64,000 nt of DNA. Origin: Kineosporia sp. NBRC 101731. Its GTDB lineage: Bacteria > Actinomycetota > Actinomycetes > Actinomycetales > Kineosporiaceae. The translations under genes and the position numbers were made by a program. The notes below the pieces were generated by a model. The model was not told the DNA's origin, did no database searches, and saw nothing but the letters and a program-made list of their open reading frames with translations. The stretch covers positions 62,001 through 126,000 of the forward strand of contig NZ_BSTC01000002.1 of NCBI RefSeq assembly GCF_030269305.1. The letters are read 5' to 3'. Positions 1-64,000 of the stretch are shown in pieces; positions within the stretch are counted from its first letter, which is position 1; each line of letters starts with the position of its first letter.

Positions 1-1
1 C

Positions 2-262
2 CTCGCCGACCGGATCGCGGCACGCATCCTGGCGGGCCAGTACCCGCCCGGCCAACGCCTTCCCCGGCCGGGCGACCTCGAGCAGGAGGGACATCCGCCC
101 GAGACCGTCCGCGAGGCCCTGCGCTGGCTCGTCGAGCAGGGCTGGGCAGAGATCGGGCCCCATGGCGGCTACTTCGTCACCGACAACGGCCCCAGCAGCG
201 GCCTCGACTGGGACACCCTCCAGGCCGGCGTCGAGGCGCACCTGCGCCGAGCCACTCAGTAA
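2..262 (+). CDS. GntR-family transcriptional regulator, C-terminal part (cut by window edge)
   Basis: Only the 3' end is present: the frame is open from base 2 without a start codon, and 86 residues remain before TAA. The stretch GQYPPGQRLP followed about 17 residues later by ETVREALRWLVEQG is the wing and recognition-helix pattern of the GntR winged helix. The protein ends soon after the DNA-binding domain, so it belongs to a short GntR type or has a minimal C-terminal domain. Its stop codon lies in a 16-bp tandem duplication. The regulated gene cannot be told from this fragment; the dehydratase-like gene 36 bp downstream on the same strand is a candidate. Confidence 0.7.
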   Translation, partial: LADRIAARILAGQYPPGQRLPRPGDLEQEGHPPETVREALRWLVEQGWAEIGPHGGYFVTDNGPSSGLDWDTLQAGVEAHLRRATQ

Positions 263-287
263 CCGCACTACTCAGTAACCGCACTAC
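254..287. repeat. 16-bp tandem duplication over a stop codon
   Basis: The unit ACTCAGTAACCGCACT occurs twice in direct succession (254-269 and 270-285), with two more matching bases after it. The first copy carries the stop codon of the upstream GntR gene; the second lies in the short gap before the next start codon. Confidence 0.85.
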
Positions 288-297
288 GCTGCCCGAC

Positions 298-1269
298 GTG
301 CCGCAGACACGTCTCGACACCGCCCGGATCCGGGCGGCCCGGCAGGTGATCGACCCGGTCTTCCTCGACACGCCGCTGTACCGCTGCGAGGCCCTGGCGG
401 CCGAACTCGGGTGCGGGGTACGCATCAAACTCGAAACAGCCAATCCGGTGAGGAGCTTCAAAGGGCGCGGAACCGAATGGGTGACGAGCCGGCTGTCGGG
501 TGCGGTCGTGTGTGCCAGCGCGGGGAACCTTGGTCAGGCCCTGGCCTGGTCCGGCCGCCGACGGGGACTGCCGGTCACCGTGGTGGCCTCGCACCTCGCC
601 TCCACCTACAAGCTCGACCGGATCCGGGCCCTGGGCGCCACGCTCGAACTGGTCGACGGTGACTTCGAGGCGGCCCGCGAGCGGGCCGTGTCCATCGCCC
701 GGAGGGACGGCATCCGGCTGCTCGAAGACAGCCTGGACGTCGAGACCTGCGAGGGCGCCGCCACCATCGGCCTCGAACTGGCCGACCGGGCCGCCGAGTT
801 CGACACTGTTCTGCTCGCCCTGGGCGGTGGGGCTCTGGCCACCGGGGTGGGTCATGTGCTGAAGGACCTGGCGCCCGAGGTCGAGGTGATCTGCGTTCAG
901 CCCCTGGGCGCTCCGGCGCTGACCCGCTCGTGGCACGAACGGCGCGTGGTCACCACCGACTCGACCGACACCATCGCCGACGGGGTCGCCGGGCGCTTCC
1001 CCATCCCCGACGTCCTGGATGATCTGCTCCTGGTGGCCGACGACGCCGTCCTGGTGCGGGAGTCGTCCATCATCGCCGCGATGCGGATGTTCCTCGAGCA
1101 CGCCGGTCTGGTCGCCGAGCCCTCGGCCGCGCTCGGTGTCGCGGCGATCCTCGAAGACCGCGAGCGCTTCGCCGGGCGGCAGGTGGTGACGGTCGTGTGC
1201 GGTAGCAACGTGGACATGGACGCCTACCGCCGCTGGACGTCAGAAGGCCTCGTCGAACAGCGCCCGTAG
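298..1269 (+). CDS. threonine/serine dehydratase-like PLP enzyme
   Basis: 323 residues, GTG start. It is a fold-type II pyridoxal-phosphate enzyme: the PLP lysine lies in SFKGRG (about residue 54), a substrate-binding SAGNLGQ loop follows near residue 75, and the phosphate-binding glycine loop is GGGALATG near residue 177. This is the threonine ammonia-lyase/serine dehydratase group that makes 2-oxoacids and ammonia. No ACT regulatory domain follows, so a catabolic or side-activity enzyme is more likely than the feedback-inhibited biosynthetic IlvA. Its last 30 bp overlap the convergent membrane protein gene. The exact substrate is not decidable from sequence. Confidence 0.8.
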   Translation: MPQTRLDTARIRAARQVIDPVFLDTPLYRCEALAAELGCGVRIKLETANPVRSFKGRGTEWVTSRLSGAVVCASAGNLGQALAWSGRRRGLPVTVVASHLASTYKLDRIRALGATLELVDGDFEAARERAVSIARRDGIRLLEDSLDVETCEGAATIGLELADRAAEFDTVLLALGGGALATGVGHVLKDLAPEVEVICVQPLGAPALTRSWHERRVVTTDSTDTIADGVAGRFPIPDVLDDLLLVADDAVLVRESSIIAAMRMFLEHAGLVAEPSAALGVAAILEDRERFAGRQVVTVVCGSNVDMDAYRRWTSEGLVEQRP

Positions 1270-1854
1270 TTCCGGGGACGTGACACCGCTGTAGCCGCAC
1301 TGCCGCACCCGGCCGTCCTGCACCGCCACCAGGTAGGTCTGGCCGACCTCGAAAGATGTTCCGCCGAGCAGGACTTCCGTGGCGCCGCTGGTCTGGGCCA
1401 CCTCGAGGACGTCGACCGGGTCACCCGTCCAGACCTGGGACACATCCATCGTGACGATACCGTCGCTGACGCTGCGCACCATGCCCTCGACCGCCAGATC
1501 GGCCGTCCGCAGCAGCTCGGCGGTGGGGGGTGCGCACTTGGCGGCCGCTCCGCTCATGTCCATCGTGACCCGTTCTGTCGAGGGGGGTGTCACCGGATCC
1601 TGGCCGGTGCCGGTCCCGAGACCGGCGAAGAGACCGGCGGCGGCCGCGGCCAACAGTGCGGCGGCGGCGATCGGCCGGGCCTTGCGGTCCCAGAAACTCC
1701 GGCTCGGTCGGGCGTCCATGCTCTGCCTCACTGTCTGTCCCACTGCCTGTCTCACAAGGTGGGAAACGTCATCATCGGGGAGCGGCGCGAGAGCGGCCGC
1801 CGGGTCGGCGTCACGTAGCTGGGCCCTCAGCTGCGCCCAGGGGTCGTCGGTCAC
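1240..1854 (-). CDS. single-pass membrane protein, probable partner of the ECF sigma factor
   Basis: 204 residues from a GTG whose GTGA overlaps the stop codon of the sigma factor gene, so the pair is translationally coupled. The N-terminal 65 residues are cytosolic and charged (WAQLRAQLRDADPA), then comes one membrane helix near residues 70-90 rich in Ala and Leu, then an extracellular domain containing two Cys. The layout (short cytosolic part, one helix, outer domain, gene directly behind an ECF sigma) is that of anti-sigma factors, but no zinc-binding HxxxCxxC motif is visible. Upstream in-frame starts exist but would run deep into the sigma gene. Confidence 0.7.
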   Translation of the reverse strand: MTDDPWAQLRAQLRDADPAAALAPLPDDDVSHLVRQAVGQTVRQSMDARPSRSFWDRKARPIAAAALLAAAAAGLFAGLGTGTGQDPVTPPSTERVTMDMSGAAAKCAPPTAELLRTADLAVEGMVRSVSDGIVTMDVSQVWTGDPVDVLEVAQTSGATEVLLGGTSFEVGQTYLVAVQDGRVRQCGYSGVTSPELRALFDEAF

Positions 1855-2402
1855 CGCTGTCCCCTTCCCTTCGCTTCGTCCGCACCCGTTCGCTGAAGCT
1901 CCACCCGCAGCCGTTCGCGCGCCCGGTGCAGCCGGATGGTGGCCGCATTGGCCGAGATGCCCAGCACCTGGGCGATCTGGGCCGGGGTCAGCTCTTCCCA
2001 GGCCCACAGCCGCAGCAGTTCGGCATCCGGTGGACGCAGCCGGGCCAGCACGGCGGTCAGATCAGGGGACGATTCGGTCGCCCCGGCCGTCCCGGTCACG
2101 TCGGCCGTCCCGGTCACGTCGGCCGGGCGGTCGATCGTCGCGATCCGGGCCACCAGCCGGTCTTGCCGCCGCCGGGTGCGCTCGGCGTTGGCCAGGCAGT
2201 TACGGGCCACCCCGTAGGTCCAGGGCAGTGGCTCACCGGGCACCTCGTCGAGCCGGCGCCAGAGGGTCAGCAGGGTCTCGGCCAGCACGTCGTCGGCCGT
2301 CGCGGGGTCGGTGCGCCGTACCAGGAACCGGCGCAACGGCTCGATCAGCCCGGGCGCCAGGCTCTCAAAACGCGCCGATCGAGACAGCCGCTCGTCAGGC
2401 AT
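1851..2402 (-). CDS. RNA polymerase ECF sigma factor
   Basis: 183 residues. Region 2 is recognisable in DDVLAETLLTLWRRLDEVP and TYGVARNCLAN, and region 4 near the C-terminus in LTPAQIAQVLGISANAATIRLHRARERLR, a helix-turn-helix for the -35 element. I chose ATG 2402 because GGAGG sits 7 bases upstream; a GTG 12 bases earlier is possible. The linker between the two regions contains a duplicated ADVTGT, caused by an 18-bp tandem repeat at about 2085-2120. The gene overlaps the membrane protein gene downstream by 4 bp, suggesting a sigma/anti-sigma pair. Confidence 0.88.
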   Translation of the reverse strand: MPDERLSRSARFESLAPGLIEPLRRFLVRRTDPATADDVLAETLLTLWRRLDEVPGEPLPWTYGVARNCLANAERTRRRQDRLVARIATIDRPADVTGTADVTGTAGATESSPDLTAVLARLRPPDAELLRLWAWEELTPAQIAQVLGISANAATIRLHRARERLRVELQRTGADEAKGRGQR

Positions 2403-2446
2403 CACGTCCTCCACGCCCCCACATGTCCGGCCGGGCCGGGATCCTT

Positions 2447-2587
2447 TCAGGTCCCGAAGGCCTCTTCGTCACTGTTCTTCAGCGATGTGTCGTCGGCCGT
2501 GGCGATCAGCGAGCACCGGACACCGGCGTGGCGCCTGGCTTCCTCCTGGGCGGTAACCCTGATGATGATCAACGTTCGCCCACTCAT
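2447..2587 (-). CDS. possible small protein of 46 residues, unknown function
   Basis: An ATG-initiated frame upstream of the sigma gene on the same strand encodes 46 residues beginning MSGRTLIIIRVTAQEEARRH, with a hydrophobic beta-like start and a charged remainder. No strong Shine-Dalgarno sequence is visible. It fills most of the gap between the sigma factor and the GGDEF gene. I do not recognise the family; it could be chance. Confidence 0.33.
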   Translation of the reverse strand: MSGRTLIIIRVTAQEEARRHAGVRCSLIATADDTSLKNSDEEAFGT

Positions 2588-2659
2588 GTCCGCCGGGACC
2601 GACCGTCTTTCACCGGCGTCCCAAATTTTCTTCTGTCAGCTCTGTGGGGGGCATCAGGT

Positions 2660-3667
2660 ATGGACCGTGAGGACACCGGTGAGCACGCGTGCCTGCGCCG
2701 GGCCCGCCTGGTCGAGCGGATCGGGTCCGAGTTGCTGCGTACCGCCGCCACCGACGCCTCGCGGATCCGGCTCGCCGGCTGGGAGACCACACGCGACCTG
2801 GTCGAGATGACCCCGGGCCTGCGGGCGGTGCGCCTGGCGAAGACCGCCGACGGCTTCGGTCTGGGCCCGTGGCTGGGAGAGTTCCCGCAGAACCCGCCCG
2901 CGGTCACCACACCTCCCGACGCGGGGGCCGACGTTCCCGCCGTTCACGACGTGCTGAACGCGGCCGCCGGCGAACCCTGTGACTGGACGATGATCACGTA
3001 CGAGTCCGTGGCCCCCGAGGTCACACTGGCGCTGGGCGCCCCGGGTCGGCTCGACCCCGAAGTGCTGGTGACGGCCCGCAGCATCCTGAACCACGTGATG
3101 CTCGCGTACCGCAACAGCCGACTGCACGAGGAACTGCGCGAGAGCGTGCGCACCGACGCCCTGACCCGGCTGGCCACCCGCTGGGTGTTCACCGAGGTTC
3201 TCGCCACGATCCTGGAAGTGCCAAGCCCCGGGCACCTCTCGTTGCTCCTCATCGACATTGACGACTTCGTCGCGGTGAACGAGGCGTACGGCCACGCCGG
3301 GGGCGACGACCTGCTGGTCAGCGTGGCCGAGATGCTGCGCCGGGTGGTGCCGGACAACGACATCATCGCCCGCATGGGGGCCGACGAGTTCGCGGTGCTG
3401 CTGCCCGGCATCGACCTGACCTCGGCCGAGAAGTTCGCCCGGCAGATCGTTTCTGCCTTCTCGACCCTGCTGGTCGACGGGGCGGGCACGCAGTCGGTCA
3501 GCGCCGGGATCGGCGTGGTCGCGATCGCGCCCGACGCCGACGTGCAGACCGTACTCGTGCGGGCCGGCGTCGCCCTCAACGCGGCCAAGGCACGCGGTAA
3601 GGGACAGGTCGAATCATGGCGACCCGCCCTGCAACACGAACCTTCGGCTGCCAGATCTCGCCTCTAG
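2660..3667 (+). CDS. GGDEF-domain protein with variant signature
   Basis: 335 residues. The first 160 residues look like a sensory region without a membrane helix, possibly GAF-like. A linking helix (SRLHEELRESVRTD) leads into a C-terminal diguanylate cyclase domain starting at DALTRLATRW. The metal-binding LLLIDIDDFVAVNE segment is intact. The signature reads RMGADEFAVLLP, that is GADEF in place of GGDEF. No RxxD inhibitory site is present ahead of it. Whether a Gly-to-Ala change in the second signature position still allows c-di-GMP synthesis is uncertain. The ATG was chosen over a much longer frame that would run antisense through the sigma operon. Confidence 0.83.
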   Translation: MDREDTGEHACLRRARLVERIGSELLRTAATDASRIRLAGWETTRDLVEMTPGLRAVRLAKTADGFGLGPWLGEFPQNPPAVTTPPDAGADVPAVHDVLNAAAGEPCDWTMITYESVAPEVTLALGAPGRLDPEVLVTARSILNHVMLAYRNSRLHEELRESVRTDALTRLATRWVFTEVLATILEVPSPGHLSLLLIDIDDFVAVNEAYGHAGGDDLLVSVAEMLRRVVPDNDIIARMGADEFAVLLPGIDLTSAEKFARQIVSAFSTLLVDGAGTQSVSAGIGVVAIAPDADVQTVLVRAGVALNAAKARGKGQVESWRPALQHEPSAARSRL

Positions 3668-3691
3668 ATCCCGCTATGGATACCGACTGTC

Positions 3692-4417
3692 TCAGTCCGG
3701 AGCGCCGCTGACCAGGGTTCCCAGGTCGGCGCCGGCACAGATGTCACGCATGACGCCCTGGGCCGCGACATCGAACACATGCATGACCAGGTTCTGTTCG
3801 CTCGCCAGGACCATGGCGCTGGTATCCATTACCCCGAGTCCGGCCTGGAGTACGTCTTCGTACGTGAGACGGCTGTACCGCGTGGCGTCGGGATGGAGTT
3901 TCGGGTCGCTGTCGTAGATTCCGTCGATCCCGTGCTTGGCCACCAGCAGCGCATCCACCTCCAGTTCGAGGGAACGCTGCACCGCGGGGTAGTCCGTGGT
4001 CACGTAGGGCTGGCCGATACCGCCGCCGAGCACGACGATGGATCCGTTCTCGAGGTGCCGCTGGGCCCGTAGCCGGATGAACGGTTCGGCGACACTGTGG
4101 ATCGGAACCGCTGTCATCACGCGGACATCGGCCTGCGTCCGGGCGGTCAGGGCACCGCGCAGCATCAGCGCGTTCATCATGGTTCCGAGCATGCCGATGT
4201 TGTCGGCCTCGGCCCGGCCGATACCCCAGCCATCGGCCATACGCCCCCGGAAGAAGTTGCCGCCACCCACGACAACAGCGATCTGTACACCGAGTTCATG
4301 GATGGAGAGCACTTCGTCCGCAAGGTGCGCCAGGCTGGTGGGATCCACCCCGGTCCCGCCGGAGCCGGCGAGCGCCTCCCCGCTGAGCTTGACGAGAACT
4401 CGCTGATACCGGGCCAT
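3692..4417 (-). CDS. pyrH: UMP kinase
   Basis: 241 residues, the usual length. Amino-acid-kinase fold signatures are all present: VLVKLSGEAL at the N-terminus, VVGGGNFFRG (residues 48-57), ADNIGMLGTMMNAL, GGGIGQPYVTTD and YDSDPKLHPDATRY. It phosphorylates UMP to UDP in pyrimidine synthesis in the cytosol. A GGAGGACG ribosome site lies just upstream of the ATG. In actinobacteria pyrH normally sits between tsf and frr; here it stands alone between a GGDEF gene and a broken membrane gene, so it may be a second copy. It is divergent from the next gene, and a half copy of the dispersed palindromic element lies between them. Confidence 0.9.
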   Translation of the reverse strand: MARYQRVLVKLSGEALAGSGGTGVDPTSLAHLADEVLSIHELGVQIAVVVGGGNFFRGRMADGWGIGRAEADNIGMLGTMMNALMLRGALTARTQADVRVMTAVPIHSVAEPFIRLRAQRHLENGSIVVLGGGIGQPYVTTDYPAVQRSLELEVDALLVAKHGIDGIYDSDPKLHPDATRYSRLTYEDVLQAGLGVMDTSAMVLASEQNLVMHVFDVAAQGVMRDICAGADLGTLVSGAPD

Positions 4418-4510
4418 GAGATGACGTCCTCCCCGGCCACCGAGGTGGCGACCAGAGGGACCCTACTACAGGGCAACATGCACTATTCCGTCGGACCACA
4501 GAATGCTGAC

Positions 4511-4549
4511 GGGGACAGTTTGCATGATCACCGAAGGTTTTTTTGGGGG
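4511..4549 (+). repeat. half copy of the dispersed TTGCATGATCAC element
   Basis: Reads GGGGACAGTTTGCATGATCACC followed by AAGG, a run of eight T and six G. The first part matches the right arm of the complete palindrome at 10451-10494 (GGGGACA, then CTTGCATGATCAC). The tail matches the flank of the copy at 21497-21579. The mirror-image left arm is not found upstream, so this is a half element. It lies between the divergent pyrH and 4688 genes. Confidence 0.75.
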
Positions 4550-4687
4550 GACGCCGGCCGGGAGTACGTGGGGCTGCGCGTCTACGCCGGGGAGTGACGT
4601 GTGTACGACGATCGGGTGAACGGATGTTTGGAGGAATTCCCAGGTCAGGCATGGTGTGACACCGATCTGACGAGAAAGCCTGGTGCC

Positions 4688-5164
4688 ATGAGCCTGACCA
4701 CCCCCACCCGTCGCCGGAACGACCCGGTCCTCGGAGTCGTCGTGGTGGCGATCATCGCGGCCGCCCTGTGGGCCTACCTCGCCGTCGGGCCGGTGCGGGA
4801 CAAGTCGGCGGAGTATCACTGGCTGGCCGTGCACGGGGTGCGGGAGAACGTCACGGTGGCCCAGCTCGGACGGCAGGAGGCCGACGGCGCCGCGCTCAGG
4901 GCCATCGTCGAGACCGAGAGCGGGGTGGACGCCTTCATCGACCTGGAGGGCAGCAGCTAGAAGGTGACGGCGGAGGGGGACACGGTCCCCGTCGTGCTCG
5001 ACCAGCGGCTCGCCCCCTCGGTGGGCAGCGGGGTGGCCGCCGACCTGCTCGACCATTCGTTCACCGGCGACTACGCCCAGAAGCTCGCGCCGCCCGCGGG
5101 ACTGGCCGTGATCGCCCTGCTCGCCCTCGCCGTGATCAGGCGCCGTCGGTCATCCCGCCGCTGA
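4688..5164 (+). pseudogene. two-helix membrane protein split by an in-frame amber stop
   Basis: The frame beginning at ATG 4688 has an N-terminal membrane helix (VLGVVVVAIIAAALWAYLAV) and an outer segment ending FIDLEGSS, then TAG at 4958-4960. The same frame continues without any shift as KVTAEGDTVPVVLDQRLAP and reaches a second membrane helix (GLAVIALLALAVI) and an RRRRSSRR tail before stopping at 5164. Read through, it is one 158-residue protein of helix/outer domain/helix design. TAG is one base from CAG. A GTG at 4964 could restart the second half. Either a recent nonsense mutation or a sequencing error; function unknown. The 3' end overlaps the convergent gene by 29 bp. Confidence 0.65.
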
Positions 5165-5771
5165 ACCGCAGCCGGCCCGACCAGAAGCAGTTCTTGCCCT
5201 CTTCGCCCGGCCGGTACCAGGCCAGCCGGAAACGACTTCCGGCCGCCAGTCCCGACGCGATCACCCGGGTCTGCCCCGTCTGCCCCGTCTGGCCCGTCTG
5301 GCCCGTCTGGCCCGTCTGGCCCCTCTGATCGAGCTCCGGGAAACAGGCCGGCCGGCCGACCTCCACGGAACCGTCCTCGACATCCTTCAGCAGACTCAGG
5401 CAGACGCCGCCGTCGCCTACGGCGTCGAGGGTCACGGCCACGGACGTGTTCTGCATCGCCGTCGCCACGTGCCCACCCACGGTCTGCGGCCCGCGCCTGG
5501 CACCCGGCAGCGTGCCCCGCTGCGTCGAGCCCTCGACCGGATGGACCCGCTCCACCGGCACGGCCGGCAGACGCCCCGCCGGGCGGCGCTCGCCGGTATG
5601 GGCGGCGATCAGGAGCGTCGTCGCGCTGAGCCCGAACGCGGTCAGCGTGACGGCCGCATACTGCCAGCGCACGGGAACAGCCGGCCAGCGGGTCGCCGGG
5701 CGGCGCGGCGGGTACCAGAACTCCTCGTCCGCGGTGCCGCCCGGATCGACAGGCCTGTTGCTACGGCCCAT
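5136..5771 (-). CDS. membrane-anchored exported protein with GQT repeats, unknown function
   Basis: 211 residues. After about 40 cytosolic residues, one membrane helix (YAAVTLTAFGLSATTLLIAAH) precedes an outer domain with three Cys. The outer domain includes AMQNTSVAVTLDAVGDGGVCLSLL and a C-terminal KNCFWSGRLRFSGG, beta-rich in look. Between them the tripeptide GQT is repeated six times, produced by a 9-bp tandem repeat at about 5272-5325. ATG 5771 was chosen because the longer frame upstream has no membrane-protein character. I do not recognise the family. Confidence 0.65.
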   Translation of the reverse strand: MGRSNRPVDPGGTADEEFWYPPRRPATRWPAVPVRWQYAAVTLTAFGLSATTLLIAAHTGERRPAGRLPAVPVERVHPVEGSTQRGTLPGARRGPQTVGGHVATAMQNTSVAVTLDAVGDGGVCLSLLKDVEDGSVEVGRPACFPELDQRGQTGQTGQTGQTGQTGQTRVIASGLAAGSRFRLAWYRPGEEGKNCFWSGRLRFSGGMTDGA

Positions 5772-6133
5772 GTCTTCAGTCCCCCGTGATGTTTCGTCGG
5801 CGATCCCCTGCGACGTAGTGCAGCACACCCCGCTGCCGGCTACTGACCGGAAGGCCCGGAAGGACACGACCGGCGTGGCGGTGGCCCGGAGTTCCCACTG
5901 CTCACCAGCACACGGTGCGGCACGGCCCGGCCCCGCTGTCGTCACCGATGGGTGCAGCTTGCGTGCCGCTGGACAACAGCGTCGCTCCGATGACGAAAGG
6001 GACGGTGGAGAAGCAAGTTTCTTCTGGGTAGAGAGCACGGTGCCGCGCTGTCCGAGGCGTCGGCCACGTGGTGTCGGCCGCTCCTCAGACCCGCAAGATC
6101 GAGGCCGGGCCCCGTGACGGTAACTTGGCGATC
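5772..6133. other. intergenic region without a recognised gene
   Basis: About 360 bp between two divergent genes, presumably holding both promoters. A reading frame on the minus strand is open across it, but I see no ribosome site or protein-like composition. Confidence 0.5.
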
Positions 6134-6745
6134 ATGGTCTACGAGCTGACGACCCTGGACGGATCCCTGGCGAGCCTGAGAGCGCTGACCGAGGGCGCCC
6201 ACGACTGGCTCCGCCACAGTTCCGGGGGCACCCTGCTGGGTAGCTGGCGCACCGAGGTCGGGGCGCTGGGGCGCATCGTGGTCCTGCGGGACTTCGAGAC
6301 CCGTCACCAGCTGTCCGCAGAACGACGCCGGGCCCTGACCAGTCGTGATCCCTTCAACGGCGGCCCCGCTCTGCGGGCGCTGAGCATGGAGACCTACGAG
6401 GGGTTCCCCTTCCTCCCCCAGGCGCGCCCCCGCCAACTGGGGGGTCTGTACGAGGTGCGCACCTACGTCCTCAAACCGGGTGGCCTGACGCCGACCCTCG
6501 AGGCCTGGGAGAAGGCGGTCGAGCCCGCGAAGGACTACACCGACCACCTGGTGACGAACATGTTCGCCACCGACGGCCCCTCCCGCATCACGCACATCTG
6601 GGGCTTCGAGAGCATGCAGCAGCGGGCCGCGCTGCGCGAGCGGTACCAGGCCGCCGGACTGTGGCCCCCGAAGGGCGCGCCCGACCTGATCGCCACGGCG
6701 ACATCGTCGATCATGCTCCCGAACCCGGGTTCGCCGCTGTCCTGA
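6134..6745 (+). CDS. NIPSNAP-family protein
   Basis: 203 residues. Two ferredoxin-like halves are visible: MVYELTTLDGSLASLRAL at the N-terminus and LYEVRTYVLKPGGLTPTLEAWEKAV near residue 115. The second is the classic NIPSNAP start (YELRxYxxxPG). The end ITHIWGFESMQQRAALRER also fits (xHxWxYxSxxxRxxxR). Members are small alpha-beta barrel dimers of unclear biochemical role. It stands alone on the plus strand; nothing nearby suggests a pathway. Confidence 0.8.
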   Translation: MVYELTTLDGSLASLRALTEGAHDWLRHSSGGTLLGSWRTEVGALGRIVVLRDFETRHQLSAERRRALTSRDPFNGGPALRALSMETYEGFPFLPQARPRQLGGLYEVRTYVLKPGGLTPTLEAWEKAVEPAKDYTDHLVTNMFATDGPSRITHIWGFESMQQRAALRERYQAAGLWPPKGAPDLIATATSSIMLPNPGSPLS

Positions 6746-6988
6746 CCGCGATCACTCGCCCCAGAAACAACTTTCAGCTTTCGACCAGAACCCATGGATG
6801 TAACCATCAGTAGGACATACCGTTTTCTGGTAGCCACCTGAACTGCCCACCCAGACCCGGCCGGGGCCGGACCAGCTCTCCCCGTCGCGATCCGGCCCCG
6901 GCCGGCTTCTCGCTGCGCGACAGGCCCAGGTGGGTGAACGACACCCCTCCGCTTGCGCCCGTCACGGATTGTCACTCAATCTGAACGG

Positions 6989-7771
6989 ATGGCGAGTACT
7001 ACCCACCTCATCGAACGCAAGGAGCAGTGGGGCACCGTGCTCTCCGGCTGCCCTCTCCAGGCCTCGGCCTGGCTGGCCGGGGCCCAGGGACCGGGCCTGC
7101 CGGGCGGCGAGAGCGCCGTGACGCACTTCCCCGTCACCGCGTCGATGCCGGGCACCATCACCGGATCGCGGGCACGGATAGGCCTGGATGTCGGCGGCTT
7201 CCTCATCGGCCGCACGCGGGCGCCGGCGAGCCGGTCGGTCACCGGCCTCCTCCCCGCGACGGTCGCCGGTGCGCCCGACGTCGAGGCGATCGGGGCCGCC
7301 TACGCCGGGATCACGGCCGATGACCTGGAGATCGGCTGGCCCTACCTGCCCAACCATCACGGCGGCATTCAGCTTTCACCGATCGGCGTGCACCTGGAGG
7401 GCCTGGAGGTGATCGCGGTGGGGCGCCCGGGCCGGCCCGTCCGGTTCGGCCTGACGGTGACACGCGGATTCGTGAGCATCGAAGGCGTGCCGTTCGCCGA
7501 GCTGCCGCACGTGATCCCCCCGAACTACGAGGTGCACGTGCCCATCGACCCGGCCCAGGGGATCGCGGCCCTCATCGTGTTCAACGAGCAGGTCACCACC
7601 GATGATGAGGGACGCCCCACCCAGGTCCCGGAGTCGGGTCACCCCTATCTCTTCGACCCCGAGGCCGGCAGCGGCTACGTCAACGCCGCGCACCTGATGC
7701 TGCCGGGAACCTCCGCGGTCGACATCACCGTCGGGCACGCCGCCGTACTCCAGTCGCCACCCCGGCCGTGA
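6989..7771 (+). CDS. hypothetical protein, unknown function
   Basis: 260 residues from ATG 6989; a GTG 36 bases earlier is possible. No signal peptide and no membrane helix. The body is rich in Gly, Val and Thr with alternating hydrophobic strands (FGLTVTRGFVSIEGVPF, YEVHVPIDPAQGIAALIVF), suggesting a beta-sandwich or barrel. The C-terminus ends ADITVGH-like. I do not recognise the family, and flanking genes give no hint. Confidence 0.6.
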   Translation: MASTTHLIERKEQWGTVLSGCPLQASAWLAGAQGPGLPGGESAVTHFPVTASMPGTITGSRARIGLDVGGFLIGRTRAPASRSVTGLLPATVAGAPDVEAIGAAYAGITADDLEIGWPYLPNHHGGIQLSPIGVHLEGLEVIAVGRPGRPVRFGLTVTRGFVSIEGVPFAELPHVIPPNYEVHVPIDPAQGIAALIVFNEQVTTDDEGRPTQVPESGHPYLFDPEAGSGYVNAAHLMLPGTSAVDITVGHAAVLQSPPRP

Positions 7772-7948
7772 TACACGTCTGGCCGGACGGCAGCATCGGG
7801 CGAGTCGGCCGTCGCCGAGGACCGGTCCTTCTGGCTAAAATGACGTTGTGCGACAGCGGATCGCTGAAAGTTACCGGAGGGTGAAAGCGTAGCGGCGATC
7901 CTCCGGAATCGGTCAAAAGTAATCTCTCACACGCCTTATGATCGCGGC

Positions 7949-9448
7949 ATGCTGAAGACCCGCGCTGCCGCGCTGATCTCTGCCGTCCTGATGACGACAC
8001 TGGCAGCGTGTAACGGGTCAGCCCCGGCATCACCGGCCGCGAGTTCCGCACCCGCCACATCGGCGCAGGCCAGCAAGCCGAACATCGTGTTCGTGCTGAC
8101 CGACGACCTGTCGATGAACCTGGTGCCGTACATGTCCGAGGTCGGGAAGATGCAGACCGAAGGCGTGACGTTCGACCAGTACATCGTGGCGAACTCGCTG
8201 TGCTGCCCCTCGCGCGCCAACATTTTCACCGGTCGCTACCCCCACAACACCGGCATCAAGACAAACACCGCGAATACGGGCGGTGGCTATCAGGTGTTCA
8301 AAAGCCTCGGCCTGGATCAGGACACGTTCGCGACCGACCTTCAGGACGCCGGGTACCGCACGGCGATGATGGGCAAGTACATGAACGAGTACCAGCCCGG
8401 CAGCCCGAAGAAGCCGACGACGGACAACCCGGCCGGCTGGGACGAGTGGGCGCTCGCGGCGAGCGGTTACGCCGGGTTCAACTACAACCTGAACATCAAC
8501 GGCCAGGTCCGGCACTACGGCAGGAACGACACGGACTACCTGACCGACGTGCTGACGGGCCTCGGGCAGGACTTCATCCAGCGGTCGGCGGACGAGGGCG
8601 AGCCGTTCCTGCTGGAGCTCTCCACCTTCACGCCGCACAAGCCGTACATCCCCGCGCCCCGTCACGCCGATACCTACCCGGGCCTGAAGGCGCCGCGCAC
8701 GGCGGGCTCGTACGACGAGAAGAACACGGACGCGCCGCGGTGGCTGGCCTCGCAGGAGCTGACCCCGTCGCGGAAGGCGAAGATGGACCAGCAGTTCCGT
8801 CAGCGGGTGCAAGCGGTGCAGTCGATCAACGACATGATCCGCACGGTGCGGGCCCAGCTCGAGAAGAGCGGCGTCGCCGACAACACCTACATCGTGTTCA
8901 GCGCCGACAACGGCTATCACATGGGTGAGCACTCGCTGATCAGCGGCAAGATGACGGCCTTCGACACCGACGTGAACGTGCCGATGATCGTGGTCGGCCC
9001 GGACGTTCCGGCCGGCAGCACCGTCAGCGCCCCGGCGTCCACCGTCGACCTGCGCTCGACCTTCGGCGAGATCGCGGGCGCGACGGTGCCGACCACGGTC
9101 GACGGCCAGAGCCTGGTGCCGCTGTGGGAGGGCGGGGCCACCGACCGGCTCTACTCGCTGATCGAGCACACCGGCATGGAGCTCGACACGATGGACCCGG
9201 ACAACGGCATCTTCCGCAGCCCGATCCCGCCGAACTACACGGCCCTGCGCAGCCGGAAATGGCTCTACGTCGAGTACGACAACGGCGACCGGGAGTACTA
9301 CGACCTGACCGACGACCCGCTCCAGATGCACAACGTCTATCGGGACGTGTCGAAGAAGAGCCGCGCCGAACTGCACCGCAAGGTCATCCGGGCCAAGAGG
9401 TGCAGCGGCCAGACCTCCTGCGCCACAGCCCTGACCCCCACCCCCTGA
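7949..9448 (+). CDS. sulfatase, lipoprotein
   Basis: 499 residues. The lipoprotein signal peptide ends in LAAC (Cys 21), followed by a Ser/Ala/Pro linker. The sulfatase fold begins at PNIVFVLTDDLS (metal-binding DD). The formylglycine site is SLCCPSRANIFTGRYPHNTG, matching CxPSR with the second Cys modified. Further metal ligands are in FSADNGYHMGEHS. The domain resembles N-acetylglucosamine-6-sulfatase/arylsulfatase types that act outside the cell on sulfated glycans. A formylglycine-generating enzyme is not in the window. Confidence 0.87.
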   Translation: MLKTRAAALISAVLMTTLAACNGSAPASPAASSAPATSAQASKPNIVFVLTDDLSMNLVPYMSEVGKMQTEGVTFDQYIVANSLCCPSRANIFTGRYPHNTGIKTNTANTGGGYQVFKSLGLDQDTFATDLQDAGYRTAMMGKYMNEYQPGSPKKPTTDNPAGWDEWALAASGYAGFNYNLNINGQVRHYGRNDTDYLTDVLTGLGQDFIQRSADEGEPFLLELSTFTPHKPYIPAPRHADTYPGLKAPRTAGSYDEKNTDAPRWLASQELTPSRKAKMDQQFRQRVQAVQSINDMIRTVRAQLEKSGVADNTYIVFSADNGYHMGEHSLISGKMTAFDTDVNVPMIVVGPDVPAGSTVSAPASTVDLRSTFGEIAGATVPTTVDGQSLVPLWEGGATDRLYSLIEHTGMELDTMDPDNGIFRSPIPPNYTALRSRKWLYVEYDNGDREYYDLTDDPLQMHNVYRDVSKKSRAELHRKVIRAKRCSGQTSCATALTPTP

Positions 9449-9456
9449 TGGCCTGA

Positions 9457-9621
9457 CTACTGCTCGGTCAGCCTCTGGTCCGGCGACGGGGACTGGCGGT
9501 GCTCACGCCGGGCTTTCATCGCCTGCGTGTAGATGAGCCAGAAGACGAAGAAGAAGAGCCCCATGACGACCAGGGCGAGGATGCCCAGGGCCAGGAGCAG
9601 GAAGAGCGCGATCAAACTCAC
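9457..9621 (-). CDS. small single-helix membrane protein, 54 residues
   Basis: A GTG-initiated frame encodes a very hydrophobic helix (LFLLLALGILALVVMGLFFFVFWLIY) followed by a charged cytosolic tail rich in Arg, Gln and Pro and ending LTEQ. AGGCGG lies about 13 bases upstream. The frame fills the gap between the sulfatase and peptidase genes on the opposite strand. Such helix-plus-charged-tail proteins are common in actinobacteria and often membrane-complex subunits. Function unknown. Confidence 0.6.
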   Translation of the reverse strand: MSLIALFLLLALGILALVVMGLFFFVFWLIYTQAMKARREHRQSPSPDQRLTEQ

Positions 9622-9753
9622 CGGATGCCGCCTGTCTGTAGATCATGACCGTATGCGGTCGCTCCAGTGTGACGTGGTGGAGGCCTCCCGCGTTGCAGCC
9701 GCCTCGCCCTTCCGACGAGCCAAAAGATCATCTCTGACCTATTCTCGGATGAT

Positions 9754-10434
9754 ATGAGGTTGCTGTGGATACGACGGCTGGCCCCGGTCGTCGCCGTGCT
9801 CGCGCTGGCCGGGTGCGGCGCGGGCGATCCGGGCTCCGGGCCGGAGGAATCCCCGGCCACGAGCGAGCTGGAACAGGATCTGAACGGCGCGGTGGTCTCG
9901 ATCGAGAACTACTGGACGACGTTCCTCGCCTCGCAGGGTGAGCAGTTCCAGCCGGTCGAGGCGGTGCTCCCCTACGCCGGGCCGGACGACGGCACCTGCG
10001 GCGGTGAGCCCTTCGTGCAGAACAACGCCTTCTTCTGCCCGAGCGAGAACTTCATCGCCTACGACGCGAACTTCATCAAGCAGCAGTACGAATCGATCGG
10101 CGACGCATTCGTCTTCTACGTGATCGGCCACGAGTACGCCCACGCGGTGCAGGATTCGCTGGGCATCTCGCACCGCCTGACCATCGAGCACGAGCTCCAG
10201 GCCGATTGCCTGGCCGGGGCCTACCTCGGCGACTCGGTGCGGGGCAACGACCTCACACTGGAAGACGGAGACCTGGACGAGCTGCTGAACTCGCTGCAGT
10301 CGGTCGGCGATCAGCCCGGCATCCCCTGGTTCGCCGAGGGTGCGCACGGCACGGGACGCCAGCGCACCGAAGCGTTCACCACCGGCAGCGCCGGCACCGC
10401 CGACGGGTCGTCCTCGGTGGGCAACTGTTTCTGA
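9754..10434 (+). CDS. putative neutral zinc metallopeptidase, lipoprotein
   Basis: 226 residues. Lipobox LAGC gives Cys 21 as the modified residue. The zinc site is VIGHEYAHAVQDSLG (HExxH) with the third ligand likely in IEHELQADCLAGAYLGD, the arrangement of the YpfJ/neutral zinc metallopeptidase family. It has paired Cys (GTCGGEPF, FFCPSENF) consistent with an extracytoplasmic location. The C-terminus is Gly/Ser/Thr-rich. Substrate unknown. Confidence 0.85.
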   Translation: MRLLWIRRLAPVVAVLALAGCGAGDPGSGPEESPATSELEQDLNGAVVSIENYWTTFLASQGEQFQPVEAVLPYAGPDDGTCGGEPFVQNNAFFCPSENFIAYDANFIKQQYESIGDAFVFYVIGHEYAHAVQDSLGISHRLTIEHELQADCLAGAYLGDSVRGNDLTLEDGDLDELLNSLQSVGDQPGIPWFAEGAHGTGRQRTEAFTTGSAGTADGSSSVGNCF

Positions 10435-10450
10435 AGCCCTCAAACCCTTT

Positions 10451-10494
10451 CGTGATCATGCAAAGTGTCCCCGGGGACACCTTGCATGATCACG
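10451..10494. repeat. complete palindromic copy of the TTGCATGATCAC element
   Basis: A 44-bp inverted repeat with 22-bp arms, one mismatch and no spacer, running from CGTGATCATGCAA to TTGCATGATCACG around a CCCCGGGG centre. It lies between two convergent genes (stops at 10434 and 10506), so here it could work as a bidirectional hairpin terminator. Other copies do not sit at gene ends. Confidence 0.85.
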
Positions 10495-10505
10495 GCAGAG
10501 GTGGG

Positions 10506-11612
10506 TTACTGCTCCAGGCAGAACTCGTCGATCGGGTAGCCGACGTGCCGGGAGGCGGTGGGCAGGTAGCCCCAGACCCGATCGCCGGGCGTCAGTTCGG
10601 TGCTGTTCAGCACGGCGTCACCCGGGCCGAGAACCCGCACGTGCCAGTCGTCTTGAAGAATCAGGTTGACCCGGGTGCCGTCGTGGGCCTGCGCCGTGAC
10701 CGAGAGTAGGGGCCGGGTCTCGATCTTCACCCGGCCGACCGTGACCGCACGGGTCTGACCCTTGGTGTCGACAGCGAGAACCTGACTGCCCGAACGCAGT
10801 TCGCTGAGGTAGTTGGTGCGCTCGTTGACCGACAGCGTGTACGAGTGGATCGCCCCGGCGTTGACCCGGAACGGGCGGGTCGGCATGTACGGCAGCGGAT
10901 GGGTCTCGCTGACACAGAGAATCATGCCGGTGGAGTGCGACCCGACGAGAATGCCCTCGTCCTGCCGGAAGTGCGTGCAGGTGTCCACGCAGGCGCGCTC
11001 GCCCATGCCGACGTGCGCCACCTCCGTGACCACCAGCTCCACCAGTTCCAGCTCGGGCGTGACCGTCTGCGCCGCCTCGGCCAGTCGCGCGGCGTCGCCC
11101 ACCACCTGCGGCGTGAGCAGCACACCGTCGGAACCGCGCTCCAGCACGCCGAAGACGATGCCCGCCTCCTCCACGTCGGCGACCTCGGTGATGATGCTGC
11201 CCTGGGCCCGGTCGGCCGCGGCGAGCACGATCTCCAGCGGGATCTTGGTGGGGTCGCGGAACCTCAGCAGGCTCCACTTCTGCGTGGCGGCGGCGCGGCA
11301 GGCCTTCTCCAGCGAGGGCGCGTCGACGATCTCGACGAACGGCCCCACCTCCACGTCGGGGTACTTCAGGGCCAGTACCGCCGGGTCGCCGTGCCGGGCC
11401 GGATCGGCGATCATCACGTCGACACCGGGCAGTTCGTCGGGCAGTTCGCTGCCCTCACGCAGGAACAGCACCCGGGTGACGCTCGGCGGAACGCTCTCCA
11501 GCGTGCTCAGATCATCGGTGAGAATGCCGTCGATACCGTGGTGCAGGGCCTCTTCGACGATCGCGGCCCGCGACCCGTTGCTTGTGGTGACGTCCAGCCA
11601 GCAGAGCTTCAT
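10506..11612 (-). CDS. griH: 3-dehydroquinate synthase II-type enzyme (GriH-like, 3-amino-4-hydroxybenzoate synthesis)
   Basis: 368 residues, the full length of the archaeal-type DHQ synthase/aminobenzoate synthase family. Recognisable parts are KLCWLDVT at the N-terminus, an SLLRFRDPTKIPLE segment, the GMGERACVDTC loop and VNAGAIHSY. In Streptomyces griseus GriH, the homologue, turns the C7 amino-phospho-sugar made by GriI into 3-amino-4-hydroxybenzoic acid, while archaeal relatives make dehydroquinate. The adjacent aldolase gene is the GriI counterpart, which favours the aminobenzoate role. A clear AAGGAG precedes the ATG. The gene follows the aldolase in one operon, 77 bp apart. Confidence 0.8.
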   Translation of the reverse strand: MKLCWLDVTTSNGSRAAIVEEALHHGIDGILTDDLSTLESVPPSVTRVLFLREGSELPDELPGVDVMIADPARHGDPAVLALKYPDVEVGPFVEIVDAPSLEKACRAAATQKWSLLRFRDPTKIPLEIVLAAADRAQGSIITEVADVEEAGIVFGVLERGSDGVLLTPQVVGDAARLAEAAQTVTPELELVELVVTEVAHVGMGERACVDTCTHFRQDEGILVGSHSTGMILCVSETHPLPYMPTRPFRVNAGAIHSYTLSVNERTNYLSELRSGSQVLAVDTKGQTRAVTVGRVKIETRPLLSVTAQAHDGTRVNLILQDDWHVRVLGPGDAVLNSTELTPGDRVWGYLPTASRHVGYPIDEFCLEQ

Positions 11613-11644
11613 CTACGTTCTCCTTGGGTGGGGAGGCGCTACGG

Positions 11645-11689
11645 GTTCAGCTGCAGAAGGTTCAGCTGCAGGAAGTTCAGCTGCAGGTG
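11645..11689. repeat. three 15-bp direct repeats between the griI- and griH-like genes
   Basis: GTTCAGCTGCAG plus three variable bases occurs at 11645, 11660 and 11675, directly after the aldolase stop codon (minus strand). Each unit contains the palindrome CAGCTG. The array fills most of the 77-bp operon gap. Confidence 0.85.
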
Positions 11690-12514
11690 TCAGTGAGCGA
11701 CGATCTCGACCGGGCGCACGGGCTTGCGCGCGTTCGAGACCCCGGGTGCACGGTGCACGACCCGGACCACCGAGCGGGTGACCGCCGCCGGTTCACCGGA
11801 CTGAAAGATGCTGCGGCCCATGGCGACCCCGGCCGCACCGGTACTCATCACCGCCTCCACGTGGGAGATCAGGTCGGACGTGTCGGCAATGCGTACACCG
11901 CCCGCCGTGAGCAGCGGGATCGGACAGGTCTCCACCACGTCACGCATGGCGGCCACGTCACCGCAGTACGGCGTCTTCACCAGATCGGCCCCGAGCTCGG
12001 CGGCGAGCAGGGCCGCGTGGGCGATGAGCTCGGGCGACCTCGGGTCACTGACGCGGGGGCCACGCGGGTACACCATGGCCAGCAACGGGAGGTTCCAGCG
12101 GTCACAGGCCTCGGCCACCGCCGCCAGGTCGGCCACCTGCCGACGCTCGTCCAGCGAGCCGAGATTCACATGCACGCTCACCGCATCGGCACCGGCCCGC
12201 AGCGCCTCCTCCACGGTCGCGACCAGGTATTTGGCATCTGGATCGGGGGCCTGGGCGGTGCTCGCACTGAGGTGCACGATGAGGCTCAGGTCGGCGAACC
12301 GGTGCGGTTCGACACGACGTAGCGCTCCTTTGTGCAGCACGACGGCATCGGCCCCGCCCTCGGCCACCGCGGCGACCAGGTCGTCGAGGGCGGAGCCGGG
12401 CATGATCGGGCCGTCGCTGATCGGATGGTCGAGCGGCACGACGACGAATCGGTCGTCGCCGGAACGGGAGAGTCTGCGTAACCGCAGCCCTCTCGCGAAC
12501 CCAGTGGTGGACAT
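11690..12514 (-). CDS. griI: class I aldolase, 2-amino-4,5-dihydroxy-6-oxo-7-phosphooxyheptanoate synthase type (GriI-like)
   Basis: 274 residues. DhnA/fructose-bisphosphate aldolase type TIM barrel: VVVPLDHPISDGP near the N-terminus, AVVLHKGALRR, VHVNLGS, and the Schiff-base lysine in ADLVKTPYCGD. The C-terminal phosphate-binding loop is GVAMGRSIFQS. GriI condenses aspartate semialdehyde with dihydroxyacetone phosphate, the first step to 3-amino-4-hydroxybenzoate; archaeal homologues act in an alternative shikimate entry. The ATG at 12514 has GAGGGG seven bases upstream. First gene of a two-gene operon with the griH-like gene. No tyrosinase, polyketide synthase or other consumer of the product lies in the window. 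Confidence 0.8.
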   Translation of the reverse strand: MSTTGFARGLRLRRLSRSGDDRFVVVPLDHPISDGPIMPGSALDDLVAAVAEGGADAVVLHKGALRRVEPHRFADLSLIVHLSASTAQAPDPDAKYLVATVEEALRAGADAVSVHVNLGSLDERRQVADLAAVAEACDRWNLPLLAMVYPRGPRVSDPRSPELIAHAALLAAELGADLVKTPYCGDVAAMRDVVETCPIPLLTAGGVRIADTSDLISHVEAVMSTGAAGVAMGRSIFQSGEPAAVTRSVVRVVHRAPGVSNARKPVRPVEIVAH

Positions 12515-12843
12515 GGACGATCCCCTCAGTCGGAAGGAGCTGTCGCGGAGATCGGCACGATCAGGGCGCAGGCCGGGCTCAGGGCCTCGGCTCGTGTCGG
12601 TCCCCCGCCCCGCGGTGCGCTGAACCGCAGCGGCCCGGCCACCATAAACCGCCTGCACCACGCCCGTAGGGCGTATCGGCGGATTTCGTCGACCTCGCGG
12701 TGAACCAGTGCAGCAACGGTTTTCACTGAGAACCGGACTGCACCAGGTGCACCGGGGGCGTCATCGTTGTCGGCACTGCCCCCAGGCTGAACGCGCGATC
12801 CCGCGGGGTTGACGCGACCTGGCACCCGCCCACCCCTGCGTGA
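12515..12843. other. intergenic region upstream of the griI-like gene
   Basis: About 330 bp holding the promoter region of the griI-griH pair and the 3' flank of the XRE regulator (same strand). A 99-residue frame crosses it without protein-like character. No distinct operator was seen. Confidence 0.5.
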
Positions 12844-13677
12844 TCACGAACGGGACTGGGGAGCGTCGAGCATTCCCAGCAGGGACAGCGCTTCGGCCGA
12901 ACGAGAACCGGGTTCGACGTGGTAGACCACCATGGTCTGGTCCTCGGCCCCGGTCACCGCGAACTTCTCGTACTCCAGCTCGATCGGTCCGACCTGGGGG
13001 TGCTCGATGCGGTAGAGGCCGCTGCCCGGGTGGGGACGCACCTCGTGCCGGGCCCAGATCCGGCGGAATACCTCGCTCTTCACCGACAGCTCACCGACCA
13101 GCTCGATCAGGCGCGGATCGTCGACGTCGGCCCCCACCGCCCCCCGCAGCATCGCGATCATCCGGGCCACGTCGTCTTCCCGCACATCGCGCAGGCGGGG
13201 GTCGAGCAGGACCGCGCGCAGCATGTTCACGCCGGGCACGAAGACCGGCGCGACCAGGGTCGCCAGCCGGTTGGCGGCCAGCACGTCGAGGTAGCGGCCC
13301 TCGATGTAGGCGGGCTGGGGCCACGACTCGATCAGGCGGACGATGCCCGGACGCACGCGTTCAGTGGGGCGGTTCGGCCGCCGGTTCAGTCGTCGGCGAG
13401 GGACGGCCGGGTCGGCGAGGCCGTGCAGGTGTGCGGTGGCCTCGGGGTCGAGGTGCAGTGCGCGGGCCACGGCATCGAGCACCTGGGCCGACGGGCGCCG
13501 GTCACGGCCCTGTTCCAGCCGCGTGTAGTACTCGGTGCTGATACCGGCGAGCATCGCCAGTTCGTCGCGCCTCAGGCCCGGCACCCGGCGGTGACCGTTC
13601 ACGGCGATACCGGCGTCGTGCGGGCTGATCTGCTCCCTGCGCGCCCGCAGGAACTCGCCGATCAGGTTGGTGGCCAT
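12844..13677 (-). CDS. XRE-family regulator with MmyB-type ligand-binding domain
   Basis: 277 residues. The N-terminal helix-turn-helix reads FLRARREQISP, then PGLRRDELAMLAGISTEYYTRLEQGRDRRPS, the standard signature of this actinobacterial group. The C-terminal PAS-like MmyB domain includes YIEGRYLDVLAANRLA and FRRIWARHEVRPH, in homologues a pocket that binds fatty-acid-like ligands. The ATG at 13677 was chosen from family alignment. It is divergent from an SDR gene with 103 bp between them; such regulators usually repress the neighbouring oxidoreductase. Confidence 0.88.
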   Translation of the reverse strand: MATNLIGEFLRARREQISPHDAGIAVNGHRRVPGLRRDELAMLAGISTEYYTRLEQGRDRRPSAQVLDAVARALHLDPEATAHLHGLADPAVPRRRLNRRPNRPTERVRPGIVRLIESWPQPAYIEGRYLDVLAANRLATLVAPVFVPGVNMLRAVLLDPRLRDVREDDVARMIAMLRGAVGADVDDPRLIELVGELSVKSEVFRRIWARHEVRPHPGSGLYRIEHPQVGPIELEYEKFAVTGAEDQTMVVYHVEPGSRSAEALSLLGMLDAPQSRS

Positions 13678-13780
13678 ACCTTCACGGTAGGCCTCGGGAG
13701 TTCTCGGGAGGGTATCCCTGATGGCACCCCTATCAGCGGGAGACTGGCAACCCCCGGCCCGCCCTCGCAGGCTGCACGGC

Positions 13781-14605
13781 ATGACACGCACCTGGATCAT
13801 CACCGGCGTCAGCAGCGGCTTCGGCCGGGGGCTGGCCGAACGACTCCTGGCCCGCGGGGATCGCGTCGCGGGCACCGTACGCCGCCTGGACGCGGTCGCC
13901 GATCTGACCGCGGCCCACCCGGACACCTTTCACGTCACTCGTCTGGACCTGACCGACACGGCGCGCATCCGCGCGGTGGTCGACGCCGCGCACGAGCGGT
14001 TCGGCCGTTTCGACGTGGTCGTCAGCAACGCCGGCTACGGGCTTTTCGGTGCTGCCGAGGAGGCCACCGACGAGCAGGTGCGGCACGTGATCGACACCAA
14101 CCTGCTCGGCTCGATCCAGCTGATCCGCGCCGCCCTGCCGCATCTGCGGGCCGACGGCGGGGGCCGGATCGTTCAGCTGAGCTCGGTCGCCGGCCAGACC
14201 GCCTATCCGGGCGGCTCGCTCTACCACGCGACGAAATGGGCCGTAGAGGGTTTCGCCGAGGCGCTGGCGGCCGAGGTCGCGGGGTTCGGCATCGGCGTCA
14301 CCCTGGTCGAGCCGGGCGGCACCGGAACCGGTTTCGTCTCCGGGGCACAGATCACCCCGCGCCTGGCCGCCTACGGCCCGACCCCGGTCGGGGGCCTGCA
14401 CGACCTGTTCGAGAGCGGCCACGTGCCCACGACCAGCGACACGGCCCGCGTGGTCTCGGCGATCATCGACAGCGTCGACGTCACGCCCGCACCCCGGCGC
14501 CTACCCCTGGGCAGTGACGCCTGGACCGCGATGACGACCTCGCTCCAGGCCCGGCTGGATGACCTGCTCACGCAGAAGGATCTCGCGAGCTCTACCGATA
14601 TCTGA
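13781..14605 (+). CDS. short-chain dehydrogenase/reductase
   Basis: 274 residues. Classical SDR: cofactor motif TGVSSGFGRG (TGxxxGxG), NAG in VVSNAGYGLFG, catalytic Ser in IVQLSSVAGQ and YHATKW (YxxxK). VRRLDAV after strand two favours NADP(H). The closest type is the oxidoreductase commonly paired with XRE/MmyB regulators in actinobacteria, and the divergent regulator gene fits that. Substrate unknown. Confidence 0.87.
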   Translation: MTRTWIITGVSSGFGRGLAERLLARGDRVAGTVRRLDAVADLTAAHPDTFHVTRLDLTDTARIRAVVDAAHERFGRFDVVVSNAGYGLFGAAEEATDEQVRHVIDTNLLGSIQLIRAALPHLRADGGGRIVQLSSVAGQTAYPGGSLYHATKWAVEGFAEALAAEVAGFGIGVTLVEPGGTGTGFVSGAQITPRLAAYGPTPVGGLHDLFESGHVPTTSDTARVVSAIIDSVDVTPAPRRLPLGSDAWTAMTTSLQARLDDLLTQKDLASSTDI

Positions 14606-14745
14606 TGCGGTAGGCACCTTCTCGTGCCGGACGTCGGCGAGCCTCCCGGCCCGGCCCCACCTCTTCGGGCGGGCCGGCCGGAGGATCGCGCGCACCCGGG
14701 TCGGCCGGCGCGGCGCCGGCCTCGATCAGGGAGTGCGACCCTCGA

Positions 14746-15294
14746 TCACGCCGCGTCGATGTCTTCCACCCCGTTGCGGCGACGGCCGGTGACCTTCGCG
14801 TACTCGGCCGGCACGTCCCAGCTGCTGCCGTCGCGCGGACGCTGGAAGCGGACGGTGAGGCCGATGGGACCCACGGCGATGACCTGGTACCAGACCGAGA
14901 GATAACGCACACGATCGCCGGGCTCGAAGTCGTTCGGACCCCAGCGGCGGGTGCGGCCCTGCTCGATCATCCGATCCAGAGCGTCGTTCTCCGCAGCGAT
15001 GTGCTCGCTGAGTGTGGCCACGGCCGCCTGGGTTTCGGCACGGCGCGCGGGATCGTTCACATCGGTCAGCACACGGCGCAGGCGACGCAGGTTGCCGGCG
15101 TCGCGGGCGATGCGCTGCTTCACGACCATCGGGCGGTCGAGCGGGCCGGGCTGGTCGAAGGCCTGCGACATGAGCATCGCCAGGGCCATCTCCGAGCTCG
15201 GTTCGATCTCCGGCTCCGGAGCGGCCGCGTGCCGGCCCTGGCGTACGAGGCGGAGCGTGGTGGTGGGTGCCGTCGACGGTGAGCTGCTCGTCAT
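14746..15294 (-). CDS. hypothetical protein with coiled-coil segment
   Basis: 182 residues from ATG 15294. The first 35 residues are Ser/Thr/Pro-rich. A helical part follows (MVVKQRIARDAGNLRRLRRVLTD, then VATLSEHIAAENDALDRMIEQG) that could form a coiled coil. The last 60 residues look like a small beta barrel (FEPGDRVRYLSVWYQVIAVGPIGLTVRF), similar in feel to KOW/Tudor-type modules. No signal peptide or membrane helix. I do not recognise the family. A start 63 bases upstream is possible. Confidence 0.6.
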   Translation of the reverse strand: MTSSSPSTAPTTTLRLVRQGRHAAAPEPEIEPSSEMALAMLMSQAFDQPGPLDRPMVVKQRIARDAGNLRRLRRVLTDVNDPARRAETQAAVATLSEHIAAENDALDRMIEQGRTRRWGPNDFEPGDRVRYLSVWYQVIAVGPIGLTVRFQRPRDGSSWDVPAEYAKVTGRRRNGVEDIDAA

Positions 15295-16150
15295 CTGGAT
15301 CTGCCTTACGGGAAACCGACTGGGGAAGGCCCGGGCCCGGCTCGCGAGAGCCGGCACCGGGGATCGGTGCAGGCCCCACGCTTTGCTCGAGGGCCAGCGA
15401 CCGGGTTGCTGAAAACGTTGAGGACATCGGAGTAAATCCGGGCAAAGCGAACCCGTACCACTGGCCCACGGAAACCGACGTACTGGTCATCCTCACAGCT
15501 CAGACCCGGGAACGCAACATGTCATTTGCGTACATGGACCGACACGTATCCGAATACCGCTCCGAAACGGGCAATTCCGTCGGGTACGCAGCGTCAGCGA
15601 TCCCTACGCGTCTGTAAACCGCTTGCTCGCAACCCACTTCACCGATTCTGGAGTTGATCGCCAGTTTCTGCCATTCCCAAGGGATTTCGATAACACCGGG
15701 AGGCGGATCCAGCCGGCGGCGGATCCGGGTGCATCACGAGGGCGGCGAGAAGGCCGCCCGGTCTGTGGAACCGGTCACCGTCGAACAGACCGGGCCGCCG
15801 GACCCCGTCAGACCCCGCCGGACCCGCCGGACTCACCGCACCGGCAGGGCGGACCGGTGACGGCGAGCGGCGTCGGGTGAGCGCCGGGCGTCTCGGCACC
15901 CACGCACATCGGCCGTTGATGAACAGTGACGTTCGGTATTCCCCGACCGTGCCCGAAGAGGCGACCGGTCCACGGAACGGCCGTGCCGGGCCACTCGTCG
16001 TCCTTACATGTCAGTAGTCGGCACCCGCATCGGTGGCCCCGCAGGCAGCGGAAATGGAATTCCGTGTCAAGATGGCAGACGGCCTCGGCCCGGAGACAGA
16101 GACGTCAGGTCCGGACCATCACTACCCACAGTCGCCAAGGTGAGAGAGTC
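15295..16150. other. long intergenic region upstream of oleA
   Basis: About 856 bp without a convincing gene. Around 15500-15700 the sequence is clearly lower in GC than its surroundings (CATTTGCGTACATGG, TTTCGATAACACC), as expected of promoter DNA. At 15790-15845 there is a GGACCC/GCCGGAC direct-repeat patch. Several frames are open, including one joined to oleA, but none has a ribosome site. Confidence 0.5.
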
Positions 16151-17164
16151 TTGATCAATTCTGCGGTGGTCAGTACCGGACATGCGATTCCGGACGGCGT
16201 GGTCACGTCCGCCGAGATCGAAGACGCCGTTACTGCCCGCAGTCGGGGCTTCACCATGCCCGGCGGACTGGTTCAGCGTCTCACCGGCGTGGGAGAGCGG
16301 CGTCACGCGGTGCCGGGCACGACGTCTTCCGACCTGGCCTCCCAGGCCGGGCTGGCGGCCCTGCGCAACGCCGACGTCGACCCGCTGTCGGTCGACCTGC
16401 TCATCTACTCCTCGGCGTCCCACGACGTCTCCGAGCCGGCCACCTCGGCCATCGTGCAGCACAAGATGGGCGCGCGGAACGCCACGTTCGCCGACATCAA
16501 GAACGCCTGCAACAGCTTTCTGAACGGTCTGGACTTCGCCGCCGCGTCGATCGCGACCGGCCGGGCCCGCCGGGTGCTCGTGGTGGCGGGCGAGGTGCTC
16601 TCCCCCACGATCAACTGGGAGATCCTGAGCTCCACCGAGCTGCGCACCAAGCTCGCGGCGCTGACCCTGGGCGACGCCGGTGCCGCGGTGCTGCTGGAGG
16701 CCACCGAGGAGGAGAACACCGGTCTGCTGCCCGGGCGCTTCGTCTCCGACGGCTCGCAGTGGGAGCTCTCCACGGTGCTCTACGGCGGCAACCTGATGGT
16801 GCGCGACAATTCCCGCTCCTACTTCGAGTGCGACAGCTCGTCGCTGCAGAAGCTGGCCATCGAGCACATCCCGCCGCTGATCGAGAAGACGATCGCCGAG
16901 GTGGGCTGGACGACCGACGAGATCCGCATGATCGTTCCCCACCAGGTCTCCAAGGGCGTCACCGAGGCCCTCTGCGCGGCGATCGACTACCCGCGCGACC
17001 GGGTCGCGGTCACCCTCGACCGGTTCGGTAACAACGCCGCGGCCAGCATCCCGCTCGCGCTGAGCCTGGCCTCCGAGCAGGGACAACTCGCCAAGGGCGA
17101 CAAAGTCCTGCTGGTCTGCGGCGCGGCGGGCTTCACCGCGGGCGTCCTGCCGGTGATCTGGTGA
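16151..17164 (+). CDS. oleA: OleA, acyl-CoA head-to-head condensing thiolase
   Basis: 337 residues from TTG 16151, preceded by AAGGTGAG at a spacing of 6; the frame stays open upstream but without protein character. Thiolase fold of the KAS III type: active-site Cys in KNACNSFLNGLDFA, His in VPHQVSKG and Asn in FGNNAAASIP. OleA joins two fatty acyl-CoA molecules into a 2-alkyl-3-ketoacid, the first step to long-chain internal olefins. The next gene begins inside its stop codon, and oleBC and oleD follow, which makes the assignment firm. Confidence 0.93.
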   Translation: MINSAVVSTGHAIPDGVVTSAEIEDAVTARSRGFTMPGGLVQRLTGVGERRHAVPGTTSSDLASQAGLAALRNADVDPLSVDLLIYSSASHDVSEPATSAIVQHKMGARNATFADIKNACNSFLNGLDFAAASIATGRARRVLVVAGEVLSPTINWEILSSTELRTKLAALTLGDAGAAVLLEATEEENTGLLPGRFVSDGSQWELSTVLYGGNLMVRDNSRSYFECDSSSLQKLAIEHIPPLIEKTIAEVGWTTDEIRMIVPHQVSKGVTEALCAAIDYPRDRVAVTLDRFGNNAAASIPLALSLASEQGQLAKGDKVLLVCGAAGFTAGVLPVIW

Positions 17165-19779
17165 CCATGCAGATCGCGGAGGGTGTGGACGCCCGGTGGG
17201 TGCGCTCGGTGACCACTCCCGAGGGCACCTGGCACGTGCTGGACAACCAGGCGGTGCTCGACCGGGAGCCGGTCGGCACGCTGCTCTGCGTGCACGGCAA
17301 CCCCACCTCGTCGTACCTGTGGCGGCACGTCATCGCCGAGCTCTCGACCGGTGACCGCCCGTGGCGCGTGATCGCGATGGACCAGCTGAACATGGGCTGG
17401 TCGTCGCGCACGGGCCGGCGGCGCCTGGGTCAGCGGCTCGACGACCTGGCGGCCCTGACCGACGAGCTCGGCCTCGAGGGCCCCGTCGTCACCCTGGGGC
17501 ACGACTGGGGTGGCTGCATCTCCCTGGGCTGGGCCGTGAACCACCGCGCCGACCTGGCCGGGGTGGCCGTGCTCAACACGGCCGTGCACCAGCCCCCCGG
17601 CTCGGCGCTGCCCGCCCTGATCGCGGCGGCCCGGCTGCCCGGCCTGCGGCGCCTCGTGACCGCCACCACCCCGATCTTCCTGCAGGGCACGCTGGCGATC
17701 GCCCACCCGCGGCTGTCCCCGCAGGTGCGCGCCGGCTACCTCGACCCGTACCGCGGCGCCTCCCGGCGCGGCGGGATCGACGAGTTCGTCGAGGACATCC
17801 CGGTCAACCCGGAGCACCCGAGCTGGCCCGCGCTCCAGGGCATCGTCGACGGGCTGCCGAGCCTGGCCGATCTGCCCGCGCTCATGCTCTGGGGCCCCCG
17901 CGACCCGGTGTTCACCGATCTCTACCTGCGTGACCTGCGCACACGCCTCCCGCAGGCGAAGGTGCACCGCTTCGAGAAGGCCGGCCACATGGTCGCCGAA
18001 GACGCCGAGGTGGCCCGCGCGGTGCGGCAGTGGCTTGAGGACGACGTGGAGCCCGGGCTGCCCGGGTCACCGGCGGTGCCGTCCCCCCGGAACACCGACG
18101 CTCTCCCCGACGTGATCCAGCAGTTCCTCCCCGGCCAGCCCCGGCGGTCACTCTGGGCTCCCCTCGAGACCCGCGCGCACGACCTCTCGCCCGCCCTGGT
18201 CGAGCCGACCGGGCACGGGAACGGCCGGATCGGCAGCTGGCGCACCACCACCTGGATGCAGTTGTCAGGTGATGTTCATCGCGTCGCCGCCGGCCTGACC
18301 GCCAGTGGGGTGAAGCCCGGCGACCGGGTCGCGCTGCTCGTCCCGCCCGGCGCCGACCTCACCGTCGCGCTCTACGCCTGCCTGCGCATCGGTGCCGTCG
18401 CGGTGATCGCCGACGCCGGGCTGGGCCTGCCGGGCCTGCACCGCGCCATCCGGGGCTCGGCGGTGAAGCACGTCATCGGGATCGACCGGGGGCTGCTGGC
18501 CGCCCGGGCACTGCGCTGGCCGGGGCAGAAGATCTCGGTCGGGATCGCCGCCGGTTCGGCCCGGGCGAAGGCCCTGGGCGCCGGCCTGGCCCTGGAAGAC
18601 CTGAAGAAGGTCACGCTGATCGACCTTCCGCCCGCCCCGGCCGAGAATGCCGAGGCGATGGTCATTTTCACCTCGGGCTCGACCGGCCCGGCCAAGGGCG
18701 TGGTCTACACACACCGCCAGCTCGAGGGTGTGCGCGATGCCTTGCTGTCGGCCTACAAGCTCCGCACAGGCAGCGAGAATCCTTACGACGACGACCGTTT
18801 CGTGGCCGCATTCGCCCCGTTCGCGCTCTTCGGACCGGGCCTGGGAGTGCCCTCGGCGGTGCCGGCCATGGATGTCACCGCACCGCGCACCCTGACCGCG
18901 AGCGCCCTGGCCCAGGCCGCGCGGGCGATCGACGCGACGGTGGTGTTCGCCTCCCCCGCCGCACTGACCAACGTGCTCGCGACCTCGTCCGCACTGGGTG
19001 CCGACGACCGCTCGGCCCTGACCGGGGTGCGCCTGCTGCTGTCGGCCGGGGCTCCGGTGCCGGCCGAACTGCTCACCACGTTGCAGGGTCTGCTGCCGCA
19101 GGCGGAACTGCACACGCCGTACGGCATGACCGAGGCCCTGCTGCTGACCGATGTCGACCTGCCCGAGTTGGTGGCGGCCGGTCCGGGCAACGGTGTGCTG
19201 GTCGGCCGGCCGATGCCAGGGGTGGAGATCCGGATCAGCCCGCTGGACACGGACGGCCGGGCGATCCGGACGGAGACGACCGGCAAGACCGACGTCACCG
19301 GCGAGATCCTTGTGCGGGCGCCGCATCTCAAGGAGCGTTACGACCAGCTCTGGCTGACCCAGCGGGAGACGTCGACGACCGACGGCTGGCACCGCACCGG
19401 TGACGTCGGGCATTTCGATGCCGACGGCCGGCTCTGGGTCGAGGGGCGGCTGATCCACGTGATCCGTCCCGCGGGTGGTTTCGTCACGCCGTACGGCGTG
19501 GAGCAGCGGATCCAGACGGTGCCCGGCGTGCAGCGCGCGGCGCTGGTCGGGGTCGGCCGGGCCGGAGCGCACCAGCTGGTGGCCGTGATCGAGGCGCCCG
19601 ACGCCGAACTCGGTGTCGCGCCGCTGGAACTGGCCGCCGCCGTGCGGTCCGCGGCCGGGCTGGAACTGGTCGCGGTGCTCGTCACCGATGCCCTGAAGAC
19701 CGACATCCGCCACAACTCCAAGATCGACCGGGACGAGGTGGGCCGCCGGGCAGCGGCTCTGCTCGCCGGGTCACGCTGA
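17161..19779 (+). CDS. oleBC: OleBC fusion: beta-lactone decarboxylase plus beta-lactone synthetase
   Basis: 872 residues. Residues 1-310 are an alpha/beta hydrolase of haloalkane-dehalogenase type with oxyanion loop HGNPTSSYLW, Asp nucleophile in GHDWGGC and the His in KAGHMVAEDAE (OleB). Residues 330-872 are an acyl-adenylate-forming domain with the P-loop IFTSGSTGPAKGVVYTH, YGMTEALLLTD, RTGDVGHFDADGRLWVEGR and a C-terminal catalytic Lys near HNSKIDRDE (OleC). OleC closes the 2-alkyl-3-hydroxyacid to a beta-lactone, which OleB decarboxylates to the alkene. Fusion of the two is known in actinobacterial ole clusters. Start GTG 17161 overlaps the oleA stop; ATG 17167 is an alternative. Confidence 0.93.
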   Translation: MTMQIAEGVDARWVRSVTTPEGTWHVLDNQAVLDREPVGTLLCVHGNPTSSYLWRHVIAELSTGDRPWRVIAMDQLNMGWSSRTGRRRLGQRLDDLAALTDELGLEGPVVTLGHDWGGCISLGWAVNHRADLAGVAVLNTAVHQPPGSALPALIAAARLPGLRRLVTATTPIFLQGTLAIAHPRLSPQVRAGYLDPYRGASRRGGIDEFVEDIPVNPEHPSWPALQGIVDGLPSLADLPALMLWGPRDPVFTDLYLRDLRTRLPQAKVHRFEKAGHMVAEDAEVARAVRQWLEDDVEPGLPGSPAVPSPRNTDALPDVIQQFLPGQPRRSLWAPLETRAHDLSPALVEPTGHGNGRIGSWRTTTWMQLSGDVHRVAAGLTASGVKPGDRVALLVPPGADLTVALYACLRIGAVAVIADAGLGLPGLHRAIRGSAVKHVIGIDRGLLAARALRWPGQKISVGIAAGSARAKALGAGLALEDLKKVTLIDLPPAPAENAEAMVIFTSGSTGPAKGVVYTHRQLEGVRDALLSAYKLRTGSENPYDDDRFVAAFAPFALFGPGLGVPSAVPAMDVTAPRTLTASALAQAARAIDATVVFASPAALTNVLATSSALGADDRSALTGVRLLLSAGAPVPAELLTTLQGLLPQAELHTPYGMTEALLLTDVDLPELVAAGPGNGVLVGRPMPGVEIRISPLDTDGRAIRTETTGKTDVTGEILVRAPHLKERYDQLWLTQRETSTTDGWHRTGDVGHFDADGRLWVEGRLIHVIRPAGGFVTPYGVEQRIQTVPGVQRAALVGVGRAGAHQLVAVIEAPDAELGVAPLELAAAVRSAAGLELVAVLVTDALKTDIRHNSKIDRDEVGRRAAALLAGSR

Positions 19780-19789
19780 GGCAGCGTTC

Positions 19790-20761
19790 ATGAAGATCCT
19801 CGTCACCGGCGCCAGCGGGATGCTCGGCGGCGGGGTGGCCCGGAAACTGGCCGAACGTGGTGACGACGTGACGGTGCTCCAGCGCCGTCCGTCGTCGCTG
19901 GCCGGGGTTCGTGAGATCAACGGTGACATCACCGACGCGTCCACACTTCTGCGGGCCGTCGAGGGGATGGACGCGGTGGTACACCTGGCCGCGAAGGTGA
20001 ACGTGATCGGTCCGTGGGCCGAGTACCAGGCCGTGAACGTCGACGGGGTGCGCCATCTCGTCACCGCGATGCAGCGGGCGGGCACTTCCCGCCTGGTGCA
20101 CGTGTCGTCGCCGTCGGTCTCTCACGGCGGTGTGGCCCTGATCGGCGAAGGCGCGGGGCCCGCCGACCCGGAGCACGCGCGGGGCAACTACGCCCGCAGC
20201 AAGGCCGCCGGTGAGCTGCTCGCCCTGGCAGCCGACTCGTCCACGCCGGCCGTCGTCGCCGTGCGCCCTCACCTGGTCTGGGGGCCGGGCGACACCCAGC
20301 TGGTCGGCCGGATCGTGCAGCGGGCCCGCCAGGGGCGCCTGCCCCTCATCGGTTCCGGGGCGGCGCTCATCGACACCACCTACGTGGACAACGCCGTCGA
20401 CGCCACCGTCGCGGCCCTCGACCGGATCGAGGTGGCCCACGGCCGGGCCCTGGTCGTCACGAACGGCGAGCCCCGGCCCGTGGCCGATCTTTTCGCCCGA
20501 CTCTGCGACGCCGCCGGGGTGCCCGCCCCGACCCGGCGCATCCCCTTCCCGGTGGCCTGGGCGGCGGGGGCCGCGGTCGAGGGGGTCTGGACCCTGGGCC
20601 GGCGCCGCGACGACCCGCCCCTGACCCGCTTCCTGGCCGAACAGCTCGCCACCGCGCACTGGTTCGACCAGAGCACCACCCGGGCCGTGCTCGGCTGGAC
20701 CCCGGCGGTGAGCCTGGAGGAGGGCTTCGAGCGCATGGCCCAGTGGTACGCGCGCCGGTAG
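19790..20761 (+). CDS. oleD: OleD, 2-alkyl-3-ketoalkanoate reductase
   Basis: 323 residues. Extended SDR (NAD-dependent epimerase type): TGASGMLGGG at the N-terminus, HLAAKVNVIGPW, catalytic YARSKAAGE (YxxxK) and VRPHLVWGPGD. The C-terminal part (WTPAVSLEEGFERMAQWY) is typical of sterol-dehydrogenase-like family members including OleD. It reduces the 2-alkyl-3-ketoacid made by OleA using NADPH. It begins 10 bp after oleBC, completing the operon in the order A-BC-D. Confidence 0.92.
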   Translation: MKILVTGASGMLGGGVARKLAERGDDVTVLQRRPSSLAGVREINGDITDASTLLRAVEGMDAVVHLAAKVNVIGPWAEYQAVNVDGVRHLVTAMQRAGTSRLVHVSSPSVSHGGVALIGEGAGPADPEHARGNYARSKAAGELLALAADSSTPAVVAVRPHLVWGPGDTQLVGRIVQRARQGRLPLIGSGAALIDTTYVDNAVDATVAALDRIEVAHGRALVVTNGEPRPVADLFARLCDAAGVPAPTRRIPFPVAWAAGAAVEGVWTLGRRRDDPPLTRFLAEQLATAHWFDQSTTRAVLGWTPAVSLEEGFERMAQWYARR

Positions 20762-20762
20762 G

Positions 20763-21455
20763 TCAGGATGACACGATCGTGCCCTTGCTGATGAGGGAGA
20801 TCACCACGGCCACCAATAACGCCACGCCGCCGGTCAGACGACGGTTGAGGTCTTTCGGGGCCGGGACGAGCGGAGTGGGCCCGGAAAGGGCCAGGAACAG
20901 CGGTGGGGCGACCGGGGCCAGCAAGCACCACACCCAGAACCAGGCCCAGCGGGTGGCCCGCCAGGGCTCCGGGCCCGCGATGATCCGTACCAGGGTGCCG
21001 AAGTGCACCACCACATACATGATGCCGAGCACCGGATTCATGGAGTCGAAGCCGAAGATGTCGCTGGTGGCCTGCCGCTCGCCCTCGGACTTCACGGTGG
21101 CGCCGGGGTACGTCTGCCGGAGATAGGTGACCACGTCCTGGGACTGGAGCACCGGCCCCTGGAACGCCGGCCTGTCCTCGCCGGAGTAGGCCAAGACGGT
21201 GTCGGTGCGCAGGAACAGCCCGTCCCGCCAGCGCACCGTCTGCTCGATCTGCGGGGAGTCGGGCAACCTGTACCCCCGGACCGTCACCTCGGTCACCCGG
21301 CCCGAGGCGAGATCTTTTTCGAGGTTGCTGAAACGCCCCTCCCGCTCGCCGGACAGAACTATCAGCAACACCATGACGAACCACGTCACAAGCAGCGCCC
21401 ATCGCACCCAGTTACCGACCGGACGCAGAGCGCGTGGGGATTCAACGATCTTCAC
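20763..21455 (-). CDS. multi-pass membrane protein, unknown function
   Basis: 230 residues from GTG 21455. One helix near the N-terminus (WALLVTWFVMVLLIVLSG), an outer or cytosolic segment of about 100 residues (RVTEVTVRGYRLP, VVTYLRQTYPGATVKSEGERQ), then three more helices in the C-terminal half. Its stop lies two bases from the convergent oleD stop. Nothing links it to olefin synthesis other than position. I do not recognise the family. Confidence 0.65.
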   Translation of the reverse strand: MKIVESPRALRPVGNWVRWALLVTWFVMVLLIVLSGEREGRFSNLEKDLASGRVTEVTVRGYRLPDSPQIEQTVRWRDGLFLRTDTVLAYSGEDRPAFQGPVLQSQDVVTYLRQTYPGATVKSEGERQATSDIFGFDSMNPVLGIMYVVVHFGTLVRIIAGPEPWRATRWAWFWVWCLLAPVAPPLFLALSGPTPLVPAPKDLNRRLTGGVALLVAVVISLISKGTIVSS

Positions 21456-21496
21456 CGCTGAAACATACGCGACCCCCAAGGCCGAAGTACTTCCTC

Positions 21497-21579
21497 CGTG
21501 ATCATGCAAATCCTCCCTGGCGTTCTAGAACTCTTCGCCCGACAGTTCTAGAACTCTGGGGAGGTTTTGCATGATCACG
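21497..21579. repeat. large complete palindromic copy of the TTGCATGATCAC element
   Basis: An 83-bp inverted repeat with 36-bp arms and an 11-base loop. From outside to inside each arm reads CGTGATCATGCAAA, a CCTCCC box and GTTCTAGAACT, the last itself palindromic. The right arm is followed by GGCAAGG, five T and six G, as in the half copy at 4511. It lies between divergent genes (starts at 21455 and 21642), so it is not simply a transcription terminator here. Confidence 0.88.
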
Positions 21580-21641
21580 GCAAGGTTTTTGGGGGGCAGG
21601 TCAGGTCAGGTTCTGGCCTCTACTGCGGGCATCATGTCGGG

Positions 21642-22604
21642 ATGAGCGGAACCTCCGAGCGGCTGCTGTCTCTGCTCTCGCTGTTGCAGGCGCGGCGCGA
21701 CTGGCCGGGGCCGGTGCTGGCGGAGCGTCTGGAGGTCAGCCCTCGCACCGTGCGGCGCGACGTGGACCGGCTGCGGGAGCTGGGGTATCCGATCGCCGCG
21801 TTCAAGGGGCCCGACGGGGGCTACCGGCTCGAGGCCGGGGCCGATCTGCCGCCGCTGCTGTTCGACGACGAGCAGGCCGTGGCCCTCGCCGTGGCCTTAC
21901 GCCTGGCCACGGTCAGCGGGGCCGGGGTGTCGGAGGCGGCGGGCCGGGCCCTGGCCACCGTGCGGCAGGTGATGCCGTCGCGGCTGCGGCACCGCATCGA
22001 CGCCCTGGAGGTGACGGCCGTCGGCAGCCCCGTCGACGCCGACCCCCAGGTGCTGATGGCTCTGGCCGAAGCGGTGCGGGCCCGGGAGACCGTGCGTTTC
22101 GACTACGGCACCGATCACGACCGGCCGCCCCGCCGGGCGCAGCCGCATCACCTCGTCAGCCGTCACGGCCGCTGGTACCTGCTGGCCTGGGACACCGACA
22201 AGAACGACTGGCGCACGTTCCGGGCCGACCGGATGTCGCTGCGCACACCCGGCGGCCCCCGGTTCACCCGCCGGGAGATCCCGGGCGGCGACCCCGCCAC
22301 GTTCGTCACCGGGTTGTTCCGCGGGTCCCGCGAAGGCGACCCGCAATGGCCCTGTCAGGGAAGCGTCGTACTGAACATCGACGCGTCCACCCTGGCGCCC
22401 CACATCGGCGACGGCACCCTCGAGCCGCTGGGCCCCGGAACCTGCCGCCTGACGCTGGGATCCTGGTCGTGGGCCGGGCTGGCTGCCTCGATCGCCCGGT
22501 TCGACGCCGATTTCGAGGTCGAGGGACCACCCGAACTCCTGGCCGCAGTGGACGCGCTGGGTCGCCGGTTCGGGGCGGCCTCCGCGGGCGGCCGGGAATC
22601 CTGA
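21642..22604 (+). CDS. WYL-domain transcriptional regulator
   Basis: 320 residues. N-terminal HTH_11-type winged helix (RLLSLLSLLQARRDWPG, then LAERLEVSPRTVRRDVDRLRELGYPI with GPDGGYRLEAG wing). The middle WYL domain shows RFDYG and LVSRHGRWYLLAWD, with the diagnostic W-Y-L, and DWRTFRADRM. WYL domains sense nucleic acids or other ligands and control stress or metabolic genes. A WCX-like C-terminal domain follows (PELLAAVDALGRRFG). It is divergent from the membrane protein gene, with the large palindrome in between. Confidence 0.88.
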   Translation: MSGTSERLLSLLSLLQARRDWPGPVLAERLEVSPRTVRRDVDRLRELGYPIAAFKGPDGGYRLEAGADLPPLLFDDEQAVALAVALRLATVSGAGVSEAAGRALATVRQVMPSRLRHRIDALEVTAVGSPVDADPQVLMALAEAVRARETVRFDYGTDHDRPPRRAQPHHLVSRHGRWYLLAWDTDKNDWRTFRADRMSLRTPGGPRFTRREIPGGDPATFVTGLFRGSREGDPQWPCQGSVVLNIDASTLAPHIGDGTLEPLGPGTCRLTLGSWSWAGLAASIARFDADFEVEGPPELLAAVDALGRRFGAASAGGRES

Positions 22605-22732
22605 CGGGCGAAGCGACGCGTCACCGGCTGGTCGGGCGGCGCCACCGCCTGGGCCAGGCCCGCGCCCATGAGCAGCACCGTGACCAGGCCCCAGCCCACG
22701 ACCGTCGTGAACGACCATTCCTCCCCGGGCAT
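22355..22732 (-). CDS. possible small membrane protein overlapping the WYL gene antisense
   Basis: ATG 22732 with GAGGGAG eight bases upstream begins a frame whose first 35 residues include a membrane helix (VVGWGLVTVLLMGAGLAQAV), followed by a Pro/Arg/Ser-rich tail of about 90 residues. The last 250 bp run antisense to the WYL regulator, which argues against the full length being functional. The first 40 codons with the ribosome site look real. Function unknown. Confidence 0.35.
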   Translation of the reverse strand: MPGEEWSFTTVVGWGLVTVLLMGAGLAQAVAPPDQPVTRRFARQDSRPPAEAAPNRRPSASTAARSSGGPSTSKSASNRAIEAASPAHDQDPSVRRQVPGPSGSRVPSPMWGARVDASMFSTTLP

Positions 22733-22844
22733 CCCGGCACTCCCTCTCATCCAGTTCCCGCTCCGGACAAGTGAGATGCCGGGGACGACCGGAAAGTTCG
22801 GACGAGTATCCGGATCAGGCCGGATCAAGCTGGATCAGGCCGGA

Positions 22845-23687
22845 TCAGGCCGGGACCAGGAGCCGGCCGACCGCTTCCAGGTACACATCCAGATCGTCGG
22901 AGCCGTCAGAGTCGTCAGAGTCGTCCGGGCCGTCGGGATCGTCGGAGACCAGCCGGAACACCGCGGCCCGCAGCATGGCGTTCCGGGCCGGGCCGGACGT
23001 CCAGTCGTCCAGCACCTCCACCGGGGCACCCTGCCACATCACGCTGTCGAGCACGCACACCGCGTCGGCCCACAGCACCGGCCGCCAGGCCGGTGACACG
23101 TCGATCACGACCGGGGCGCCCCCGGCGTCCAGCAGGACGTTCCCGGCCAGATCGCGGTGCACCAGCTGATCGGGGCCCGGGGGCGGACCGTCGATCGACG
23201 CCAGGATGCGCGTCACCCAGGCATGGACCGCCGGCCGCAACCGCGGCACCGGAGCCTCCCCGAACGCCACCTGCTCAGCCACCGACCAGCGGTCGGTGCG
23301 GCCCTCCAGACCGGCCGGCCGCTCCCTCACCAGCGACGCGAACCGCGCGTGCAGCACGTGCCCGGCAGCGATCGTCACGTCGAGGTTCTGGCAGGTGACG
23401 GTGCCGGGTTCGTAACGGCTGGCGCCCCATCCGTCCACCACCCACGACCCGTCCCGCGCGGGCACCGGCATCGCGACCCGCAGATCCTGCGGATGGCGGG
23501 CCGGATCCACGTCGAGGCGGACGGCGAACCGCGCCAGCAGCGGGCTCAGCCAGTCCTGGGTGCCGGGGTCGCGATCGGGACTGAGCACCAGGTCACCGGC
23601 GCGCACGGTGAACCCCTGACCACCCGGCAGGGGCTGCGGGTCTTCCGGCACCGCGAACAGGTCGAGCACGTGAGGGGAAGGACGCAC
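22845..23687 (-). CDS. aminoglycoside-phosphotransferase-fold protein (TIGR02569-like)
   Basis: 280 residues. Kinase-like fold with catalytic loop LVHRDLAGNVLLD and the metal-binding VVIDVSPAWRP (Asp in the DFG-equivalent position). The beginning PQPLPGGQGFTVRAGDLVL and SRYEPGT match an actinobacterial phosphotransferase-like family of unknown substrate. Near the C-terminus an Asp/Ser/Gly run (PDDSDDSDGSDD) comes from a 9-bp repeat at about 22890-22930. Just downstream of the stop, GGATCAGGCC-like decamers repeat four times (about 22809-22856). Confidence 0.72.
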   Translation of the reverse strand: MRPSPHVLDLFAVPEDPQPLPGGQGFTVRAGDLVLSPDRDPGTQDWLSPLLARFAVRLDVDPARHPQDLRVAMPVPARDGSWVVDGWGASRYEPGTVTCQNLDVTIAAGHVLHARFASLVRERPAGLEGRTDRWSVAEQVAFGEAPVPRLRPAVHAWVTRILASIDGPPPGPDQLVHRDLAGNVLLDAGGAPVVIDVSPAWRPVLWADAVCVLDSVMWQGAPVEVLDDWTSGPARNAMLRAAVFRLVSDDPDGPDDSDDSDGSDDLDVYLEAVGRLLVPA

Positions 23688-23696
23688 CCGAAAAGC

Positions 23697-24491
23697 CTAA
23701 GTCAGGACGGTGGCTGCGTACGACGCCAGGAGACAGAACTTGTCCTGACTCTCCTGGGTGTCGTCGGGGTAGTAGATCACCAGCAGCAGACCGTCGACCG
23801 GGAGCTTCTCCCGGTGCAGCCGTAGCTCACCGACGAGCGGGTGGTTCACCCACGACCGGCCGCCCTCCAGGGCCCGCACGTCGTGCCGGGCCCACAGGCT
23901 GCGGAAACGCTCGCTGGCCAGGGAGAGCTCACCGACCAGTTCGATCAGGCGGGGGTTGTCCACGTCGTCGCCGATCGACTCCCGGAACGCCGCCACGAAT
24001 CCGGCCGCGGCTGCGGGCCAGTCCGCCTGGAACGCCTGCTCCTGCGGATCGAGCATGAGTGAGCGCAGCCGGTTCTGCCCCGGCCTCAGGCGCGGCGAGA
24101 ACACCCGGGCCAGCTCGTTCGAGGCGAGCACGTCGAACGCCCTCCCCTCGACGAACGCCGGCACCCCGATCGTCGCGAGCAGGCTGTGCAGACGCTGCGG
24201 CACCCGTTCCGGGGCCGGGCGGCGCCGGGGCCGGGAGGTGGTGAGGCCGAGCAGGTACTGCTCCTCGACGTCGTCCAGGCCCAGCACCCGGGCAAGGGCC
24301 TGGAGCACCTGGGGTGAGGGATTGCGGTCGCGGCCCCGCTCCAGCCGCAGGTAGTAGTCGGCGCTGATCCCGGCCAGCAGCGCGACCTCCTCCCGCCGCA
24401 GGCCACTGACCCGGCGGTTGCTCCCACCCGGCAGGCCGGCCTGTTCGGGGGTGACGAGCCCACGCCGTGCGCGCAGGTACTCGCCGAGCCA
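23697..24491 (-). pseudogene. XRE/MmyB-type regulator lacking its start codon
   Basis: The frame encodes a complete helix-turn-helix (WLGEYLRARRG, then SGLRREEVALLAGISADYYL and RLERGRDRNPS) and a full MmyB-type C-terminal domain ending near residue 265, a close paralogue of the regulator at 12844-13677. Upstream of the Trp codon (24489-24491) the frame continues 12 codons to a TGA (24528-24530) without any ATG, GTG or TTG. The first few codons are therefore missing. Directly upstream, in another frame, is the body of an RNase Z-like gene, so a deletion has joined the two. A truncated product from GTG 24308 would lack the DNA-binding domain. Confidence 0.72.
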
Positions 24492-25104
24492 TGATGACGG
24501 CGATGCGCTGGCCCGGCCGGTGCACGCTCACCTCCTCGAGCGTGACGCCCCGCACCGTCTCGCCCCGCTGGAGGCGTCCCAGATCCGGCCCGCGCAAGCC
24601 CTTCTCGGCCGCCCAGGAGGGTGTGACGCGGCGCGTGTCGTCTTCGGTGAACCGGTACCCCACCGTCGGCACCCGGTGGTGCAGCGGCGCCGACCGCACG
24701 GTCCAGACGCCCAGTCGCATCAGCTCGGCCCCGGGTGTGGCCGGGGCCGGGATCCACCGGTGCAGGGGCTCCGGGCCGTTCGTCGCGAAACCGGTCAGCA
24801 GGTCAAGTCGTTCGAGGGCGGCGGCGGGCGCGGCCACCGGCAACGGCTCGGTGGAGCCGTCGACCCGGCGACGGTTGAGCAGGCCGGGCACGCCGAACGT
24901 GTGGTCACTGTGCTCGTGGGTCAGGAACATCGCGTCGATCTGCGAACTGCGCACACCGGCCCGCAGCATCTGGCGCTGGGTGCCCTCACCACAGTCGACG
25001 AGCACGGCCACATCCCCCAGGCGCACGAAGGTCGCCACGTGATTGCGTTCTCGGGTGGGGATCTGGCACGACGTGCCGAGGGCCACGATCTCGCGGGCAC
25101 TCAT
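24490..25104 (-). pseudogene. RNase Z-like metallo-beta-lactamase-fold gene, 3' half deleted
   Basis: From ATG 25104 the frame reads like RNase Z: ALGTSCQIPTRERNHVATF, DCGEGTQRQM, then the zinc motif FLTHEHSDHTFGVPGLL (HxHxDH) and a C-terminal segment ending HRPGQRIAVIM at 24490. In the family about 100 more residues follow, including conserved Asp and His ligands. Here the next codons are those of an XRE regulator read out of frame, giving a nonsense tail to 23929. The start overlaps the stop of the LLM oxidoreductase gene (ATGA). Probably inactive. Confidence 0.75.
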
Positions 25105-26099
25105 CCGGTGAGGGCCTGGGTCGCGGTGACGGCCAGCTCGAAGGACCGGATGCGGTCGGCCGGGTCGTACAGCGGCACGAACAGCATCAGCTCGTCGGCC
25201 CCGGTCTGCCCGGCGATCTCGGTGAACCGCCGCTGCGCCGTCTCCACCCCGCCCCGCACCTGCGTGGCCGTGTGCCCGAGGATCTGCGGGAGAACGTCGC
25301 GCGGGATCTGCCGCGTCGCCGCCTCGGCGGGTGGCAGCAGCGCGGCCTCGCCCCGGCCGGCGAGGAGACTGACCTTGCCGTGGTCGACGGGCACCGCGAG
25401 TTCGGCGGCCCGTTCGTCGGTCTCGGCCACCAGGGTCTCGACGCAGAGCATCACGTACGGCTCCTGGCGCCAGCGCGAGGCGGTGAACTCCTCCCGGTAG
25501 ACGGTCAGCGCCGCCGCGGTGTGGTCGGGGCGGATGTGATGGGCGAAGGCCAGCGGCAGACCGAGTTCCGCCGCGAGCCGGGCACCCGCGGGGCTGGACG
25601 AGAGCAGCCAGGGCTCGACGTCGACCGGTCCCAGGGGCCCGGAGATCAGGCGCTCCCGGCCGGTGAGCAGGCGAAGCAGAGCCGCCACGTCGGCCCGGTA
25701 GTCGGCGTCGGTCGGCGGCCCCGCCCCCCGCCGGAGGTCTCGCACGATGCCCGGGTCGTGGGTGCCCGGCCCCCGGCCGATCCCGAGGTCGATCCGGTCC
25801 GGGTGCAGCGCCCCGAGGGTGGCGAACTGCTCGGCCACGGCCCGCGGTGCGTGGTTCGGGGCCATCACCCCGCCCGAACCCAGCCGGATATCCGAGGTCA
25901 GCGCCGCGAAGTGCGCGGTCAGCACGGCCGGCACCACGCTCGTGGCCCATTCCGAACCGTGGTGCTCCGCGAACCACAGACGCCGATAGCCCAGCTCCTC
26001 GAGCCGGGGCACCAGCTCACCGACGGCGCGCAGTGCGTCGGCGGCGGTGCGGCCCTTCTCTGCGGTGGCCGCTTCCAGCGCTGAGAGCTTTATCCCCAT
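25101..26099 (-). CDS. LLM-class flavin-dependent oxidoreductase
   Basis: 332 residues, usual length for the luciferase-like group. N-terminal KLSALEAATAEKG, RLWFAEHHGSEWATSVVPAVL and RLGSGGVMAPNHAPRAVAEQFATL are the standard FMN/F420 barrel segments; RIDLGIGRGPGTHDP follows. These are flavin- or F420-linked monooxygenases or reductases of unknown substrate when found alone. It is the first gene of a two-gene unit with the broken RNase Z-like gene (4-bp overlap). The Ala-Leu-Pro tail is complete. Confidence 0.88.
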   Translation of the reverse strand: MGIKLSALEAATAEKGRTAADALRAVGELVPRLEELGYRRLWFAEHHGSEWATSVVPAVLTAHFAALTSDIRLGSGGVMAPNHAPRAVAEQFATLGALHPDRIDLGIGRGPGTHDPGIVRDLRRGAGPPTDADYRADVAALLRLLTGRERLISGPLGPVDVEPWLLSSSPAGARLAAELGLPLAFAHHIRPDHTAAALTVYREEFTASRWRQEPYVMLCVETLVAETDERAAELAVPVDHGKVSLLAGRGEAALLPPAEAATRQIPRDVLPQILGHTATQVRGGVETAQRRFTEIAGQTGADELMLFVPLYDPADRIRSFELAVTATQALTG

Positions 26100-26122
26100 A
26101 CCTCACACCATAAGGCGGGCTT

Positions 26123-26815
26123 TCACGCCGTTTGTATTTTCTTCACAATGTCCTGGGCCAGGTCACGCAGTTTCACGTTGCGGCCCATCGACGCCTTGCG
26201 CAGGATCTCGAAGGCCTGGTCGGGCCCGCACCGGTTCTGCGCCATGATCACGCCCTTGGCCTGCTCGATCGCGGCCCGGCTGGCCATCGCGGCCTGCATC
26301 TCCGCGGCGAACCGGGCGGCGTCGTCGTAGGTGACGGCATTGCCGATGGCCACCGCGATGTGCCCGGCGATCTCCACGCCGGCCCCCACGGCCTCCTGCG
26401 GCACGCCGGGCACGCGCCCGTACCAGTTGAGGGCGCCGATCAGGTCGATCTGCAGCGGCAAGGGCACCGAGACCGCGCTGAGAATGCCTTCTTTCGCCAC
26501 TGATTCGGCATAGCCCGGCCAGCGCGTCTCTTCGCGCATGTCTTCGATCCGCAGCACCTCACCCGACGATCCGGCATCGAGGCAAGGGCCGTACCCGAAC
26601 CCGTACTGCAGCTCGTCGGCGGCCAGCGCGAGGTCACTGGTGTAACTGGCGGTGAAAGGACGCTCGTTCCGCATCAGCGTCACCGAGACATCGTCCATGC
26701 CCCGCACGCCGGCCTGGGCAATCTCGAGATAACGCTGCAGGACGTGTTCCAGCGAGGCACCCTCGAACCGGATGCCCAGCAGCTCGGTCAGGACGACTGT
26801 CGGCAAGGTGGACAT
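26123..26815 (-). CDS. GAF and ANTAR domain-containing regulator
   Basis: 230 residues. Residues 15-165 form a GAF domain (LEHVLQRYLEIAQAG, FGYGPCLDAGSSGEVLRIEDM, SAVSVPLPL). Residues 170-228 are an ANTAR RNA-binding domain (RAAIEQAKGVIMAQNRCGPDQAFEILRKAS). ANTAR proteins bind paired hairpins in nascent RNA and prevent termination. The GAF part presumably senses a small ligand. No paired hairpin target was obvious next to it, so the targets are elsewhere. Actinobacteria carry many such genes. Confidence 0.9.
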   Translation of the reverse strand: MSTLPTVVLTELLGIRFEGASLEHVLQRYLEIAQAGVRGMDDVSVTLMRNERPFTASYTSDLALAADELQYGFGYGPCLDAGSSGEVLRIEDMREETRWPGYAESVAKEGILSAVSVPLPLQIDLIGALNWYGRVPGVPQEAVGAGVEIAGHIAVAIGNAVTYDDAARFAAEMQAAMASRAAIEQAKGVIMAQNRCGPDQAFEILRKASMGRNVKLRDLAQDIVKKIQTA

Positions 26816-26972
26816 GATCAGACGTTACCCCCGCACACCGGCTTCGGTCCTGGTGACGTGCAGTGCGACATCACCGACGCGAGCTACCCGAAGTTGCCTA
26901 CCCCGGGGGACGCGCCGGGAAGTCCGCCGAACTGCGCAGATCCGCATACCGAGAGTCCAAGGAGATCGCGCC

Positions 26973-27085
26973 GTGGATCCGCTGGAAGACGTGCTGTCGG
27001 TGATCGGCACCACGAGCTATCTCTCCACGCGGATGGTGGCGGATGGTGGCGGGTGGCGACTGGGCCCTGAACCGGATCGAGACCG
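26973..27085 (+). pseudogene. remnant of an AraC-family regulator (cupin N-terminus)
   Basis: A good ribosome site (AAGGAG) precedes GTG 26973. The peptide VDPLEDVLSVIGTTSYLSTRMV is the typical start of AraC-type cupin regulators. A 10-bp tandem duplication (GGATGGTGGC at 27031 and 27041) then shifts the frame; the family sequence resumes in another frame as MVAGGDWALNR. After that no cupin or helix-turn-helix can be read and the methyltransferase gene begins 100 bp on. Frameshifted and truncated. Confidence 0.6.
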
Positions 27086-27184
27086 AGGTGTTGACGAAGG
27101 CCCTGGGCTCCGCGTCGATCAGGTGCACGTTCCCCGAACGCTCGGCCGGTTCATGCGTCCTTCATCTGAACCATACTGACCCGC

Positions 27185-27838
27185 GTGACCGAACCGGACT
27201 TCCTGACCGCGACCCGAGCCAGCTACGAGACCGTGGCGCAGACCTACACGAACGCGCAGAGCCAGGGGCTGCAGGGGCGGCCGTACGACCGGGCCTTCCT
27301 GAGCCTCTTTGCCGAGCTGCTGGGCGAGTTCGGCGGTACGCGGGTGGCGGACGTGGGGTGCGGGCCCGGTCACATCACGGCCCTTCTGCGTGATCTGGGG
27401 CTGGACGCGTTCGGTATCGACCTGTCCCCGGCCATGCTCGCCCAGGCCCGTCAGGCGTACCCGGAGCTGGAGTTCCACGAGGCGTCGCTGCTGGATCTGC
27501 GGGTCACGGACGGCAGCCTCGACGGGATCGTGGCCCTGTACTCGTTCAACACCGTTCCGGCGGAGCATCTCTCGCAGGCGTTCGAGGGTTTCCGGCGGGC
27601 CCTGCGGCCGGGCGGGGTGCTGCTACTGTGCTTCAGCGTGCGCGACGAGCCCACCGACATGACCACCTGGCTGGATCATCCGGTGGCGTTGCCGTTGCAG
27701 CGTCTGATGCCCGACGAGGTGACGCGGGCCCTCACCGGGGCCGGGCTGCACGTGCAGTCCCAGCTGGTGCGCGACCCGCGCCCGCCGTACGAGACCCGGC
27801 CCTACGCCGCGATCATCGCGGCCCGGCCGGTCTCTTGA
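27185..27838 (+). CDS. class I SAM-dependent methyltransferase
   Basis: 217 residues, GTG start. Motif I is VADVGCGPGHITALLRDLG, followed by FGIDLSPAMLAQARQAYP (acidic end of strand 2), LDGIVALYSFNTVP and FRRALRPGGVLLLCF. The N-terminal ATRASYETVAQTYTN is usual for small-molecule methyltransferases of the UbiE/COQ5-like group. Substrate not deducible; neighbours are a degraded AraC gene and a PLP enzyme on the other strand. Confidence 0.87.
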   Translation: MTEPDFLTATRASYETVAQTYTNAQSQGLQGRPYDRAFLSLFAELLGEFGGTRVADVGCGPGHITALLRDLGLDAFGIDLSPAMLAQARQAYPELEFHEASLLDLRVTDGSLDGIVALYSFNTVPAEHLSQAFEGFRRALRPGGVLLLCFSVRDEPTDMTTWLDHPVALPLQRLMPDEVTRALTGAGLHVQSQLVRDPRPPYETRPYAAIIAARPVS

Positions 27839-27944
27839 CGCGCGACGCCCCGGTACGGGTACGCCGTGACCGTGCGCACACCACCCACCTTTCCCCCGAT
27901 CCCGACCATGCGCAGCGCCGCTTTTTTGTCGTGGTCCGACCCGG

Positions 27945-28883
27945 TCAGCTGGCGGCGTAGATCCCAGAATTCCCAGGGTGCCCGAAAAGCCCTGGCAGGC
28001 CGCCGGTGTGCAGCAGCACCGTGCGCTCACCGGTGTGGATGCTGCCGTCCGCGACCGCGGCGATCAGTCCTGCCGCCGCCCGGCCGGTGTAGACCGGATC
28101 GAGCACCACGCCCTCGGTGCGGGCGGCCAGTTGCAGGGCCTGCCGGACCTCCGTGGTCAGCCGCCCGTACTCGCTGGTTGCGCGGCGGATGCGCAGCGAC
28201 GGCGCGCCGCGGACCAGCCTCAGCACCGCCGCCTCGGGATCGTCCACGGCGCCGACATCCACACCGAGCACCCGCTCGGCCCCCAGCGCGTTCACCAGCC
28301 CCGCCATCGTCCCGCCCGACCCGAGCGCCACGACCACCGTGTCGAGATCCGTTATCTGCCGCAGTAGTTCGGCCCCGGCCTCCTCGTACCCGCGGGCACC
28401 GAGGATGCTCGACCCGCCGAACGGGATCACCTCCACCCGTTCCCCGCCGGCCCGCAGACGCTCCGCCTCGGCCTCCACCCGCGTTCCCATCTCGGCCGGT
28501 CTCACCTCGCCCGCCCAGATGATTTCAGCCCCGAAAAGATGATTCAGCAGGAGGTTTCCCGTGGCGGCGGGCGGCTCGCGCCCCTCCAGCACCAGCACCG
28601 CCCGCAGCCCCAGCCGGGCCGCGCCGGCCGCGGTCAGGCGGGCGTGGTTGCTCTGGGCCGCGCCACTCGTGACGACCACATCGGCCTGCTGCGCCCGGGC
28701 CGCCCCCAGCGTGTACTCCAGCTTGCGCACCTTGTTCCCGCCACCGCCCAGACCGATGAGGTCGTCCCGCTTGATCCACAGCTGATCCAGCCCGAGCGCC
28801 CCGGCCAGGCGCGGAGCGGGTTCGAGCGGCGTCGGGTAGGTACCCATTCTCGTTGCGCTGTCCGGTGCTTCAGGTGAGGTCAT
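27945..28883 (-). CDS. D-cysteine desulfhydrase/ACC deaminase-family PLP enzyme
   Basis: 312 residues. PTPLEPAPRLAGALG and IKRDDLIGLGGGGNKVRKLEY carry the PLP lysine in NKVRKLE. TSGAAQSNHARLTAA is the substrate loop of the family, and VALGSGGTMAGL binds phosphate. The Gly-rich segment, the SNH motif and the length suit D-cysteine desulfhydrase-like enzymes, which cleave D-amino acids or ACC. ACC deaminase and desulfhydrase cannot be told apart with confidence from sequence alone. Monocistronic. Confidence 0.83.
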   Translation of the reverse strand: MTSPEAPDSATRMGTYPTPLEPAPRLAGALGLDQLWIKRDDLIGLGGGGNKVRKLEYTLGAARAQQADVVVTSGAAQSNHARLTAAGAARLGLRAVLVLEGREPPAATGNLLLNHLFGAEIIWAGEVRPAEMGTRVEAEAERLRAGGERVEVIPFGGSSILGARGYEEAGAELLRQITDLDTVVVALGSGGTMAGLVNALGAERVLGVDVGAVDDPEAAVLRLVRGAPSLRIRRATSEYGRLTTEVRQALQLAARTEGVVLDPVYTGRAAAGLIAAVADGSIHTGERTVLLHTGGLPGLFGHPGNSGIYAAS

Positions 28884-28907
28884 GGCCAGCAGACTACGAT
28901 CGTCCCG

Positions 28908-29453
28908 ATGACCGACCCGACCCCGGCACTCGCGTCCGAACGACTGCTGTTCCCCGACGGCCGCCCCGGCCCCCTCGGCAAGACCCTGCTGGTCAGGTCC
29001 ACCCAGGAGCCCTGGCCGACCGTCCGGCGGTTACGGCTGCGCCCCCTCACCGACTGGGCCCGCTACGAACAGCTGCGGATCGAGGTGGAAGCCGGGTTCG
29101 GCGTCGGGCCGGAACCGGCCCGGGCCATGGTCGCCGCCCTGCGCGAGCGCATCGTCCGTCTGCGCCTGACCATGCTCATCGCCGACGACGACATCGGCGC
29201 CCTCGGCTGGTTCCCCTGGCCGACCCGGGCCGACTGCGCCCGCCCCGGCTGGGCCCGGCTGCAGGAGGTCGACGTCTTCCCTGCCCATCGCGGCCAGGGG
29301 TTCGGCGACGCGCTCCTGGCGGCTGCCCTGGAGCACCTGGCGGGGTGCGGGGTGCACACGGCGATCATCGGCGCGGACGAGGACGACTGGCCCCTGGACT
29401 GGTACCGGCGCCGGGGATTCACCGCCGTCGCGCGGGTACCCCTGAGCCGGTAA
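28908..29453 (+). CDS. GNAT-family acetyltransferase
   Basis: 181 residues. The acetyl-CoA site is DVFPAHRGQGFGDALLAAALEHL (motif A, R/QxxGxG/A), preceded by the strand LGWFPWPT and followed by GVHTAIIGADEDDWPLDWYRRRGF (motif B, Y/RRRGF). The N-terminal 60 residues contain a Pro/Arg-rich part and a strand-helix unit. Divergent from the PLP enzyme with a 24-bp gap. Substrate unknown. Confidence 0.85.
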   Translation: MTDPTPALASERLLFPDGRPGPLGKTLLVRSTQEPWPTVRRLRLRPLTDWARYEQLRIEVEAGFGVGPEPARAMVAALRERIVRLRLTMLIADDDIGALGWFPWPTRADCARPGWARLQEVDVFPAHRGQGFGDALLAAALEHLAGCGVHTAIIGADEDDWPLDWYRRRGFTAVARVPLSR

Positions 29454-29509
29454 CACCGTTGTGATCCAAGGTGATCCAACGGGTATTGCGGCCGCCCATA
29501 CTGTGCGCC

Positions 29510-29971
29510 ATGCCCCCGTCGCAGGAAGCCGACGTGACCGCTCTGGTGCAGCGTCTCGAAGAGCTACGCCACGATTTCCACCAGCAGCTCGTCGAACCCC
29601 GCCAGTACTGGCAACTGCACTACGGCCCGGTGCGGATCCGCCGTCGGCTCTCACCCCGCACGGTCACATCGACGTTCCTGAGCTTCTGCCTGCTCACCCT
29701 GACGAGCGGGATCGTCGCGACCTTCTTCGACAGCACGCAGGACCTCGGCGTCGCTCTGGTGGTAGCCGCCGTCTTCACCGGCGGTTCGTTCCTGATCCAA
29801 GCCTGGACCTCCCAGATCGAGGTCGAGCACGCCCTCTACACCCAGCTCTCCGACGCCCGTCAACGCGACATGCTGGAGACCTACGCCAAGGAGATGAACG
29901 CCGTCGCGGCCCGCATCGCAGCCGCCGATCCGCGGTTCTTCCCGGCGGACGGCACTGCGCCGGATCAGTAG
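29510..29971 (+). CDS. small membrane protein with two helices
   Basis: 153 residues. The N-terminal 55 residues are helical and charged (TALVQRLEELRHDFHQQLVE), then two membrane helices (FLSFCLLTLTSGIVATFF and LGVALVVAAVFTGGSFLI), then a helical cytosolic tail (MLETYAKEMNAVAARIAAAD). Reminiscent of small S4TM or SMODS-associated-type membrane proteins, but I cannot place it. The last 7 bp overlap the convergent transglycosylase-like gene. Confidence 0.65.
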   Translation: MPPSQEADVTALVQRLEELRHDFHQQLVEPRQYWQLHYGPVRIRRRLSPRTVTSTFLSFCLLTLTSGIVATFFDSTQDLGVALVVAAVFTGGSFLIQAWTSQIEVEHALYTQLSDARQRDMLETYAKEMNAVAARIAAADPRFFPADGTAPDQ

Positions 29972-31038
29972 GAGTTGTGGGCCTGGCTGAAGTTCCAGGC
30001 GCCGCAGGGAGTTCCGTAGCGCTCGGCAATGTAGTCCAGGCCCCAGCGGATCTGGGTGACGGGATTGGTCTGCCAGTCGGAGCCGGCGGAGGCCATCTTC
30101 GAGCCGGGCAGCGACTGCGGGATGCCGTAGGCACCCGAGCTGGAGTTGGTGGCCTGGTAGTTCCAGTTGCTCTCCTTGATCCAGAGCGAGTCCAGGCAGC
30201 TGAACTCGCTACTCGACCAGCCGCGGTCGGCGACCAGCAGCCGCGCCGCGGACTTGGGGTCGCGCTGCGCGTTGCGCAGGGCCTGCTCGCGGCGTTCCTG
30301 CGCGGCCTTGACCCGGGCGGCGGCCAGCTGGGCCTGGCGGTACTGGTGGAAAGCCGCCTTCGCCTTGGACGGTGAGGTCTCGCGCTGGGTCTGGCGCCGG
30401 GCCGCATCGGCCCGGGCCTGCTCGGCCTGGGCCGACGCCTCTTCCACTTCAGCGGCGCGGAGCTGTATCTCCTCGTCCGTCAGCACGAAGGCGGAGGCCG
30501 CCAGGTCGGAGTTCGCTGCGTCGGGGCCACCGAACGTGTGCTCGGCCAGGTACGACGCGCCCACACCCTGTGCACCGACCACCAAAGCCATGACGACCAG
30601 CCGGGCCGCGCCGGCCTTCCCCTTCCCCAGCAGGGGGACGGTGGGCCGGAACGGGTCCCGCGAGACCGGCAACGGCACGTCCACCCCGGCGGGCCGCCAC
30701 GCACGGGCCTGCGGGAGCGGCAGGGACGCGGGGGTCGGGGCGAGAGCGTCCGGCATCAGGGAGTACGGGTTCAACGGGGAACGACGAACCGCCTCGGCGC
30801 TGCGCGACGCCGTCGGCGGCGCGGGCGGGCGGTGCCCACCGCCCGGACCCGACGGGCGCCCGTCCGCAGGACGGCTCGGACTGCTGAGACGGCTCTGATG
30901 GCTCTGATGGCTCTGATGGCTCTGATGGCTCTGATGACCGGAACGCCGCGTGGCGGCCCGAGCCTCGGCCCGCCGCAGCTCGGAGCGTTTGGGGTAGCTC
31001 CGGGGCTCCTCCAGAAGAGGTCCCGCTCCTTCGGTCAC
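29965..31038 (-). CDS. membrane-anchored transglycosylase-like (SLT) protein
   Basis: About 357 residues from GTG 31038; a TTG at 31110 would add 24. The N-terminal half is cytosolic, Arg/Ser/Pro-rich, with HQS repeated five times from a 9-bp repeat at 30893-30940. One membrane helix (ARLVVMALVVGAQGVGASYL) is followed by a long Ala/Glu/Arg coiled coil (QLRAAEVEEASAQAEQARAD). The C-terminal 80 residues are a lytic-transglycosylase-like domain with the catalytic Glu in LWIKESNWNY and SGAYGIPQSLPGSKMASAGSDW. It should cut peptidoglycan glycan strands outside the membrane. Confidence 0.82.
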   Translation of the reverse strand: MTEGAGPLLEEPRSYPKRSELRRAEARAATRRSGHQSHQSHQSHQSHQSRLSSPSRPADGRPSGPGGGHRPPAPPTASRSAEAVRRSPLNPYSLMPDALAPTPASLPLPQARAWRPAGVDVPLPVSRDPFRPTVPLLGKGKAGAARLVVMALVVGAQGVGASYLAEHTFGGPDAANSDLAASAFVLTDEEIQLRAAEVEEASAQAEQARADAARRQTQRETSPSKAKAAFHQYRQAQLAAARVKAAQERREQALRNAQRDPKSAARLLVADRGWSSSEFSCLDSLWIKESNWNYQATNSSSGAYGIPQSLPGSKMASAGSDWQTNPVTQIRWGLDYIAERYGTPCGAWNFSQAHNSY

Positions 31039-31160
31039 AGCCAGGCCACCGTTATCACGGAGACAACGGTGGCCTGTGAGAAAGCTGTGCACAAGTACCC
31101 CGATCAACAATCACCGAGGGCTACAGCGATGCGTCCGGGGGTGAGCCATCGGCCCGTGGC

Positions 31161-31230
31161 AGAGCTGATCAGAGCTGATCGGGGCCGATCGGGGCCGATC
31201 GGGGCTGATCAGAGCTGATCGGGGCCGATC
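31161..31230. repeat. seven tandem copies of a 10-bp GATC-containing unit
   Basis: Seven uninterrupted 10-bp units of the pattern (AGAG or GGGG)C(T/C)GATC, in the order AGAGCTGATC twice, GGGGCCGATC twice, GGGGCTGATC, AGAGCTGATC, GGGGCCGATC. The array ends directly at the stop codon of the membrane protein gene at 31229. Confidence 0.9.
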
Positions 31231-31840
31231 AGGTACCGACGGGCAGTTCCTGGGTGCGGTCGAGCTTGCCCCGCCGGCGCGAGGCCCAGCGCCGCCAGAT
31301 GCTCACCATCGCCCAGACCATGAGCACCAGCACCACCAGGATCACGACCGGCGCGAAGATGGCCAGCACGCTGACGACGACGGAGATCACGTCTTCCACC
31401 GTCGAGATCACCGGCGCCCCGAAACCGGCGGTACTGACGTTCACCACCGGGCGCACCGCGGATTTCGTCGCGTGGGTGAGCCCGGCGACGGCCACCCCGA
31501 TGACCGCTCCGGCCCAAGGGTTGTCACGCATCCACTGACTGTTGTCGAGGTTCTGCGCGCTGAACGTGGCGCTGGAGATCAGGCCGCCGATGGTGGGGCG
31601 CACCAGGGTCTGCACCACGTCGTTCATGTGGTCGACCACCGGGACCTTGTCCAGCACCAGCTCGGCGACCAGCAACAGGGCCCCGATCCCGATGGCCCAG
31701 TTCGAGGTCACCCAGTCGTACTCCGTCGGCAGGGCGATCACCTCGGTGAGCCGGGCCACCATGGCGACCAGCACGAACGGGATCCACGCGTTCAGACCGG
31801 CGGCTGCGGCCAGCCCGGAACCGGTGAGAGCAGCGATCAC
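31229..31840 (-). CDS. DUF4126-family membrane protein
   Basis: 203 residues. The N-terminus IAALTGSGLAAAAGLNAWIPFVLVAMVA is the family hallmark (SGLAAxAGLNAxxP). Further helices are at WAIGIGALLLVAELVLD, PWAGAVIGVAVAGLTHATKS and VVVSVLAIFAPVVILVVLVLMVWAM, followed by a basic cytosolic tail. Function of the family is unknown; some members carry an extra C-terminal phage-tail-like region not present here. The stop codon is inside the end of the 10-bp repeat array. Confidence 0.8.
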   Translation of the reverse strand: MIAALTGSGLAAAAGLNAWIPFVLVAMVARLTEVIALPTEYDWVTSNWAIGIGALLLVAELVLDKVPVVDHMNDVVQTLVRPTIGGLISSATFSAQNLDNSQWMRDNPWAGAVIGVAVAGLTHATKSAVRPVVNVSTAGFGAPVISTVEDVISVVVSVLAIFAPVVILVVLVLMVWAMVSIWRRWASRRRGKLDRTQELPVGT

Positions 31841-32021
31841 GACAATCCTCCGACTTCACTGGCCATGTCCGGGATTCTGCCGGATCGGCAGCCCGGCGCG
31901 ACCTCATCCACACCATGGCAACAGGTGCGACGAAGGGTGTCAAAGGCAACCAAATCACGTCGTCCCCGCGCAACGAAACCGGCGGGCGCTGCGTCCTGCT
32001 CCAGATCTGCGGGGCCCCTTC

Positions 32022-32069
32022 ACATGAAGGACGACGTGGAGACTCGAGTCTCCACGTCGTCCTTCATGT
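32022..32069. terminator. perfect 48-bp palindrome at the end of the response regulator gene
   Basis: Two 24-bp arms without spacer or mismatch, running from ACATGAAGGACGACG over a central CTCGAG to the mirror image. It starts at the stop codon of the minus-strand response regulator, so the transcript would end in a perfect hairpin. No T-run follows on either strand. Confidence 0.7.
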
Positions 32070-32755
32070 CAGAGGTCGTCGAGAGAGACCAGGCCGTCCT
32101 GGATCGCCCGGGCCACCAGCGTGGCCTTGGTCGAGGCGGGCCGCCCGGTGTTCGCGTACTTGATCCGCACCCGGTCGATGTAGGTGGATACCGTGCGCGC
32201 CGAGATGCCGAGCTTCTGCCCGACGAGATCCTTGCTCTCGCAACGGAACCATTCCAGCAGCACATCGATCTCGCGAGGCGCCAGCTCGGGGCGGATCCGG
32301 CGGTTGTCCACACCCATCGCCCCGGCGAGCGACGGCGACACGTAGGGCCGCGACTCGTGGGCGGCCCGCACCGCGTCGACCAGGTGGGCCTGCCCCTCGG
32401 CCTTGGTGAGATAGGTGAAGGCACCGATCTCCAGACAGGTGAGCGCGGTGTCGCTGTCTTCGCGCATGGAGTAGACCACCACCTGCCGGCCGTGCTCGAC
32501 CAGGCGGGACAGATCGGCATAGGCGGGCGCCCCACCGAGCTGGAGGTCCATCACCACCACCGGCACCGAGCGGCCCGGCTCCAGCCAGGCCACCGACAGG
32601 TCCGACCCGGCGGCGACCACCTCCACCGCGGGGCTGGCCATCACCATCCAGGCGTGCACCCCGGCCAGGATCGCCGGGTGGTCGTCCACCAGCACCACCT
32701 TCACGCCGACGTCATCAGCCTGGTCCGGGACGGCCTGATCGGCTGCGCTGTCCAC
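32069..32755 (-). CDS. LuxR-type DNA-binding response regulator
   Basis: 228 residues from GTG 32755, which has GGAGGT just upstream; a longer frame from 32818 has none. The receiver domain begins KVVLVDDHPAILAGV, with the phosphoacceptor Asp in VPVVVMDLQLGG, Thr/Ser at VVVYSMRED and Lys in FTYLTKAE. The C-terminal helix-turn-helix is LAPREIDVLLEWF, then QKLGISARTVSTYIDRVRIKYAN. No histidine kinase is adjacent, so it is an orphan in this window. Confidence 0.87.
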   Translation of the reverse strand: MDSAADQAVPDQADDVGVKVVLVDDHPAILAGVHAWMVMASPAVEVVAAGSDLSVAWLEPGRSVPVVVMDLQLGGAPAYADLSRLVEHGRQVVVYSMREDSDTALTCLEIGAFTYLTKAEGQAHLVDAVRAAHESRPYVSPSLAGAMGVDNRRIRPELAPREIDVLLEWFRCESKDLVGQKLGISARTVSTYIDRVRIKYANTGRPASTKATLVARAIQDGLVSLDDL

Positions 32756-33646
32756 GTCACCTCCACCCGAAGTCGGCGACAGAGTCGGCATCCACCGACG
32801 ACGGGTCCACCCGTTCACGTCCCATCACACCGAGCCGCCCGGGCGGCGATTGATACGCATCCGGCGCTTGTCCGACCGCTTGTCCGACCGCTTGTCCGAC
32901 CGCTTGTCCGACCGCTTGCCTGACGTGGACGACGGGCCGGGACGCAGAACGTCTGCGTCCGGCGACCTTGGGCAGGCTCGGGCGAAGCCACGCGCGATGC
33001 ACCGGGAGTAACAACACCGGGGCATTATGGCAGCAGGGCATGCCAAAAGGGACTTTTGTCACCCCTCGGTGACGAACCCTCACACCCGGTCAGAAATTCG
33101 ACCGGGCGTCCCTGACGTCGCGTCGGGCTCGACACCCGCCCCTCCCCGGGTGTCGAGCAACCCCATCCCCACCTTGATCAGGCGGAAGAGGCCGACGCTC
33201 TTGACGCGTTAAGAAGTCTGTTTCATCGCGGGTCGCGATGGTGTCCGTCAAACAGCCCACATCTGACAGCGGAGTGTGTCGACCCTGCACACCACCTTCC
33301 GTTATGACCGTTATGGGCGCGCTCCCGGTCAGCGGCGAACGGCGGGTGCGCTCGGCAGGTCCGGGTGGCCGGCAGCGACGGCCCACCACGACCGACCGGG
33401 TTCGGCAGGCCACCTTCCATGCCACCAAACCCCTGACCCACGGGGAGTTCCACGTCGCAGGGCGGCCCGGAGCCACGGCCATCCAGCCAACACGTGTCTG
33501 ATACTCCGCCTTCGGGAGGATGTCCCCCCGCACCCAGGACGATCCGTCTCATACCGCAGGCTGATTCGGCGCCGGGGAAGCAACCGTACTGTTCGGGACA
33601 AGCGTCATGGAGGTGACGCCATCGCAGATCCTTTGAGGGGACCCCC
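32756..33646. other. long intergenic region upstream of the lysyl-oxidase-like gene
   Basis: About 890 bp between divergent genes. It contains a 12-bp tandem repeat (32867-32919), a moderately lower-GC stretch at about 33010-33100, and the probable promoter of the gene at 33647. All six frames have open stretches, but none shows a ribosome site with protein-like composition. Confidence 0.5.
32867..32919. repeat. 12-bp tandem repeat, four copies plus a partial
   Basis: CTTGTCCGACCG occurs four times without change from 32867, followed by CTTGC. It is in non-coding DNA upstream of the response regulator. Confidence 0.88.
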
Positions 33647-35296
33647 GTGAACCCGAACCAACGCCGCGCCCGTACGCGCATCGCGCCCACCGCCACCGTC
33701 GTGGGTGTGACCCTGACCGCCGTGCTGGCCGGCTCCGTGGTCACCGCCGCGGGGGTCAAGGCCGCCGAGCGAGTCTCCGGCAGCCCCACCGCCGCCGCCA
33801 CCACACCCCTACTCGACCTGGTCGTTCCGGTGAAGACCCAGACGGTGGCGCGGTACAAGGGCGAACCGGTCGACCTGTACGGCCTCGGCTTCTACGCCGT
33901 CGCAGCGAAGACCGTCGAGATCCGCACCCAGCGCGGCACGTCGTACAAGAACCCGATCACCACCACCCTGACGGTGGGCGAGGGCGCCGAGCAGACCACC
34001 ACGCAGCTTCCCGCCGGGATCACGGCCAACCCGTCCACGTTCACCAAGTTCTTCGACGTCAAGGTGACGAACCCGGCCGGCAAGTCGGTGTTCTCGTCGA
34101 AGGTCGACTTCTGCATGAACTCCTACGAGCAGAACCGCGTCTCGGCCGACGCGGTGGCCGAGACGCCGTACCCGCAACAGTGCGGCAACCACCCCTACGC
34201 GCTCGGCGGCGTCTTCGGGCTGCCCGCGGGCTGGGCCACACCCGCCCTCGGCGACTACAGCGCCACCCCCAGCTTCAAGGGCAAGGACGGCACCTACACC
34301 CTCAAGGCCACCGTGAACGCGCAGTGGCGCAAGGCCCTGAAGATCTCCACCGCCGACGCCACCTCGACGATCAAGGTGAAGGTCAAGACGGTCAAGGAGG
34401 GCTCGGGCTACGGGGCCGCCGCGAGCCACGACATGAACCACAACCACGGCGTGAAGATGGCCGGCATCGACATGAACGCCAAGGAGCTGTCTCCGCAGCA
34501 CGCCGCCCGCGAAGCCGCCCGCAAGGCCGCACTGGGTGCGCCGAACACCCCGGCGAAGACGAAACCCAGCTCCAGCCGGATCTCCTCGGCCGCGGCCGCC
34601 GACCTGCCGAAGCCCGACCTGCGCTCGCTGCCCGCCTACCAGATCGCGCTCGACACCACGAGCCGCAAGAAGAAGACCTACCTGTCGTTCGGCGCCACGG
34701 TCTGGAACGCCGGCCCCTCACCGCTCGTGGTGGACGGTTTCCGGCAGCAGGGCAAGAGCGTGCTGGACGCCTACCAGTACTTCTTCGACAAAGACGGCAA
34801 GCAGGTCGGCTACACCCCGGCCGGATCGATGCAGTGGGACCCGCGCACGGGCCACAACCACTGGCACTTCAAGGACTTCGCCTCCTACCGGCTGCTCGAC
34901 TCGACCAAGAAGAAGGCCATCATCAGTGGCAAGGAAGCCTTCTGCCTGGCCCCGACCGACGCTGTCGACCTGAACGTGGAGGGTGCCCAGTGGCAGCCGG
35001 CCTCGACCGACCTCTACACCGCGTGCGGTCAGGGCAACGCGAACCTGTTGAGCATCCGCGAGGTCCTGAACACCGGCTGGGGTGACACCTACGGTCAGTA
35101 CCTGCCGGGCCAGTCGTTCAACATCACCAACGTGAAGAGCGGCATCTACTACATCCAGACGATCGCCAACCCGAGCAAGAAGCTCGCCGAGTCGAACTAC
35201 GCCAACAACTCGGCGCTGCGCAAGGTCAAGATCGGCGGGAAGCCGGGCGGGAAGCGCACCATCAAGGTGTACGCCTACCAGGGCATCGGCGGCTGA
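33647..35296 (+). CDS. lysyl-oxidase-family secreted protein
   Basis: 549 residues, GTG start. An N-terminal signal-type helix (TATVVGVTLTAVLAGSVVTAAG) suggests export. Residues 50-260 are a beta-rich region with two Cys. A His-rich stretch (HDMNHNHGVKMAGIDM) precedes the lysyl oxidase domain, residues 330-549, with the copper-binding motif TGHNHWHFKDFASY and NWAN-like ESNYANNSALRKV. Bacterial relatives use copper and a tyrosine-derived quinone to oxidise amines in proteins; the activity of this one is unproven. A strong hairpin terminator follows at 35327. Confidence 0.83.
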   Translation: MNPNQRRARTRIAPTATVVGVTLTAVLAGSVVTAAGVKAAERVSGSPTAAATTPLLDLVVPVKTQTVARYKGEPVDLYGLGFYAVAAKTVEIRTQRGTSYKNPITTTLTVGEGAEQTTTQLPAGITANPSTFTKFFDVKVTNPAGKSVFSSKVDFCMNSYEQNRVSADAVAETPYPQQCGNHPYALGGVFGLPAGWATPALGDYSATPSFKGKDGTYTLKATVNAQWRKALKISTADATSTIKVKVKTVKEGSGYGAAASHDMNHNHGVKMAGIDMNAKELSPQHAAREAARKAALGAPNTPAKTKPSSSRISSAAAADLPKPDLRSLPAYQIALDTTSRKKKTYLSFGATVWNAGPSPLVVDGFRQQGKSVLDAYQYFFDKDGKQVGYTPAGSMQWDPRTGHNHWHFKDFASYRLLDSTKKKAIISGKEAFCLAPTDAVDLNVEGAQWQPASTDLYTACGQGNANLLSIREVLNTGWGDTYGQYLPGQSFNITNVKSGIYYIQTIANPSKKLAESNYANNSALRKVKIGGKPGGKRTIKVYAYQGIGG

Positions 35297-35326
35297 TGCA
35301 GATCTGACCGGCCGGCCGGTCGGTCG

Positions 35327-35364
35327 CCGGAGCCCTGGGACGCCCCTGCGTCCCAGGGCTCCGG
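35327..35364 (+). terminator. hairpin terminator after the lysyl-oxidase-like gene
   Basis: Arms CCGGAGCCCTGGGACGC and its mirror image (17 bp) around a 4-base loop, followed by TCTGTGT. It lies 30 bp after the stop codon and ahead of the poxB-like gene on the same strand. Confidence 0.75.
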
Positions 35365-35411
35365 TCTGTGTCGACCTGCCCCGGCTGCGGGCGCGACGTA
35401 GCGTGCCAACC

Positions 35412-37139
35412 ATGACCACCGTGGCCGACATGATCATCGACAGCCTGCACCGACTCGGCGTCCGCACGGTCTGGGGCGTCGTCGGTGACGCCCTGAACCC
35501 GCTCACCGACGCCATTCGCCGCAACCCCGACATGCGCTGGATCGGCGTGCGGCACGAAGAGGCCGGAGCCTTCGCGGCCGGTGCCCAGGCCCAGGTCTCC
35601 GGCACGCTCGGGGTGTGTATGGGCACGGTCGGCCCCGGCTCGATCCACCTGCTCAACGGCCTTTACGACGCGAAGAAATCGCAGGCCCCGGTGCTCGCCA
35701 TCTGCGGTCAGGTGCCGACGCCCGAGATCGGCAGTGACTATTTCCAGGAGGTCGACAACGACCTGCTCTTCACCGACGTGGCCGCCTTCCGCGCCACGGT
35801 GACCTCGGCCGCACAGATGCCCCGGCTGCTGTCCCAGGCCGTGAACGCGGCCTACGCCGGTCCCGGTGTCGCCGTGCTCACCCTTCCCGGTGACGTCGGT
35901 GAGATGGAGATGCCCGCTGACGCGGGTCGTCCTCACTTCGTCACCGCCCGCCCGGTGCCCCATCCCGACCCCCAGGTGCTGGAGGACGCGGTTGCTCTCC
36001 TCGAGGAGGCCTCGAACGTCACGATCCTGGCGGGCATCGGGGCTGCCGCGGCCAAGGACGAACTGCTCGCCCTGGCCGGGAAGCTCGGCGCCCCGATGGT
36101 TCTCACGATCAAGGGCAAGGGCTTGGAGGAGGACAACCCGTTCGAGGTGGGCCAGAGTGGCCTGATCGGGAACCCGGCCAGCAAGACCGCTTTCGACGGC
36201 GCCGACGTGCTGCTGATGGTGGGCACGGACTTCCCGTACCCGGAGTGGCTGCCGAAGGTGCCGACGATCCAGATCGACGTGAAGGCCGAGCACATCGGCC
36301 GCCGCACACCCGTCCAGGTGGGCCTGGTCGCCGACGCCGCCGTCGGCGTCCGTTCCCTGACCGCCCGGGTGACCGCCAAACCCGGCACCGACCACCTCGA
36401 CCAGGCGCGCGAGCACTACGCGGACTGGCGCGAACGGCAGCAGGCGCTGCTCGGCGGTGGGAAGGGCTCGCTGCCGGGCCGGATCCTGGCCAAGGCGCGG
36501 CGTCCCTTCGAGAACCCCTCCGGCCTGATCCGCCCCGAACTGCTCGCCGACGTCATCGACCGGGTGGCGGCAGACGACGCCGTGATCACCACCGACACCG
36601 GCATGTCCACGGTCTGGGCCTCACGGTTCCTGCGGATGCGCGGAAATCGGCAGCTGGTGGGCTCGTTCGGCCTGGGTTCGATGGCCAACGCGATGCCCCA
36701 GGCCCTCGGTGTCCAGGCACTCGACACCGGGCGCGAGGTGGTGTCCCTCTCCGGTGACGGCGGCCTGACCATGCTGCTGGGCGACCTGATCACCGCTGTC
36801 GTCGAGCAGTTGCCGGTTCGGGTGGTGGTTTTCAACAACGGACGCCTGGGCATGGTGAAGCTCGAACAGGAACAGGTGGGCCTGCCGGAGTTCGGCACGG
36901 TGCTGACCAACCCCGACCTGGCGGCCGTGGCCCTCAGCCTGGGATGGAGCAGCTGGCGCGTCGAGAAGGCCGAAGATCTGGAGGAGACCGCCCGCAAGGC
37001 CTTCGCCACCGCGGGCCCGGTCCTGCTCGACGTGCTCACGAACCCGGACGAGATCTCCCTTCCGCCCCAGGTCACGTCGGACAAGGCCTGGGGCTTCGCG
37101 ATCGCCAAGGTGAAGGAGACGCTGGAGAGCCCGGCGTAA
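35412..37139 (+). CDS. poxB: thiamine-diphosphate enzyme, pyruvate dehydrogenase (quinone)/PoxB type
   Basis: 575 residues. Three-domain ThDP enzyme: an N-terminal PYR domain with the catalytic Glu in GVRHEEAGAFAAGAQAQVSG, a central FAD/nucleotide domain (LAGIGAAAAKDELLALAGKLGAPMV), and a C-terminal PP domain with GDGGLTMLLGDLITAVVEQLP and FNNGRLGMVKLEQ (GDGx24-27N). VGPGSIHLLNGLYDAKKSQAPVLAICGQVP is close to PoxB, which oxidises pyruvate to acetate and CO2 with electrons going to quinone. The membrane-binding C-terminal helix of the E. coli enzyme is not clear. Acetolactate synthase is an alternative but lacks the partner subunit gene here. Confidence 0.82.
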   Translation: MTTVADMIIDSLHRLGVRTVWGVVGDALNPLTDAIRRNPDMRWIGVRHEEAGAFAAGAQAQVSGTLGVCMGTVGPGSIHLLNGLYDAKKSQAPVLAICGQVPTPEIGSDYFQEVDNDLLFTDVAAFRATVTSAAQMPRLLSQAVNAAYAGPGVAVLTLPGDVGEMEMPADAGRPHFVTARPVPHPDPQVLEDAVALLEEASNVTILAGIGAAAAKDELLALAGKLGAPMVLTIKGKGLEEDNPFEVGQSGLIGNPASKTAFDGADVLLMVGTDFPYPEWLPKVPTIQIDVKAEHIGRRTPVQVGLVADAAVGVRSLTARVTAKPGTDHLDQAREHYADWRERQQALLGGGKGSLPGRILAKARRPFENPSGLIRPELLADVIDRVAADDAVITTDTGMSTVWASRFLRMRGNRQLVGSFGLGSMANAMPQALGVQALDTGREVVSLSGDGGLTMLLGDLITAVVEQLPVRVVVFNNGRLGMVKLEQEQVGLPEFGTVLTNPDLAAVALSLGWSSWRVEKAEDLEETARKAFATAGPVLLDVLTNPDEISLPPQVTSDKAWGFAIAKVKETLESPA

Positions 37140-37299
37140 GGGCGGGATAAATCGTGACAACGAGAACATCACGAATTCATCCACGCTCCTGATTAATTCA
37201 TCTCCAGATGTCAGACTGATCCGATTCGCACGGCGGAAAGTCCGCGGGGGGCATGCGACGATCAGGAAGACGAGGCGCAAGTCTCACGAGGTATCCCCC

Positions 37300-38172
37300 G
37301 TGCATTCGCTGAAGACTCTACTGACCGCGCCGGGCGCGCGTCGTCGCAGCCTGCTGGTCGTCGTCGGTTCCGTCTGCGTCACCCTGGGCGTGATCGTCGC
37401 GGCCGTCAGTCTCATCCGGCCCGGCTCCGACGAGCCCGGGCAGACCAACACCGCGGCGGCCTCCTACGTGCAGCCCCAGACCCCGACCAGCAACACCACC
37501 ACGCAGGCATCCGTGTCGCCCGCCCCGACGAGGACCACCCAGGCACCCCGGCACACCGCGCGGGAGCAGGCCGACCAGCTCTCGCCGTCGACCCGGACGA
37601 TGACCCGGACCGTCACGCAGACCCAGGATGCTCCGGCCGGTGACTCCGACACCCCGGCGAAGAAGAAGCAGCCGAAAGCCACGAAGACGGTCACCCGGAC
37701 CATCGTCAAGATCGCCGGTACCGACGCCGTGCTGACCGGCCCCTCACAGATCCGGAACCAGAGCACCGGTCTCTGCCTGGACCTCGGCGGTTACGACGCG
37801 GTGGACCCGGCCACCCACACCGCTCAGTTCACCTGCAACGCCGGTGGCGCGGACAACCAGGAGTACGAGCGGCTGAAGGTCGGCAGCCAGTACTTGCTGC
37901 GCAACGTGAAGAGCGATCTGTGCGTGGACGTTCCCAACTACGGCTCCGAGCCGGCCGGGGGCGACCTGAACGTCTTCGCGTGCACGCCCGGCGACGCCGA
38001 CAACCAGATGTTCCGGTTCCAGGCCAGTGGCGGCGGCTACCAGATCGTCAACGGCAAGAGCAACCTGTGCGTGGACGTCTCCACCGTGAACGGCCGGGTC
38101 AACGAACTCGACCAGCCGCTCACCATGGCGGAGTGCGGATCCACCGGTACACAGGTCTGGACGTTCGTCTGA
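37300..38172 (+). CDS. membrane-anchored ricin-type beta-trefoil lectin protein
   Basis: 290 residues. A helix at residues 17-40 (SLLVVVGSVCVTLGVIVAAVSLI) anchors the protein. A Thr/Pro/Gln-rich linker of about 100 residues follows (TRTMTRTVTQTQ). The C-terminal 135 residues are a ricin-type lectin with three repeats: GLCLDLGGYD, DLCVDVPNYG and NLCVDVSTVN, each with following Q-x-F/W (DNQMFRF, TQVWTFV). It should bind carbohydrate outside the cell. No catalytic domain is attached. A strong bidirectional terminator lies 12 bp after the stop. Confidence 0.83.
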   Translation: MHSLKTLLTAPGARRRSLLVVVGSVCVTLGVIVAAVSLIRPGSDEPGQTNTAAASYVQPQTPTSNTTTQASVSPAPTRTTQAPRHTAREQADQLSPSTRTMTRTVTQTQDAPAGDSDTPAKKKQPKATKTVTRTIVKIAGTDAVLTGPSQIRNQSTGLCLDLGGYDAVDPATHTAQFTCNAGGADNQEYERLKVGSQYLLRNVKSDLCVDVPNYGSEPAGGDLNVFACTPGDADNQMFRFQASGGGYQIVNGKSNLCVDVSTVNGRVNELDQPLTMAECGSTGTQVWTFV

Positions 38173-38183
38173 CGTTCGTGAAC

Positions 38184-38223
38184 GAAGAACGGCGCCGGGC
38201 CCTGGGGCCCGGCGCCGTTCTTC
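38184..38223. terminator. bidirectional hairpin terminator
   Basis: Arms GAAGAACGGCGCCGGGCCC and its mirror image (19 bp) with a 2-base loop, flanked by TTCTTC. It lies between the convergent lectin and DoxX genes (stops at 38172 and 38259) and can serve both. Confidence 0.8.
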
Positions 38224-38258
38224 TTCTCACGGGATTCTTACGGATTCTTTCGGACGGA

Positions 38259-38732
38259 TCAGGAGGCGGTCTCCAGCGAGCGGCTCCCGGCGGGGACCCG
38301 CTCCAGACCGGCGACACCACGTGCGAGGCGCGGTGAGATCACCCGGTCGAGGCTGATCCGGCCGGCCCCGACGCCCGCGAGCAGCAGCGAGAAGGCGGCG
38401 AGGATGAGCACGTACTCGTAGCCGCCGTCCTGCGCGAACAGCCCGGCGTCACGGTGGGCGAACCAGAGGGCACCGAGCATGTTGCCCGCCAGGAGGATGC
38501 CAACCAGAGGCACCAGAAGGCCCGCGATCAGCAGGATTCCGCCGACGAGCTCGACCGTCATGGCGAACCAGGCCGCGGCCGTGGCCGCCGGAATCCCCAT
38601 GCCATCGAAACCTGCTGCCGTAGCATCCATTCCGTTCGTGCTGAATTTCTGCCAACCATGGGCGATGAAGACCACCCCGAGGGCGACACGGGCGATGAGG
38701 ATGACGACGTCACGCAGCAAAAGGGAATTCAC
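38259..38732 (-). CDS. DoxX-family membrane protein, copy 1
   Basis: 157 residues from GTG 38732, with AAAGGA upstream. The family start VILIARVALGVVFIAHGWQKFSTNG is clear, followed by helices at AAWFAMTVELVGGILLIAGLLVPLVGILLAG and YEYVLILAAFSLLLAGVGAGRISLDR. DoxX proteins are four-helix membrane proteins linked to oxidative stress or thiol metabolism in mycobacteria, with unclear chemistry. The gene at 39022 is a close paralogue on the same strand, so the pair arose by tandem duplication. A 20-residue charged tail is unique to this copy. Confidence 0.85.
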   Translation of the reverse strand: MNSLLLRDVVILIARVALGVVFIAHGWQKFSTNGMDATAAGFDGMGIPAATAAAWFAMTVELVGGILLIAGLLVPLVGILLAGNMLGALWFAHRDAGLFAQDGGYEYVLILAAFSLLLAGVGAGRISLDRVISPRLARGVAGLERVPAGSRSLETAS

Positions 38733-38981
38733 AAGGGTCCTTTCGACCGAGGAGGGGCGCTGGACCCGACGCTGGGCAGCACCAGGCACGCCGCCGACGC
38801 GACCCGGTATCCGTCTTCGCACACCGGCCGCCAGGATCGGCGCACTCCCGTTCTAAGGCTTTTTGTCCTATTAAAAGTTGAAGCGACAATCATCGCTACC
38901 TCAACCCTGCGCTTAACAGTGGTCACGCTGTGGGATTGCTGGACCCCAGCTGGACCCCGGCTGATCCCAGGTAGACGGCCG

Positions 38982-39010
38982 GAACGGCGCCGAGAAGCCC
39001 GGCGCCGTTC
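38982..39010. terminator. hairpin downstream of the second DoxX gene
   Basis: Arms GAACGGCGCC and GGCGCCGTTC (10 bp) with a 9-base loop, 12 bp after the minus-strand DoxX gene ends. The core GAACGGCGCCG is the same as in the terminator at 38184, suggesting duplication of terminator and gene together. Upstream of it (38937-38965) a GGACCCC-AGCT direct repeat is seen. Confidence 0.65.
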
Positions 39011-39021
39011 GTCCGCAAACC

Positions 39022-39450
39022 TCAGGCAGTGATCCCGTCGGCCAGCTTCGGCGCCACCAGCCGATCGAGGCTGAAGCGCCCCGCACCGATCGCGGCCAGC
39101 AGCAGCGAGACCACGCCGAGCGCGAGCACGAGCTCGTAACCACCCTGGTCGACGAAGACACCGCTACCCATGTGCACGGTGGCGAACGCGCCGAGCATGT
39201 CGACGAAGAGCAACAGGGCGGCCACCGGCAGGGCGAGGCCGGCGATCAGCAGGGCGCCGCCGACCAGCTCGACGATGGCGGCGAACCACGCGCTCAGCGT
39301 CGGTGCAGGCACGCCCATCATGTCGAAAGCACCAGCGGTGGCGTCAATTCCGTTCGTACTGATCTTCTGCCAACCATGGGCGACGAAGACCACTCCGACA
39401 GCGATCCGGGCAACGAGCACGACCAGATCGCGCAGCAGGGCGTTGTTCAC
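39022..39450 (-). CDS. DoxX-family membrane protein, copy 2
   Basis: 142 residues from GTG 39450, with AAAGGA upstream as in copy 1. It shares VARIAVGVVFVAHGWQKISTNGIDATAGAFDMMGVPAPT with the paralogue at 38259 almost position by position (the first has STNGMDATAAGFDGMGIPA). Four helices are predicted. It lacks the charged tail of copy 1. Separate promoters are likely since 290 bp with a terminator separate the two genes. Confidence 0.85.
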   Translation of the reverse strand: MNNALLRDLVVLVARIAVGVVFVAHGWQKISTNGIDATAGAFDMMGVPAPTLSAWFAAIVELVGGALLIAGLALPVAALLLFVDMLGAFATVHMGSGVFVDQGGYELVLALGVVSLLLAAIGAGRFSLDRLVAPKLADGITA

Positions 39451-39598
39451 GACAGTCCTTTTCCATGGGTCATGGCGGCCACGGCCGATGAGGGACGCCC
39501 CGTCGCCTCCCTCGCGGCCGACCGCAGAGGGCCGTCCACCACCCTCACCCATCAAGAAACTTGAAGCAACAAATATTTAGCGTTCAACTATGAGGCCT

Positions 39599-39634
39599 TC
39601 GTCACTGGCCTCGTCACTGGCCTCGTCACTGGCT
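39599..39634. repeat. 12-bp tandem repeat at the end of a gene
   Basis: GTCACTGGCCTC is present at 39601 and 39613, and again, with changed last bases, at 39625. The stop codon of the minus-strand membrane protein gene (39626) lies in the last unit. Confidence 0.85.
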
Positions 39635-40612
39635 GATGCTGTGGTCGCCCGGGTACTTGTCCCGGCCACCGGGCAGGTCGTAGGAAGCGACGGGCAACTG
39701 CGACCGCTCCAGCAGCCGCACCAGATGGGTGTTCATCTGCCGCACCACGGGCAACGAGTTGTTGCCGTTGAGCGCCTCGATCCGCAGGCTGGCCGCCCCA
39801 CCCGCATAGATCCCGTCCCGCGAGGGGTAACGCATCTCGTGCAGCGTCACCAGGTTGTCCTTCGCGTCCTGCCCCAGAAGATCCACCGCGCTGAGCAGCT
39901 CGCCGTACGACATCTGGATGCCCGCGGTGCCACGCACCGTCAGCAGCTGATCGTGCAGCTGGGTCATGCGGGTCGCCACCCGCTGCAGGTCGGCCACCTC
40001 CGGGCTCAGGTCGGGCAGTCGCGGATAGGCCGGATAGTCCAGGTCGGGGCAGCGGTTGTGGCAGCCCCGCAGTCGCGCGGCGTTAGCCCGGCTGATCTCG
40101 TCGATCTCCCGTTCGACCCCGGCCAACCGGCGGTTGTAGGTCTGGATCGCCGCCCGGACCCGCTTCATGGCCGGCAGATAGCGCCGCTCCCCCGAGAAGA
40201 ACGCAGCCCGGGCCTCCATCAGCACCTCGAGCTGGGGCAGCAACTCGGCCTGGCTCCGTTCCAGCTCAGAGGCCTGCTGCTGGGCCGGTGTCAGGTCGGT
40301 CCCCAGCGCTCCGGTCAGCCGGAACGCCCCCAGACCCAGTCCGGTCACCACGACCAGCCCGATCCCGGCGACCCAGACCCCCCGGCGCCGCGTGCTGCGA
40401 TGCCGGTTACGGCGCACGGTCTTCGGCGTCAGGATCTCCTGAATGTGCACCTGCCGGGGAAACGAGACCTCGGACATCGGCCGCGGGGACGGCAGCCGGC
40501 GCACCGACGGCGGTTCACCCGGCCGGGGAGCCCGGGCGCCGCACGCCTCGCAGAAGTTCAGCCGGTTCAGCGGTCGGGAACACGCCGGACAGGTCAGGGT
40601 CGTCACACCCAC
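39626..40612 (-). CDS. zinc-ribbon membrane protein of the LPGG-DHS paralogue family
   Basis: 328 residues. The N-terminus has a zinc ribbon (CPACSRPLNRLNFCEACGARAP, two CxxC). A basic stretch leads to one membrane helix (GVWVAGIGLVVVTGLGLGAF). The outer part is helical (QQQASELERSQAELLPQLEVLMEAR, MKRVRAAIQTYNRRLAG). The C-terminus, MNTHLVRLLERSQLPVASYDLPGGRD with P and DHS after it, matches the protein at 60053-60772 (MNTSLLFVLDAAQLPVTGLDLPGG). The family is unknown to me. Four Cys near residue 190 may form a disulfide or second metal site. Confidence 0.7.
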   Translation of the reverse strand: MGVTTLTCPACSRPLNRLNFCEACGARAPRPGEPPSVRRLPSPRPMSEVSFPRQVHIQEILTPKTVRRNRHRSTRRRGVWVAGIGLVVVTGLGLGAFRLTGALGTDLTPAQQQASELERSQAELLPQLEVLMEARAAFFSGERRYLPAMKRVRAAIQTYNRRLAGVEREIDEISRANAARLRGCHNRCPDLDYPAYPRLPDLSPEVADLQRVATRMTQLHDQLLTVRGTAGIQMSYGELLSAVDLLGQDAKDNLVTLHEMRYPSRDGIYAGGAASLRIEALNGNNSLPVVRQMNTHLVRLLERSQLPVASYDLPGGRDKYPGDHSISQ

Positions 40613-40728
40613 GCAGGGCCCCCGTACACAGAAGAGGTCGGTCCAGATCTCTTCGGCAGGTGAGGGCGGCGGGTCAAGAGCGAGGCGGCACGGGAGCGAA
40701 GTGATCTCGATCGGGATCAGCTGATCTC

Positions 40729-41091
40729 CTACGAGATCACCTGACCCTTTGCGAGATCACCCGCTGACACCCCGGGCGGACCGCCGATGATGATCTCGGT
40801 GGCGATGCGGGTCAGTTCGACCCGCAGGGTCTCGGGCTCGGCCTGGGAGAAAGGGTCGCCGGGGATGGCCTCGCGCAGGGTCACGATGCCGGCGAAGGTC
40901 GAGAACAGCAGGCCCGCGCGCACCCGGGCCCTGGAGACGTCTTCTGCGGTGGGATCTTTCCAGCCACCCTGCTGCGCGATCTTGTCAGCCATGTAGGTGA
41001 TCACCGCGCCGAGGGTCTGGTGACGCAGTTCGGCGGTGCGCGAGTCGGTGCCCTGGTCGCGCAGCATCACCAGCAGCGGGTGCTTGCCCAC
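40729..41091 (-). pseudogene. TetR-family regulator, only the C-terminal domain left
   Basis: About 120 residues of a TetR C-terminal ligand-binding domain remain (HPLLVMLRDQGTD, AVITYMADKIAQQGG, LRVELTRIATEIIIGG). The whole helix-turn-helix half is missing. The homology begins at about 41091, precisely where a half copy of the dispersed palindromic element starts. The frame continues upstream to 41271, but only through the element and the leader of the divergent hydrolase gene, giving meaningless sequence. Not functional as a repressor. Confidence 0.72.
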
Positions 41092-41127
41092 AGTTCTAGA
41101 ACGCCGGGGAGGTTCTGCATGATCACG
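41085..41127 (+). repeat. half copy of the TTGCATGATCAC element at the TetR breakpoint
   Basis: Reads GCCCACAGTTCTAGAAC, three bases, GGGGAGGTTCTGCATGATCACG. It matches the right half (and part of the loop) of the palindrome at 21497-21579 with only a few changes. The left arm is absent; in its place is the truncated TetR gene. Confidence 0.85.
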
Positions 41128-41220
41128 ACGGGTGAAGGTTGTGGTCGCTACCGGGCCGTTCCGCCTTTCCGCCGGGACATAATGGCCACAGGACGACGGC
41201 CAGAGATCCGGAGGACGACG

Positions 41221-42081
41221 ATGGGCCGCTACCGGCGGGATCTGGACATGGCGCAGCAGCGGCTGATTCACCCTCCCGCACTCCTGTCCGTCGTCGGCGG
41301 GGTCGAATACCTACAGGTCGGCACGGGACCGCCGGTGCTGGTGCTGCACGGGAACAACGGCGGCTGGGACCAGGCCGTCGACTGGGCCGGCCGGCGGATC
41401 CCGGCCGGGTTCGGGGTGATCGCGGTCTCCCGGTACGGCTATCTCGGGTCCGCCCTGCCCGCGGACGCCACCACCGCCGGCCAGGCCGACGACCTCGCCC
41501 GCCTACTCGACCACCTGGGCCACGACCGGGTCGACGTGGTGTCGCTGTCGGCCGGGTCCACCGCCGCCGTTCGCCTGGCCCTGCGCCATCCGGACCGGGT
41601 GCGACGGCTGGTGCTCGAATCCCCCGTTCTACCCGCCGTACGACCGCTGCGCCTGCCGCCCACCCCGGCGCTGCGCCTGCTGCTGCGCACCGAGTGGCCC
41701 ACCTGGCTGACCTCAACGCGGCCCGAGATCGTAGCCCGGGCCGGGGGTGTCGCGTGGAAGAAGCTCGACACCGATGCCCGCCACGAGCTGCGGCAGATCA
41801 TGGAGACCCTGCTACCCGTACGGTCCCGCCGGGCCGGGATGCTCTTCGACAACGCCGTCACCGCCCCCGAGATGCTGCGCGACGAGCTGGCTTGGGAGCA
41901 ACTCGCCGCCCCCACTCTCGTCCTCACCGCCGAGGACTCACCGTTGCCGAAACCCGCTGACGCAGAGGCAATCGCACGGCGTCTGCCGCAAGGACGACTC
42001 GAGGTCCAGCCATCGGGCGGGCACCTGCTCCTGGGCAATGTGCCGAGGCTGCAGGCGCTGCTGCGCGACTTCCTGAGGTGA
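41221..42081 (+). CDS. alpha/beta hydrolase
   Basis: 286 residues from ATG 41221, with GGAGGAC seven bases upstream. Oxyanion loop VLVLHGNNGGWDQAVDW, nucleophile Ser in VVSLSAGSTAAVRLAL (here SxSxG rather than GxSxG), acid in LVLTAEDSPLPK and catalytic His in PSGGHLLLG. A small cap region is at residues 140-200. Substrate unknown. It is divergent from the broken TetR gene, so that TetR may once have controlled it. Confidence 0.83.
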   Translation: MGRYRRDLDMAQQRLIHPPALLSVVGGVEYLQVGTGPPVLVLHGNNGGWDQAVDWAGRRIPAGFGVIAVSRYGYLGSALPADATTAGQADDLARLLDHLGHDRVDVVSLSAGSTAAVRLALRHPDRVRRLVLESPVLPAVRPLRLPPTPALRLLLRTEWPTWLTSTRPEIVARAGGVAWKKLDTDARHELRQIMETLLPVRSRRAGMLFDNAVTAPEMLRDELAWEQLAAPTLVLTAEDSPLPKPADAEAIARRLPQGRLEVQPSGGHLLLGNVPRLQALLRDFLR

Positions 42082-42098
42082 TTCCCGGGAGCCGTCCC

Positions 42099-42335
42099 TC
42101 AGGCCCGGGCCACCAGGACGAGCCCCACCAGCATCACACCGGTGAGCCGGTATCCGGCGATCAGTGCCGCATGCAGCGGCAGCGCACCCTGCGCCAGATC
42201 GGTCAGGGCCACCCGGGACAGCACCTGCCGTACCGGGAACCACCGGCCCGCCACCGGAACCGCCCGCCCCTGCATCAACCGCGCGGCCACCAGACCTCCG
42301 AGCAGCGCCTGGACCAGGAGAACTATCTCGAACAC
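42099..42335 (-). CDS. small two-helix membrane protein
   Basis: 78 residues from GTG 42335, with AGAGG about nine bases upstream; an ATG 75 bases earlier is possible. Helix 1 is FEIVLLVQALLGGLVAARLMQG, then a basic loop (VAGRWFPVRQVL), an amphipathic segment and helix 2 (RLTGVMLVGLVLVARA) at the very C-terminus. Function unknown. Confidence 0.5.
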   Translation of the reverse strand: MFEIVLLVQALLGGLVAARLMQGRAVPVAGRWFPVRQVLSRVALTDLAQGALPLHAALIAGYRLTGVMLVGLVLVARA

Positions 42336-42642
42336 GAACCAAACCTCTGTGAATCTCAAAATGATTGCCTCACAAAAGACCTCGACAATGATGGCCTGAG
42401 ATCCATTCACCCCCAGACATTCTCCCGATCCAACGAAGTGAGACGTGACCCTACCGTGACATGATCACCACCCCCCGGGTCGCAGAGGTCACTCACCGTG
42501 CCCGAAAGGGGCTCCCAGCAGGGCGGTCTTCCCTCGGTTCCATCTGAGGCCAGGCCGGTTAAGAGGTATCGATCACACGCCGGACCGACCCACCGTGATC
42601 GTCCCCGAGCGCTCCGGAGCCGACGTCGGGCATGATGACGGC
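42336..42642. other. intergenic region with a weak match to the dispersed element core
   Basis: About 307 bp between divergent genes. Around 42455-42470 the sequence GACATGATCACC matches 10 of 12 bases of the element core. Part of the region (42340-42430) is lower in GC and probably carries promoters. Confidence 0.45.
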
Positions 42643-43797
42643 GTGCGCACCGTCACCGATGCCGAACGCCGCTCCCGCCTGGCCGTCCGGCACGCCCTGG
42701 CCCCCGGCTTCCAGGTCGACTCGCCCGAGGCGGTCACCGAGGCCCTGACCGTGCTGCACGCCACCGAGCCACCGTCGCCCTACCTGTCCTGCCGGGCCCG
42801 GATGCCCTCGCCGCAGACCGCCGACCTCGACCGGGCCCTCTACGACGACCGCACGCTGGTGAAACAGCTGGCCATGCGCCGCACCCTGTTCGTGTTCCCC
42901 CGCGACCTGCTGCCCGCGGCGTGGCCGAGCATCTCGGCGCGGGTGGCGGCCACCGAGCGCGCCCGGATGGTGCGTGACGTGGTGCGGACCGGGCTGACCG
43001 CCGACGGTGACGCCTGGCTCGACGCCGCCCGTGAGCAGGTGCTCGCCGTGCTCGCCTCCGCCCCGGAAGGCCTGCAGGCGGCCCAGATCCGCGAGTCCGT
43101 GCCCCACCTCGCGGTGAAGGTGACGGCGTCGCCGGGCGAGATCTGGTCCGGACCACGGGTGCTCACCCAGCTCGGGGCGAGCGGGGAGATCGTGCGGGGC
43201 CGCAACGCCGGCCGCTGGGCCACGTCGCGGCCGCGGTGGACGCTGACCGGGCACTGGCTGGGCGAGGCCGCACCGGCGATGAGCCCGGCCGAGGGATACC
43301 GGCACCTGGTGCGCCGCTGGCTCTTCTCGTTCGGCCCGGGCACCGAGGCCGACCTGGTCTGGTGGCTGGGCTCGACCAAGACGGTGGTGCGCAAGGCCCT
43401 GCTCGAGCTCGGGGCGGTGTCCGTGGCCCTGGAAGACGGCTCACCGGCCTGGCTCCTGCCCGACGACCTCGACGAGGTGCCCGATCCCGGCCCCTGGACC
43501 GCGCTGCTGCCGGTGCTCGACCCGACCGTGATGGGCTGGCAGGGCCGCGGCTTCTACCTCGGACCCCACAAGGAGCGGCTGTTCGACACCCGCGGCAATG
43601 CCGGTACGAGCGCCTGGGTGAACGGCCGGATGGTCGGCTGCTGGGTCCAGGACGAGTCCGGCCGGGTCGAGGTGCGGCTGGTGGAAGACGTTCCGCCGGC
43701 GGCGAGAAAGGCGCTCGACGTCGAGGCCTCCCGGCTGACCGCCTGGATGGACGGCGTGCAGATCCGCACCGTGTACAAGTCGCCGGCGATGAAGTGA
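42643..43797 (+). CDS. winged-helix DNA-binding domain protein, AlkZ-like (HTH_42)
   Basis: 384 residues from GTG 42643. The family features are AVRHALAPGFQVDSPEAVTEALTVLHATEP at the start, LVKQLAMRRTLFVFPRD, GYRHLVRRWLFSFGPGTEADLVWWLG in the middle, and MGWQGRGFYLG toward the end, where AlkZ enzymes have the catalytic QxQ/QxR loop. AlkZ-type glycosylases unhook interstrand crosslinks made by natural products such as azinomycin, but many genomic homologues are of unknown target. No natural-product cluster that would need it is adjacent. Confidence 0.8.
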   Translation: MRTVTDAERRSRLAVRHALAPGFQVDSPEAVTEALTVLHATEPPSPYLSCRARMPSPQTADLDRALYDDRTLVKQLAMRRTLFVFPRDLLPAAWPSISARVAATERARMVRDVVRTGLTADGDAWLDAAREQVLAVLASAPEGLQAAQIRESVPHLAVKVTASPGEIWSGPRVLTQLGASGEIVRGRNAGRWATSRPRWTLTGHWLGEAAPAMSPAEGYRHLVRRWLFSFGPGTEADLVWWLGSTKTVVRKALLELGAVSVALEDGSPAWLLPDDLDEVPDPGPWTALLPVLDPTVMGWQGRGFYLGPHKERLFDTRGNAGTSAWVNGRMVGCWVQDESGRVEVRLVEDVPPAARKALDVEASRLTAWMDGVQIRTVYKSPAMK

Positions 43798-43815
43798 CCG
43801 GATCAGCCACCTTCA

Positions 43816-44004
43816 TCACTTCATACAGCCACGGGCTCCCTCGACCGCGAGGAGCGTTTCCGGCTCGCAGGTTCCGGTGATCGTCACGGCCGGCGCACCC
43901 GGCACCGCCTTGACCACCCCCGCACTGAAGCCGGTCACGGCCAGGGCCCCCAGGCCCAGCCCGGCCACCGCGGTCCCCACGCGCCTGCCCACAGAAGTAC
44001 TCAC
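43816..44004 (-). CDS. small exported protein with two Cys, unknown function
   Basis: 62 residues from GTG 44004; a TTG at 44025 would add seven. A signal-type helix (VGTAVAGLGLGALAVTGFSAGVV) is followed by a 30-residue mature part with two Cys (TCEPET and RGCMK) that could form one disulfide. No clear ribosome site. Its 3' end is close to the convergent AlkZ-like gene. Confidence 0.45.
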   Translation of the reverse strand: MSTSVGRRVGTAVAGLGLGALAVTGFSAGVVKAVPGAPAVTITGTCEPETLLAVEGARGCMK

Positions 44005-44265
44005 GTAAGGATGAGATGCACGCAAGGGCAGATTAGATCGTCCAAGTTCACGTGACCCCGGTCACACATTGATGTTTCCGTCGGCAACGAGGGCTAAACG
44101 GACGCTAATTCCGCGATGGAGGCCGTGGCCCCGCGAGGCACCGACGTAGCTGTATACAGTGCTTCAGCAGCACGACACCTGACCGTTAAGCCACGCTGCG
44201 GATTCGGACGGCCGTTCAGAAATAGCCAGGTCAAAGCGCCTTTTTCCGCTGTTAGTGTCACCGCC

Positions 44266-45909
44266 GTGAAACCCGGTGCACAGAATTCATCGAAAACCGC
44301 CCGTCGTCGGACCGCAGCCGTAGCCGGCGCGACCGCCGTACTGGTGGTCGGCGCCTCGGCCAGTGCCGTCTACGCCTGGCCCCACCGAGGCGAGCGGCAC
44401 ACATCGGGAAGAACGACCTCCGTGAGCGCCACCACGACGGCGACCGCGACCGCAGCGGCGACCGCGTCGTCCTCCGCGACCGCCACGGCCACGGCGGCTC
44501 CCGCGGAAACCACTACCAGCAAGGCGACGACGACCGCGACGGCGACCACGTCGTCCTCCGGCACCGCGAAGACCTCGGGCGACGTGATCGCCAACCTCTT
44601 CGAGTGGAACTGGACCTCGGTGGCCAAGGAATGCACCACGGTGCTGGGCCCGAACGGGTACGGCGGCGTGCAGGTCGCCCCGCCGCAGGACTCCCTCAAG
44701 CTCAACGGCAGTGCGCACGCCTGGTGGGAGGTGTACCAGCCGGCTGGTTACGACCTGAACAGCCGGATGGGTAGCGAGGCCCAGTTCAAGAGCATGGTGA
44801 CAGCCTGCCGCGACGCCGGCGTCAAGGTCTACGTCGACGCGGTCATCAACCACATGTCCGGTCACGACATGACCAATGCGAAGTCGTACAGCGGCAACTC
44901 CTACACCTCCACGAACTACCCGGGTCTCTACAGCGCCGACGACTTCCACCAGGCGAGCGAGTGCCCCACCTCCTCCGGCACCGTCGAGGACTACGACAAC
45001 GTCACGCAGGTGCACTTCTGCCGGCTGTCGAACCTGGAAGACCTGAAGACCGAGAGCACCTACGTGCGCGGCGCGATCGACACCTACCTGAACAAGCTGC
45101 TCGGGTACGGGGTCTCGGGCTTCCGGGTGGACGCCGCCAAGCACATCCCGCTCGCCGATATGAAGGCGATCATCGACGGGCTGGACCAGACGGTCGACGG
45201 CACCGACCCGTACGTGGCGCTCGAGGTGTTCGGCGGCAAGGGTGAGCTGTCGCAGGCCTCCTACGCGGAGCTCGGTTCGGTGCTCGGCCTGGACGCCTCG
45301 GTACAGCTGAAGAAGGCCTTCGCCGGGAACATCTCGTCGCTGAAGACCTTCGGCGACTACCTGATCCCCTCGAGCAAGTCGCTGACGTTCGTGATGAACC
45401 ACGACACCGACCGCAGCGGCGACTCGATCAGCTACAAGGACGCCAAGACCGACCGCCTGGCCACGCAGTTCATCCTGGCCAACGACTACGGCACGGCGCA
45501 GGTGTACTCCTCGTTCGCCTGGTCGGCCAAGGACGACGCTCCCCCGTCGAGCAGCAACGGCATGGTGACCGACACCGACTGCAGCAGCTCGGCCTGGAAC
45601 TGCCTCGACCGCGACCAGGGCGTGCTCGGCATGGTCACCTTCCGTAACACCGTGGGCAGCGCCGCGGTGAAGAACTGGTCGGACGACGGCGCCAACCTGA
45701 TCGGCTTCAGCCGGGGCGCCAAGGGCTGGACCGCCCTGAACAACGGCACGTCGGCCAAGACCCAGACCTTCCAGACCGGTCTGGCCGCCGGCACCTACAC
45801 CGACCTGATCACCGACGGCACCACCGTCAAGGTCGGCTCGGACGGTAAGGCGTCGGTCACGGTGCCCGCGCGGGGTGCGGTCGCCATCACGGTGGACACC
45901 CTTCAGTAA
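44266..45909 (+). CDS. secreted alpha-amylase, GH13
   Basis: 547 residues from GTG 44266. A signal helix (TAAVAGATAVLVVGASASAVYAW) is followed by a linker of about 75 residues almost wholly Thr/Ala/Ser. The GH13 barrel begins at VIANLFEWNWTSVAKEC. Catalytic motifs are DAVINHM (region I), GFRVDAAKH (region II, nucleophile Asp), ALEVFGGKGE (region III, acid/base Glu) and FVMNHDTDR (region IV, Asp). A C-terminal beta domain ends GAVAITVDTLQ. It hydrolyses alpha-1,4-glucans outside the cell. The last 7 bp overlap the monooxygenase gene. Confidence 0.92.
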   Translation: MKPGAQNSSKTARRRTAAVAGATAVLVVGASASAVYAWPHRGERHTSGRTTSVSATTTATATAAATASSSATATATAAPAETTTSKATTTATATTSSSGTAKTSGDVIANLFEWNWTSVAKECTTVLGPNGYGGVQVAPPQDSLKLNGSAHAWWEVYQPAGYDLNSRMGSEAQFKSMVTACRDAGVKVYVDAVINHMSGHDMTNAKSYSGNSYTSTNYPGLYSADDFHQASECPTSSGTVEDYDNVTQVHFCRLSNLEDLKTESTYVRGAIDTYLNKLLGYGVSGFRVDAAKHIPLADMKAIIDGLDQTVDGTDPYVALEVFGGKGELSQASYAELGSVLGLDASVQLKKAFAGNISSLKTFGDYLIPSSKSLTFVMNHDTDRSGDSISYKDAKTDRLATQFILANDYGTAQVYSSFAWSAKDDAPPSSSNGMVTDTDCSSSAWNCLDRDQGVLGMVTFRNTVGSAAVKNWSDDGANLIGFSRGAKGWTALNNGTSAKTQTFQTGLAAGTYTDLITDGTTVKVGSDGKASVTVPARGAVAITVDTLQ

Positions 45910-47498
45910 CGGGCAACCTCGATACTCCGGCCCTGGCCGCCCCAGGGTCGGAACACTTCACCGCCCGTCCGTCCTCCCTCCGGTGGACGGGCGGGCGGTG
46001 ATGTTTCTGCCGGGTCTCCATGGTGGACGTCCGCACGGGCAGTTCCCGCGCCGGTCCACCTTTCGTACGTCTCGAGCCAGCCGGGCGGCGCGGTCCCGGC
46101 CCAGGCCACATAGCCGTCCGGGCGGACGAGCACGGCCGGGCCGTCATCGGTGCGACGCACCTGGGTGACCGACGGGGCACCGGCGACCGGGACGTCCTCT
46201 GCTCGAAGAATTAACACCCAGCGGCCGTTCCGCTGAATCTCGGTCAGACGCTCACCGGCCAGCGGGATCTGCGCGGCGCGGGTGCCGACCAGCGGGCTCT
46301 CACCCTTGCCCCGGGCGTACCGCAGACCGGTGCCGGCGAAACTCCCGGCGATCAGGTCACGGACGAACGGGATCGAAAGAGCGCACGGAACCACGGCATT
46401 ACGGACGAGGCGCGCGGGTCGGGGTCGGATTGTCGCCGCCCGGAGCATCGCCCCGGACTGGAAGAGCACCCGGCGCCCGATGGGGTGGCGCTCGGACTGG
46501 TAGGTGTCGAGCACGGCGTCGGGAGCTCCGGACAGCACGGCATCGATCTTCCAGGCCAGGTTGGCGGCGTCCTGCACCCCGGTGTTCAGACCCTGCCCAC
46601 CGATCGGCGAGTGCACGTGGGCAGCGTCTCCGGCGAGGAACACCCGGCCCTGCCGGTAGCTAGGCACCTGGCGTTCCTCGCTGTGGAAGCGCGAGTTCCA
46701 GCCGATCTCGACCACGCCGACGTCCCGTTTCATCTCGCGGTTCAGCACCCGCTCCACCTCCCCCTCGCCGACCGGGACGGTGTCATCGACCTGATGGCCG
46801 CGGTCCCAGGTCATCGCCCGGAACCAGCTGCCGTCGGGGTCGTGCCGGCCGTAGGGCGCGAGGAAGGCGAAACCGTCAGCGGTGCTGCCCAGTTGCAGAC
46901 CTCCGTCGGAAGGACCACGGCTCAGCTTCACGTCGGCCAGCACGACCGAGCTCAGCACCGACCGGCCGGGGAAGGGCAGGTCGAGCAGGCGCCGCCCGGT
47001 GCTGTGCGCACCGTCGGCGGCGATCACGTAGCGGGCCCGGAGAACCTGCTCGTGCGAAGGGTCCTCGTCGTCCTTGGGCCGGGCGGTCACGATCACGCCA
47101 TCAGCTTCCGGCCGCAGGCCCACCACCTCGATCCCGCGCCGCACCTGCGCCCCTTGCCCGACGGCGTAGCGCCCGAGTGCCGCGTCGACGTTGGTCTGCG
47201 GGGTGATCAGCGCGAACGGGTACCGCGAGGGAAGTTTCGACAGGTCGAGCCGCGCCCGGCCGAAGATGTCCACGCCCGGGGTGGTGGTGCCGAGCTCCAG
47301 CAGACCGTCGGCCAGGCCGCGACTGTCGAGCACCTCCAGCGTCCGGGCCATCACGGCGAAGGCCCGGCTGGAGGGATTGATCTGTGGCCAGCGCTCCAGC
47401 ACGGTCACGGTGCGGCCCAGGCGGGCGAGGTCACCGGCGGCGGTCAGGCCGACGGGACCGCCACCGATGACCAGGACGTCGACGTCCGGTGCGGACAT
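45903..47498 (-). CDS. FAD-dependent aromatic monooxygenase (PheA/TfdB type)
   Basis: 531 residues from ATG 47498. GxGxxG motif in DVLVIGGGPVGLTAAGDLARLG; the second FAD/NADPH motif region ADGAHSTGRRLLDL; and the FAD-ribityl motif RVFLAGDAAHVHSPIGGQGLNTGVQDAANLAWK. The family hydroxylates phenols, polyketides or rifampicin-like drugs. The C-terminal 40 residues are Gly/Pro/Arg-rich and may be an added tail after loss of the original stop. It is divergent from a TetR gene with two operator-like palindromes between, so it is probably substrate-induced. Confidence 0.87.
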   Translation of the reverse strand: MSAPDVDVLVIGGGPVGLTAAGDLARLGRTVTVLERWPQINPSSRAFAVMARTLEVLDSRGLADGLLELGTTTPGVDIFGRARLDLSKLPSRYPFALITPQTNVDAALGRYAVGQGAQVRRGIEVVGLRPEADGVIVTARPKDDEDPSHEQVLRARYVIAADGAHSTGRRLLDLPFPGRSVLSSVVLADVKLSRGPSDGGLQLGSTADGFAFLAPYGRHDPDGSWFRAMTWDRGHQVDDTVPVGEGEVERVLNREMKRDVGVVEIGWNSRFHSEERQVPSYRQGRVFLAGDAAHVHSPIGGQGLNTGVQDAANLAWKIDAVLSGAPDAVLDTYQSERHPIGRRVLFQSGAMLRAATIRPRPARLVRNAVVPCALSIPFVRDLIAGSFAGTGLRYARGKGESPLVGTRAAQIPLAGERLTEIQRNGRWVLILRAEDVPVAGAPSVTQVRRTDDGPAVLVRPDGYVAWAGTAPPGWLETYERWTGAGTARADVHHGDPAETSPPARPPEGGRTGGEVFRPWGGQGRSIEVARY

Positions 47499-47513
47499 GA
47501 GCTCCTCCAGTCG

Positions 47514-47529
47514 TTCAACAAGCGTTGAA
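47514..47529. promoter_or_regulatory. TetR operator 1
   Basis: Palindrome TTCAACAAGCGTTGAA, perfect 6-bp arms around four bases, 16 bp upstream of the monooxygenase start. Confidence 0.75.
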
Positions 47530-47555
47530 TTGACCATAGACCTCGCCGCACGGAT

Positions 47556-47571
47556 GTCAACAGGTGTTGAA
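47556..47571. promoter_or_regulatory. TetR operator 2
   Basis: GTCAACAGGTGTTGAA, the same palindrome with one changed outer base, just ahead of or across the start of the TetR gene. The two copies fit one repressor controlling both divergent genes. Confidence 0.75.
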
Positions 47572-47578
47572 TGCAGAG

Positions 47579-48142
47579 GTGAGCTCAGTACGCCCCCGGG
47601 ACGCCGAGGTGACGAAGGCGGTCATCCTCGGTGCGGCCCGTCTCCAGTTCGGGCAGCACGGCTTCGACCGCACCACGATCCGGTCGGTCGCCTCGGCGGC
47701 GGGTGTCGACCCGGCGCTGGTCATGCACTACTTCCGCACGAAGAACGGGCTGTTCGAGGCGGCCGCCACGCTCGACGTGGACCTGCCCGACCTGACCGGC
47801 GTGCCGCCCGGTCAGGTCGCGGCTGTGCTGGTGCCGGTGTTCGTCAAGCTGTGGGGGCCCGACGGGCCGCTGCTACCGCTGCTGCGGGCCGCCACGTCGA
47901 ACCCGGCCGCGCGCGACATGCTGATCGCGATCTTCGCCGAGAAGGTGGCACCGGCCCTGGGTCCCCTGACCCCGGACCGCGCCCAGGAACGGGCCGCGCT
48001 GATCGGCTCACACCTCATCGGGGTGGCCGTGGCGCGGCACATCATCGGCCTGCCGGTGCTGGAGGCGATGGACGACGAGACGCTGATCGCCTGGCTGGGG
48101 CCGGTTTTCAAGCACTACCTGACGGATCCTAAGCCTGCTTGA
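47579..48142 (+). CDS. TetR-family regulator
   Basis: 187 residues from GTG 47579; GTG 47564 would lie in the operator. The helix-turn-helix is AARLQFGQHGFDRTTIRSVASAAGVDPALVMHYFRTKNGLF, very typical. The C-terminal domain (RAATSNPAARDMLIAIFAEKV, IGSHLIGVAVARHIIGLP) is of the TetR_C_16 kind. It very likely represses itself and the divergent monooxygenase through the two TTCAAC-N4-GTTGAA sites. The 3' end overlaps the convergent SRPBCC gene by 14 bp. Confidence 0.88.
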   Translation: MSSVRPRDAEVTKAVILGAARLQFGQHGFDRTTIRSVASAAGVDPALVMHYFRTKNGLFEAAATLDVDLPDLTGVPPGQVAAVLVPVFVKLWGPDGPLLPLLRAATSNPAARDMLIAIFAEKVAPALGPLTPDRAQERAALIGSHLIGVAVARHIIGLPVLEAMDDETLIAWLGPVFKHYLTDPKPA

Positions 48143-48632
48143 GCGCCCGGGCCACGCCGTTCAGCCGCAGGTTGGTGGCGCCCCGCAGGTGCCGCACGTC
48201 CATCTCGCCGTCGTCGCGGTAGGTGAGGAAGGCGACCTGCTCGGTCCAGTCGAGCAGGGTGCGGCCGCCCTCGCCGGGCAGCTCGTACAGCTCGATCGTG
48301 GCCAGGGCCGTCCAGGCGGGAACATGGTTCACGCTGGTCTCGTAGACGTAGAGGAGCCGCCGGCCGGGCTGGAGGTCGATCCAGCGTGAGCGGTTCTCGA
48401 TCTGCTCCTGCGCGCCGTCCATCATGGCGAAGGTGGCGAGAGCCCGCTCGGTGCCGCCGACCCGGAAGTCGAAGGTGTACTCCGCATCGTGGCCGGGCAT
48501 CTTGAACCAGAGGCGGCGCAGGGAGTCGTCGGAGAAGAGCCGGTAGACCGTCTCCGGCGGAGCCTCGAGCTCGCGGGAGACGGTGAAGGTGTGGTGCCTG
48601 ACAGCGCTGACCGCCGTGTCCATGGCTGCCAT
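48129..48632 (-). CDS. SRPBCC-family protein (AHSA1-like)
   Basis: 167 residues from ATG 48632 (ATG 48623 also possible). The START/Bet v1-like fold shows FTVSRELEAPPETVYRLFSDDSLRRLWFKMPG, then FDFRVGGTERAL, LLYVYETSVNHVPAWTALATIEL and LLDWTEQVAFLTY. AHSA1-like proteins bind hydrophobic ligands or act with Hsp90-like partners; many are paired with ArsR regulators, but none is here. Function unknown. Confidence 0.82.
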   Translation of the reverse strand: MAAMDTAVSAVRHHTFTVSRELEAPPETVYRLFSDDSLRRLWFKMPGHDAEYTFDFRVGGTERALATFAMMDGAQEQIENRSRWIDLQPGRRLLYVYETSVNHVPAWTALATIELYELPGEGGRTLLDWTEQVAFLTYRDDGEMDVRHLRGATNLRLNGVARALKQA

Positions 48633-48667
48633 CACACCATGGTGACGGCAGCCCGGACAACGAGTTC

Positions 48668-48847
48668 TTAGCGGCCGCGCGTCTTGCTCTGGTAGTTCAC
48701 GGGACCCGGCAGGTCCACGGAGTGCCGCTTGCTGCGCGAGTTCCAGGACCAGCGCCCGATGTGCCAGGTCTTGCTGGTGCCGCTCTTGGAGACGTTCAGG
48801 CGCAGGAACGGGAGCAAGTTGATCCGCTTGCGGAACGTGAAAGGCAT
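48668..48847 (-). CDS. DUF4236-like small protein, 59 residues
   Basis: ATG 48847 has GAGGGAG upstream. The protein begins MPFTFRKRINLLPFLRLNVSKSGTS, the DUF4236 signature (xFRKRIxLxPxLRLNxSKSG), and continues with a Trp/Arg/Ser-rich part (WHIGRWSWNSRSKRHS). Elsewhere DUF4236 domains precede membrane or other domains; here it stands alone. Function unknown. Confidence 0.72.
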   Translation of the reverse strand: MPFTFRKRINLLPFLRLNVSKSGTSKTWHIGRWSWNSRSKRHSVDLPGPVNYQSKTRGR

Positions 48848-48938
48848 GTCTTTCTCTCCCTCGGCTGCTCAGAGGGCCCCGGTACGGCCCGATACGACCA
48901 CCATTGGGCCAACCTGACACCTTCGCAAGCCGAGCCGA

Positions 48939-49727
48939 TCATGAACTCGCCAGGCCGACCCGGTAACCGCCACCCGTGGAGAACTGCACGGCGACCGAGA
49001 AGCGGTCGGCGCGCACCAGCGTCCGTCGGTACTCGGCCGGGCCGTTCGGGCCCTGGGTGCGCCGCTCGATCGCGAAAGCCGCTGTCTCCGGGCCAATTCC
49101 GAGCAGATCGCGCTCGGCCGGGGAGGGCAGCACGGCGTGGATGGTCTCTTCGCCCCCGCCCAGACGTACCCCGCACCGGCGCTCCAGCTCCCGGTAGACC
49201 GCGGTGTGCGTGAAATCGGCCTCCAGCAATGGTTCGGCCAGATCGGCGGGCAACCAGACCCGGTCGAGTGCCAAGGGCTCGGCATCGGCCAACCGGACCC
49301 GTTCGAGATAGAACAGGCGGGTGGACGCGGAGAGCGACAGCCGGGCGGCGACCTCAGGGTCGGTGCGCACCTCCAGAGCCCGCACGATGCTGCGCTGCTC
49401 CAGCCCTTCGGCCTCGACCGAGGCGAAGAGGCTGTAGAGAGCGCCCAGCGGCTGGGTGATGCGGCGGGTGCCCTCGGCGACACGGGGACGCCGCCCTCGG
49501 CCGGCGATCACCACGCCCTCGTCGCGCAGTCGGCGCAGGGCCTCACGCACCGTGTGACGGCTCACGTCGTAGGCCTCGACCAGTGCCATCTCGCCCGGGA
49601 AGCCCTCGGTGAACTGGCCGTCGTTGAGGCGCTTTCGCAGATCTGCGTGCACCTGGGCCCAGAGGGGCAGCGGGTCGGCCCGATCGATCGCCGCCGCCCA
49701 GGCGCTGGTGCCAGAGTCAACCGTCAC
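48939..49727 (-). CDS. GntR-family regulator with UTRA domain
   Basis: 262 residues. Winged helix: PLPLWAQVHADLRKRLNDGQFTEGFPGEMALVEAYDVSRHTVREALRRLRDEGVV, followed by the UTRA effector domain (SLFASVEAEGLEQRSIVRALEV, FYLERVRLADAEPLALDRVWLP, TIHAVLPSPAERDLLGI). Divergent from the persulfide dioxygenase-like gene with 90 bp between, so it probably controls it; most UTRA regulators sense sugar phosphates or small acids, but here sulfur chemistry is the neighbour. Confidence 0.88.
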   Translation of the reverse strand: MTVDSGTSAWAAAIDRADPLPLWAQVHADLRKRLNDGQFTEGFPGEMALVEAYDVSRHTVREALRRLRDEGVVIAGRGRRPRVAEGTRRITQPLGALYSLFASVEAEGLEQRSIVRALEVRTDPEVAARLSLSASTRLFYLERVRLADAEPLALDRVWLPADLAEPLLEADFTHTAVYRELERRCGVRLGGGEETIHAVLPSPAERDLLGIGPETAAFAIERRTQGPNGPAEYRRTLVRADRFSVAVQFSTGGGYRVGLASS

Positions 49728-49769
49728 GTCGTACCGCTCTCCATTGCCACTCCAACCGGCCGCGCCTTA

Positions 49770-49794
49770 ATGTACGGACATTCGGATGTACCGG
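49770..49794. promoter_or_regulatory. candidate operator, paired ATGTAC boxes
   Basis: ATGTACGG and ATGTACCGG occur 16 bp apart (49770 and 49786) in the gap between the GntR gene and the dioxygenase-like gene. Arrangement and place fit a GntR binding site. No experiment or alignment supports it. Confidence 0.4.
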
Positions 49795-49817
49795 CAATAT
49801 GCAGGAGAGTGCAGCCC

Positions 49818-51164
49818 GTGATCCAGGTGGACGTGATCGAGACCAGCGAGCTGGGCGACCGCAGCTACATCGCCCACGACGGCACCAGCGCCGTCGTCGT
49901 CGACCCGCAGCGCGATATCGACCGCGTGCTGGGCCTGCTCGGGAACCGGAACCTGACCTGTGTCCTCGTGCTCGAGACCCACATCCACAACGACTACGTC
50001 ACCGGCGGCCACGAGCTGGCCCGCCGCACCGGCGCGGTGTACGGGGTGAACGCCGCCGACGACGTGTCGTTCGAGCGGCGCCCCCTGCGCGACGGCGACC
50101 TCCTGGACGCGGGTTCCCTGCGAGTGCGGGTCATCTCGACGCCCGGGCACACCGACACGCACCTGGCCTACGTGGTGGAGGACGGTTCGTCCGCGCCCGT
50201 CGTGTTCACCGGTGGGTCGCTGCTCTTCGGCAGCGTGGGCCGCACCGACCTGGTCGACCCGGCGCGCACGCACGAGCTCACCCACGCGCAGTACCGCTCG
50301 GCCCACCGGCTGGCCCACGAACTGACCGACGAGACCCAGGTGATGCCGACCCACGGGTTCGGCAGCTTCTGCTCGGCGAGTGCGAACGTCGGCGGTGCGT
50401 CCAGCACCATCGGTGACCAGAAGCGGCAGAACGACGCGCTGCTGGAGACCGACGAGACCGCGTTCGTGGAACGCCTGGTGGCCGGGCTGACGGTCTACCC
50501 GTCGTACTACGCGCACATGGGCGTGCGGAACCGGCAGGGGCCGGGCCCGGTCGACCTGACCACGCCGCAACTGACCGAGCCGGACGAGCTGCACCGGCGG
50601 CTGCTGAACGGCGAGTGGGTCGTCGATCTGCGTGACCGCACCGCCTACGCCGCCGGGCACGTCCCGGGCACCGTCAGCATCGATCTGGGCGGGCAGTTCA
50701 GCACCTATCTGGGCTGGCTCATGCCCTGGGGTGCGGAGCTCACGCTGATCGGTGAGAGCGTCGATCAGATCGAGGAGGCCCGGCGCCAGCTCGTGCGCAT
50801 CGGGATCGACGAGCTCGACGCCGCCCTGGTGGGCACCCCGGCCGAACTGATGGGCGAGAGCGGCCGGCCCGCGAGCTACCGCAAGGCCTCCTTCGCCGAC
50901 CTGGCCGAGGTTCTCGGGCAGCCCGGCGAGGTGGTGCTCGACGTGCGCCGCGACGACGAACGGGCGGCGAGCCACCTGCCGGGCTCGGCCCACGCGCCCC
51001 TGCACCGGCTCCTGACCAGCCTCGACACCCTGCCCGAGGGCCGGCTCTGGGTGCACTGCGTCAGTGGGTACCGCTCGGCCATTGCGGCCAGCCTGCTGCA
51101 GCGCGCCGGGCGTGAGGTGGTCTGGATCGCCGACGACTACACGAACGCGGCCGGGCTGCGCTAA
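49818..51164 (+). CDS. persulfide dioxygenase-like MBL-fold protein fused to two rhodanese domains
   Basis: 448 residues from GTG 49818, AGGAG upstream. Residues 1-240 are an ETHE1-type MBL fold with metal motif ETHIHNDYVTGG, STPGHTDTHLAY and PTHGFGSFC. Rhodanese 1 (about 255-340) has VVDLRDRTAYAAGHVPG but GES in place of the active Cys loop, so it should be inactive. Rhodanese 2 (about 360-448) keeps WVHCVSGYRSAIAA with the catalytic Cys. The protein should oxidise persulfides and pass sulfane sulfur. The design resembles CstB-like sulfide-detoxification enzymes. Confidence 0.85.
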   Translation: MIQVDVIETSELGDRSYIAHDGTSAVVVDPQRDIDRVLGLLGNRNLTCVLVLETHIHNDYVTGGHELARRTGAVYGVNAADDVSFERRPLRDGDLLDAGSLRVRVISTPGHTDTHLAYVVEDGSSAPVVFTGGSLLFGSVGRTDLVDPARTHELTHAQYRSAHRLAHELTDETQVMPTHGFGSFCSASANVGGASSTIGDQKRQNDALLETDETAFVERLVAGLTVYPSYYAHMGVRNRQGPGPVDLTTPQLTEPDELHRRLLNGEWVVDLRDRTAYAAGHVPGTVSIDLGGQFSTYLGWLMPWGAELTLIGESVDQIEEARRQLVRIGIDELDAALVGTPAELMGESGRPASYRKASFADLAEVLGQPGEVVLDVRRDDERAASHLPGSAHAPLHRLLTSLDTLPEGRLWVHCVSGYRSAIAASLLQRAGREVVWIADDYTNAAGLR

Positions 51165-51176
51165 CTCTCGGCCGCT

Positions 51177-51569
51177 CTAGCTCTCGGCGGCGCTGGTGAT
51201 GCAGATGAGGTTTCCGCAGGTGTCGTCCAGCACCGCCATGACCATCGGCCCCATCTGTGTCGGCTCCTGGGTGAACACCACACCCTGACCCTTCAGCCGC
51301 TCGTACTCGGCGTGGCAGTTCGTCACGGCGAAACTGGTGAACGGGATGCCGTCGGCGACCAAGGCACTCTTGAACGGCTGGACCGCGGCGTGCCGGGAGG
51401 GCTCGAGCAGCAGCTCGACGCCGTTCTCGTCACCGGCCGAGGTGACGGTCAGCCAGCGGTCCTCCCCCAGGGGCACATCGTTCTTCAGCACGAAGCCGAG
51501 CTTCCCGGTGTAGAAATCGAGGGCCTTCTGCTGGTCGTCGACGAACACACTGGTGATGTGGATGCGCAT
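51177..51569 (-). CDS. VOC-family (glyoxalase/bleomycin-resistance fold) protein
   Basis: 130 residues, one full paired beta-alpha-beta3 unit. HITSVFVDDQQKALDFYTGKLGFVLKND is the canonical start, GVELLLEP carries a metal-ligand Glu, and MVMAVLDDTCGNLICI ends with the second (D/E)xxGN motif. These small proteins are often annotated as glyoxalases, but their substrates differ. No partner gene is evident. Confidence 0.85.
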   Translation of the reverse strand: MRIHITSVFVDDQQKALDFYTGKLGFVLKNDVPLGEDRWLTVTSAGDENGVELLLEPSRHAAVQPFKSALVADGIPFTSFAVTNCHAEYERLKGQGVVFTQEPTQMGPMVMAVLDDTCGNLICITSAAES

Positions 51570-51588
51570 GACCGGTCACACTATGCAG

Positions 51589-51601
51589 TCGGTGATCATG
51601 C
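51589..51601 (-). repeat. short copy of the TTGCATGATCAC element core
   Basis: On the minus strand GCATGATCACCGA, matching the core of the half element at 4511 (TGCATGATCACCGAA). It begins 1-2 bp after the stop codon of the gene at 51603. Too short to be certain. Confidence 0.4.
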
Positions 51602-51602
51602 T

Positions 51603-51926
51603 TCAAGCACGTCCGAGGGCATAGTTGCCGTTCGCGCTGCCCTCCGGGTCGATGCGCTTCATCACCTGGGCCGCCAGACCGAGCACGGCCGGGTCGCTCC
51701 AGGCCCCGGATTCCTCCAGCCCCGCGATCAGCGTTTCCTTGTCCTGCTCGGGCTCGGCGATGTACTGCTCGAGCGCCCCCTGCGCGTCCGGACGCCCCTC
51801 CAGCCGAGAGCGCAGCGCGGTGTGCAGGCTGGCGAAGTCGTCTTCCACCGCACCCAGCATGGTGCTGGACTCAGTCTTGGACTCCCCGGCCACGATGGCC
51901 GTCAGGATCAGCGACAACGGTTCCAT
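51603..51926 (-). CDS. small helical protein, possible conflict-system accessory
   Basis: 107 residues from ATG 51926, with AGAGGGTG upstream. MEPLSLILTAIVAGE at the N-terminus, a helical middle (FASLHTALRSRL) and a repeated acidic/Ala part (ALEQYIAEPEQDKETLIAGLEE) resemble the actinobacterial small proteins that start MDPxxLIxxALxAG and are encoded near death-fold or NTPase conflict systems. Those usually end in a short VQIG-type motif, which I do not see here; the gene stops at a copy of the dispersed element core. The assignment is from memory of the pattern and unsure. Confidence 0.5.
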   Translation of the reverse strand: MEPLSLILTAIVAGESKTESSTMLGAVEDDFASLHTALRSRLEGRPDAQGALEQYIAEPEQDKETLIAGLEESGAWSDPAVLGLAAQVMKRIDPEGSANGNYALGRA

Positions 51927-52083
51927 GATCACCCTCTGTATGCGTCGATATGCGTTCTGGCTCAGCCATTCTTTGCCCTGAACGGCTGGTGCGCACGTCG
52001 GGCCCGGGATGCCGGAACGACCGCCTGCCGACATACTGGCACCGCCACTGTGGCAGTGCGCCGTGACAATCGGGAGAGTCACC

Positions 52084-52353
52084 ATGGTTCAGCCGCGTAT
52101 CAAGCTCGACCCCAACATCTCGCTCGGCCCCGTCGAGAAACTGCGCGAGCCGCTGGAGGAACAGCTCACCTCGGCCCTGCGCAACGCCGTGGACAAGGTC
52201 GACGACCACTACCAGGGCGAGACCGTGACCGAGGTCGAGAAAGAGCTGCTCGAGGGTACGAAAGCCGGTCTGCACCCGGACATCGCCGCGGCCATCAGCC
52301 CGGACCAGGATCAGCTGCGCGACGTCGCCGCGACCATCGTCCACAACAACTGA
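52084..52353 (+). CDS. hypothetical protein, 89 residues
   Basis: ATG 52084 with GGGAGAG upstream. The protein is charged and helical (VEKLREPLEEQLTSALRNAVDKVDDHYQGETVTEVEKELLEG) with a C-terminal DIAAAISPDQDQLRDVAATIV. No membrane helix or signal. I do not recognise it. Three decameric repeats (ACAACTGACG) at about 52345-52376 cover its end and the gap to the next gene, which follows 24 bp on, probably in one operon. Confidence 0.6.
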   Translation: MVQPRIKLDPNISLGPVEKLREPLEEQLTSALRNAVDKVDDHYQGETVTEVEKELLEGTKAGLHPDIAAAISPDQDQLRDVAATIVHNN

Positions 52354-52377
52354 CGACAACTGACGACAACTGACCCA

Positions 52378-52689
52378 GTGACGGTGGCCGAGCCGACCCC
52401 GGACGGCCACCACGTCGTCATCAAGGGCCGGAAGTGGCGGGCGACCGACCCCGACCTGCCCGGCGACGTCGCCGAGCTCCTGCGCAAGGAACTGATGAGC
52501 GCCCGGCGAGCGGTCGGCCAGGCTCTGAAAACCCAGGATCGCCAGGCCGAACGCTCCGCCCGCGACCGGGTCCAGGCCGCCAAGATCGCCCTCGGTGAGC
52601 GCGGCACCCCCTGGTGGGAGCAGTCCCCCGACGAACGCGAAGCCCGCTGGCAGCCCTTGGTGAAAGAGCTCCGAGCCGCCCAGCCCTAG
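52378..52689 (+). CDS. hypothetical protein of the type often labelled biopolymer transporter Tol
   Basis: 103 residues, GTG start. VVIKGRKWRATDPDLPGDVAELLRKELMSARRAVGQALK and ARDRVQAAKIALGERGTPWWEQSPDERE are the conserved parts of a small actinobacterial family with (K/R)WRxTDPxLP and ALGERGxPWW. The Tol label is inherited and has no visible basis; there is no membrane helix. Function unknown. Confidence 0.68.
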   Translation: MTVAEPTPDGHHVVIKGRKWRATDPDLPGDVAELLRKELMSARRAVGQALKTQDRQAERSARDRVQAAKIALGERGTPWWEQSPDEREARWQPLVKELRAAQP

Positions 52690-53019
52690 CGCTGTGGTCA
52701 CCGCACCAAGCATGCGAGCAGAGCCGACGCTCTCTCGTCCGCGATCAAGGCCTGGGTCAAGTTTTGGGTCGAGGTCGGGGCGGCCAGTTCCCTCAAAACT
52801 GCCGCTCGCGGCTCCCGGGAATCCCCGCGGACCCGTCCCCCACCCGCACCACCGTGTTACCGCAGGAGGCCGGCGGGAGGGGCGTTGCGCGTCCACTGCT
52901 CATAACCAAAATCTCTGCTTTTAATTCAACCTCAAGGCAGGAAATCGCCGTTTGACGGCGACGCATGGGGCTGCAACCTTTCTCCCGGTTCCATTATTCG
53001 CCGAACCAGGAGCTAGCCC
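52690..53019. other. intergenic region with lower-GC promoter-like stretch
   Basis: About 330 bp. The part 52905-52945 (TCATAACCAAAATCTCTGC and following) is markedly lower in GC. At about 52945-52965 CGCCGTTTGACGGCG can form a small hairpin, and at 52972 GCAACCTTTCTCC resembles the -35 side of the ECF promoters near 57.9 and 59.1 kb, although the -10 GTC is missing. Together this looks like the promoter of the peptide gene at 53020. Confidence 0.5.
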
Positions 53020-53112
53020 GTGAACAGTAAGCTGACTGAGAACCCCTGCGTGGACGGCGGTCTCACCTGCTCGAACGTCACTCTGCAGAACTCCACCGTC
53101 AGCCGCTGCTGA
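53020..53112 (+). CDS. 30-residue Cys/Ser/Thr-rich peptide, RiPP-precursor-like
   Basis: GTG 53020 is preceded by CAGGAG at the ideal eight-base spacing. The peptide begins MNSKLTENPCVDGG, contains LTCSNVTLQNS in the middle and ends TVSRC directly before TGA. Three Cys (10, 17, 30) and eight Ser/Thr in 30 residues, with a C-terminal Cys, recall core peptides of lanthipeptide-like products, although the leader would be short. A lower-GC upstream region and a hairpin terminator 11 bp after the stop support a real transcription unit. No modification enzyme, transporter or protease gene lies in the window. Confidence 0.5.
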   Translation: MNSKLTENPCVDGGLTCSNVTLQNSTVSRC

Positions 53113-53122
53113 CCCCCGATCG

Positions 53123-53161
53123 CCGGTGGGGCGACCCGATGCCCCGGGACCGCCCCACCGG
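53123..53161. terminator. hairpin terminator between peptide gene and membrane gene
   Basis: Arms CCGGTGGGGCG and CGCCCCACCGG (11 bp) with a 17-base loop, between the convergent ends at 53112 and 53174. Confidence 0.65.
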
Positions 53162-53173
53162 TTCGGCAGCAGA

Positions 53174-53569
53174 TCAGTTCGGGGTGAAAAGCCCCTGCAG
53201 ACCGACCAGCACGGCGATGACCCCGAAGATCGCCAGCAGCAGCGCGGCGCCCTGCACCTCTCCCCCGGCCGGGCGCAGCGGGCGCTTGCCGGTGAGCCGG
53301 TCCCACAGCAGGATCACGCCGACGGCGATGCCGACCACCTCGAAGTGGAACAGGTGCGGGCCGGAGGTCAGGTGCACGATCAGGTAGTAGCCACCCGTGA
53401 CCAGGGCCACCACGCCGACGATCCAGGCGAACGGGTCGAGGCGGGAGATCCACCGCCCGGCCGTCTCGCCGCCGCCGTTGGGGATCATGAGCAGCAGCGG
53501 TAGGGCCAGCAGCAGACCGCCGAGAATGTTGGACAGGTCGAGAAGAAGCGCGATCACCGTGAGCTCCAC
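53174..53569 (-). CDS. four-helix membrane protein, unknown function
   Basis: 131 residues from GTG 53569. Helices are at VIALLLDLSNILGGLLLALPLLLMI, PFAWIVGVVALVTGGYYLIVHL, FHFEVVGIAVGVILLW and QGAALLLAIFGVIAVLVGLQGLF. Short loops carry a Gly/Asn-rich turn (PNGGGETAGRW) and a basic GKRPLR. I do not recognise the family. Confidence 0.6.
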   Translation of the reverse strand: MELTVIALLLDLSNILGGLLLALPLLLMIPNGGGETAGRWISRLDPFAWIVGVVALVTGGYYLIVHLTSGPHLFHFEVVGIAVGVILLWDRLTGKRPLRPAGGEVQGAALLLAIFGVIAVLVGLQGLFTPN

Positions 53570-53722
53570 TTGCCAGATATCGCCGGGGACAGGAACGCTC
53601 AGGTCGGTGAGCCTTGAAACCGTAGCAGAATGGGGTTAAACCGCACTTCGTGGCGCTGTCGTCCCGGCTGACCCCCCGGTAGGGGTTTATCATCCGTGCT
53701 CACGTGACGCGGAGGGGGAAGC

Positions 53723-54046
53723 ATGCACGTGAGAATGTCGGTCTGGGGCGAGCCCGAGGAACACCTGGTCGCCTCGCTGGAGAACTGGCTCCAGCTGGAC
53801 CCGGAACTGCACGGCACACCGGTCATCCGGGAGGCCCGGCACGACGACCGCCTGTCGGTCGTCCTGCCCGCCGACCGCACGCCCTCCGCCCTCGCCGGGG
53901 CCCTGAGCACCTGGCTGAGCACGCGCATCGGAGACGTGCGGCTCAACGTCACCGGGCCCGACGGCACCGTGGAGGTCTCGGTCGCGAACATCGCCGACCA
54001 CGACGCGCTGCTGCGCGAGGCGCTGGGGTCCGATCAGAGACGCTGA
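53723..54046 (+). CDS. effector-associated constant component EACC1 protein
   Basis: 107 residues from ATG 53723, GGAGGGG upstream. RMSVWGEPEEHLVASLENWLQLDPELHG, then LSVVLPADRTPSALAGALSTWLSTRIGDVRLNVTGPDGTVEVS is the EACC1 pattern (VxVxGxxxExxSLxxWLxxxPxLRG, then LxxWLxxRxxDVRVxVxGPDGxxxxV). EACC1 proteins are small constant parts of NTP-dependent conflict systems in actinobacteria and usually precede a caspase-like, peptidase or NTPase effector gene. Here the next gene is convergent (13-bp overlap) and encodes a lipoprotein, so the effector is missing. Confidence 0.75.
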   Translation: MHVRMSVWGEPEEHLVASLENWLQLDPELHGTPVIREARHDDRLSVVLPADRTPSALAGALSTWLSTRIGDVRLNVTGPDGTVEVSVANIADHDALLREALGSDQRR

Positions 54047-55374
54047 CCGGGCAGCTGACCGGGCAGCAGGGTGGCCGACGAGGTCTCACGCACCCGGATC
54101 GTGTGCGGCTCCATGAACACGGCCTCGTCGGCGACACCCGTGATCCCGTCGATGAGCACGGGAATGCCCGCGGTCAGCCAGGTCAGGCCGACCTCGGTGA
54201 ACCGGCCGCTGCGCCCGTCCAGCTCGTAGCGCTTCTTCCAGGCCGTCTGCAGGCAGCCGAAGGCCACCTGGTGCGCCTTCAGCACGCTTTCCTCGGCCTC
54301 GCCCAGGCTTTCGACGTCGGTGACGGTGAACTTCTTCAGGCAGCCACCGGCCAGCACGTCGGCGAGAACCAGCTCCGAGGTGTGCCGGCGCACCACCGGG
54401 GCACCGGGCACACCGTCCATCGCCGACCCGAACGCCTTCAGCCCGAAGGTCAGGGCCATGCCGAGAAAAGCGTCACCGGTGGCGCCGGTCGACACCACCC
54501 CGGCCGGCCGCAGCGTGCCCGGATGCAGCACGACGGTCGATCCCCCGGTCAGAAGCGTGGTTTCGGTGCCGGCTGCGGACCGGTGCACGCCGCCGAGCCC
54601 CGCGGGCAGCTCGACCCCGTTGCCCAGTGCCTCGCCCCGCCAGGCTCCGGGGAACCTGACGCTGACCGGATATCCGCGCACGTTGGTCACTTTCAGCACC
54701 GGCGCGCCCCCGTCCACGCCGTAGCACCACAGCACCCGGCCACTGCGCCCGGCCTCGACCCGGAGGCCGGAGCGTCGGGCGGCGAGCTCGTTCGGGCAGA
54801 CCGGTGCGGACGCGGTGACCGCCAGGGTGTTGCGGTAGTCGGCCGCTACCGCGTTGCGCAGGGCCGAGAAGTCCCAGCCGAACGCGTTCCACCACGACAG
54901 CTCGTACACCTCGGCGGTGATCGTGTGCCGATCCGGGTCGTACTCGGCCGGGACGATGCTCCACCGGGCGGTCGCGTCGTCGTAGTGCCCGAGCACGGCG
55001 GAGGAGTCCTCGTCCGCCGCGGTCGGCAGCGGCTGCGTCACCACGGGTACCGTCAGCCGCAGCGGTCCGGTCAGCCGCGCGCCGCGGAGCCGGAGCTCGT
55101 AGGCGTCCAGGGTGCTGAGGAACGGTGACGGCGACTCCGGCGGCATTACGCTCTTCCCCGCCCGGCGCACCACCAGTTCGCCCTCACCCGACACCGAACC
55201 GGCCGGCACATCGATCACGGGACCACCCGGCACGGACACGCGTCCCCCGGCCGCCCCGACAGCGCCCGAGACACCCACCTCGGCGGGCCGCGTCACCTGT
55301 TCCGCCGTGACCGGCTGCGTGGTGCATCCGGCCACACAGACCGCGGCCAGCACCCCCACGAGTCTCCTCAGCAC
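54034..55374 (-). CDS. large lipoprotein with ZU5-like N-terminal region
   Basis: 446 residues from GTG 55374. Lipobox VAGC near residue 16. The mature start, AAGGRVSVPGGPVIDVPAGSV, has the look of a ZU5-type domain (GGxxxxPxxxxxxIPxGxx), as found ahead of adhesion or autoproteolytic modules. The remaining 350 residues are beta-rich with five Cys (PVCPNELAARR, RVLWCYGVDGG, GGCLKKFTV, FGCLQTAWKK). No enzyme motif. Attached to the outer face of the membrane; function unknown. Confidence 0.7.
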   Translation of the reverse strand: MLRRLVGVLAAVCVAGCTTQPVTAEQVTRPAEVGVSGAVGAAGGRVSVPGGPVIDVPAGSVSGEGELVVRRAGKSVMPPESPSPFLSTLDAYELRLRGARLTGPLRLTVPVVTQPLPTAADEDSSAVLGHYDDATARWSIVPAEYDPDRHTITAEVYELSWWNAFGWDFSALRNAVAADYRNTLAVTASAPVCPNELAARRSGLRVEAGRSGRVLWCYGVDGGAPVLKVTNVRGYPVSVRFPGAWRGEALGNGVELPAGLGGVHRSAAGTETTLLTGGSTVVLHPGTLRPAGVVSTGATGDAFLGMALTFGLKAFGSAMDGVPGAPVVRRHTSELVLADVLAGGCLKKFTVTDVESLGEAEESVLKAHQVAFGCLQTAWKKRYELDGRSGRFTEVGLTWLTAGIPVLIDGITGVADEAVFMEPHTIRVRETSSATLLPGQLPGQRL

Positions 55375-55505
55375 AGCCGAGCCCCCTTGTTCCACGCATC
55401 GACCGAAAGGAGCCACGGTAGGCCCGGCGCCGGGGATACCCGCGCGTAGAGAACTGGTCTCGGAAGAACGGCCGATGCCACCGCCGCCTCCTCCGCCGCG
55501 CGTCC

Positions 55506-55672
55506 TAGGGCGTGTTTTGGAAGTCGCTGCCGTAGCGAGGAGGTGCCCGGTGACCGTCTGGGGGTGCCGAGTGGGGCCCCTCGTAGCGGTGTTCTACGTG
55601 GGGCCCCACTCGGTGCCGCCAGGCGGCCACAGGGTGCCCCGCAGTAGGCATGGACTTTCAAAACACGCCCTA
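55506..55672. mobile_element. 167-bp MITE with IS630-type ends
   Basis: The ends are imperfect inverted repeats: TAGGGCGTGTTTTGGAAGTC on the left, and the mirror of TAGGGCGTGTTTTGAAAGTC on the right. The TA at each edge fits the TA target duplication of the IS630/Tc1 group. Inside is a second inverted repeat (GGTGCCGAGTGGGGCCCC at 55563-55580 with its mirror at 55600-55617). No transposase fits in this length, so it depends on a transposase elsewhere. It ends 11 bp before the start of the HAD gene. Confidence 0.82.
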
Positions 55673-55683
55673 AGCTGCAGGTC

Positions 55684-56373
55684 ATGGACTTGACTGACTC
55701 TGAACAGCGTCTGTCGGAACTCGCCGCCGCGACGAAGTACGTGCTGCTCGACTTCGACGGTCCGGTCTGCGACCTCTTCGGGGTGCTGGCACCCGACGTG
55801 ATCGCCGCCTCGCTGCTCGACGAACTGGAGGTCATCGTGGGTGGCCCGGTGGACGAGGAACTGGCCGACCTCGACGACCCGCTCGACCTGCTCGACGGGG
55901 TCAGCGAGATCTACCCGGAACTGACCGGGCGGGTGGACGCATCGGTGCGCGAAGCCGAGGTGGATGCGGCCGGCCTGGCCCCGGTGACGCCCGGGGCGGT
56001 GGAGTTCCTCCAGGCCTGCGCGGCGAGCGGGCGGCCGGTGGCGATCGTCAGCAACAACGGCGCCGAGGCGGTGCGGGCCCTGCTGGAACTGCACGAGCTC
56101 AGCGGCCTGGTGCAGCACGTGGAGGGCCGCAATCCGGACCCGCGCCTGATGAAGCCCGACCCCACGCCCCTGCTCCAGGCCATGCGGGCGCTGGGGGCCG
56201 ATCCCGCGAGCACCACGATGATCGGCGACTCCTCCAGCGACATCCTCGCCGCCCGGGCCGCCGCAGTGGAGGCCATCGCGCTACTCACCCTCGCGCCGGA
56301 CCATTCCGAACAGCCGTGGGTGGGCGACATGGACACCCTGGCCGAGCTCTTCGGGGCTCAGTCCTTGCCGTAG
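55684..56373 (+). CDS. HAD-family hydrolase
   Basis: 229 residues. Motif I is VLLDFDGPVCDLFG (DxDGxxxD variant: the second Asp of DxD is kept), motif II VAIVSNNGAE, motif III Lys in LMKPDPTPLLQ and motif IV TMIGDSSSDILAAR. This is a phosphoglycolate-phosphatase-like subtype with a helical cap at residues 30-100. Substrate unknown. Only 11 bp separate it from the MITE, so its promoter must lie in or beyond that element. Confidence 0.87.
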   Translation: MDLTDSEQRLSELAAATKYVLLDFDGPVCDLFGVLAPDVIAASLLDELEVIVGGPVDEELADLDDPLDLLDGVSEIYPELTGRVDASVREAEVDAAGLAPVTPGAVEFLQACAASGRPVAIVSNNGAEAVRALLELHELSGLVQHVEGRNPDPRLMKPDPTPLLQAMRALGADPASTTMIGDSSSDILAARAAAVEAIALLTLAPDHSEQPWVGDMDTLAELFGAQSLP

Positions 56374-56522
56374 AAGCTGTTCAGCTGGGCGTCCAGGTAG
56401 GCCAGGTCGGGGTGGGCGCGCAGGTCAGCGCCGAGTTCGTGAACCCGCACCCGGGCCGAGAAGACTTCCAGCTTGTGGGCGCAGGTCTCGAGAGTGCGGG
56501 CCATACGGTCGAGTTCGTCCAT
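56358..56522 (-). CDS. small helical protein, 54 residues
   Basis: ATG 56522 begins MDELDRMARTLETCAHKLEVFSARV, an amphipathic helix, followed by RVHELGADLRAHPDLAYLDAQLNSFYG and ends KD. The composition is protein-like and codon use fits the neighbours. The last 16 bp overlap the HAD gene. No strong ribosome site. Function unknown. Confidence 0.5.
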   Translation of the reverse strand: MDELDRMARTLETCAHKLEVFSARVRVHELGADLRAHPDLAYLDAQLNSFYGKD

Positions 56523-56676
56523 GGCTCAATCATGTACGGCCGGTAGTTGAAGGTCACGGTTCCCCGGCCGGATGCACTCGCCCGGCGCAACCGGATCCCG
56601 GCCGGAGCAACCGGTGTGGCGGCGGCCGCACCCGGTTGGCCCCTTCTCGGCCGGGATCCGCTGTCGTCGGGAACCT

Positions 56677-57462
56677 CTACGCCTGAATCACGATCGGGGA
56701 GCCCAGCGGGACGGTCTTCGCCAGTTGCGTGATCACGTCGTTGGCGATCCGGATGCAGCCGTGACTCACGTTGCGCCCGATCAGGCCGGGCTGGTCCGTG
56801 CCGTGCAGGCCGAGCTGACCGGGACCGCCCGCATAGCTCGTCAGTGTGTCCGAGTGCGCCGACAGCCCGAAAGCGTAAGGGCCGTAGCCACCTTCCGGAT
56901 TCGGTGGGCGGATCAGCTCGGTCAGGTAGTACTCCCCCGGCGGGGTCGGGGTGGTGGATTTACCCACCCCGATCGGGTAGTGCCCCACCCGCACGCCCTT
57001 CTCGATCAGGTCCAGCCGGTGCTCGTCCATCGAGACCACGAGCCGGTAGGGGGTGGTCGAGAGGGTCACCTCCTCGACGGAGATCCAGCCGGTCGCGCCA
57101 TTGGGGCGGGTCGGCAGGTGCACCTTCAGCCAGTCGCCCTTCTGCGCGGTCACGAGAAAGGCCAGCGGGCCCGCGCCCTTGCGGATCTTCTTGCTCACCG
57201 GGCCGTTCGCCGACCGGTGGATCGCGATCTGCGGCCCGGTCGCGGTGGCCACCAGGCTCCAGCCGCGGTCGAGTTGGTCGAAGGCGCTCTTGTGGACGAC
57301 CTGACTGGCATCCGTGGACGCCTGGGTCGCGGGGGTGGTCGCCGTCGATGTGGACGGCGAGGGGGACGACGAGCACGCCGCCAGGAGGGCCACGGCGATC
57401 AGGAGCGGGGCACCCCGCCGGGCGCAAGGCCCGGCGAGGTGACCACGGGGTTTCCGGTGCAC
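56677..57462 (-). CDS. L,D-transpeptidase, lipoprotein
   Basis: 261 residues, GTG start. Lipobox LLAAC near residue 30, then a Ser/Thr/Pro linker and an SH3-like region (GPLAFLVTAQKGDWLKVHLPTRPNGATGWI). The YkuD catalytic domain begins YRLVVSMDEHRLDLIEKG and holds the active site LGLHGTDQPGLIGRNVSHGCIRI, with His and Cys intact. It forms 3-3 peptidoglycan crosslinks or attaches proteins to the wall. The exported Thr/Pro protein gene ends five bases upstream, suggesting one operon. Confidence 0.92.
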   Translation of the reverse strand: MHRKPRGHLAGPCARRGAPLLIAVALLAACSSSPSPSTSTATTPATQASTDASQVVHKSAFDQLDRGWSLVATATGPQIAIHRSANGPVSKKIRKGAGPLAFLVTAQKGDWLKVHLPTRPNGATGWISVEEVTLSTTPYRLVVSMDEHRLDLIEKGVRVGHYPIGVGKSTTPTPPGEYYLTELIRPPNPEGGYGPYAFGLSAHSDTLTSYAGGPGQLGLHGTDQPGLIGRNVSHGCIRIANDVITQLAKTVPLGSPIVIQA

Positions 57463-57467
57463 CTGGT

Positions 57468-57845
57468 TCAGCCGGTGAAGTCGGGGTTGGCCGGGACCGG
57501 GCGGGCCGGGCGGGCCTTAGGGGCCGGTTCCTGCGGGGACGTCGCGGGCTTCTTGCTCGCGGCGGTGGGGGCAGGACCGGTCACCGGCTTCTTCCTGGCA
57601 TCGGCGGTCGCCGTGGGCACCGCCGTCCGCTTGTCCGCCGGAGTCGGCTCCTGGGTGGTCCGCACCGCGGTCGTCGCCGGGGTCGGCTCCTGGGTGGTCC
57701 GCGCCCCGGTCGCCGCGGTCACTGTCGCCGTCGGAACCGCCTGAACCGGCTTCGTGTCGTGGCCGACCGCCATGGCCGTGCTCGACACCCCGAACACCAG
57801 TCCGCCGGCCATCAGCACCGCTGCCACGAGTTTCATCCTGCGCAC
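57468..57845 (-). CDS. exported Thr/Ala/Pro-rich protein in an ECF sigma regulon
   Basis: 125 residues from GTG 57845, with a strong AGGAGGAAG ribosome site. A signal peptide (KLVAAVLMAGGLVFGVSSTAMA) precedes a mature part made of Thr, Ala, Pro and Lys with the repeated unit TTQEPTPA. No folded domain is seen; it may be a wall-spanning stalk. About 75 bp upstream is a promoter nearly identical to that of the ECF sigma gene at 58530-59129. It is followed after five bases by the L,D-transpeptidase gene. The same TTxEPT-type sequence occurs in the tail of the sigma-linked membrane protein. Confidence 0.7.
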   Translation of the reverse strand: MRRMKLVAAVLMAGGLVFGVSSTAMAVGHDTKPVQAVPTATVTAATGARTTQEPTPATTAVRTTQEPTPADKRTAVPTATADARKKPVTGPAPTAASKKPATSPQEPAPKARPARPVPANPDFTG

Positions 57846-57921
57846 GGTCTTCCTCCTCGTCCGGTGACCGGGGCGGGGCCGGGTGGGCCGGCCGCTGCGC
57901 GCCGCGATCACTACCTTCAAC

Positions 57922-57945
57922 GACTCCCGGTCGCGGGGAAAGGTT
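57922..57945 (-). promoter_or_regulatory. ECF-type promoter upstream of the Thr/Pro-rich protein
   Basis: Minus strand CACAACC with 16 bases from AACC to AGTC, followed by GTT. It matches the promoter at 59141-59164 in both boxes, in spacing and in part of the spacer (TTTCCCC against TTTTCCG). Confidence 0.6.
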
Positions 57946-57969
57946 GTGTTCGTCAGGAGAATTCGCGAT

Positions 57970-58533
57970 TCAGGGAGATTGGGTGGTTTCGGCCGGACGG
58001 TCGGCGACCGTGGGCTCCTGCGTGGGCCGCGCCGTCGGGGCGATCGTGGCGGTCGGCTCCGAGGTGGTCGTTGCCGAGGTGGCCGCCACCCTCGCCGTGG
58101 CCTCGGTCTTCGATGTCGCCCGGGGTGTGGACCGCTGGGACTCCGCTCTGTCCGGAGTCGGTGTGGCCGTGGACTTCCGGGGTATCCGGGTGGCCGACGG
58201 CCCCGACCTGGGCTGATCGGCCGCCGTGGTGGTCGGGACCGGATCCGCCGTGATCTCCGGGATCTCGGTCTGGACCACGGAAGGCTCCCCGGCCGGGGCG
58301 ATCCCGTTACCGGTGTCGCGTTGCAGCACAGCGGGAACGGCCAGGAGCACGGCCGCGATCACCCCGGCCGCGGCTACCGGCACCATCACCGAGGCCCGCA
58401 ACCACGGCGCCCGGCGGCGCCCGCGCATGCCCCGCCGCAGCCGTTCCCGCGATCCGGCCCGCACCTGGATGTCACCGAGCTCGTCGTCGAGCCGTCCTCT
58501 GAGCCGCTGGGCCAGCTCCTCCTCGTCCGTCAT
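57970..58533 (-). CDS. membrane protein behind the ECF sigma factor, probable anti-sigma factor
   Basis: 187 residues; its ATG overlaps the sigma stop codon (ATGA). The N-terminus is cytosolic and charged (EEELAQRLRGRLDDELGDIQVRAG), followed by one membrane helix (ASVMVPVAAAGVIAAVLLAVPAVL) and a long Thr/Ala/Pro/Ser-rich outer tail (TTSEPTATIAPTARPTQEPT). The tail is similar to the exported protein at 57468. Position and topology suggest control of the sigma factor. No zinc motif is seen. Confidence 0.72.
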   Translation of the reverse strand: MTDEEELAQRLRGRLDDELGDIQVRAGSRERLRRGMRGRRRAPWLRASVMVPVAAAGVIAAVLLAVPAVLQRDTGNGIAPAGEPSVVQTEIPEITADPVPTTTAADQPRSGPSATRIPRKSTATPTPDRAESQRSTPRATSKTEATARVAATSATTTSEPTATIAPTARPTQEPTVADRPAETTQSP

Positions 58534-59129
58534 CCCTGCTCCTGTGGTCTTGCCGCTGGTCCTGCCGCGGGCTCGAGCACCGCACGTAGCTTCGCCAGCC
58601 CGCGAGAGGCGTACGCCTTGACCGACCCGGGCCGCAGCCCGAGGGCGTCCGCCGTTTCCTTCTCCGAAAGATCCAGGTAGTGCCGCAACAGCACGGCCTC
58701 CCGTTCGCGCCGCGGAAGCGCCCCGATCGCCTCCATCAGCGGCTTCGGCAGCTGCGCCCGCAACGCCGCGTCCTCCGCACTGATCTGGTCGTGCTGCCGC
58801 AGACCGGCCAGGCGGAACACCACCGACCGCCGCCGCAACCGCGACCGGGCCCCGTTCACCACACTGCGGTGCAGGTAGCCGACCGCCTCGTCCTTGTTCC
58901 GGATCCGGTCCCACCCCGCGTGCACGGCCAGGAAGGCGTCCTGCACCACGTCCTCCGCCGCCACCGGATCCCCCACCAGCACCGTCGCGACCCGCAACAT
59001 CCGCAGCTGATGCCGGTCGAACAGCATCTCGACCGCAGTCTCCGCGTCGACGCCGGACAGCGCCGGCGGAGCCGCCGGCACCTCACCACCGAAGCCGGGC
59101 GAGGTGCCGGCAGACCTGGACGTGACCAT
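58530..59129 (-). CDS. ECF RNA polymerase sigma factor, SigE family
   Basis: 199 residues from ATG 59129. Region 2 is MLRVATVLVGDPVAAEDVVQDAFLAVHAGWDRIRNKDEAVGYLHRSVVNGARSR in short overlapping parts; region 4 is LPRREREAVLLRHYLDLSEKETADALGLRPGSVKAYASRGLAKLR. The pattern is that of the actinobacterial SigE-type ECF group. A good ECF promoter ends only a few bases before the start codon, so the mRNA is probably near-leaderless, and the gene is likely self-activated. Coupled to the membrane protein gene by a 4-bp overlap. Confidence 0.9.
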   Translation of the reverse strand: MVTSRSAGTSPGFGGEVPAAPPALSGVDAETAVEMLFDRHQLRMLRVATVLVGDPVAAEDVVQDAFLAVHAGWDRIRNKDEAVGYLHRSVVNGARSRLRRRSVVFRLAGLRQHDQISAEDAALRAQLPKPLMEAIGALPRREREAVLLRHYLDLSEKETADALGLRPGSVKAYASRGLAKLRAVLEPAAGPAARPQEQG

Positions 59130-59140
59130 CACCCCGATAC

Positions 59141-59164
59141 GACGCCGGACGCGCGGAAAAGGTT
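59141..59164 (-). promoter_or_regulatory. ECF-type promoter of the sigma factor operon
   Basis: Minus strand CACAACC, 16 bases from AACC to CGTC, then GTAT. Same boxes and spacing as at 57922-57945. Confidence 0.65.
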
Positions 59165-59282
59165 GTGCGGATTCGGTCAGGGCAGATCGAGAAGGAAGGC
59201 GAGGGCCCGGTCGACCACTCACAGAAAGAGTATGCATGGCGCATACAGTCAGAGCTCAAGCTTTTGAGCCCCACCCCGTTCA

Positions 59283-59320
59283 TGGGCGGGAGCATGCCGC
59301 ATTCGGCATGCTCCCGCCCA
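59283..59320. terminator. hairpin terminator after the FBP-domain gene
   Basis: Arms TGGGCGGGAGCATGCCG and its mirror (17 bp) with a 4-base loop, 10 bp beyond the minus-strand stop at 59330. Confidence 0.8.
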
Positions 59321-59329
59321 TTTCGGCAA

Positions 59330-59821
59330 CTACTGTCCCTTCAGCACCGCGCTCACGAAGGCGTACACGTTGAGCTCCAGGGCCTCGATGCGCTGTACGC
59401 GGGCTGCCTCGACGTCGAAGCCCTCGTAGGCCACGCGCGGGAGCACCCGCACGTTGGCCGAGCACTGGAATCCCGCGCAGACCAGGGTGCCGATCGTGTT
59501 GCCGTTGCGACCGGCCGCACCGGCCCGCTTGGCGCTCAGGAAGACCACGTCGTTGGGCAGTGCCACGTCTTCGCACCAGTTGCACATGGCGCGGCGGCGC
59601 ACCACGGCGTCGGACTGGCGCATGACCACCCCGACCAGTTCGCCGTCGATCTCGGCGAAGACGTAGCCCATGGCCGGGGTCTTCTGGTCGCGCCAGCCCA
59701 GGTACTCCAGGCGGTCCCAGTCCAGCCCGTCGAAGTTCTCGGGCAGGACGAGCTCCTTGCGCTCACGCAGCGTGGAGTTCACGAACGACGTACGGATCTG
59801 CTTCTCGGTAAAGGAACGCAC
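59330..59821 (-). CDS. FBP/FusB-type zinc-finger protein (EF-G-binding family)
   Basis: 163 residues from GTG 59821. The C-terminal treble-clef zinc finger has MCNWCED and VCAGFQCSANVRV, giving four Cys ligands, with KRAGAAGRNGNTIGT between. The N-terminal part (FTEKQIRTSFVNSTLRERKELVLPEN, GYVFAEIDGELVGVVMRQSD) matches actinobacterial FBP-domain proteins related to FusB/FusC, which bind EF-G and rescue stalled or fusidic-acid-blocked ribosomes. Whether this one does so is not shown. Terminator directly downstream. Confidence 0.83.
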   Translation of the reverse strand: MRSFTEKQIRTSFVNSTLRERKELVLPENFDGLDWDRLEYLGWRDQKTPAMGYVFAEIDGELVGVVMRQSDAVVRRRAMCNWCEDVALPNDVVFLSAKRAGAAGRNGNTIGTLVCAGFQCSANVRVLPRVAYEGFDVEAARVQRIEALELNVYAFVSAVLKGQ

Positions 59822-60052
59822 AGCTATGACCTCAAGTCTGGGGGCCCCGCAGACAGGGCGGGGTGATGTGTCAGAAGGTGGGATCGGCCTGCGAACAGGC
59901 CGGAACGCGTGGGCCCGCAGAAAGGGCACACGTCTGGTCACCGATTGAGGGCAGAGCTACCTCGTGCCGGCGCTGAGCGCGCCGATGACCTCCAGACGCC
60001 ACAAGGGCGCAGAGCACGAGTAGGTTCCGGACACGAGAAGTGAGTCTACGCC

Positions 60053-60772
60053 TCACCTCGCCGTGCTGTGATCCTCCGGGTGCGGATCCGTGCCGCCCGG
60101 CAGGTCGAGGCCCGTGACCGGGAGCTGCGCGGCGTCCAGTACGAACAGCAGCGACGTGTTCATCCGGCGGACCGGCACCAGGGCGTTCTCGTCGTTCACC
60201 GCGACCAGCGGGCTGTCGCCCATCTGCAGGGTCGTGGCATTGCGGGCGGCGTCGCGGGCGAGGATCCGCACGGCGTCGACCAGGTAGGCGCGGGCCTCCG
60301 AGGTGGCCTCGGCGACGCTGTTCACTTCCCGCAACGACGCATCCAGCGCCCTCATCTCCCGGGCCACCCGTCGCAGCGTCGCGATCTGCTGCGTCGGCCG
60401 GGCGCCGCCCGCCACATCGTCCTGCGCCTGCTTCATCGCCGTCAGATACTCCCGCTCCGCCGCGAAGAACGCCTCCCGCCTCACCAGCAGCTCCTGGAGC
60501 GGGCGCCGGATCTGAGCCCGCACCTGTTCCAGACCGGCCGCGTCACGCTCCGCCTGACTCCCGTCGCCGATCATCCCGATCATCCGCACCAGGCCCACGG
60601 CCAGGGCCAGCACGATCACCGCCGCCCCGAGCACCAGCAGCAGACGACGCCGCACCGGGTCGCGCAGAGGCGACTCATCGGCGATGTCGTGCACCAGCAC
60701 AGTGGTGGCTGTGGGCGGCCCCTGTGGCGAAGCCTCAGGGGCCACCGGAGTGCTCGTGTCGGTCGAGCTCAT
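60053..60772 (-). CDS. membrane protein of the LPGG-DHS paralogue family
   Basis: 239 residues from ATG 60772. About 50 cytosolic residues, one membrane helix (RLLLVLGAAVIVLALAVGLV), and a helical outer domain (AGLEQVRAQIRRPLQELLVRREAFF, EYLTAMKQAQDDV). The C-terminus (RRMNTSLLFVLDAAQLPVTGLDLPGG, then DHS) aligns with the protein at 39626-40612, including AFFxxERxYLxAMK in the outer helix. It lacks the zinc ribbon of that paralogue. Function unknown. Confidence 0.7.
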   Translation of the reverse strand: MSSTDTSTPVAPEASPQGPPTATTVLVHDIADESPLRDPVRRRLLLVLGAAVIVLALAVGLVRMIGMIGDGSQAERDAAGLEQVRAQIRRPLQELLVRREAFFAAEREYLTAMKQAQDDVAGGARPTQQIATLRRVAREMRALDASLREVNSVAEATSEARAYLVDAVRILARDAARNATTLQMGDSPLVAVNDENALVPVRRMNTSLLFVLDAAQLPVTGLDLPGGTDPHPEDHSTAR

Positions 60773-60842
60773 GCGCAGCACATCGGCGCACCAGCCGGTC
60801 GAGGTGAAGCCCGGCGCCGGGTTTGCTCCGAACGGGGACGGG

Positions 60843-61580
60843 TCACAGGCCCCGGAAGTGGGTCACCAGGCGGCCGTCGTCGTCGAGCACGTGCAGGGCG
60901 TAACCGGGCGGGCTGTCGAGTTCGTACGGGCCCCGCTGCTCGACCGGCAGACGCGAGGTCGAGACACAGCCCGGGGCCCCGACCAGCGGACGCCCGGCGA
61001 ACGTGGTGACGAACCCGGTGTGGGCGTGACCGCAGAGCAGGGCGGCCACCTCCGGATGGGCCGAGACGATCCCGGCCAGACGCATCTCCCCGGTCTGCCG
61101 GATCCCGTCGACCCCCGGGATGTGGAGCACGGCCGGCGGGTGATGGAACGCGATCAGTACCCGCCGGTCCGGATCCCGTTCGGCCAGCGCCGACTTCAGC
61201 CACTCCAGCGTGGGCCCGCTGAGCTCGCCGCCACTGTGCCCGGGAATGACGCTGTCGCACAGCAGGAAGTCGGTGTCGCCCACGGCGATCACCTGGTTCA
61301 GTTCGTGTTTCGATGAAGGACGCGCCAGGAGGGCGGGCCCGAAGTGCTCACGGACGTCGTGGTTGCCGGGGAGCGTCAGAACGGGCACCTCGAACCGGTC
61401 GAGCAGGTCACGCACCACGGCGTACTCCTGCGGGGTGCCGTGATCGGCGATGTCGCCGGTGACCAGCACGGCATCGAGTCCGGTCATCGGCCGCACCGCG
61501 TCGATCAGCCGTTGCGCGCGGTCCGTCGCCCGTTCGCCGAGGTCGATGTGCAGGTCACTGAGGTGAGCGAAGGTGATCAC
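60843..61580 (-). CDS. metallophosphoesterase, class III phosphodiesterase-like (CpdA type)
   Basis: 245 residues from GTG 61580; GTG 61586 is equally possible. All calcineurin-fold motifs are in order: HLSDLHIDLG (DxH), LVTGDIADHG (GD), LPGNHDVREH (GNHD), IAFHHPP (H) and LLCGHAHTGF (GHxH). Members hydrolyse cyclic nucleotides or other phosphodiesters with two metal ions. The cAMP specificity is a guess from similarity in length and motif spacing. Confidence 0.85.
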   Translation of the reverse strand: MITFAHLSDLHIDLGERATDRAQRLIDAVRPMTGLDAVLVTGDIADHGTPQEYAVVRDLLDRFEVPVLTLPGNHDVREHFGPALLARPSSKHELNQVIAVGDTDFLLCDSVIPGHSGGELSGPTLEWLKSALAERDPDRRVLIAFHHPPAVLHIPGVDGIRQTGEMRLAGIVSAHPEVAALLCGHAHTGFVTTFAGRPLVGAPGCVSTSRLPVEQRGPYELDSPPGYALHVLDDDGRLVTHFRGL

Positions 61581-61734
61581 CAGCACATCGTGACGCGGCG
61601 CCCAGATCGGGCAAAGTGCCACCCGGGCGGCACTGGCCTGCCCGATCTCACACCCGATCTCACACGTGTCCCGGTTGATGATCGCGGACGGGCCGGGCTA
61701 CCTTTGCCAGCCCCAACTGAATATGCCGTCGACG

Positions 61735-61890
61735 CGCGACGGGAGAGCCTCCCGGCCGGCCACTACACCGTGAACCAGGCCGGGGGCGCCGTAGGAGCAA
61801 CGCCTCCCCAGGAATCTCTCAGGCCCAGATACCGTCGCGACGAGGCAACTCTGGAGAAATCCGGCCCGATGCCGGTTTACCGAAGGTGAA
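61735..61890 (+). promoter_or_regulatory. glycine riboswitch ahead of gcvT
   Basis: Contains the conserved pieces of the glycine aptamer in order: CGGGAGAGCC, GCGCCGTAGGAGCAA, AATCTCTCAGGCCCAGATACCG, and the closing ACTCTGGAGAAA. After it comes ACCGAAGGTGAAGTGCC, part of a second, incomplete aptamer or the expression platform. The first gene behind it, gcvT, is a glycine-cleavage gene, as expected. Glycine binding should raise expression. Confidence 0.9.
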
Positions 61891-61995
61891 GTGCCGTGCC
61901 ACCCGCGGCCAAGCTCTCAGGTCCCAGGACAGAGCGGGGAGGAATCGCCAGACCTGCGCGCGCGTGTGCGCGGGCCGGATTCCGGAAGGCACCGC

Positions 61996-63123
61996 ATGTC
62001 CTCACCAGCATCTGCCCGGCCGACGCCCCTGAACGCCGTGCACGTGGCGCTGGGCGCACGGCTCACCGACTTCGCCGGCTGGAACATGCCGCTGAAGTAC
62101 ACCAGTGAGCTCGCCGAGCACCAGGCCGTTCGCACCACCGTCGGCTTGTTCGACCTCAGCCACATGGGCGAGATCCGCGTGAGCGGCCCGCAGGCCGGGG
62201 CCGCTCTCGACCACGCGCTGGTGGGCCGGCTCTCCGCGATCAAGCCCGGCCGCGCGAAGTACTCGCTGCTGTGCGACGCGAACGGCGGCATCCTCGACGA
62301 CCTGGTGACCTACAAGATCACCGACGACGAGTTCCTGGTCATCGCCAACGCCTCGAACACCGGCGTCGTGCTCGCCGCCCTGACCGACCGCGTCCTCACT
62401 TTTGACGCGAGCGTGACCGACGAGACCGAGCAGACCGCCCTGATCGCCGTGCAGGGCCCCGCCGCGCAGGCCGTGATCCAGTCGCTGGCCGACGACCCCG
62501 ACAATCCCGATGCGCGGGACGCCGTCGCCGCCCTGCGCTACTACGCCTGCATGCCCGCCCGGATCGCCGGGCTGGACGTGCTGCTCGCCCGCACCGGCTA
62601 CACCGGTGAGGACGGGTTCGAGGTGTACGTGGCCGCGGACGACGCCGTCACGCTCTGGAGCGCGCTGTCCACCGCGACCGAGGCCGCGGGGGGCCGGGCG
62701 GCCGGTCTGGCCTGCCGCGACACCCTCCGCCTGGAAGCCGGGATGCCGCTCTACGGCAACGAACTCAGCCTCGAGACCGACCCCTACGCGGCCCGTCTGG
62801 GCCGGGTCGTGCAGCTGGACAAGGCGTTCGTCGGGCAGGAGGCCCTGGCGCTGGCCGCGCAGGACCAGCCCGCCCGCCTGCTGACCGGACTGACCGGAGA
62901 AGGCCGCCGGGCCGCGCGGGCCGGCAACGTCGTCCTCAATGCGGCGGGCGAACCGGTGGGTGTGATCACGTCGGGAGCCCTCTCCCCCACGCTCGGCCGC
63001 CCGATCGCCCTGGCCTACGTGGACCGCGACGAGGCCGTCGAGGGCGCCTCGCTGCAGGTGGATGTGCGCGGAACCCTGCTGCCCTTCACCGTCTCCCCGT
63101 ACCCGTTCTACAAGCGTTCCTGA
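61996..63123 (+). CDS. gcvT: aminomethyltransferase, glycine cleavage system T protein
   Basis: 375 residues from ATG 61996, GGAAGG upstream. LTDFAGWNMPLKYTSELAEHQAVRTTVGLFDLSHMGEIRVSG in short parts is the folate-binding start; YSLLCDANGGILDDLVTYK, RTGYTGEDGFEVYV and LACRDTLRLEAGMPLYGNEL follow, all as in GcvT. It moves the aminomethyl group from lipoyl-GcvH to tetrahydrofolate. The glycine riboswitch lies 100 bp upstream and gcvH follows after 26 bp. gcvP is not in the window. Confidence 0.96.
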   Translation: MSSPASARPTPLNAVHVALGARLTDFAGWNMPLKYTSELAEHQAVRTTVGLFDLSHMGEIRVSGPQAGAALDHALVGRLSAIKPGRAKYSLLCDANGGILDDLVTYKITDDEFLVIANASNTGVVLAALTDRVLTFDASVTDETEQTALIAVQGPAAQAVIQSLADDPDNPDARDAVAALRYYACMPARIAGLDVLLARTGYTGEDGFEVYVAADDAVTLWSALSTATEAAGGRAAGLACRDTLRLEAGMPLYGNELSLETDPYAARLGRVVQLDKAFVGQEALALAAQDQPARLLTGLTGEGRRAARAGNVVLNAAGEPVGVITSGALSPTLGRPIALAYVDRDEAVEGASLQVDVRGTLLPFTVSPYPFYKRS

Positions 63124-63149
63124 CTTCTCAGGTCAGCAAGGAGTTTCCG

Positions 63150-63536
63150 ATGACCAATCCGTCACATCTTCTGTATACCGCCGAGCACGAGTGGATTCAG
63201 CTCACCCCCGGCGCCGATCTTCCCACCGAGCCCGTGCGGGTGGGCCTGACCACCTTCGCCCTCGACGCCCTGGGCGACGTGGTCTTCGTGGACCTTCCCG
63301 AGGTGGGCACCGAGGTCACGGCCGGGGACGCGTGCGGTGAGGTGGAGTCGACCAAGTCGGTCTCCGATCTGTACTCACCCGTCACCGGCACGGTCGGTGC
63401 CGTGAACCAGGCCATCATCGACGACCCGGCCCTGATCGCGGCCGACCCCTACGACGCCGGCTGGCTGTTCACGGTGACCCCCGAGGCGACGGCGAAACTG
63501 CTGACGTCGAACGAGTACGAGGCCCTGCTGGACTGA
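63150..63536 (+). CDS. gcvH: glycine cleavage system H protein
   Basis: 128 residues. Lipoyl-carrier fold: YTAEHEWIQL at the start, VGLTTFALDALGDVVFVDLPEVG, the lipoylated Lys in GEVESTKSVSDLYSPVTG and AIIDDPALIAADPYDAGWLF. It shuttles reaction intermediates between P, T and L proteins. AAGGAG sits at good spacing before the ATG. Same operon as gcvT. Right after the stop GCTGGACTGAT is repeated once (63527-63548). Confidence 0.96.
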   Translation: MTNPSHLLYTAEHEWIQLTPGADLPTEPVRVGLTTFALDALGDVVFVDLPEVGTEVTAGDACGEVESTKSVSDLYSPVTGTVGAVNQAIIDDPALIAADPYDAGWLFTVTPEATAKLLTSNEYEALLD

Positions 63537-63724
63537 TGCTGGACTGATGCTGTTCTGAGGCCACCGGTCTGATCGCGGCATCCGTCCCGGATGAGGAAGG
63601 GCGGCGTCGCGACCAGACCGGCTTGACGGGGTAAGGATGGTTTAGCGCATCGGCCCGGGCCGATGCCTCCGGACCCTTCGGTAATCGGCGGAACACACGG
63701 AACTTCCCGGGCGTTCGGCGCGCG

Positions 63725-64000
63725 TCAATCAGGTTGCCGGGCCGGTTGCCCCGTCGTGGGAAGCTGTATCACGCGGGCGGCCGGGGGTACGGGCAGCCGC
63801 CGCACCGCCTCGACGAACGCCGTGTCGGCGCGCCGGGCCGGGGTGGTGGCCCGTTGCCGCAGGGCCGCCCAGACCGCTGCCCAGGCCCGGCAGAGGTTCC
63901 CGAGTTCTTCCTGGGACAGGGGAAACTCGGTGCCGGGCACGCCGCGGCTGCAGTTCTCGGCGTGCCAGATCCAGGCCCGGGTACTGGGGATCACCGGCGC
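63725..64000 (-). CDS. hypothetical protein, possibly cut by the window edge
   Basis: From GTG 63994 the frame gives 89 residues; it remains open to base 64000, so the true start may lie outside. The sequence is helical, with ELGNLCRAWAAVWAALRQRATTPARRADTAFVEAVRRLPVPP, and two Cys. No signal or membrane helix. I do not recognise it. Confidence 0.5.
   Translation of the reverse strand, partial: APVIPSTRAWIWHAENCSRGVPGTEFPLSQEELGNLCRAWAAVWAALRQRATTPARRADTAFVEAVRRLPVPPAARVIQLPTTGQPARQPD

Follow-up and report, generated by a model that had tools for sequence, protein, structure and literature searches.

Why would an actinobacterium keep the two enzymes for an aromatic building block when no gene that uses the product lies beside them? 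The question is raised by a pair of genes, griI and griH, of Kineosporia sp. NBRC 101731, which we analyzed in a stretch of 64,000 nucleotides (genome G000, contig C2, positions 62001–126000; hereafter the window). According to passages of PMC10179220, GriI joins aspartate semialdehyde and dihydroxyacetone phosphate (DHAP) by aldol condensation and GriH carries out a cyclizing aromatization to 3-amino-4-hydroxybenzoate (3,4-AHBA), which the same passages give as a building block of grixazone, bagremycin/ferroverdin, the manumycin family, cremeomycin, and platensimycin; a passage of PMC6692506 names the same two substrates for BagB/BagC. We consider here what the pair in the window is, how it is maintained, how unusual its isolation is, and where its product might go.

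Identity of the gene pair

The preliminary description had read this locus as a DhnA-type aldolase and a DHQ synthase II homologue in one operon, of the griI/griH type, and both parts of that reading hold: griI lies upstream and griH follows after 77 bp, both on the minus strand (Table 1), and the best family models for the two proteins are those of known 3,4-AHBA systems. The ATG start of griI is conserved in two relatives in a three-species alignment, and AAGGAG precedes the ATG of griH. The same arrangement, adjacent aldolase and DHQS-II genes on one strand in I–H order, is seen in GriI/GriH (grixazone), NspI/NspH, BagB/BagC, and FevI/FevH.

Table 1. Features of the griI–griH locus, in window positions
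Feature	Position	Strand	Description and basis
Zinc metallopeptidase-like gene, left flank	9796–10434	plus	neutral zinc metallopeptidase-like; syntenic homologue in 6/6 genus genomes
Inverted repeat	10451–10494		20-pair stem (one G-U pair); −40.1 kcal/mol, z −7.2
griH	10506–11612	minus	3,4-AHBA synthase type (DHQ synthase II family), 368 aa; Pfam, NCBIfam, tree
griI–griH spacer	11613–11689	minus	three near-repeats of CTGCAGCTGAAC; a single such unit in the G007 genome
griI	11690–12514	minus	DhnA-type class I aldolase, 274 aa; Pfam, NCBIfam, MJ0400 alignment
Non-coding region upstream of griI	12516–12820	minus	conserved in three species (alignment)
XRE/MmyB-like regulator	12844–13677	minus	Pfam; missing at this place in two other carriers
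SDR oxidoreductase	13781–14605	plus	Pfam; no counterpart at this place in two other carriers
182-aa protein, right flank	14746–15294	minus	no Pfam match; homologue here in 6/6 genus genomes

The presence of the pair is real and far beyond chance. In Pfam, GriI matches the DeoC/LacD aldolase family (E 7e-54, 183 bits) and GriH matches DHQS (E 2e-109, 366 bits). Among 14 NCBIfam models for GriI and 7 for GriH the best are BagB_FevI (350 bits) and BagC_FevH (572 bits), both scores missing the narrow 'exception' cut-offs of 500 and 750, respectively; GriH does clear the cut-off of the broader subfamily model PRK02290.1-3 (555 bits against 375). Both proteins favor the 3,4-AHBA type over the archaeal equivalogs, GriH by far, with 191–252 bits on the remaining DHQS-II equivalogs (cut-offs 392–629), and GriI less strongly, with 287 bits on the ADH_synth model, below its cut-off of 299. 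GriI aligns with MJ0400 (2qjg) over most of its length (E 5e-75), and its Lys180 and Tyr149 (VKT and YPRG motifs) fall on the same residues of MJ0400; we take them to be the Schiff-base lysine and the catalytic tyrosine of GriI. These two best models and the retained Lys and Tyr add to the likeness to GriI/GriH. Structural comparison of GriH returned little: a phmmer search of the PDB gave no relative at E 0.001, nothing came from a profile search beyond a designed protein (E 0.004) and a MarR regulator (E 0.43), and the likeness of the predicted model (pLDDT 83, pTM 0.61) to TIM-barrel enzymes is confined to part of its length, with TM-scores of 0.30–0.38 by query length among the matches listed.

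The preliminary description had envisaged a phylogeny of both proteins against their archaeal relatives, and the part that stands is the placement of GriH within the actinobacterial 3,4-AHBA-type set, in a tree of GriH only with the archaeal rows left out. This quick maximum-likelihood tree (101 rows, root set on a divergent protein of another Kineosporia genome, G006) contains long branches and is used here for a membership statement only. The three Kineosporia GriH proteins form one clade (support 100, no starred sister) among proteins of actinobacterial 3,4-AHBA-type clusters, and the nearest to them by path are proteins of Prauserella, Gandjariella, and Streptomyces, whose loci hold the usual partners. 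As far as sequence comparison can tell, the pair is confirmed as a predicted two-gene operon of the actinobacterial BagB/FevI–BagC/FevH type, not of the archaeal type.

Occurrence, selection, and control

PF01959 matches occur in 18 of 394 genomes in an even sample of the class (the window's own genome included) and in 4 of the 13 genomes searched in the family, all of one genus, where 4 of 6 genomes have one. The pair itself stands at a single site in half of the six Kineosporia genomes: that of the window, G007, and G009 (two of the three are drafts), with GriH 95% and 91% identical to the window's in G007 and G009, respectively. The site lies between the Zn-peptidase gene and the 182-aa gene adjoining the ole-type genes. 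In G005, G006, and G008 the flanking genes are present and the pair is absent from the site, the gap being filled in G005 and G006 by homologues of other genes. G006 has a different, divergent pair elsewhere (GriI 37%, GriH 44%), and PF01959 goes unmatched in two of these three genomes. The simplest account is that a two-gene cassette entered the Zn-peptidase/ole locus in the ancestor of the three Kineosporia species that carry it, loss in the others being a possible alternative.

The pair is kept under purifying selection. We picked 12 genes of the locus and estimated their dN/dS by the Nei-Gojobori method in two pairwise comparisons. When the window is set against G009, the more distant carrier, the two smallest values belong to griH (0.135) and griI (0.192), and the other genes range from 0.194 to 0.464. 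The comparison with G007, which is closer, puts griH at 0.156 and griI at 0.145, above OleA (0.069) and the 182-aa gene (0.126). The reading frames of both genes are intact in the three species.

The neighboring genes offer little company. The XRE/MmyB-like gene is rejected as a dedicated regulator of the pair because the two other carriers have none at this place, and the SDR oxidoreductase is not DhbA-like by NCBIfam. The ole-type genes come after the 182-aa gene (whose homologue in G008 is at 39%), and a link between them and the pair is not indicated, since the OleA- and OleBC-like genes keep their synteny across the six genomes regardless of whether the pair is present.

The approximately 250 bp upstream of griI contain conserved blocks in all three carrier species, and the window and G007 are 92% identical there over 302 bp. 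An RNA element is rejected: Rfam gave no family match in 9400–16300, and the predicted folds of 150-nt stretches adjoining griI are no more stable than those of shuffled sequences (z +0.46, +0.75, and +0.54). Because of this lack of structure and of an Rfam match, the region is probably operator or promoter DNA rather than a riboswitch. No sigma-70-type promoter match was found in 9400–14000, which says little for an actinobacterium. A regulon search with the griI upstream DNA returned, beyond the griI sites of the window's genome and G007, short weak matches only, the best of them 35 bp in G009 within a predicted coding sequence; the search scored only 40 candidates per genome, did not return the G009 griI upstream region itself, and is insensitive. 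Separately, the 14-base sequence GCGAAAACTGTTGG occurs both in the griI region of G009 and in G006, where it lies between oleA and the 182-aa gene; this is too little to build on. At the other end of the operon, the inverted repeat between the convergent griH and Zn-peptidase genes is a probable two-way terminator, and it belongs to a lineage-specific palindrome.

Isolation of the pair from partner genes

That no gene using the product lies nearby had already been claimed for this locus, and a Pfam scan of genes at 6.1–20.8 kb agrees, with no tyrosinase, aspartate kinase, or PKS among those scanned and a sole AMP-binding domain in the OleBC-like protein (17161–19779) of the separate ole-type gene set. 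A FAD-monooxygenase-family protein is encoded at 45903–47498, 33 kb from the pair. Clusters of the grixazone/bagremycin type share SARP and LuxR regulators, an o-aminophenol oxidase, a copper chaperone, and a FAD oxygenase, as listed in a passage of PMC6692506, whereas none of these is recognized beside the window's pair. In closoxazole biosynthesis, ClxE/ClxB follow the same logic from aspartate semialdehyde and DHAP (a passage of PMC12118335); unlike in those clusters, no ligase or condensing amidohydrolase of the benzoxazole kind (NatL2/NatAM or ClxA/ClxD) is recognized near the pair.

How unusual this is can be judged from other loci. With 21 of the 22 rows of the GriH alignment as the query, named genomes yielded 397 encoding stretches, of which the best 80 were kept, so that near relatives were sampled. 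Proteins of these loci were predicted with a home-made codon model and clustered, and Pfam and NCBIfam served to identify the representatives. For the partner families, the labels Cre, Gri, and Phz combine family matches with background on those clusters, including passages of PMC10179220 and PMC11429834. In 78 of the 80 best named loci the two genes are adjacent on the same strand with the aldolase first, and one or more of 18 partner families likewise occur within the stretch fetched for 78 of the 80, although such families as methyltransferases and monooxygenases are common and chance may account for some of these 78. The most frequent partner is an aspartate kinase (54 of the 80), which is not recognized beside the window's pair; it is followed by a BagE/FevW-like ligase (35), an amidohydrolase (29), a FAD monooxygenase (26) and a second FAD monooxygenase family (22), an O-methyltransferase (23), CreE-like (20), MelC1 (19), tyrosinase-type oxidase (19), CreM-like (15), GriC-like (14), GriD-like (14), PhzE (12), PhzD-like (12), CreD-like (10), arylamine N-acetyltransferase (NAT; 8), AMP ligase (8), and DAHP synthase (7) families.

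Only two of the best 80 named loci have none of the 18 families: that of Kineosporia mesophila (L038) and that of Streptomyces prunicolor (L076), the sole other bare locus, which stands at a different genomic place and whose stretch ends 4.9 kb left of griH. Among the class-sample loci, of about 20 kb each, 1 of 18 (L165) is without all 18 families, and long unassigned genes adjoin it. Flanks were at most 10 kb and some class and named loci are of the same genome; the counts are descriptive. The window's pair is unusually bare, with no linked user recognized.

The product and its possible uses

We think it likely that the pair is a self-standing, working 3,4-AHBA synthase operon, an ancestral cassette under purifying selection whose product is released or used in trans. 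GriI would join aspartate semialdehyde with DHAP through its Schiff-base lysine, and GriH would cyclize and aromatize the resulting seven-carbon compound to 3,4-AHBA; purifying selection has retained the cassette together with an upstream control region of its own. With no committed user gene beside the pair, 3,4-AHBA is most likely either released, in free form or after N-acylation by an unlinked enzyme, or consumed in trans. Acylation has a parallel in 3-acetamido-4-hydroxybenzoic acid, described in a passage of PMC11429834 as a shunt product of such pathways. More tentatively, 3,4-AHBA, as such or simply acylated, might be the end product itself in these Kineosporia species, a possibility to which we give a minority share. 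It would then be a secreted small o-aminophenol acting as a metal ligand, redox mediator, or signal, and the operon would be the smallest possible pathway, of two genes with a conserved control region of their own, rather than the source of an antibiotic building block.

The search for a user in trans covered one ligase model, tyrosinase, GriD-like, and CreE-like proteins, which leaves room for users of other kinds. None of the 6 genus genomes gave a tyrosinase (PF00264) match in a search that showed no positive control signal; when it was repeated with controls, the Streptomyces known to have the enzyme were positive (2 of 2) and the Kineosporia genomes again negative (0 of 3). A BagE-like ligase is rejected as the consumer, since matches to the BagE/FevW-like model (cut-off 800) are weak and occur in all six genomes: the best reaches 53 bits in the window's genome and 159–184 bits in the five congeners, whether these have the pair or lack it.

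A user elsewhere in the genome does have a candidate, in the window's genome: an unlinked cluster at C12:165504–191220, which encodes predicted CreD-like and CreE-like proteins, a berberine-bridge-type oxidase, an AMP ligase, a FAD monooxygenase, an FMN reductase, a class II DAHP synthase, DhbA-like, PhzD-like, PhzE, and KSIII-like proteins, an arylamine N-acetyltransferase, and GriC-like and GriD-like proteins. Pairs of the same precursor type, CreH/CreI, serve the cremeomycin-type diazo clusters, to which the CreD/CreE-like genes add a further likeness, but in the window's genome these genes are unlinked to the pair, against the linkage of CreD, CreE, and CreM genes to CreH/CreI expected of that cluster type. 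In a split cluster, the pair on C2 would supply 3,4-AHBA to C12, where the GriC/GriD-like carboxylic acid reductase, NAT, AMP ligase, and CreD/CreE-like nitrite enzymes would modify it. The C12 cluster holds homologues of the partners of griI–griH clusters (CreD-like 64%, CreE-like 59%, GriC-like 57%, GriD-like 58%, NAT 50%), with Pfam domains that agree, and is without a griH, the window's being the sole PF01959 match in the genome (8.26 Mb, 88 contigs). However, its own DAHP synthase accompanies PhzE, PhzD-like, and DhbA-like genes, which suggest that the arylamine of C12 is a 3-hydroxyanthranilate of its own. Among the six genus genomes, the GriD-like reductase is found in the window's only, with 20–22-bit background elsewhere (one 21-bit match in G007, none in G009), and so is the close CreE-like protein (55%): homologues of 33–46% occur in G005 and G007, with no CreD-like neighbor in the stretches fetched (32 kb in G007), and G006, G008, and G009 have none. 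Since the GriD-like and close CreE-like proteins are missing from the two sister carriers, use by C12 is limited to the window's genome and cannot explain the upkeep of the pair in the others. The C12 cluster may draw on the product of griI–griH, and we regard the split cluster as unlikely.

Distinctly less probable is that the substrate choice has drifted in this clade, and that the pair makes another aminohydroxy aromatic or a non-aromatic C7 amino-ketose. The stem of the Kineosporia GriH clade is long, at 0.5 changes per column, and would fit such a drift, but the six best matches outside the genus, encoded in loci that contain usual partners, are 69–72% identical to GriH and 59–64% to GriI. 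That the pair is the decaying, no longer useful remnant of a larger 3,4-AHBA cluster we hold to be highly improbable. Bare pairs can arise by loss, as the S. prunicolor locus indicates, sharing its flanks with a relative (L070) but lacking the NAT and AMP-ligase genes found after griH there; against decay in Kineosporia stand the intact frames, the low dN/dS, the conserved upstream DNA, and the absence of any recognized remnant of other cluster genes at the site. Finally, an archaeal-type entry to the shikimate pathway, which the preliminary description had named as the competing idea and had placed behind the 3,4-AHBA reading, is very unlikely, to the point of being barely credible, and is rejected: the enzyme superfamilies are common to the pair and to MJ0400/MJ1249 (early shikimate steps), as the GriI–MJ0400 alignment reflects, but the model scores favor the 3,4-AHBA type, the pair is absent from the site in 3 of 6 genus genomes, and the check for a normal aroB and DAHP synthase found an aroC–aroK–aroB cluster (chorismate synthase, shikimate kinase, 3-dehydroquinate synthase) on C6, another AroB-like protein encoded on C3, and DAHP synthases of class II on both C15 and C12, with which an alternative entry is neither needed nor supported. 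The condition under which the preliminary description would have given up its reading, archaeal affinity of both proteins in a genome without aroB, thus goes against the findings.

The enzyme pair is itself known; its bare but selected form is unusual. Among the papers listed by searches of the open-access literature, no title or abstract start concerned 3,4-AHBA in Kineosporia or bare griI–griH pairs, and tools that find clusters by seeking larger ones could overlook them. In the window's genome, the pair flags a possible split route with the unlinked cluster of CreD/CreE- and GriC/GriD-like genes. More generally, a bare pair that is under selection leaves two options: the molecule is useful in itself, or the gene for its user lies away from the pair.

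The Kineosporia locus and its intergenic palindrome

The window carries an intergenic palindrome in which GTGATCATGCAAA and its complement are arranged around a loop (table). Across 435 kb of stretches from Kineosporia its core, TGATCATGCA, occurs 16 times, and every one of these copies lies in the window's own genome or in the congener G007; the 79 other named loci, 1.58 Mb together, contain a single copy. The spacer from griI to griH (11613-11689) contains CTGCAGCTGAAC as three near-repeats; G007 has one unit of this type. The OleA- and OleBC-like genes keep their synteny across the six genomes of the genus. A putative uridylate-kinase-like protein (3692-4417) has no counterpart in the same stretch of the two sister species.

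A phmmer search with GriH (DHQS-II family, 10506-11612) found no relative among solved structures. A moderately confident structure model of GriH points to one half that resembles a TIM barrel and, after it, a half rich in beta structure.

Features of the window and of contig C12 in the same genome
Feature	Location	Context
Palindrome, both arms (GTGATCATGCAAA and its complement)	window 10451-10494	intergenic
Palindrome, both arms (GTGATCATGCAAA and its complement)	window 21499-21577	intergenic
Palindrome, single arm only	window 4530	
Genes we take to be ole-type (long-chain olefin): OleA-like, fused OleBC-like, OleD-like	window 16199-20761	
CreD/CreE-like nitrite genes	within C12:165504-191220	
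3-hydroxyanthranilate set (DAHP synthase, PhzE, PhzD-like, DhbA-like)	within C12:165504-191220	
AMP ligase and N-acetyltransferase	within C12:165504-191220	
GriC/GriD-like carboxylic acid reductase	within C12:165504-191220	

Other griI-griH pairs and an unlinked cluster

In Streptomyces prunicolor (L076), griI-griH is flanked as in its relative L070, but locus comparison shows that the N-acetyltransferase and AMP-ligase genes found behind griH in L070 are absent. This is a second pair without partner genes, and it looks like a case of gene loss.

The congener G006, whose window-equivalent site has no pair, carries a divergent griI-griH on contig C16 (GriI 37% and GriH 44% identical). Immediately behind this pair stand genes for a lysylphosphatidylglycerol synthase of the MprF type (690 bits) and for an alpha/beta hydrolase; the region corresponds to L015:17722-19921 and L016:1-3874. 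The pathway has possibly been put to a different use in G006.

The window's own genome also contains a gene cluster on contig C12 (C12:165504-191220; L137, L018) that is not linked to its griI-griH pair and for which a diazo-type product is possible.
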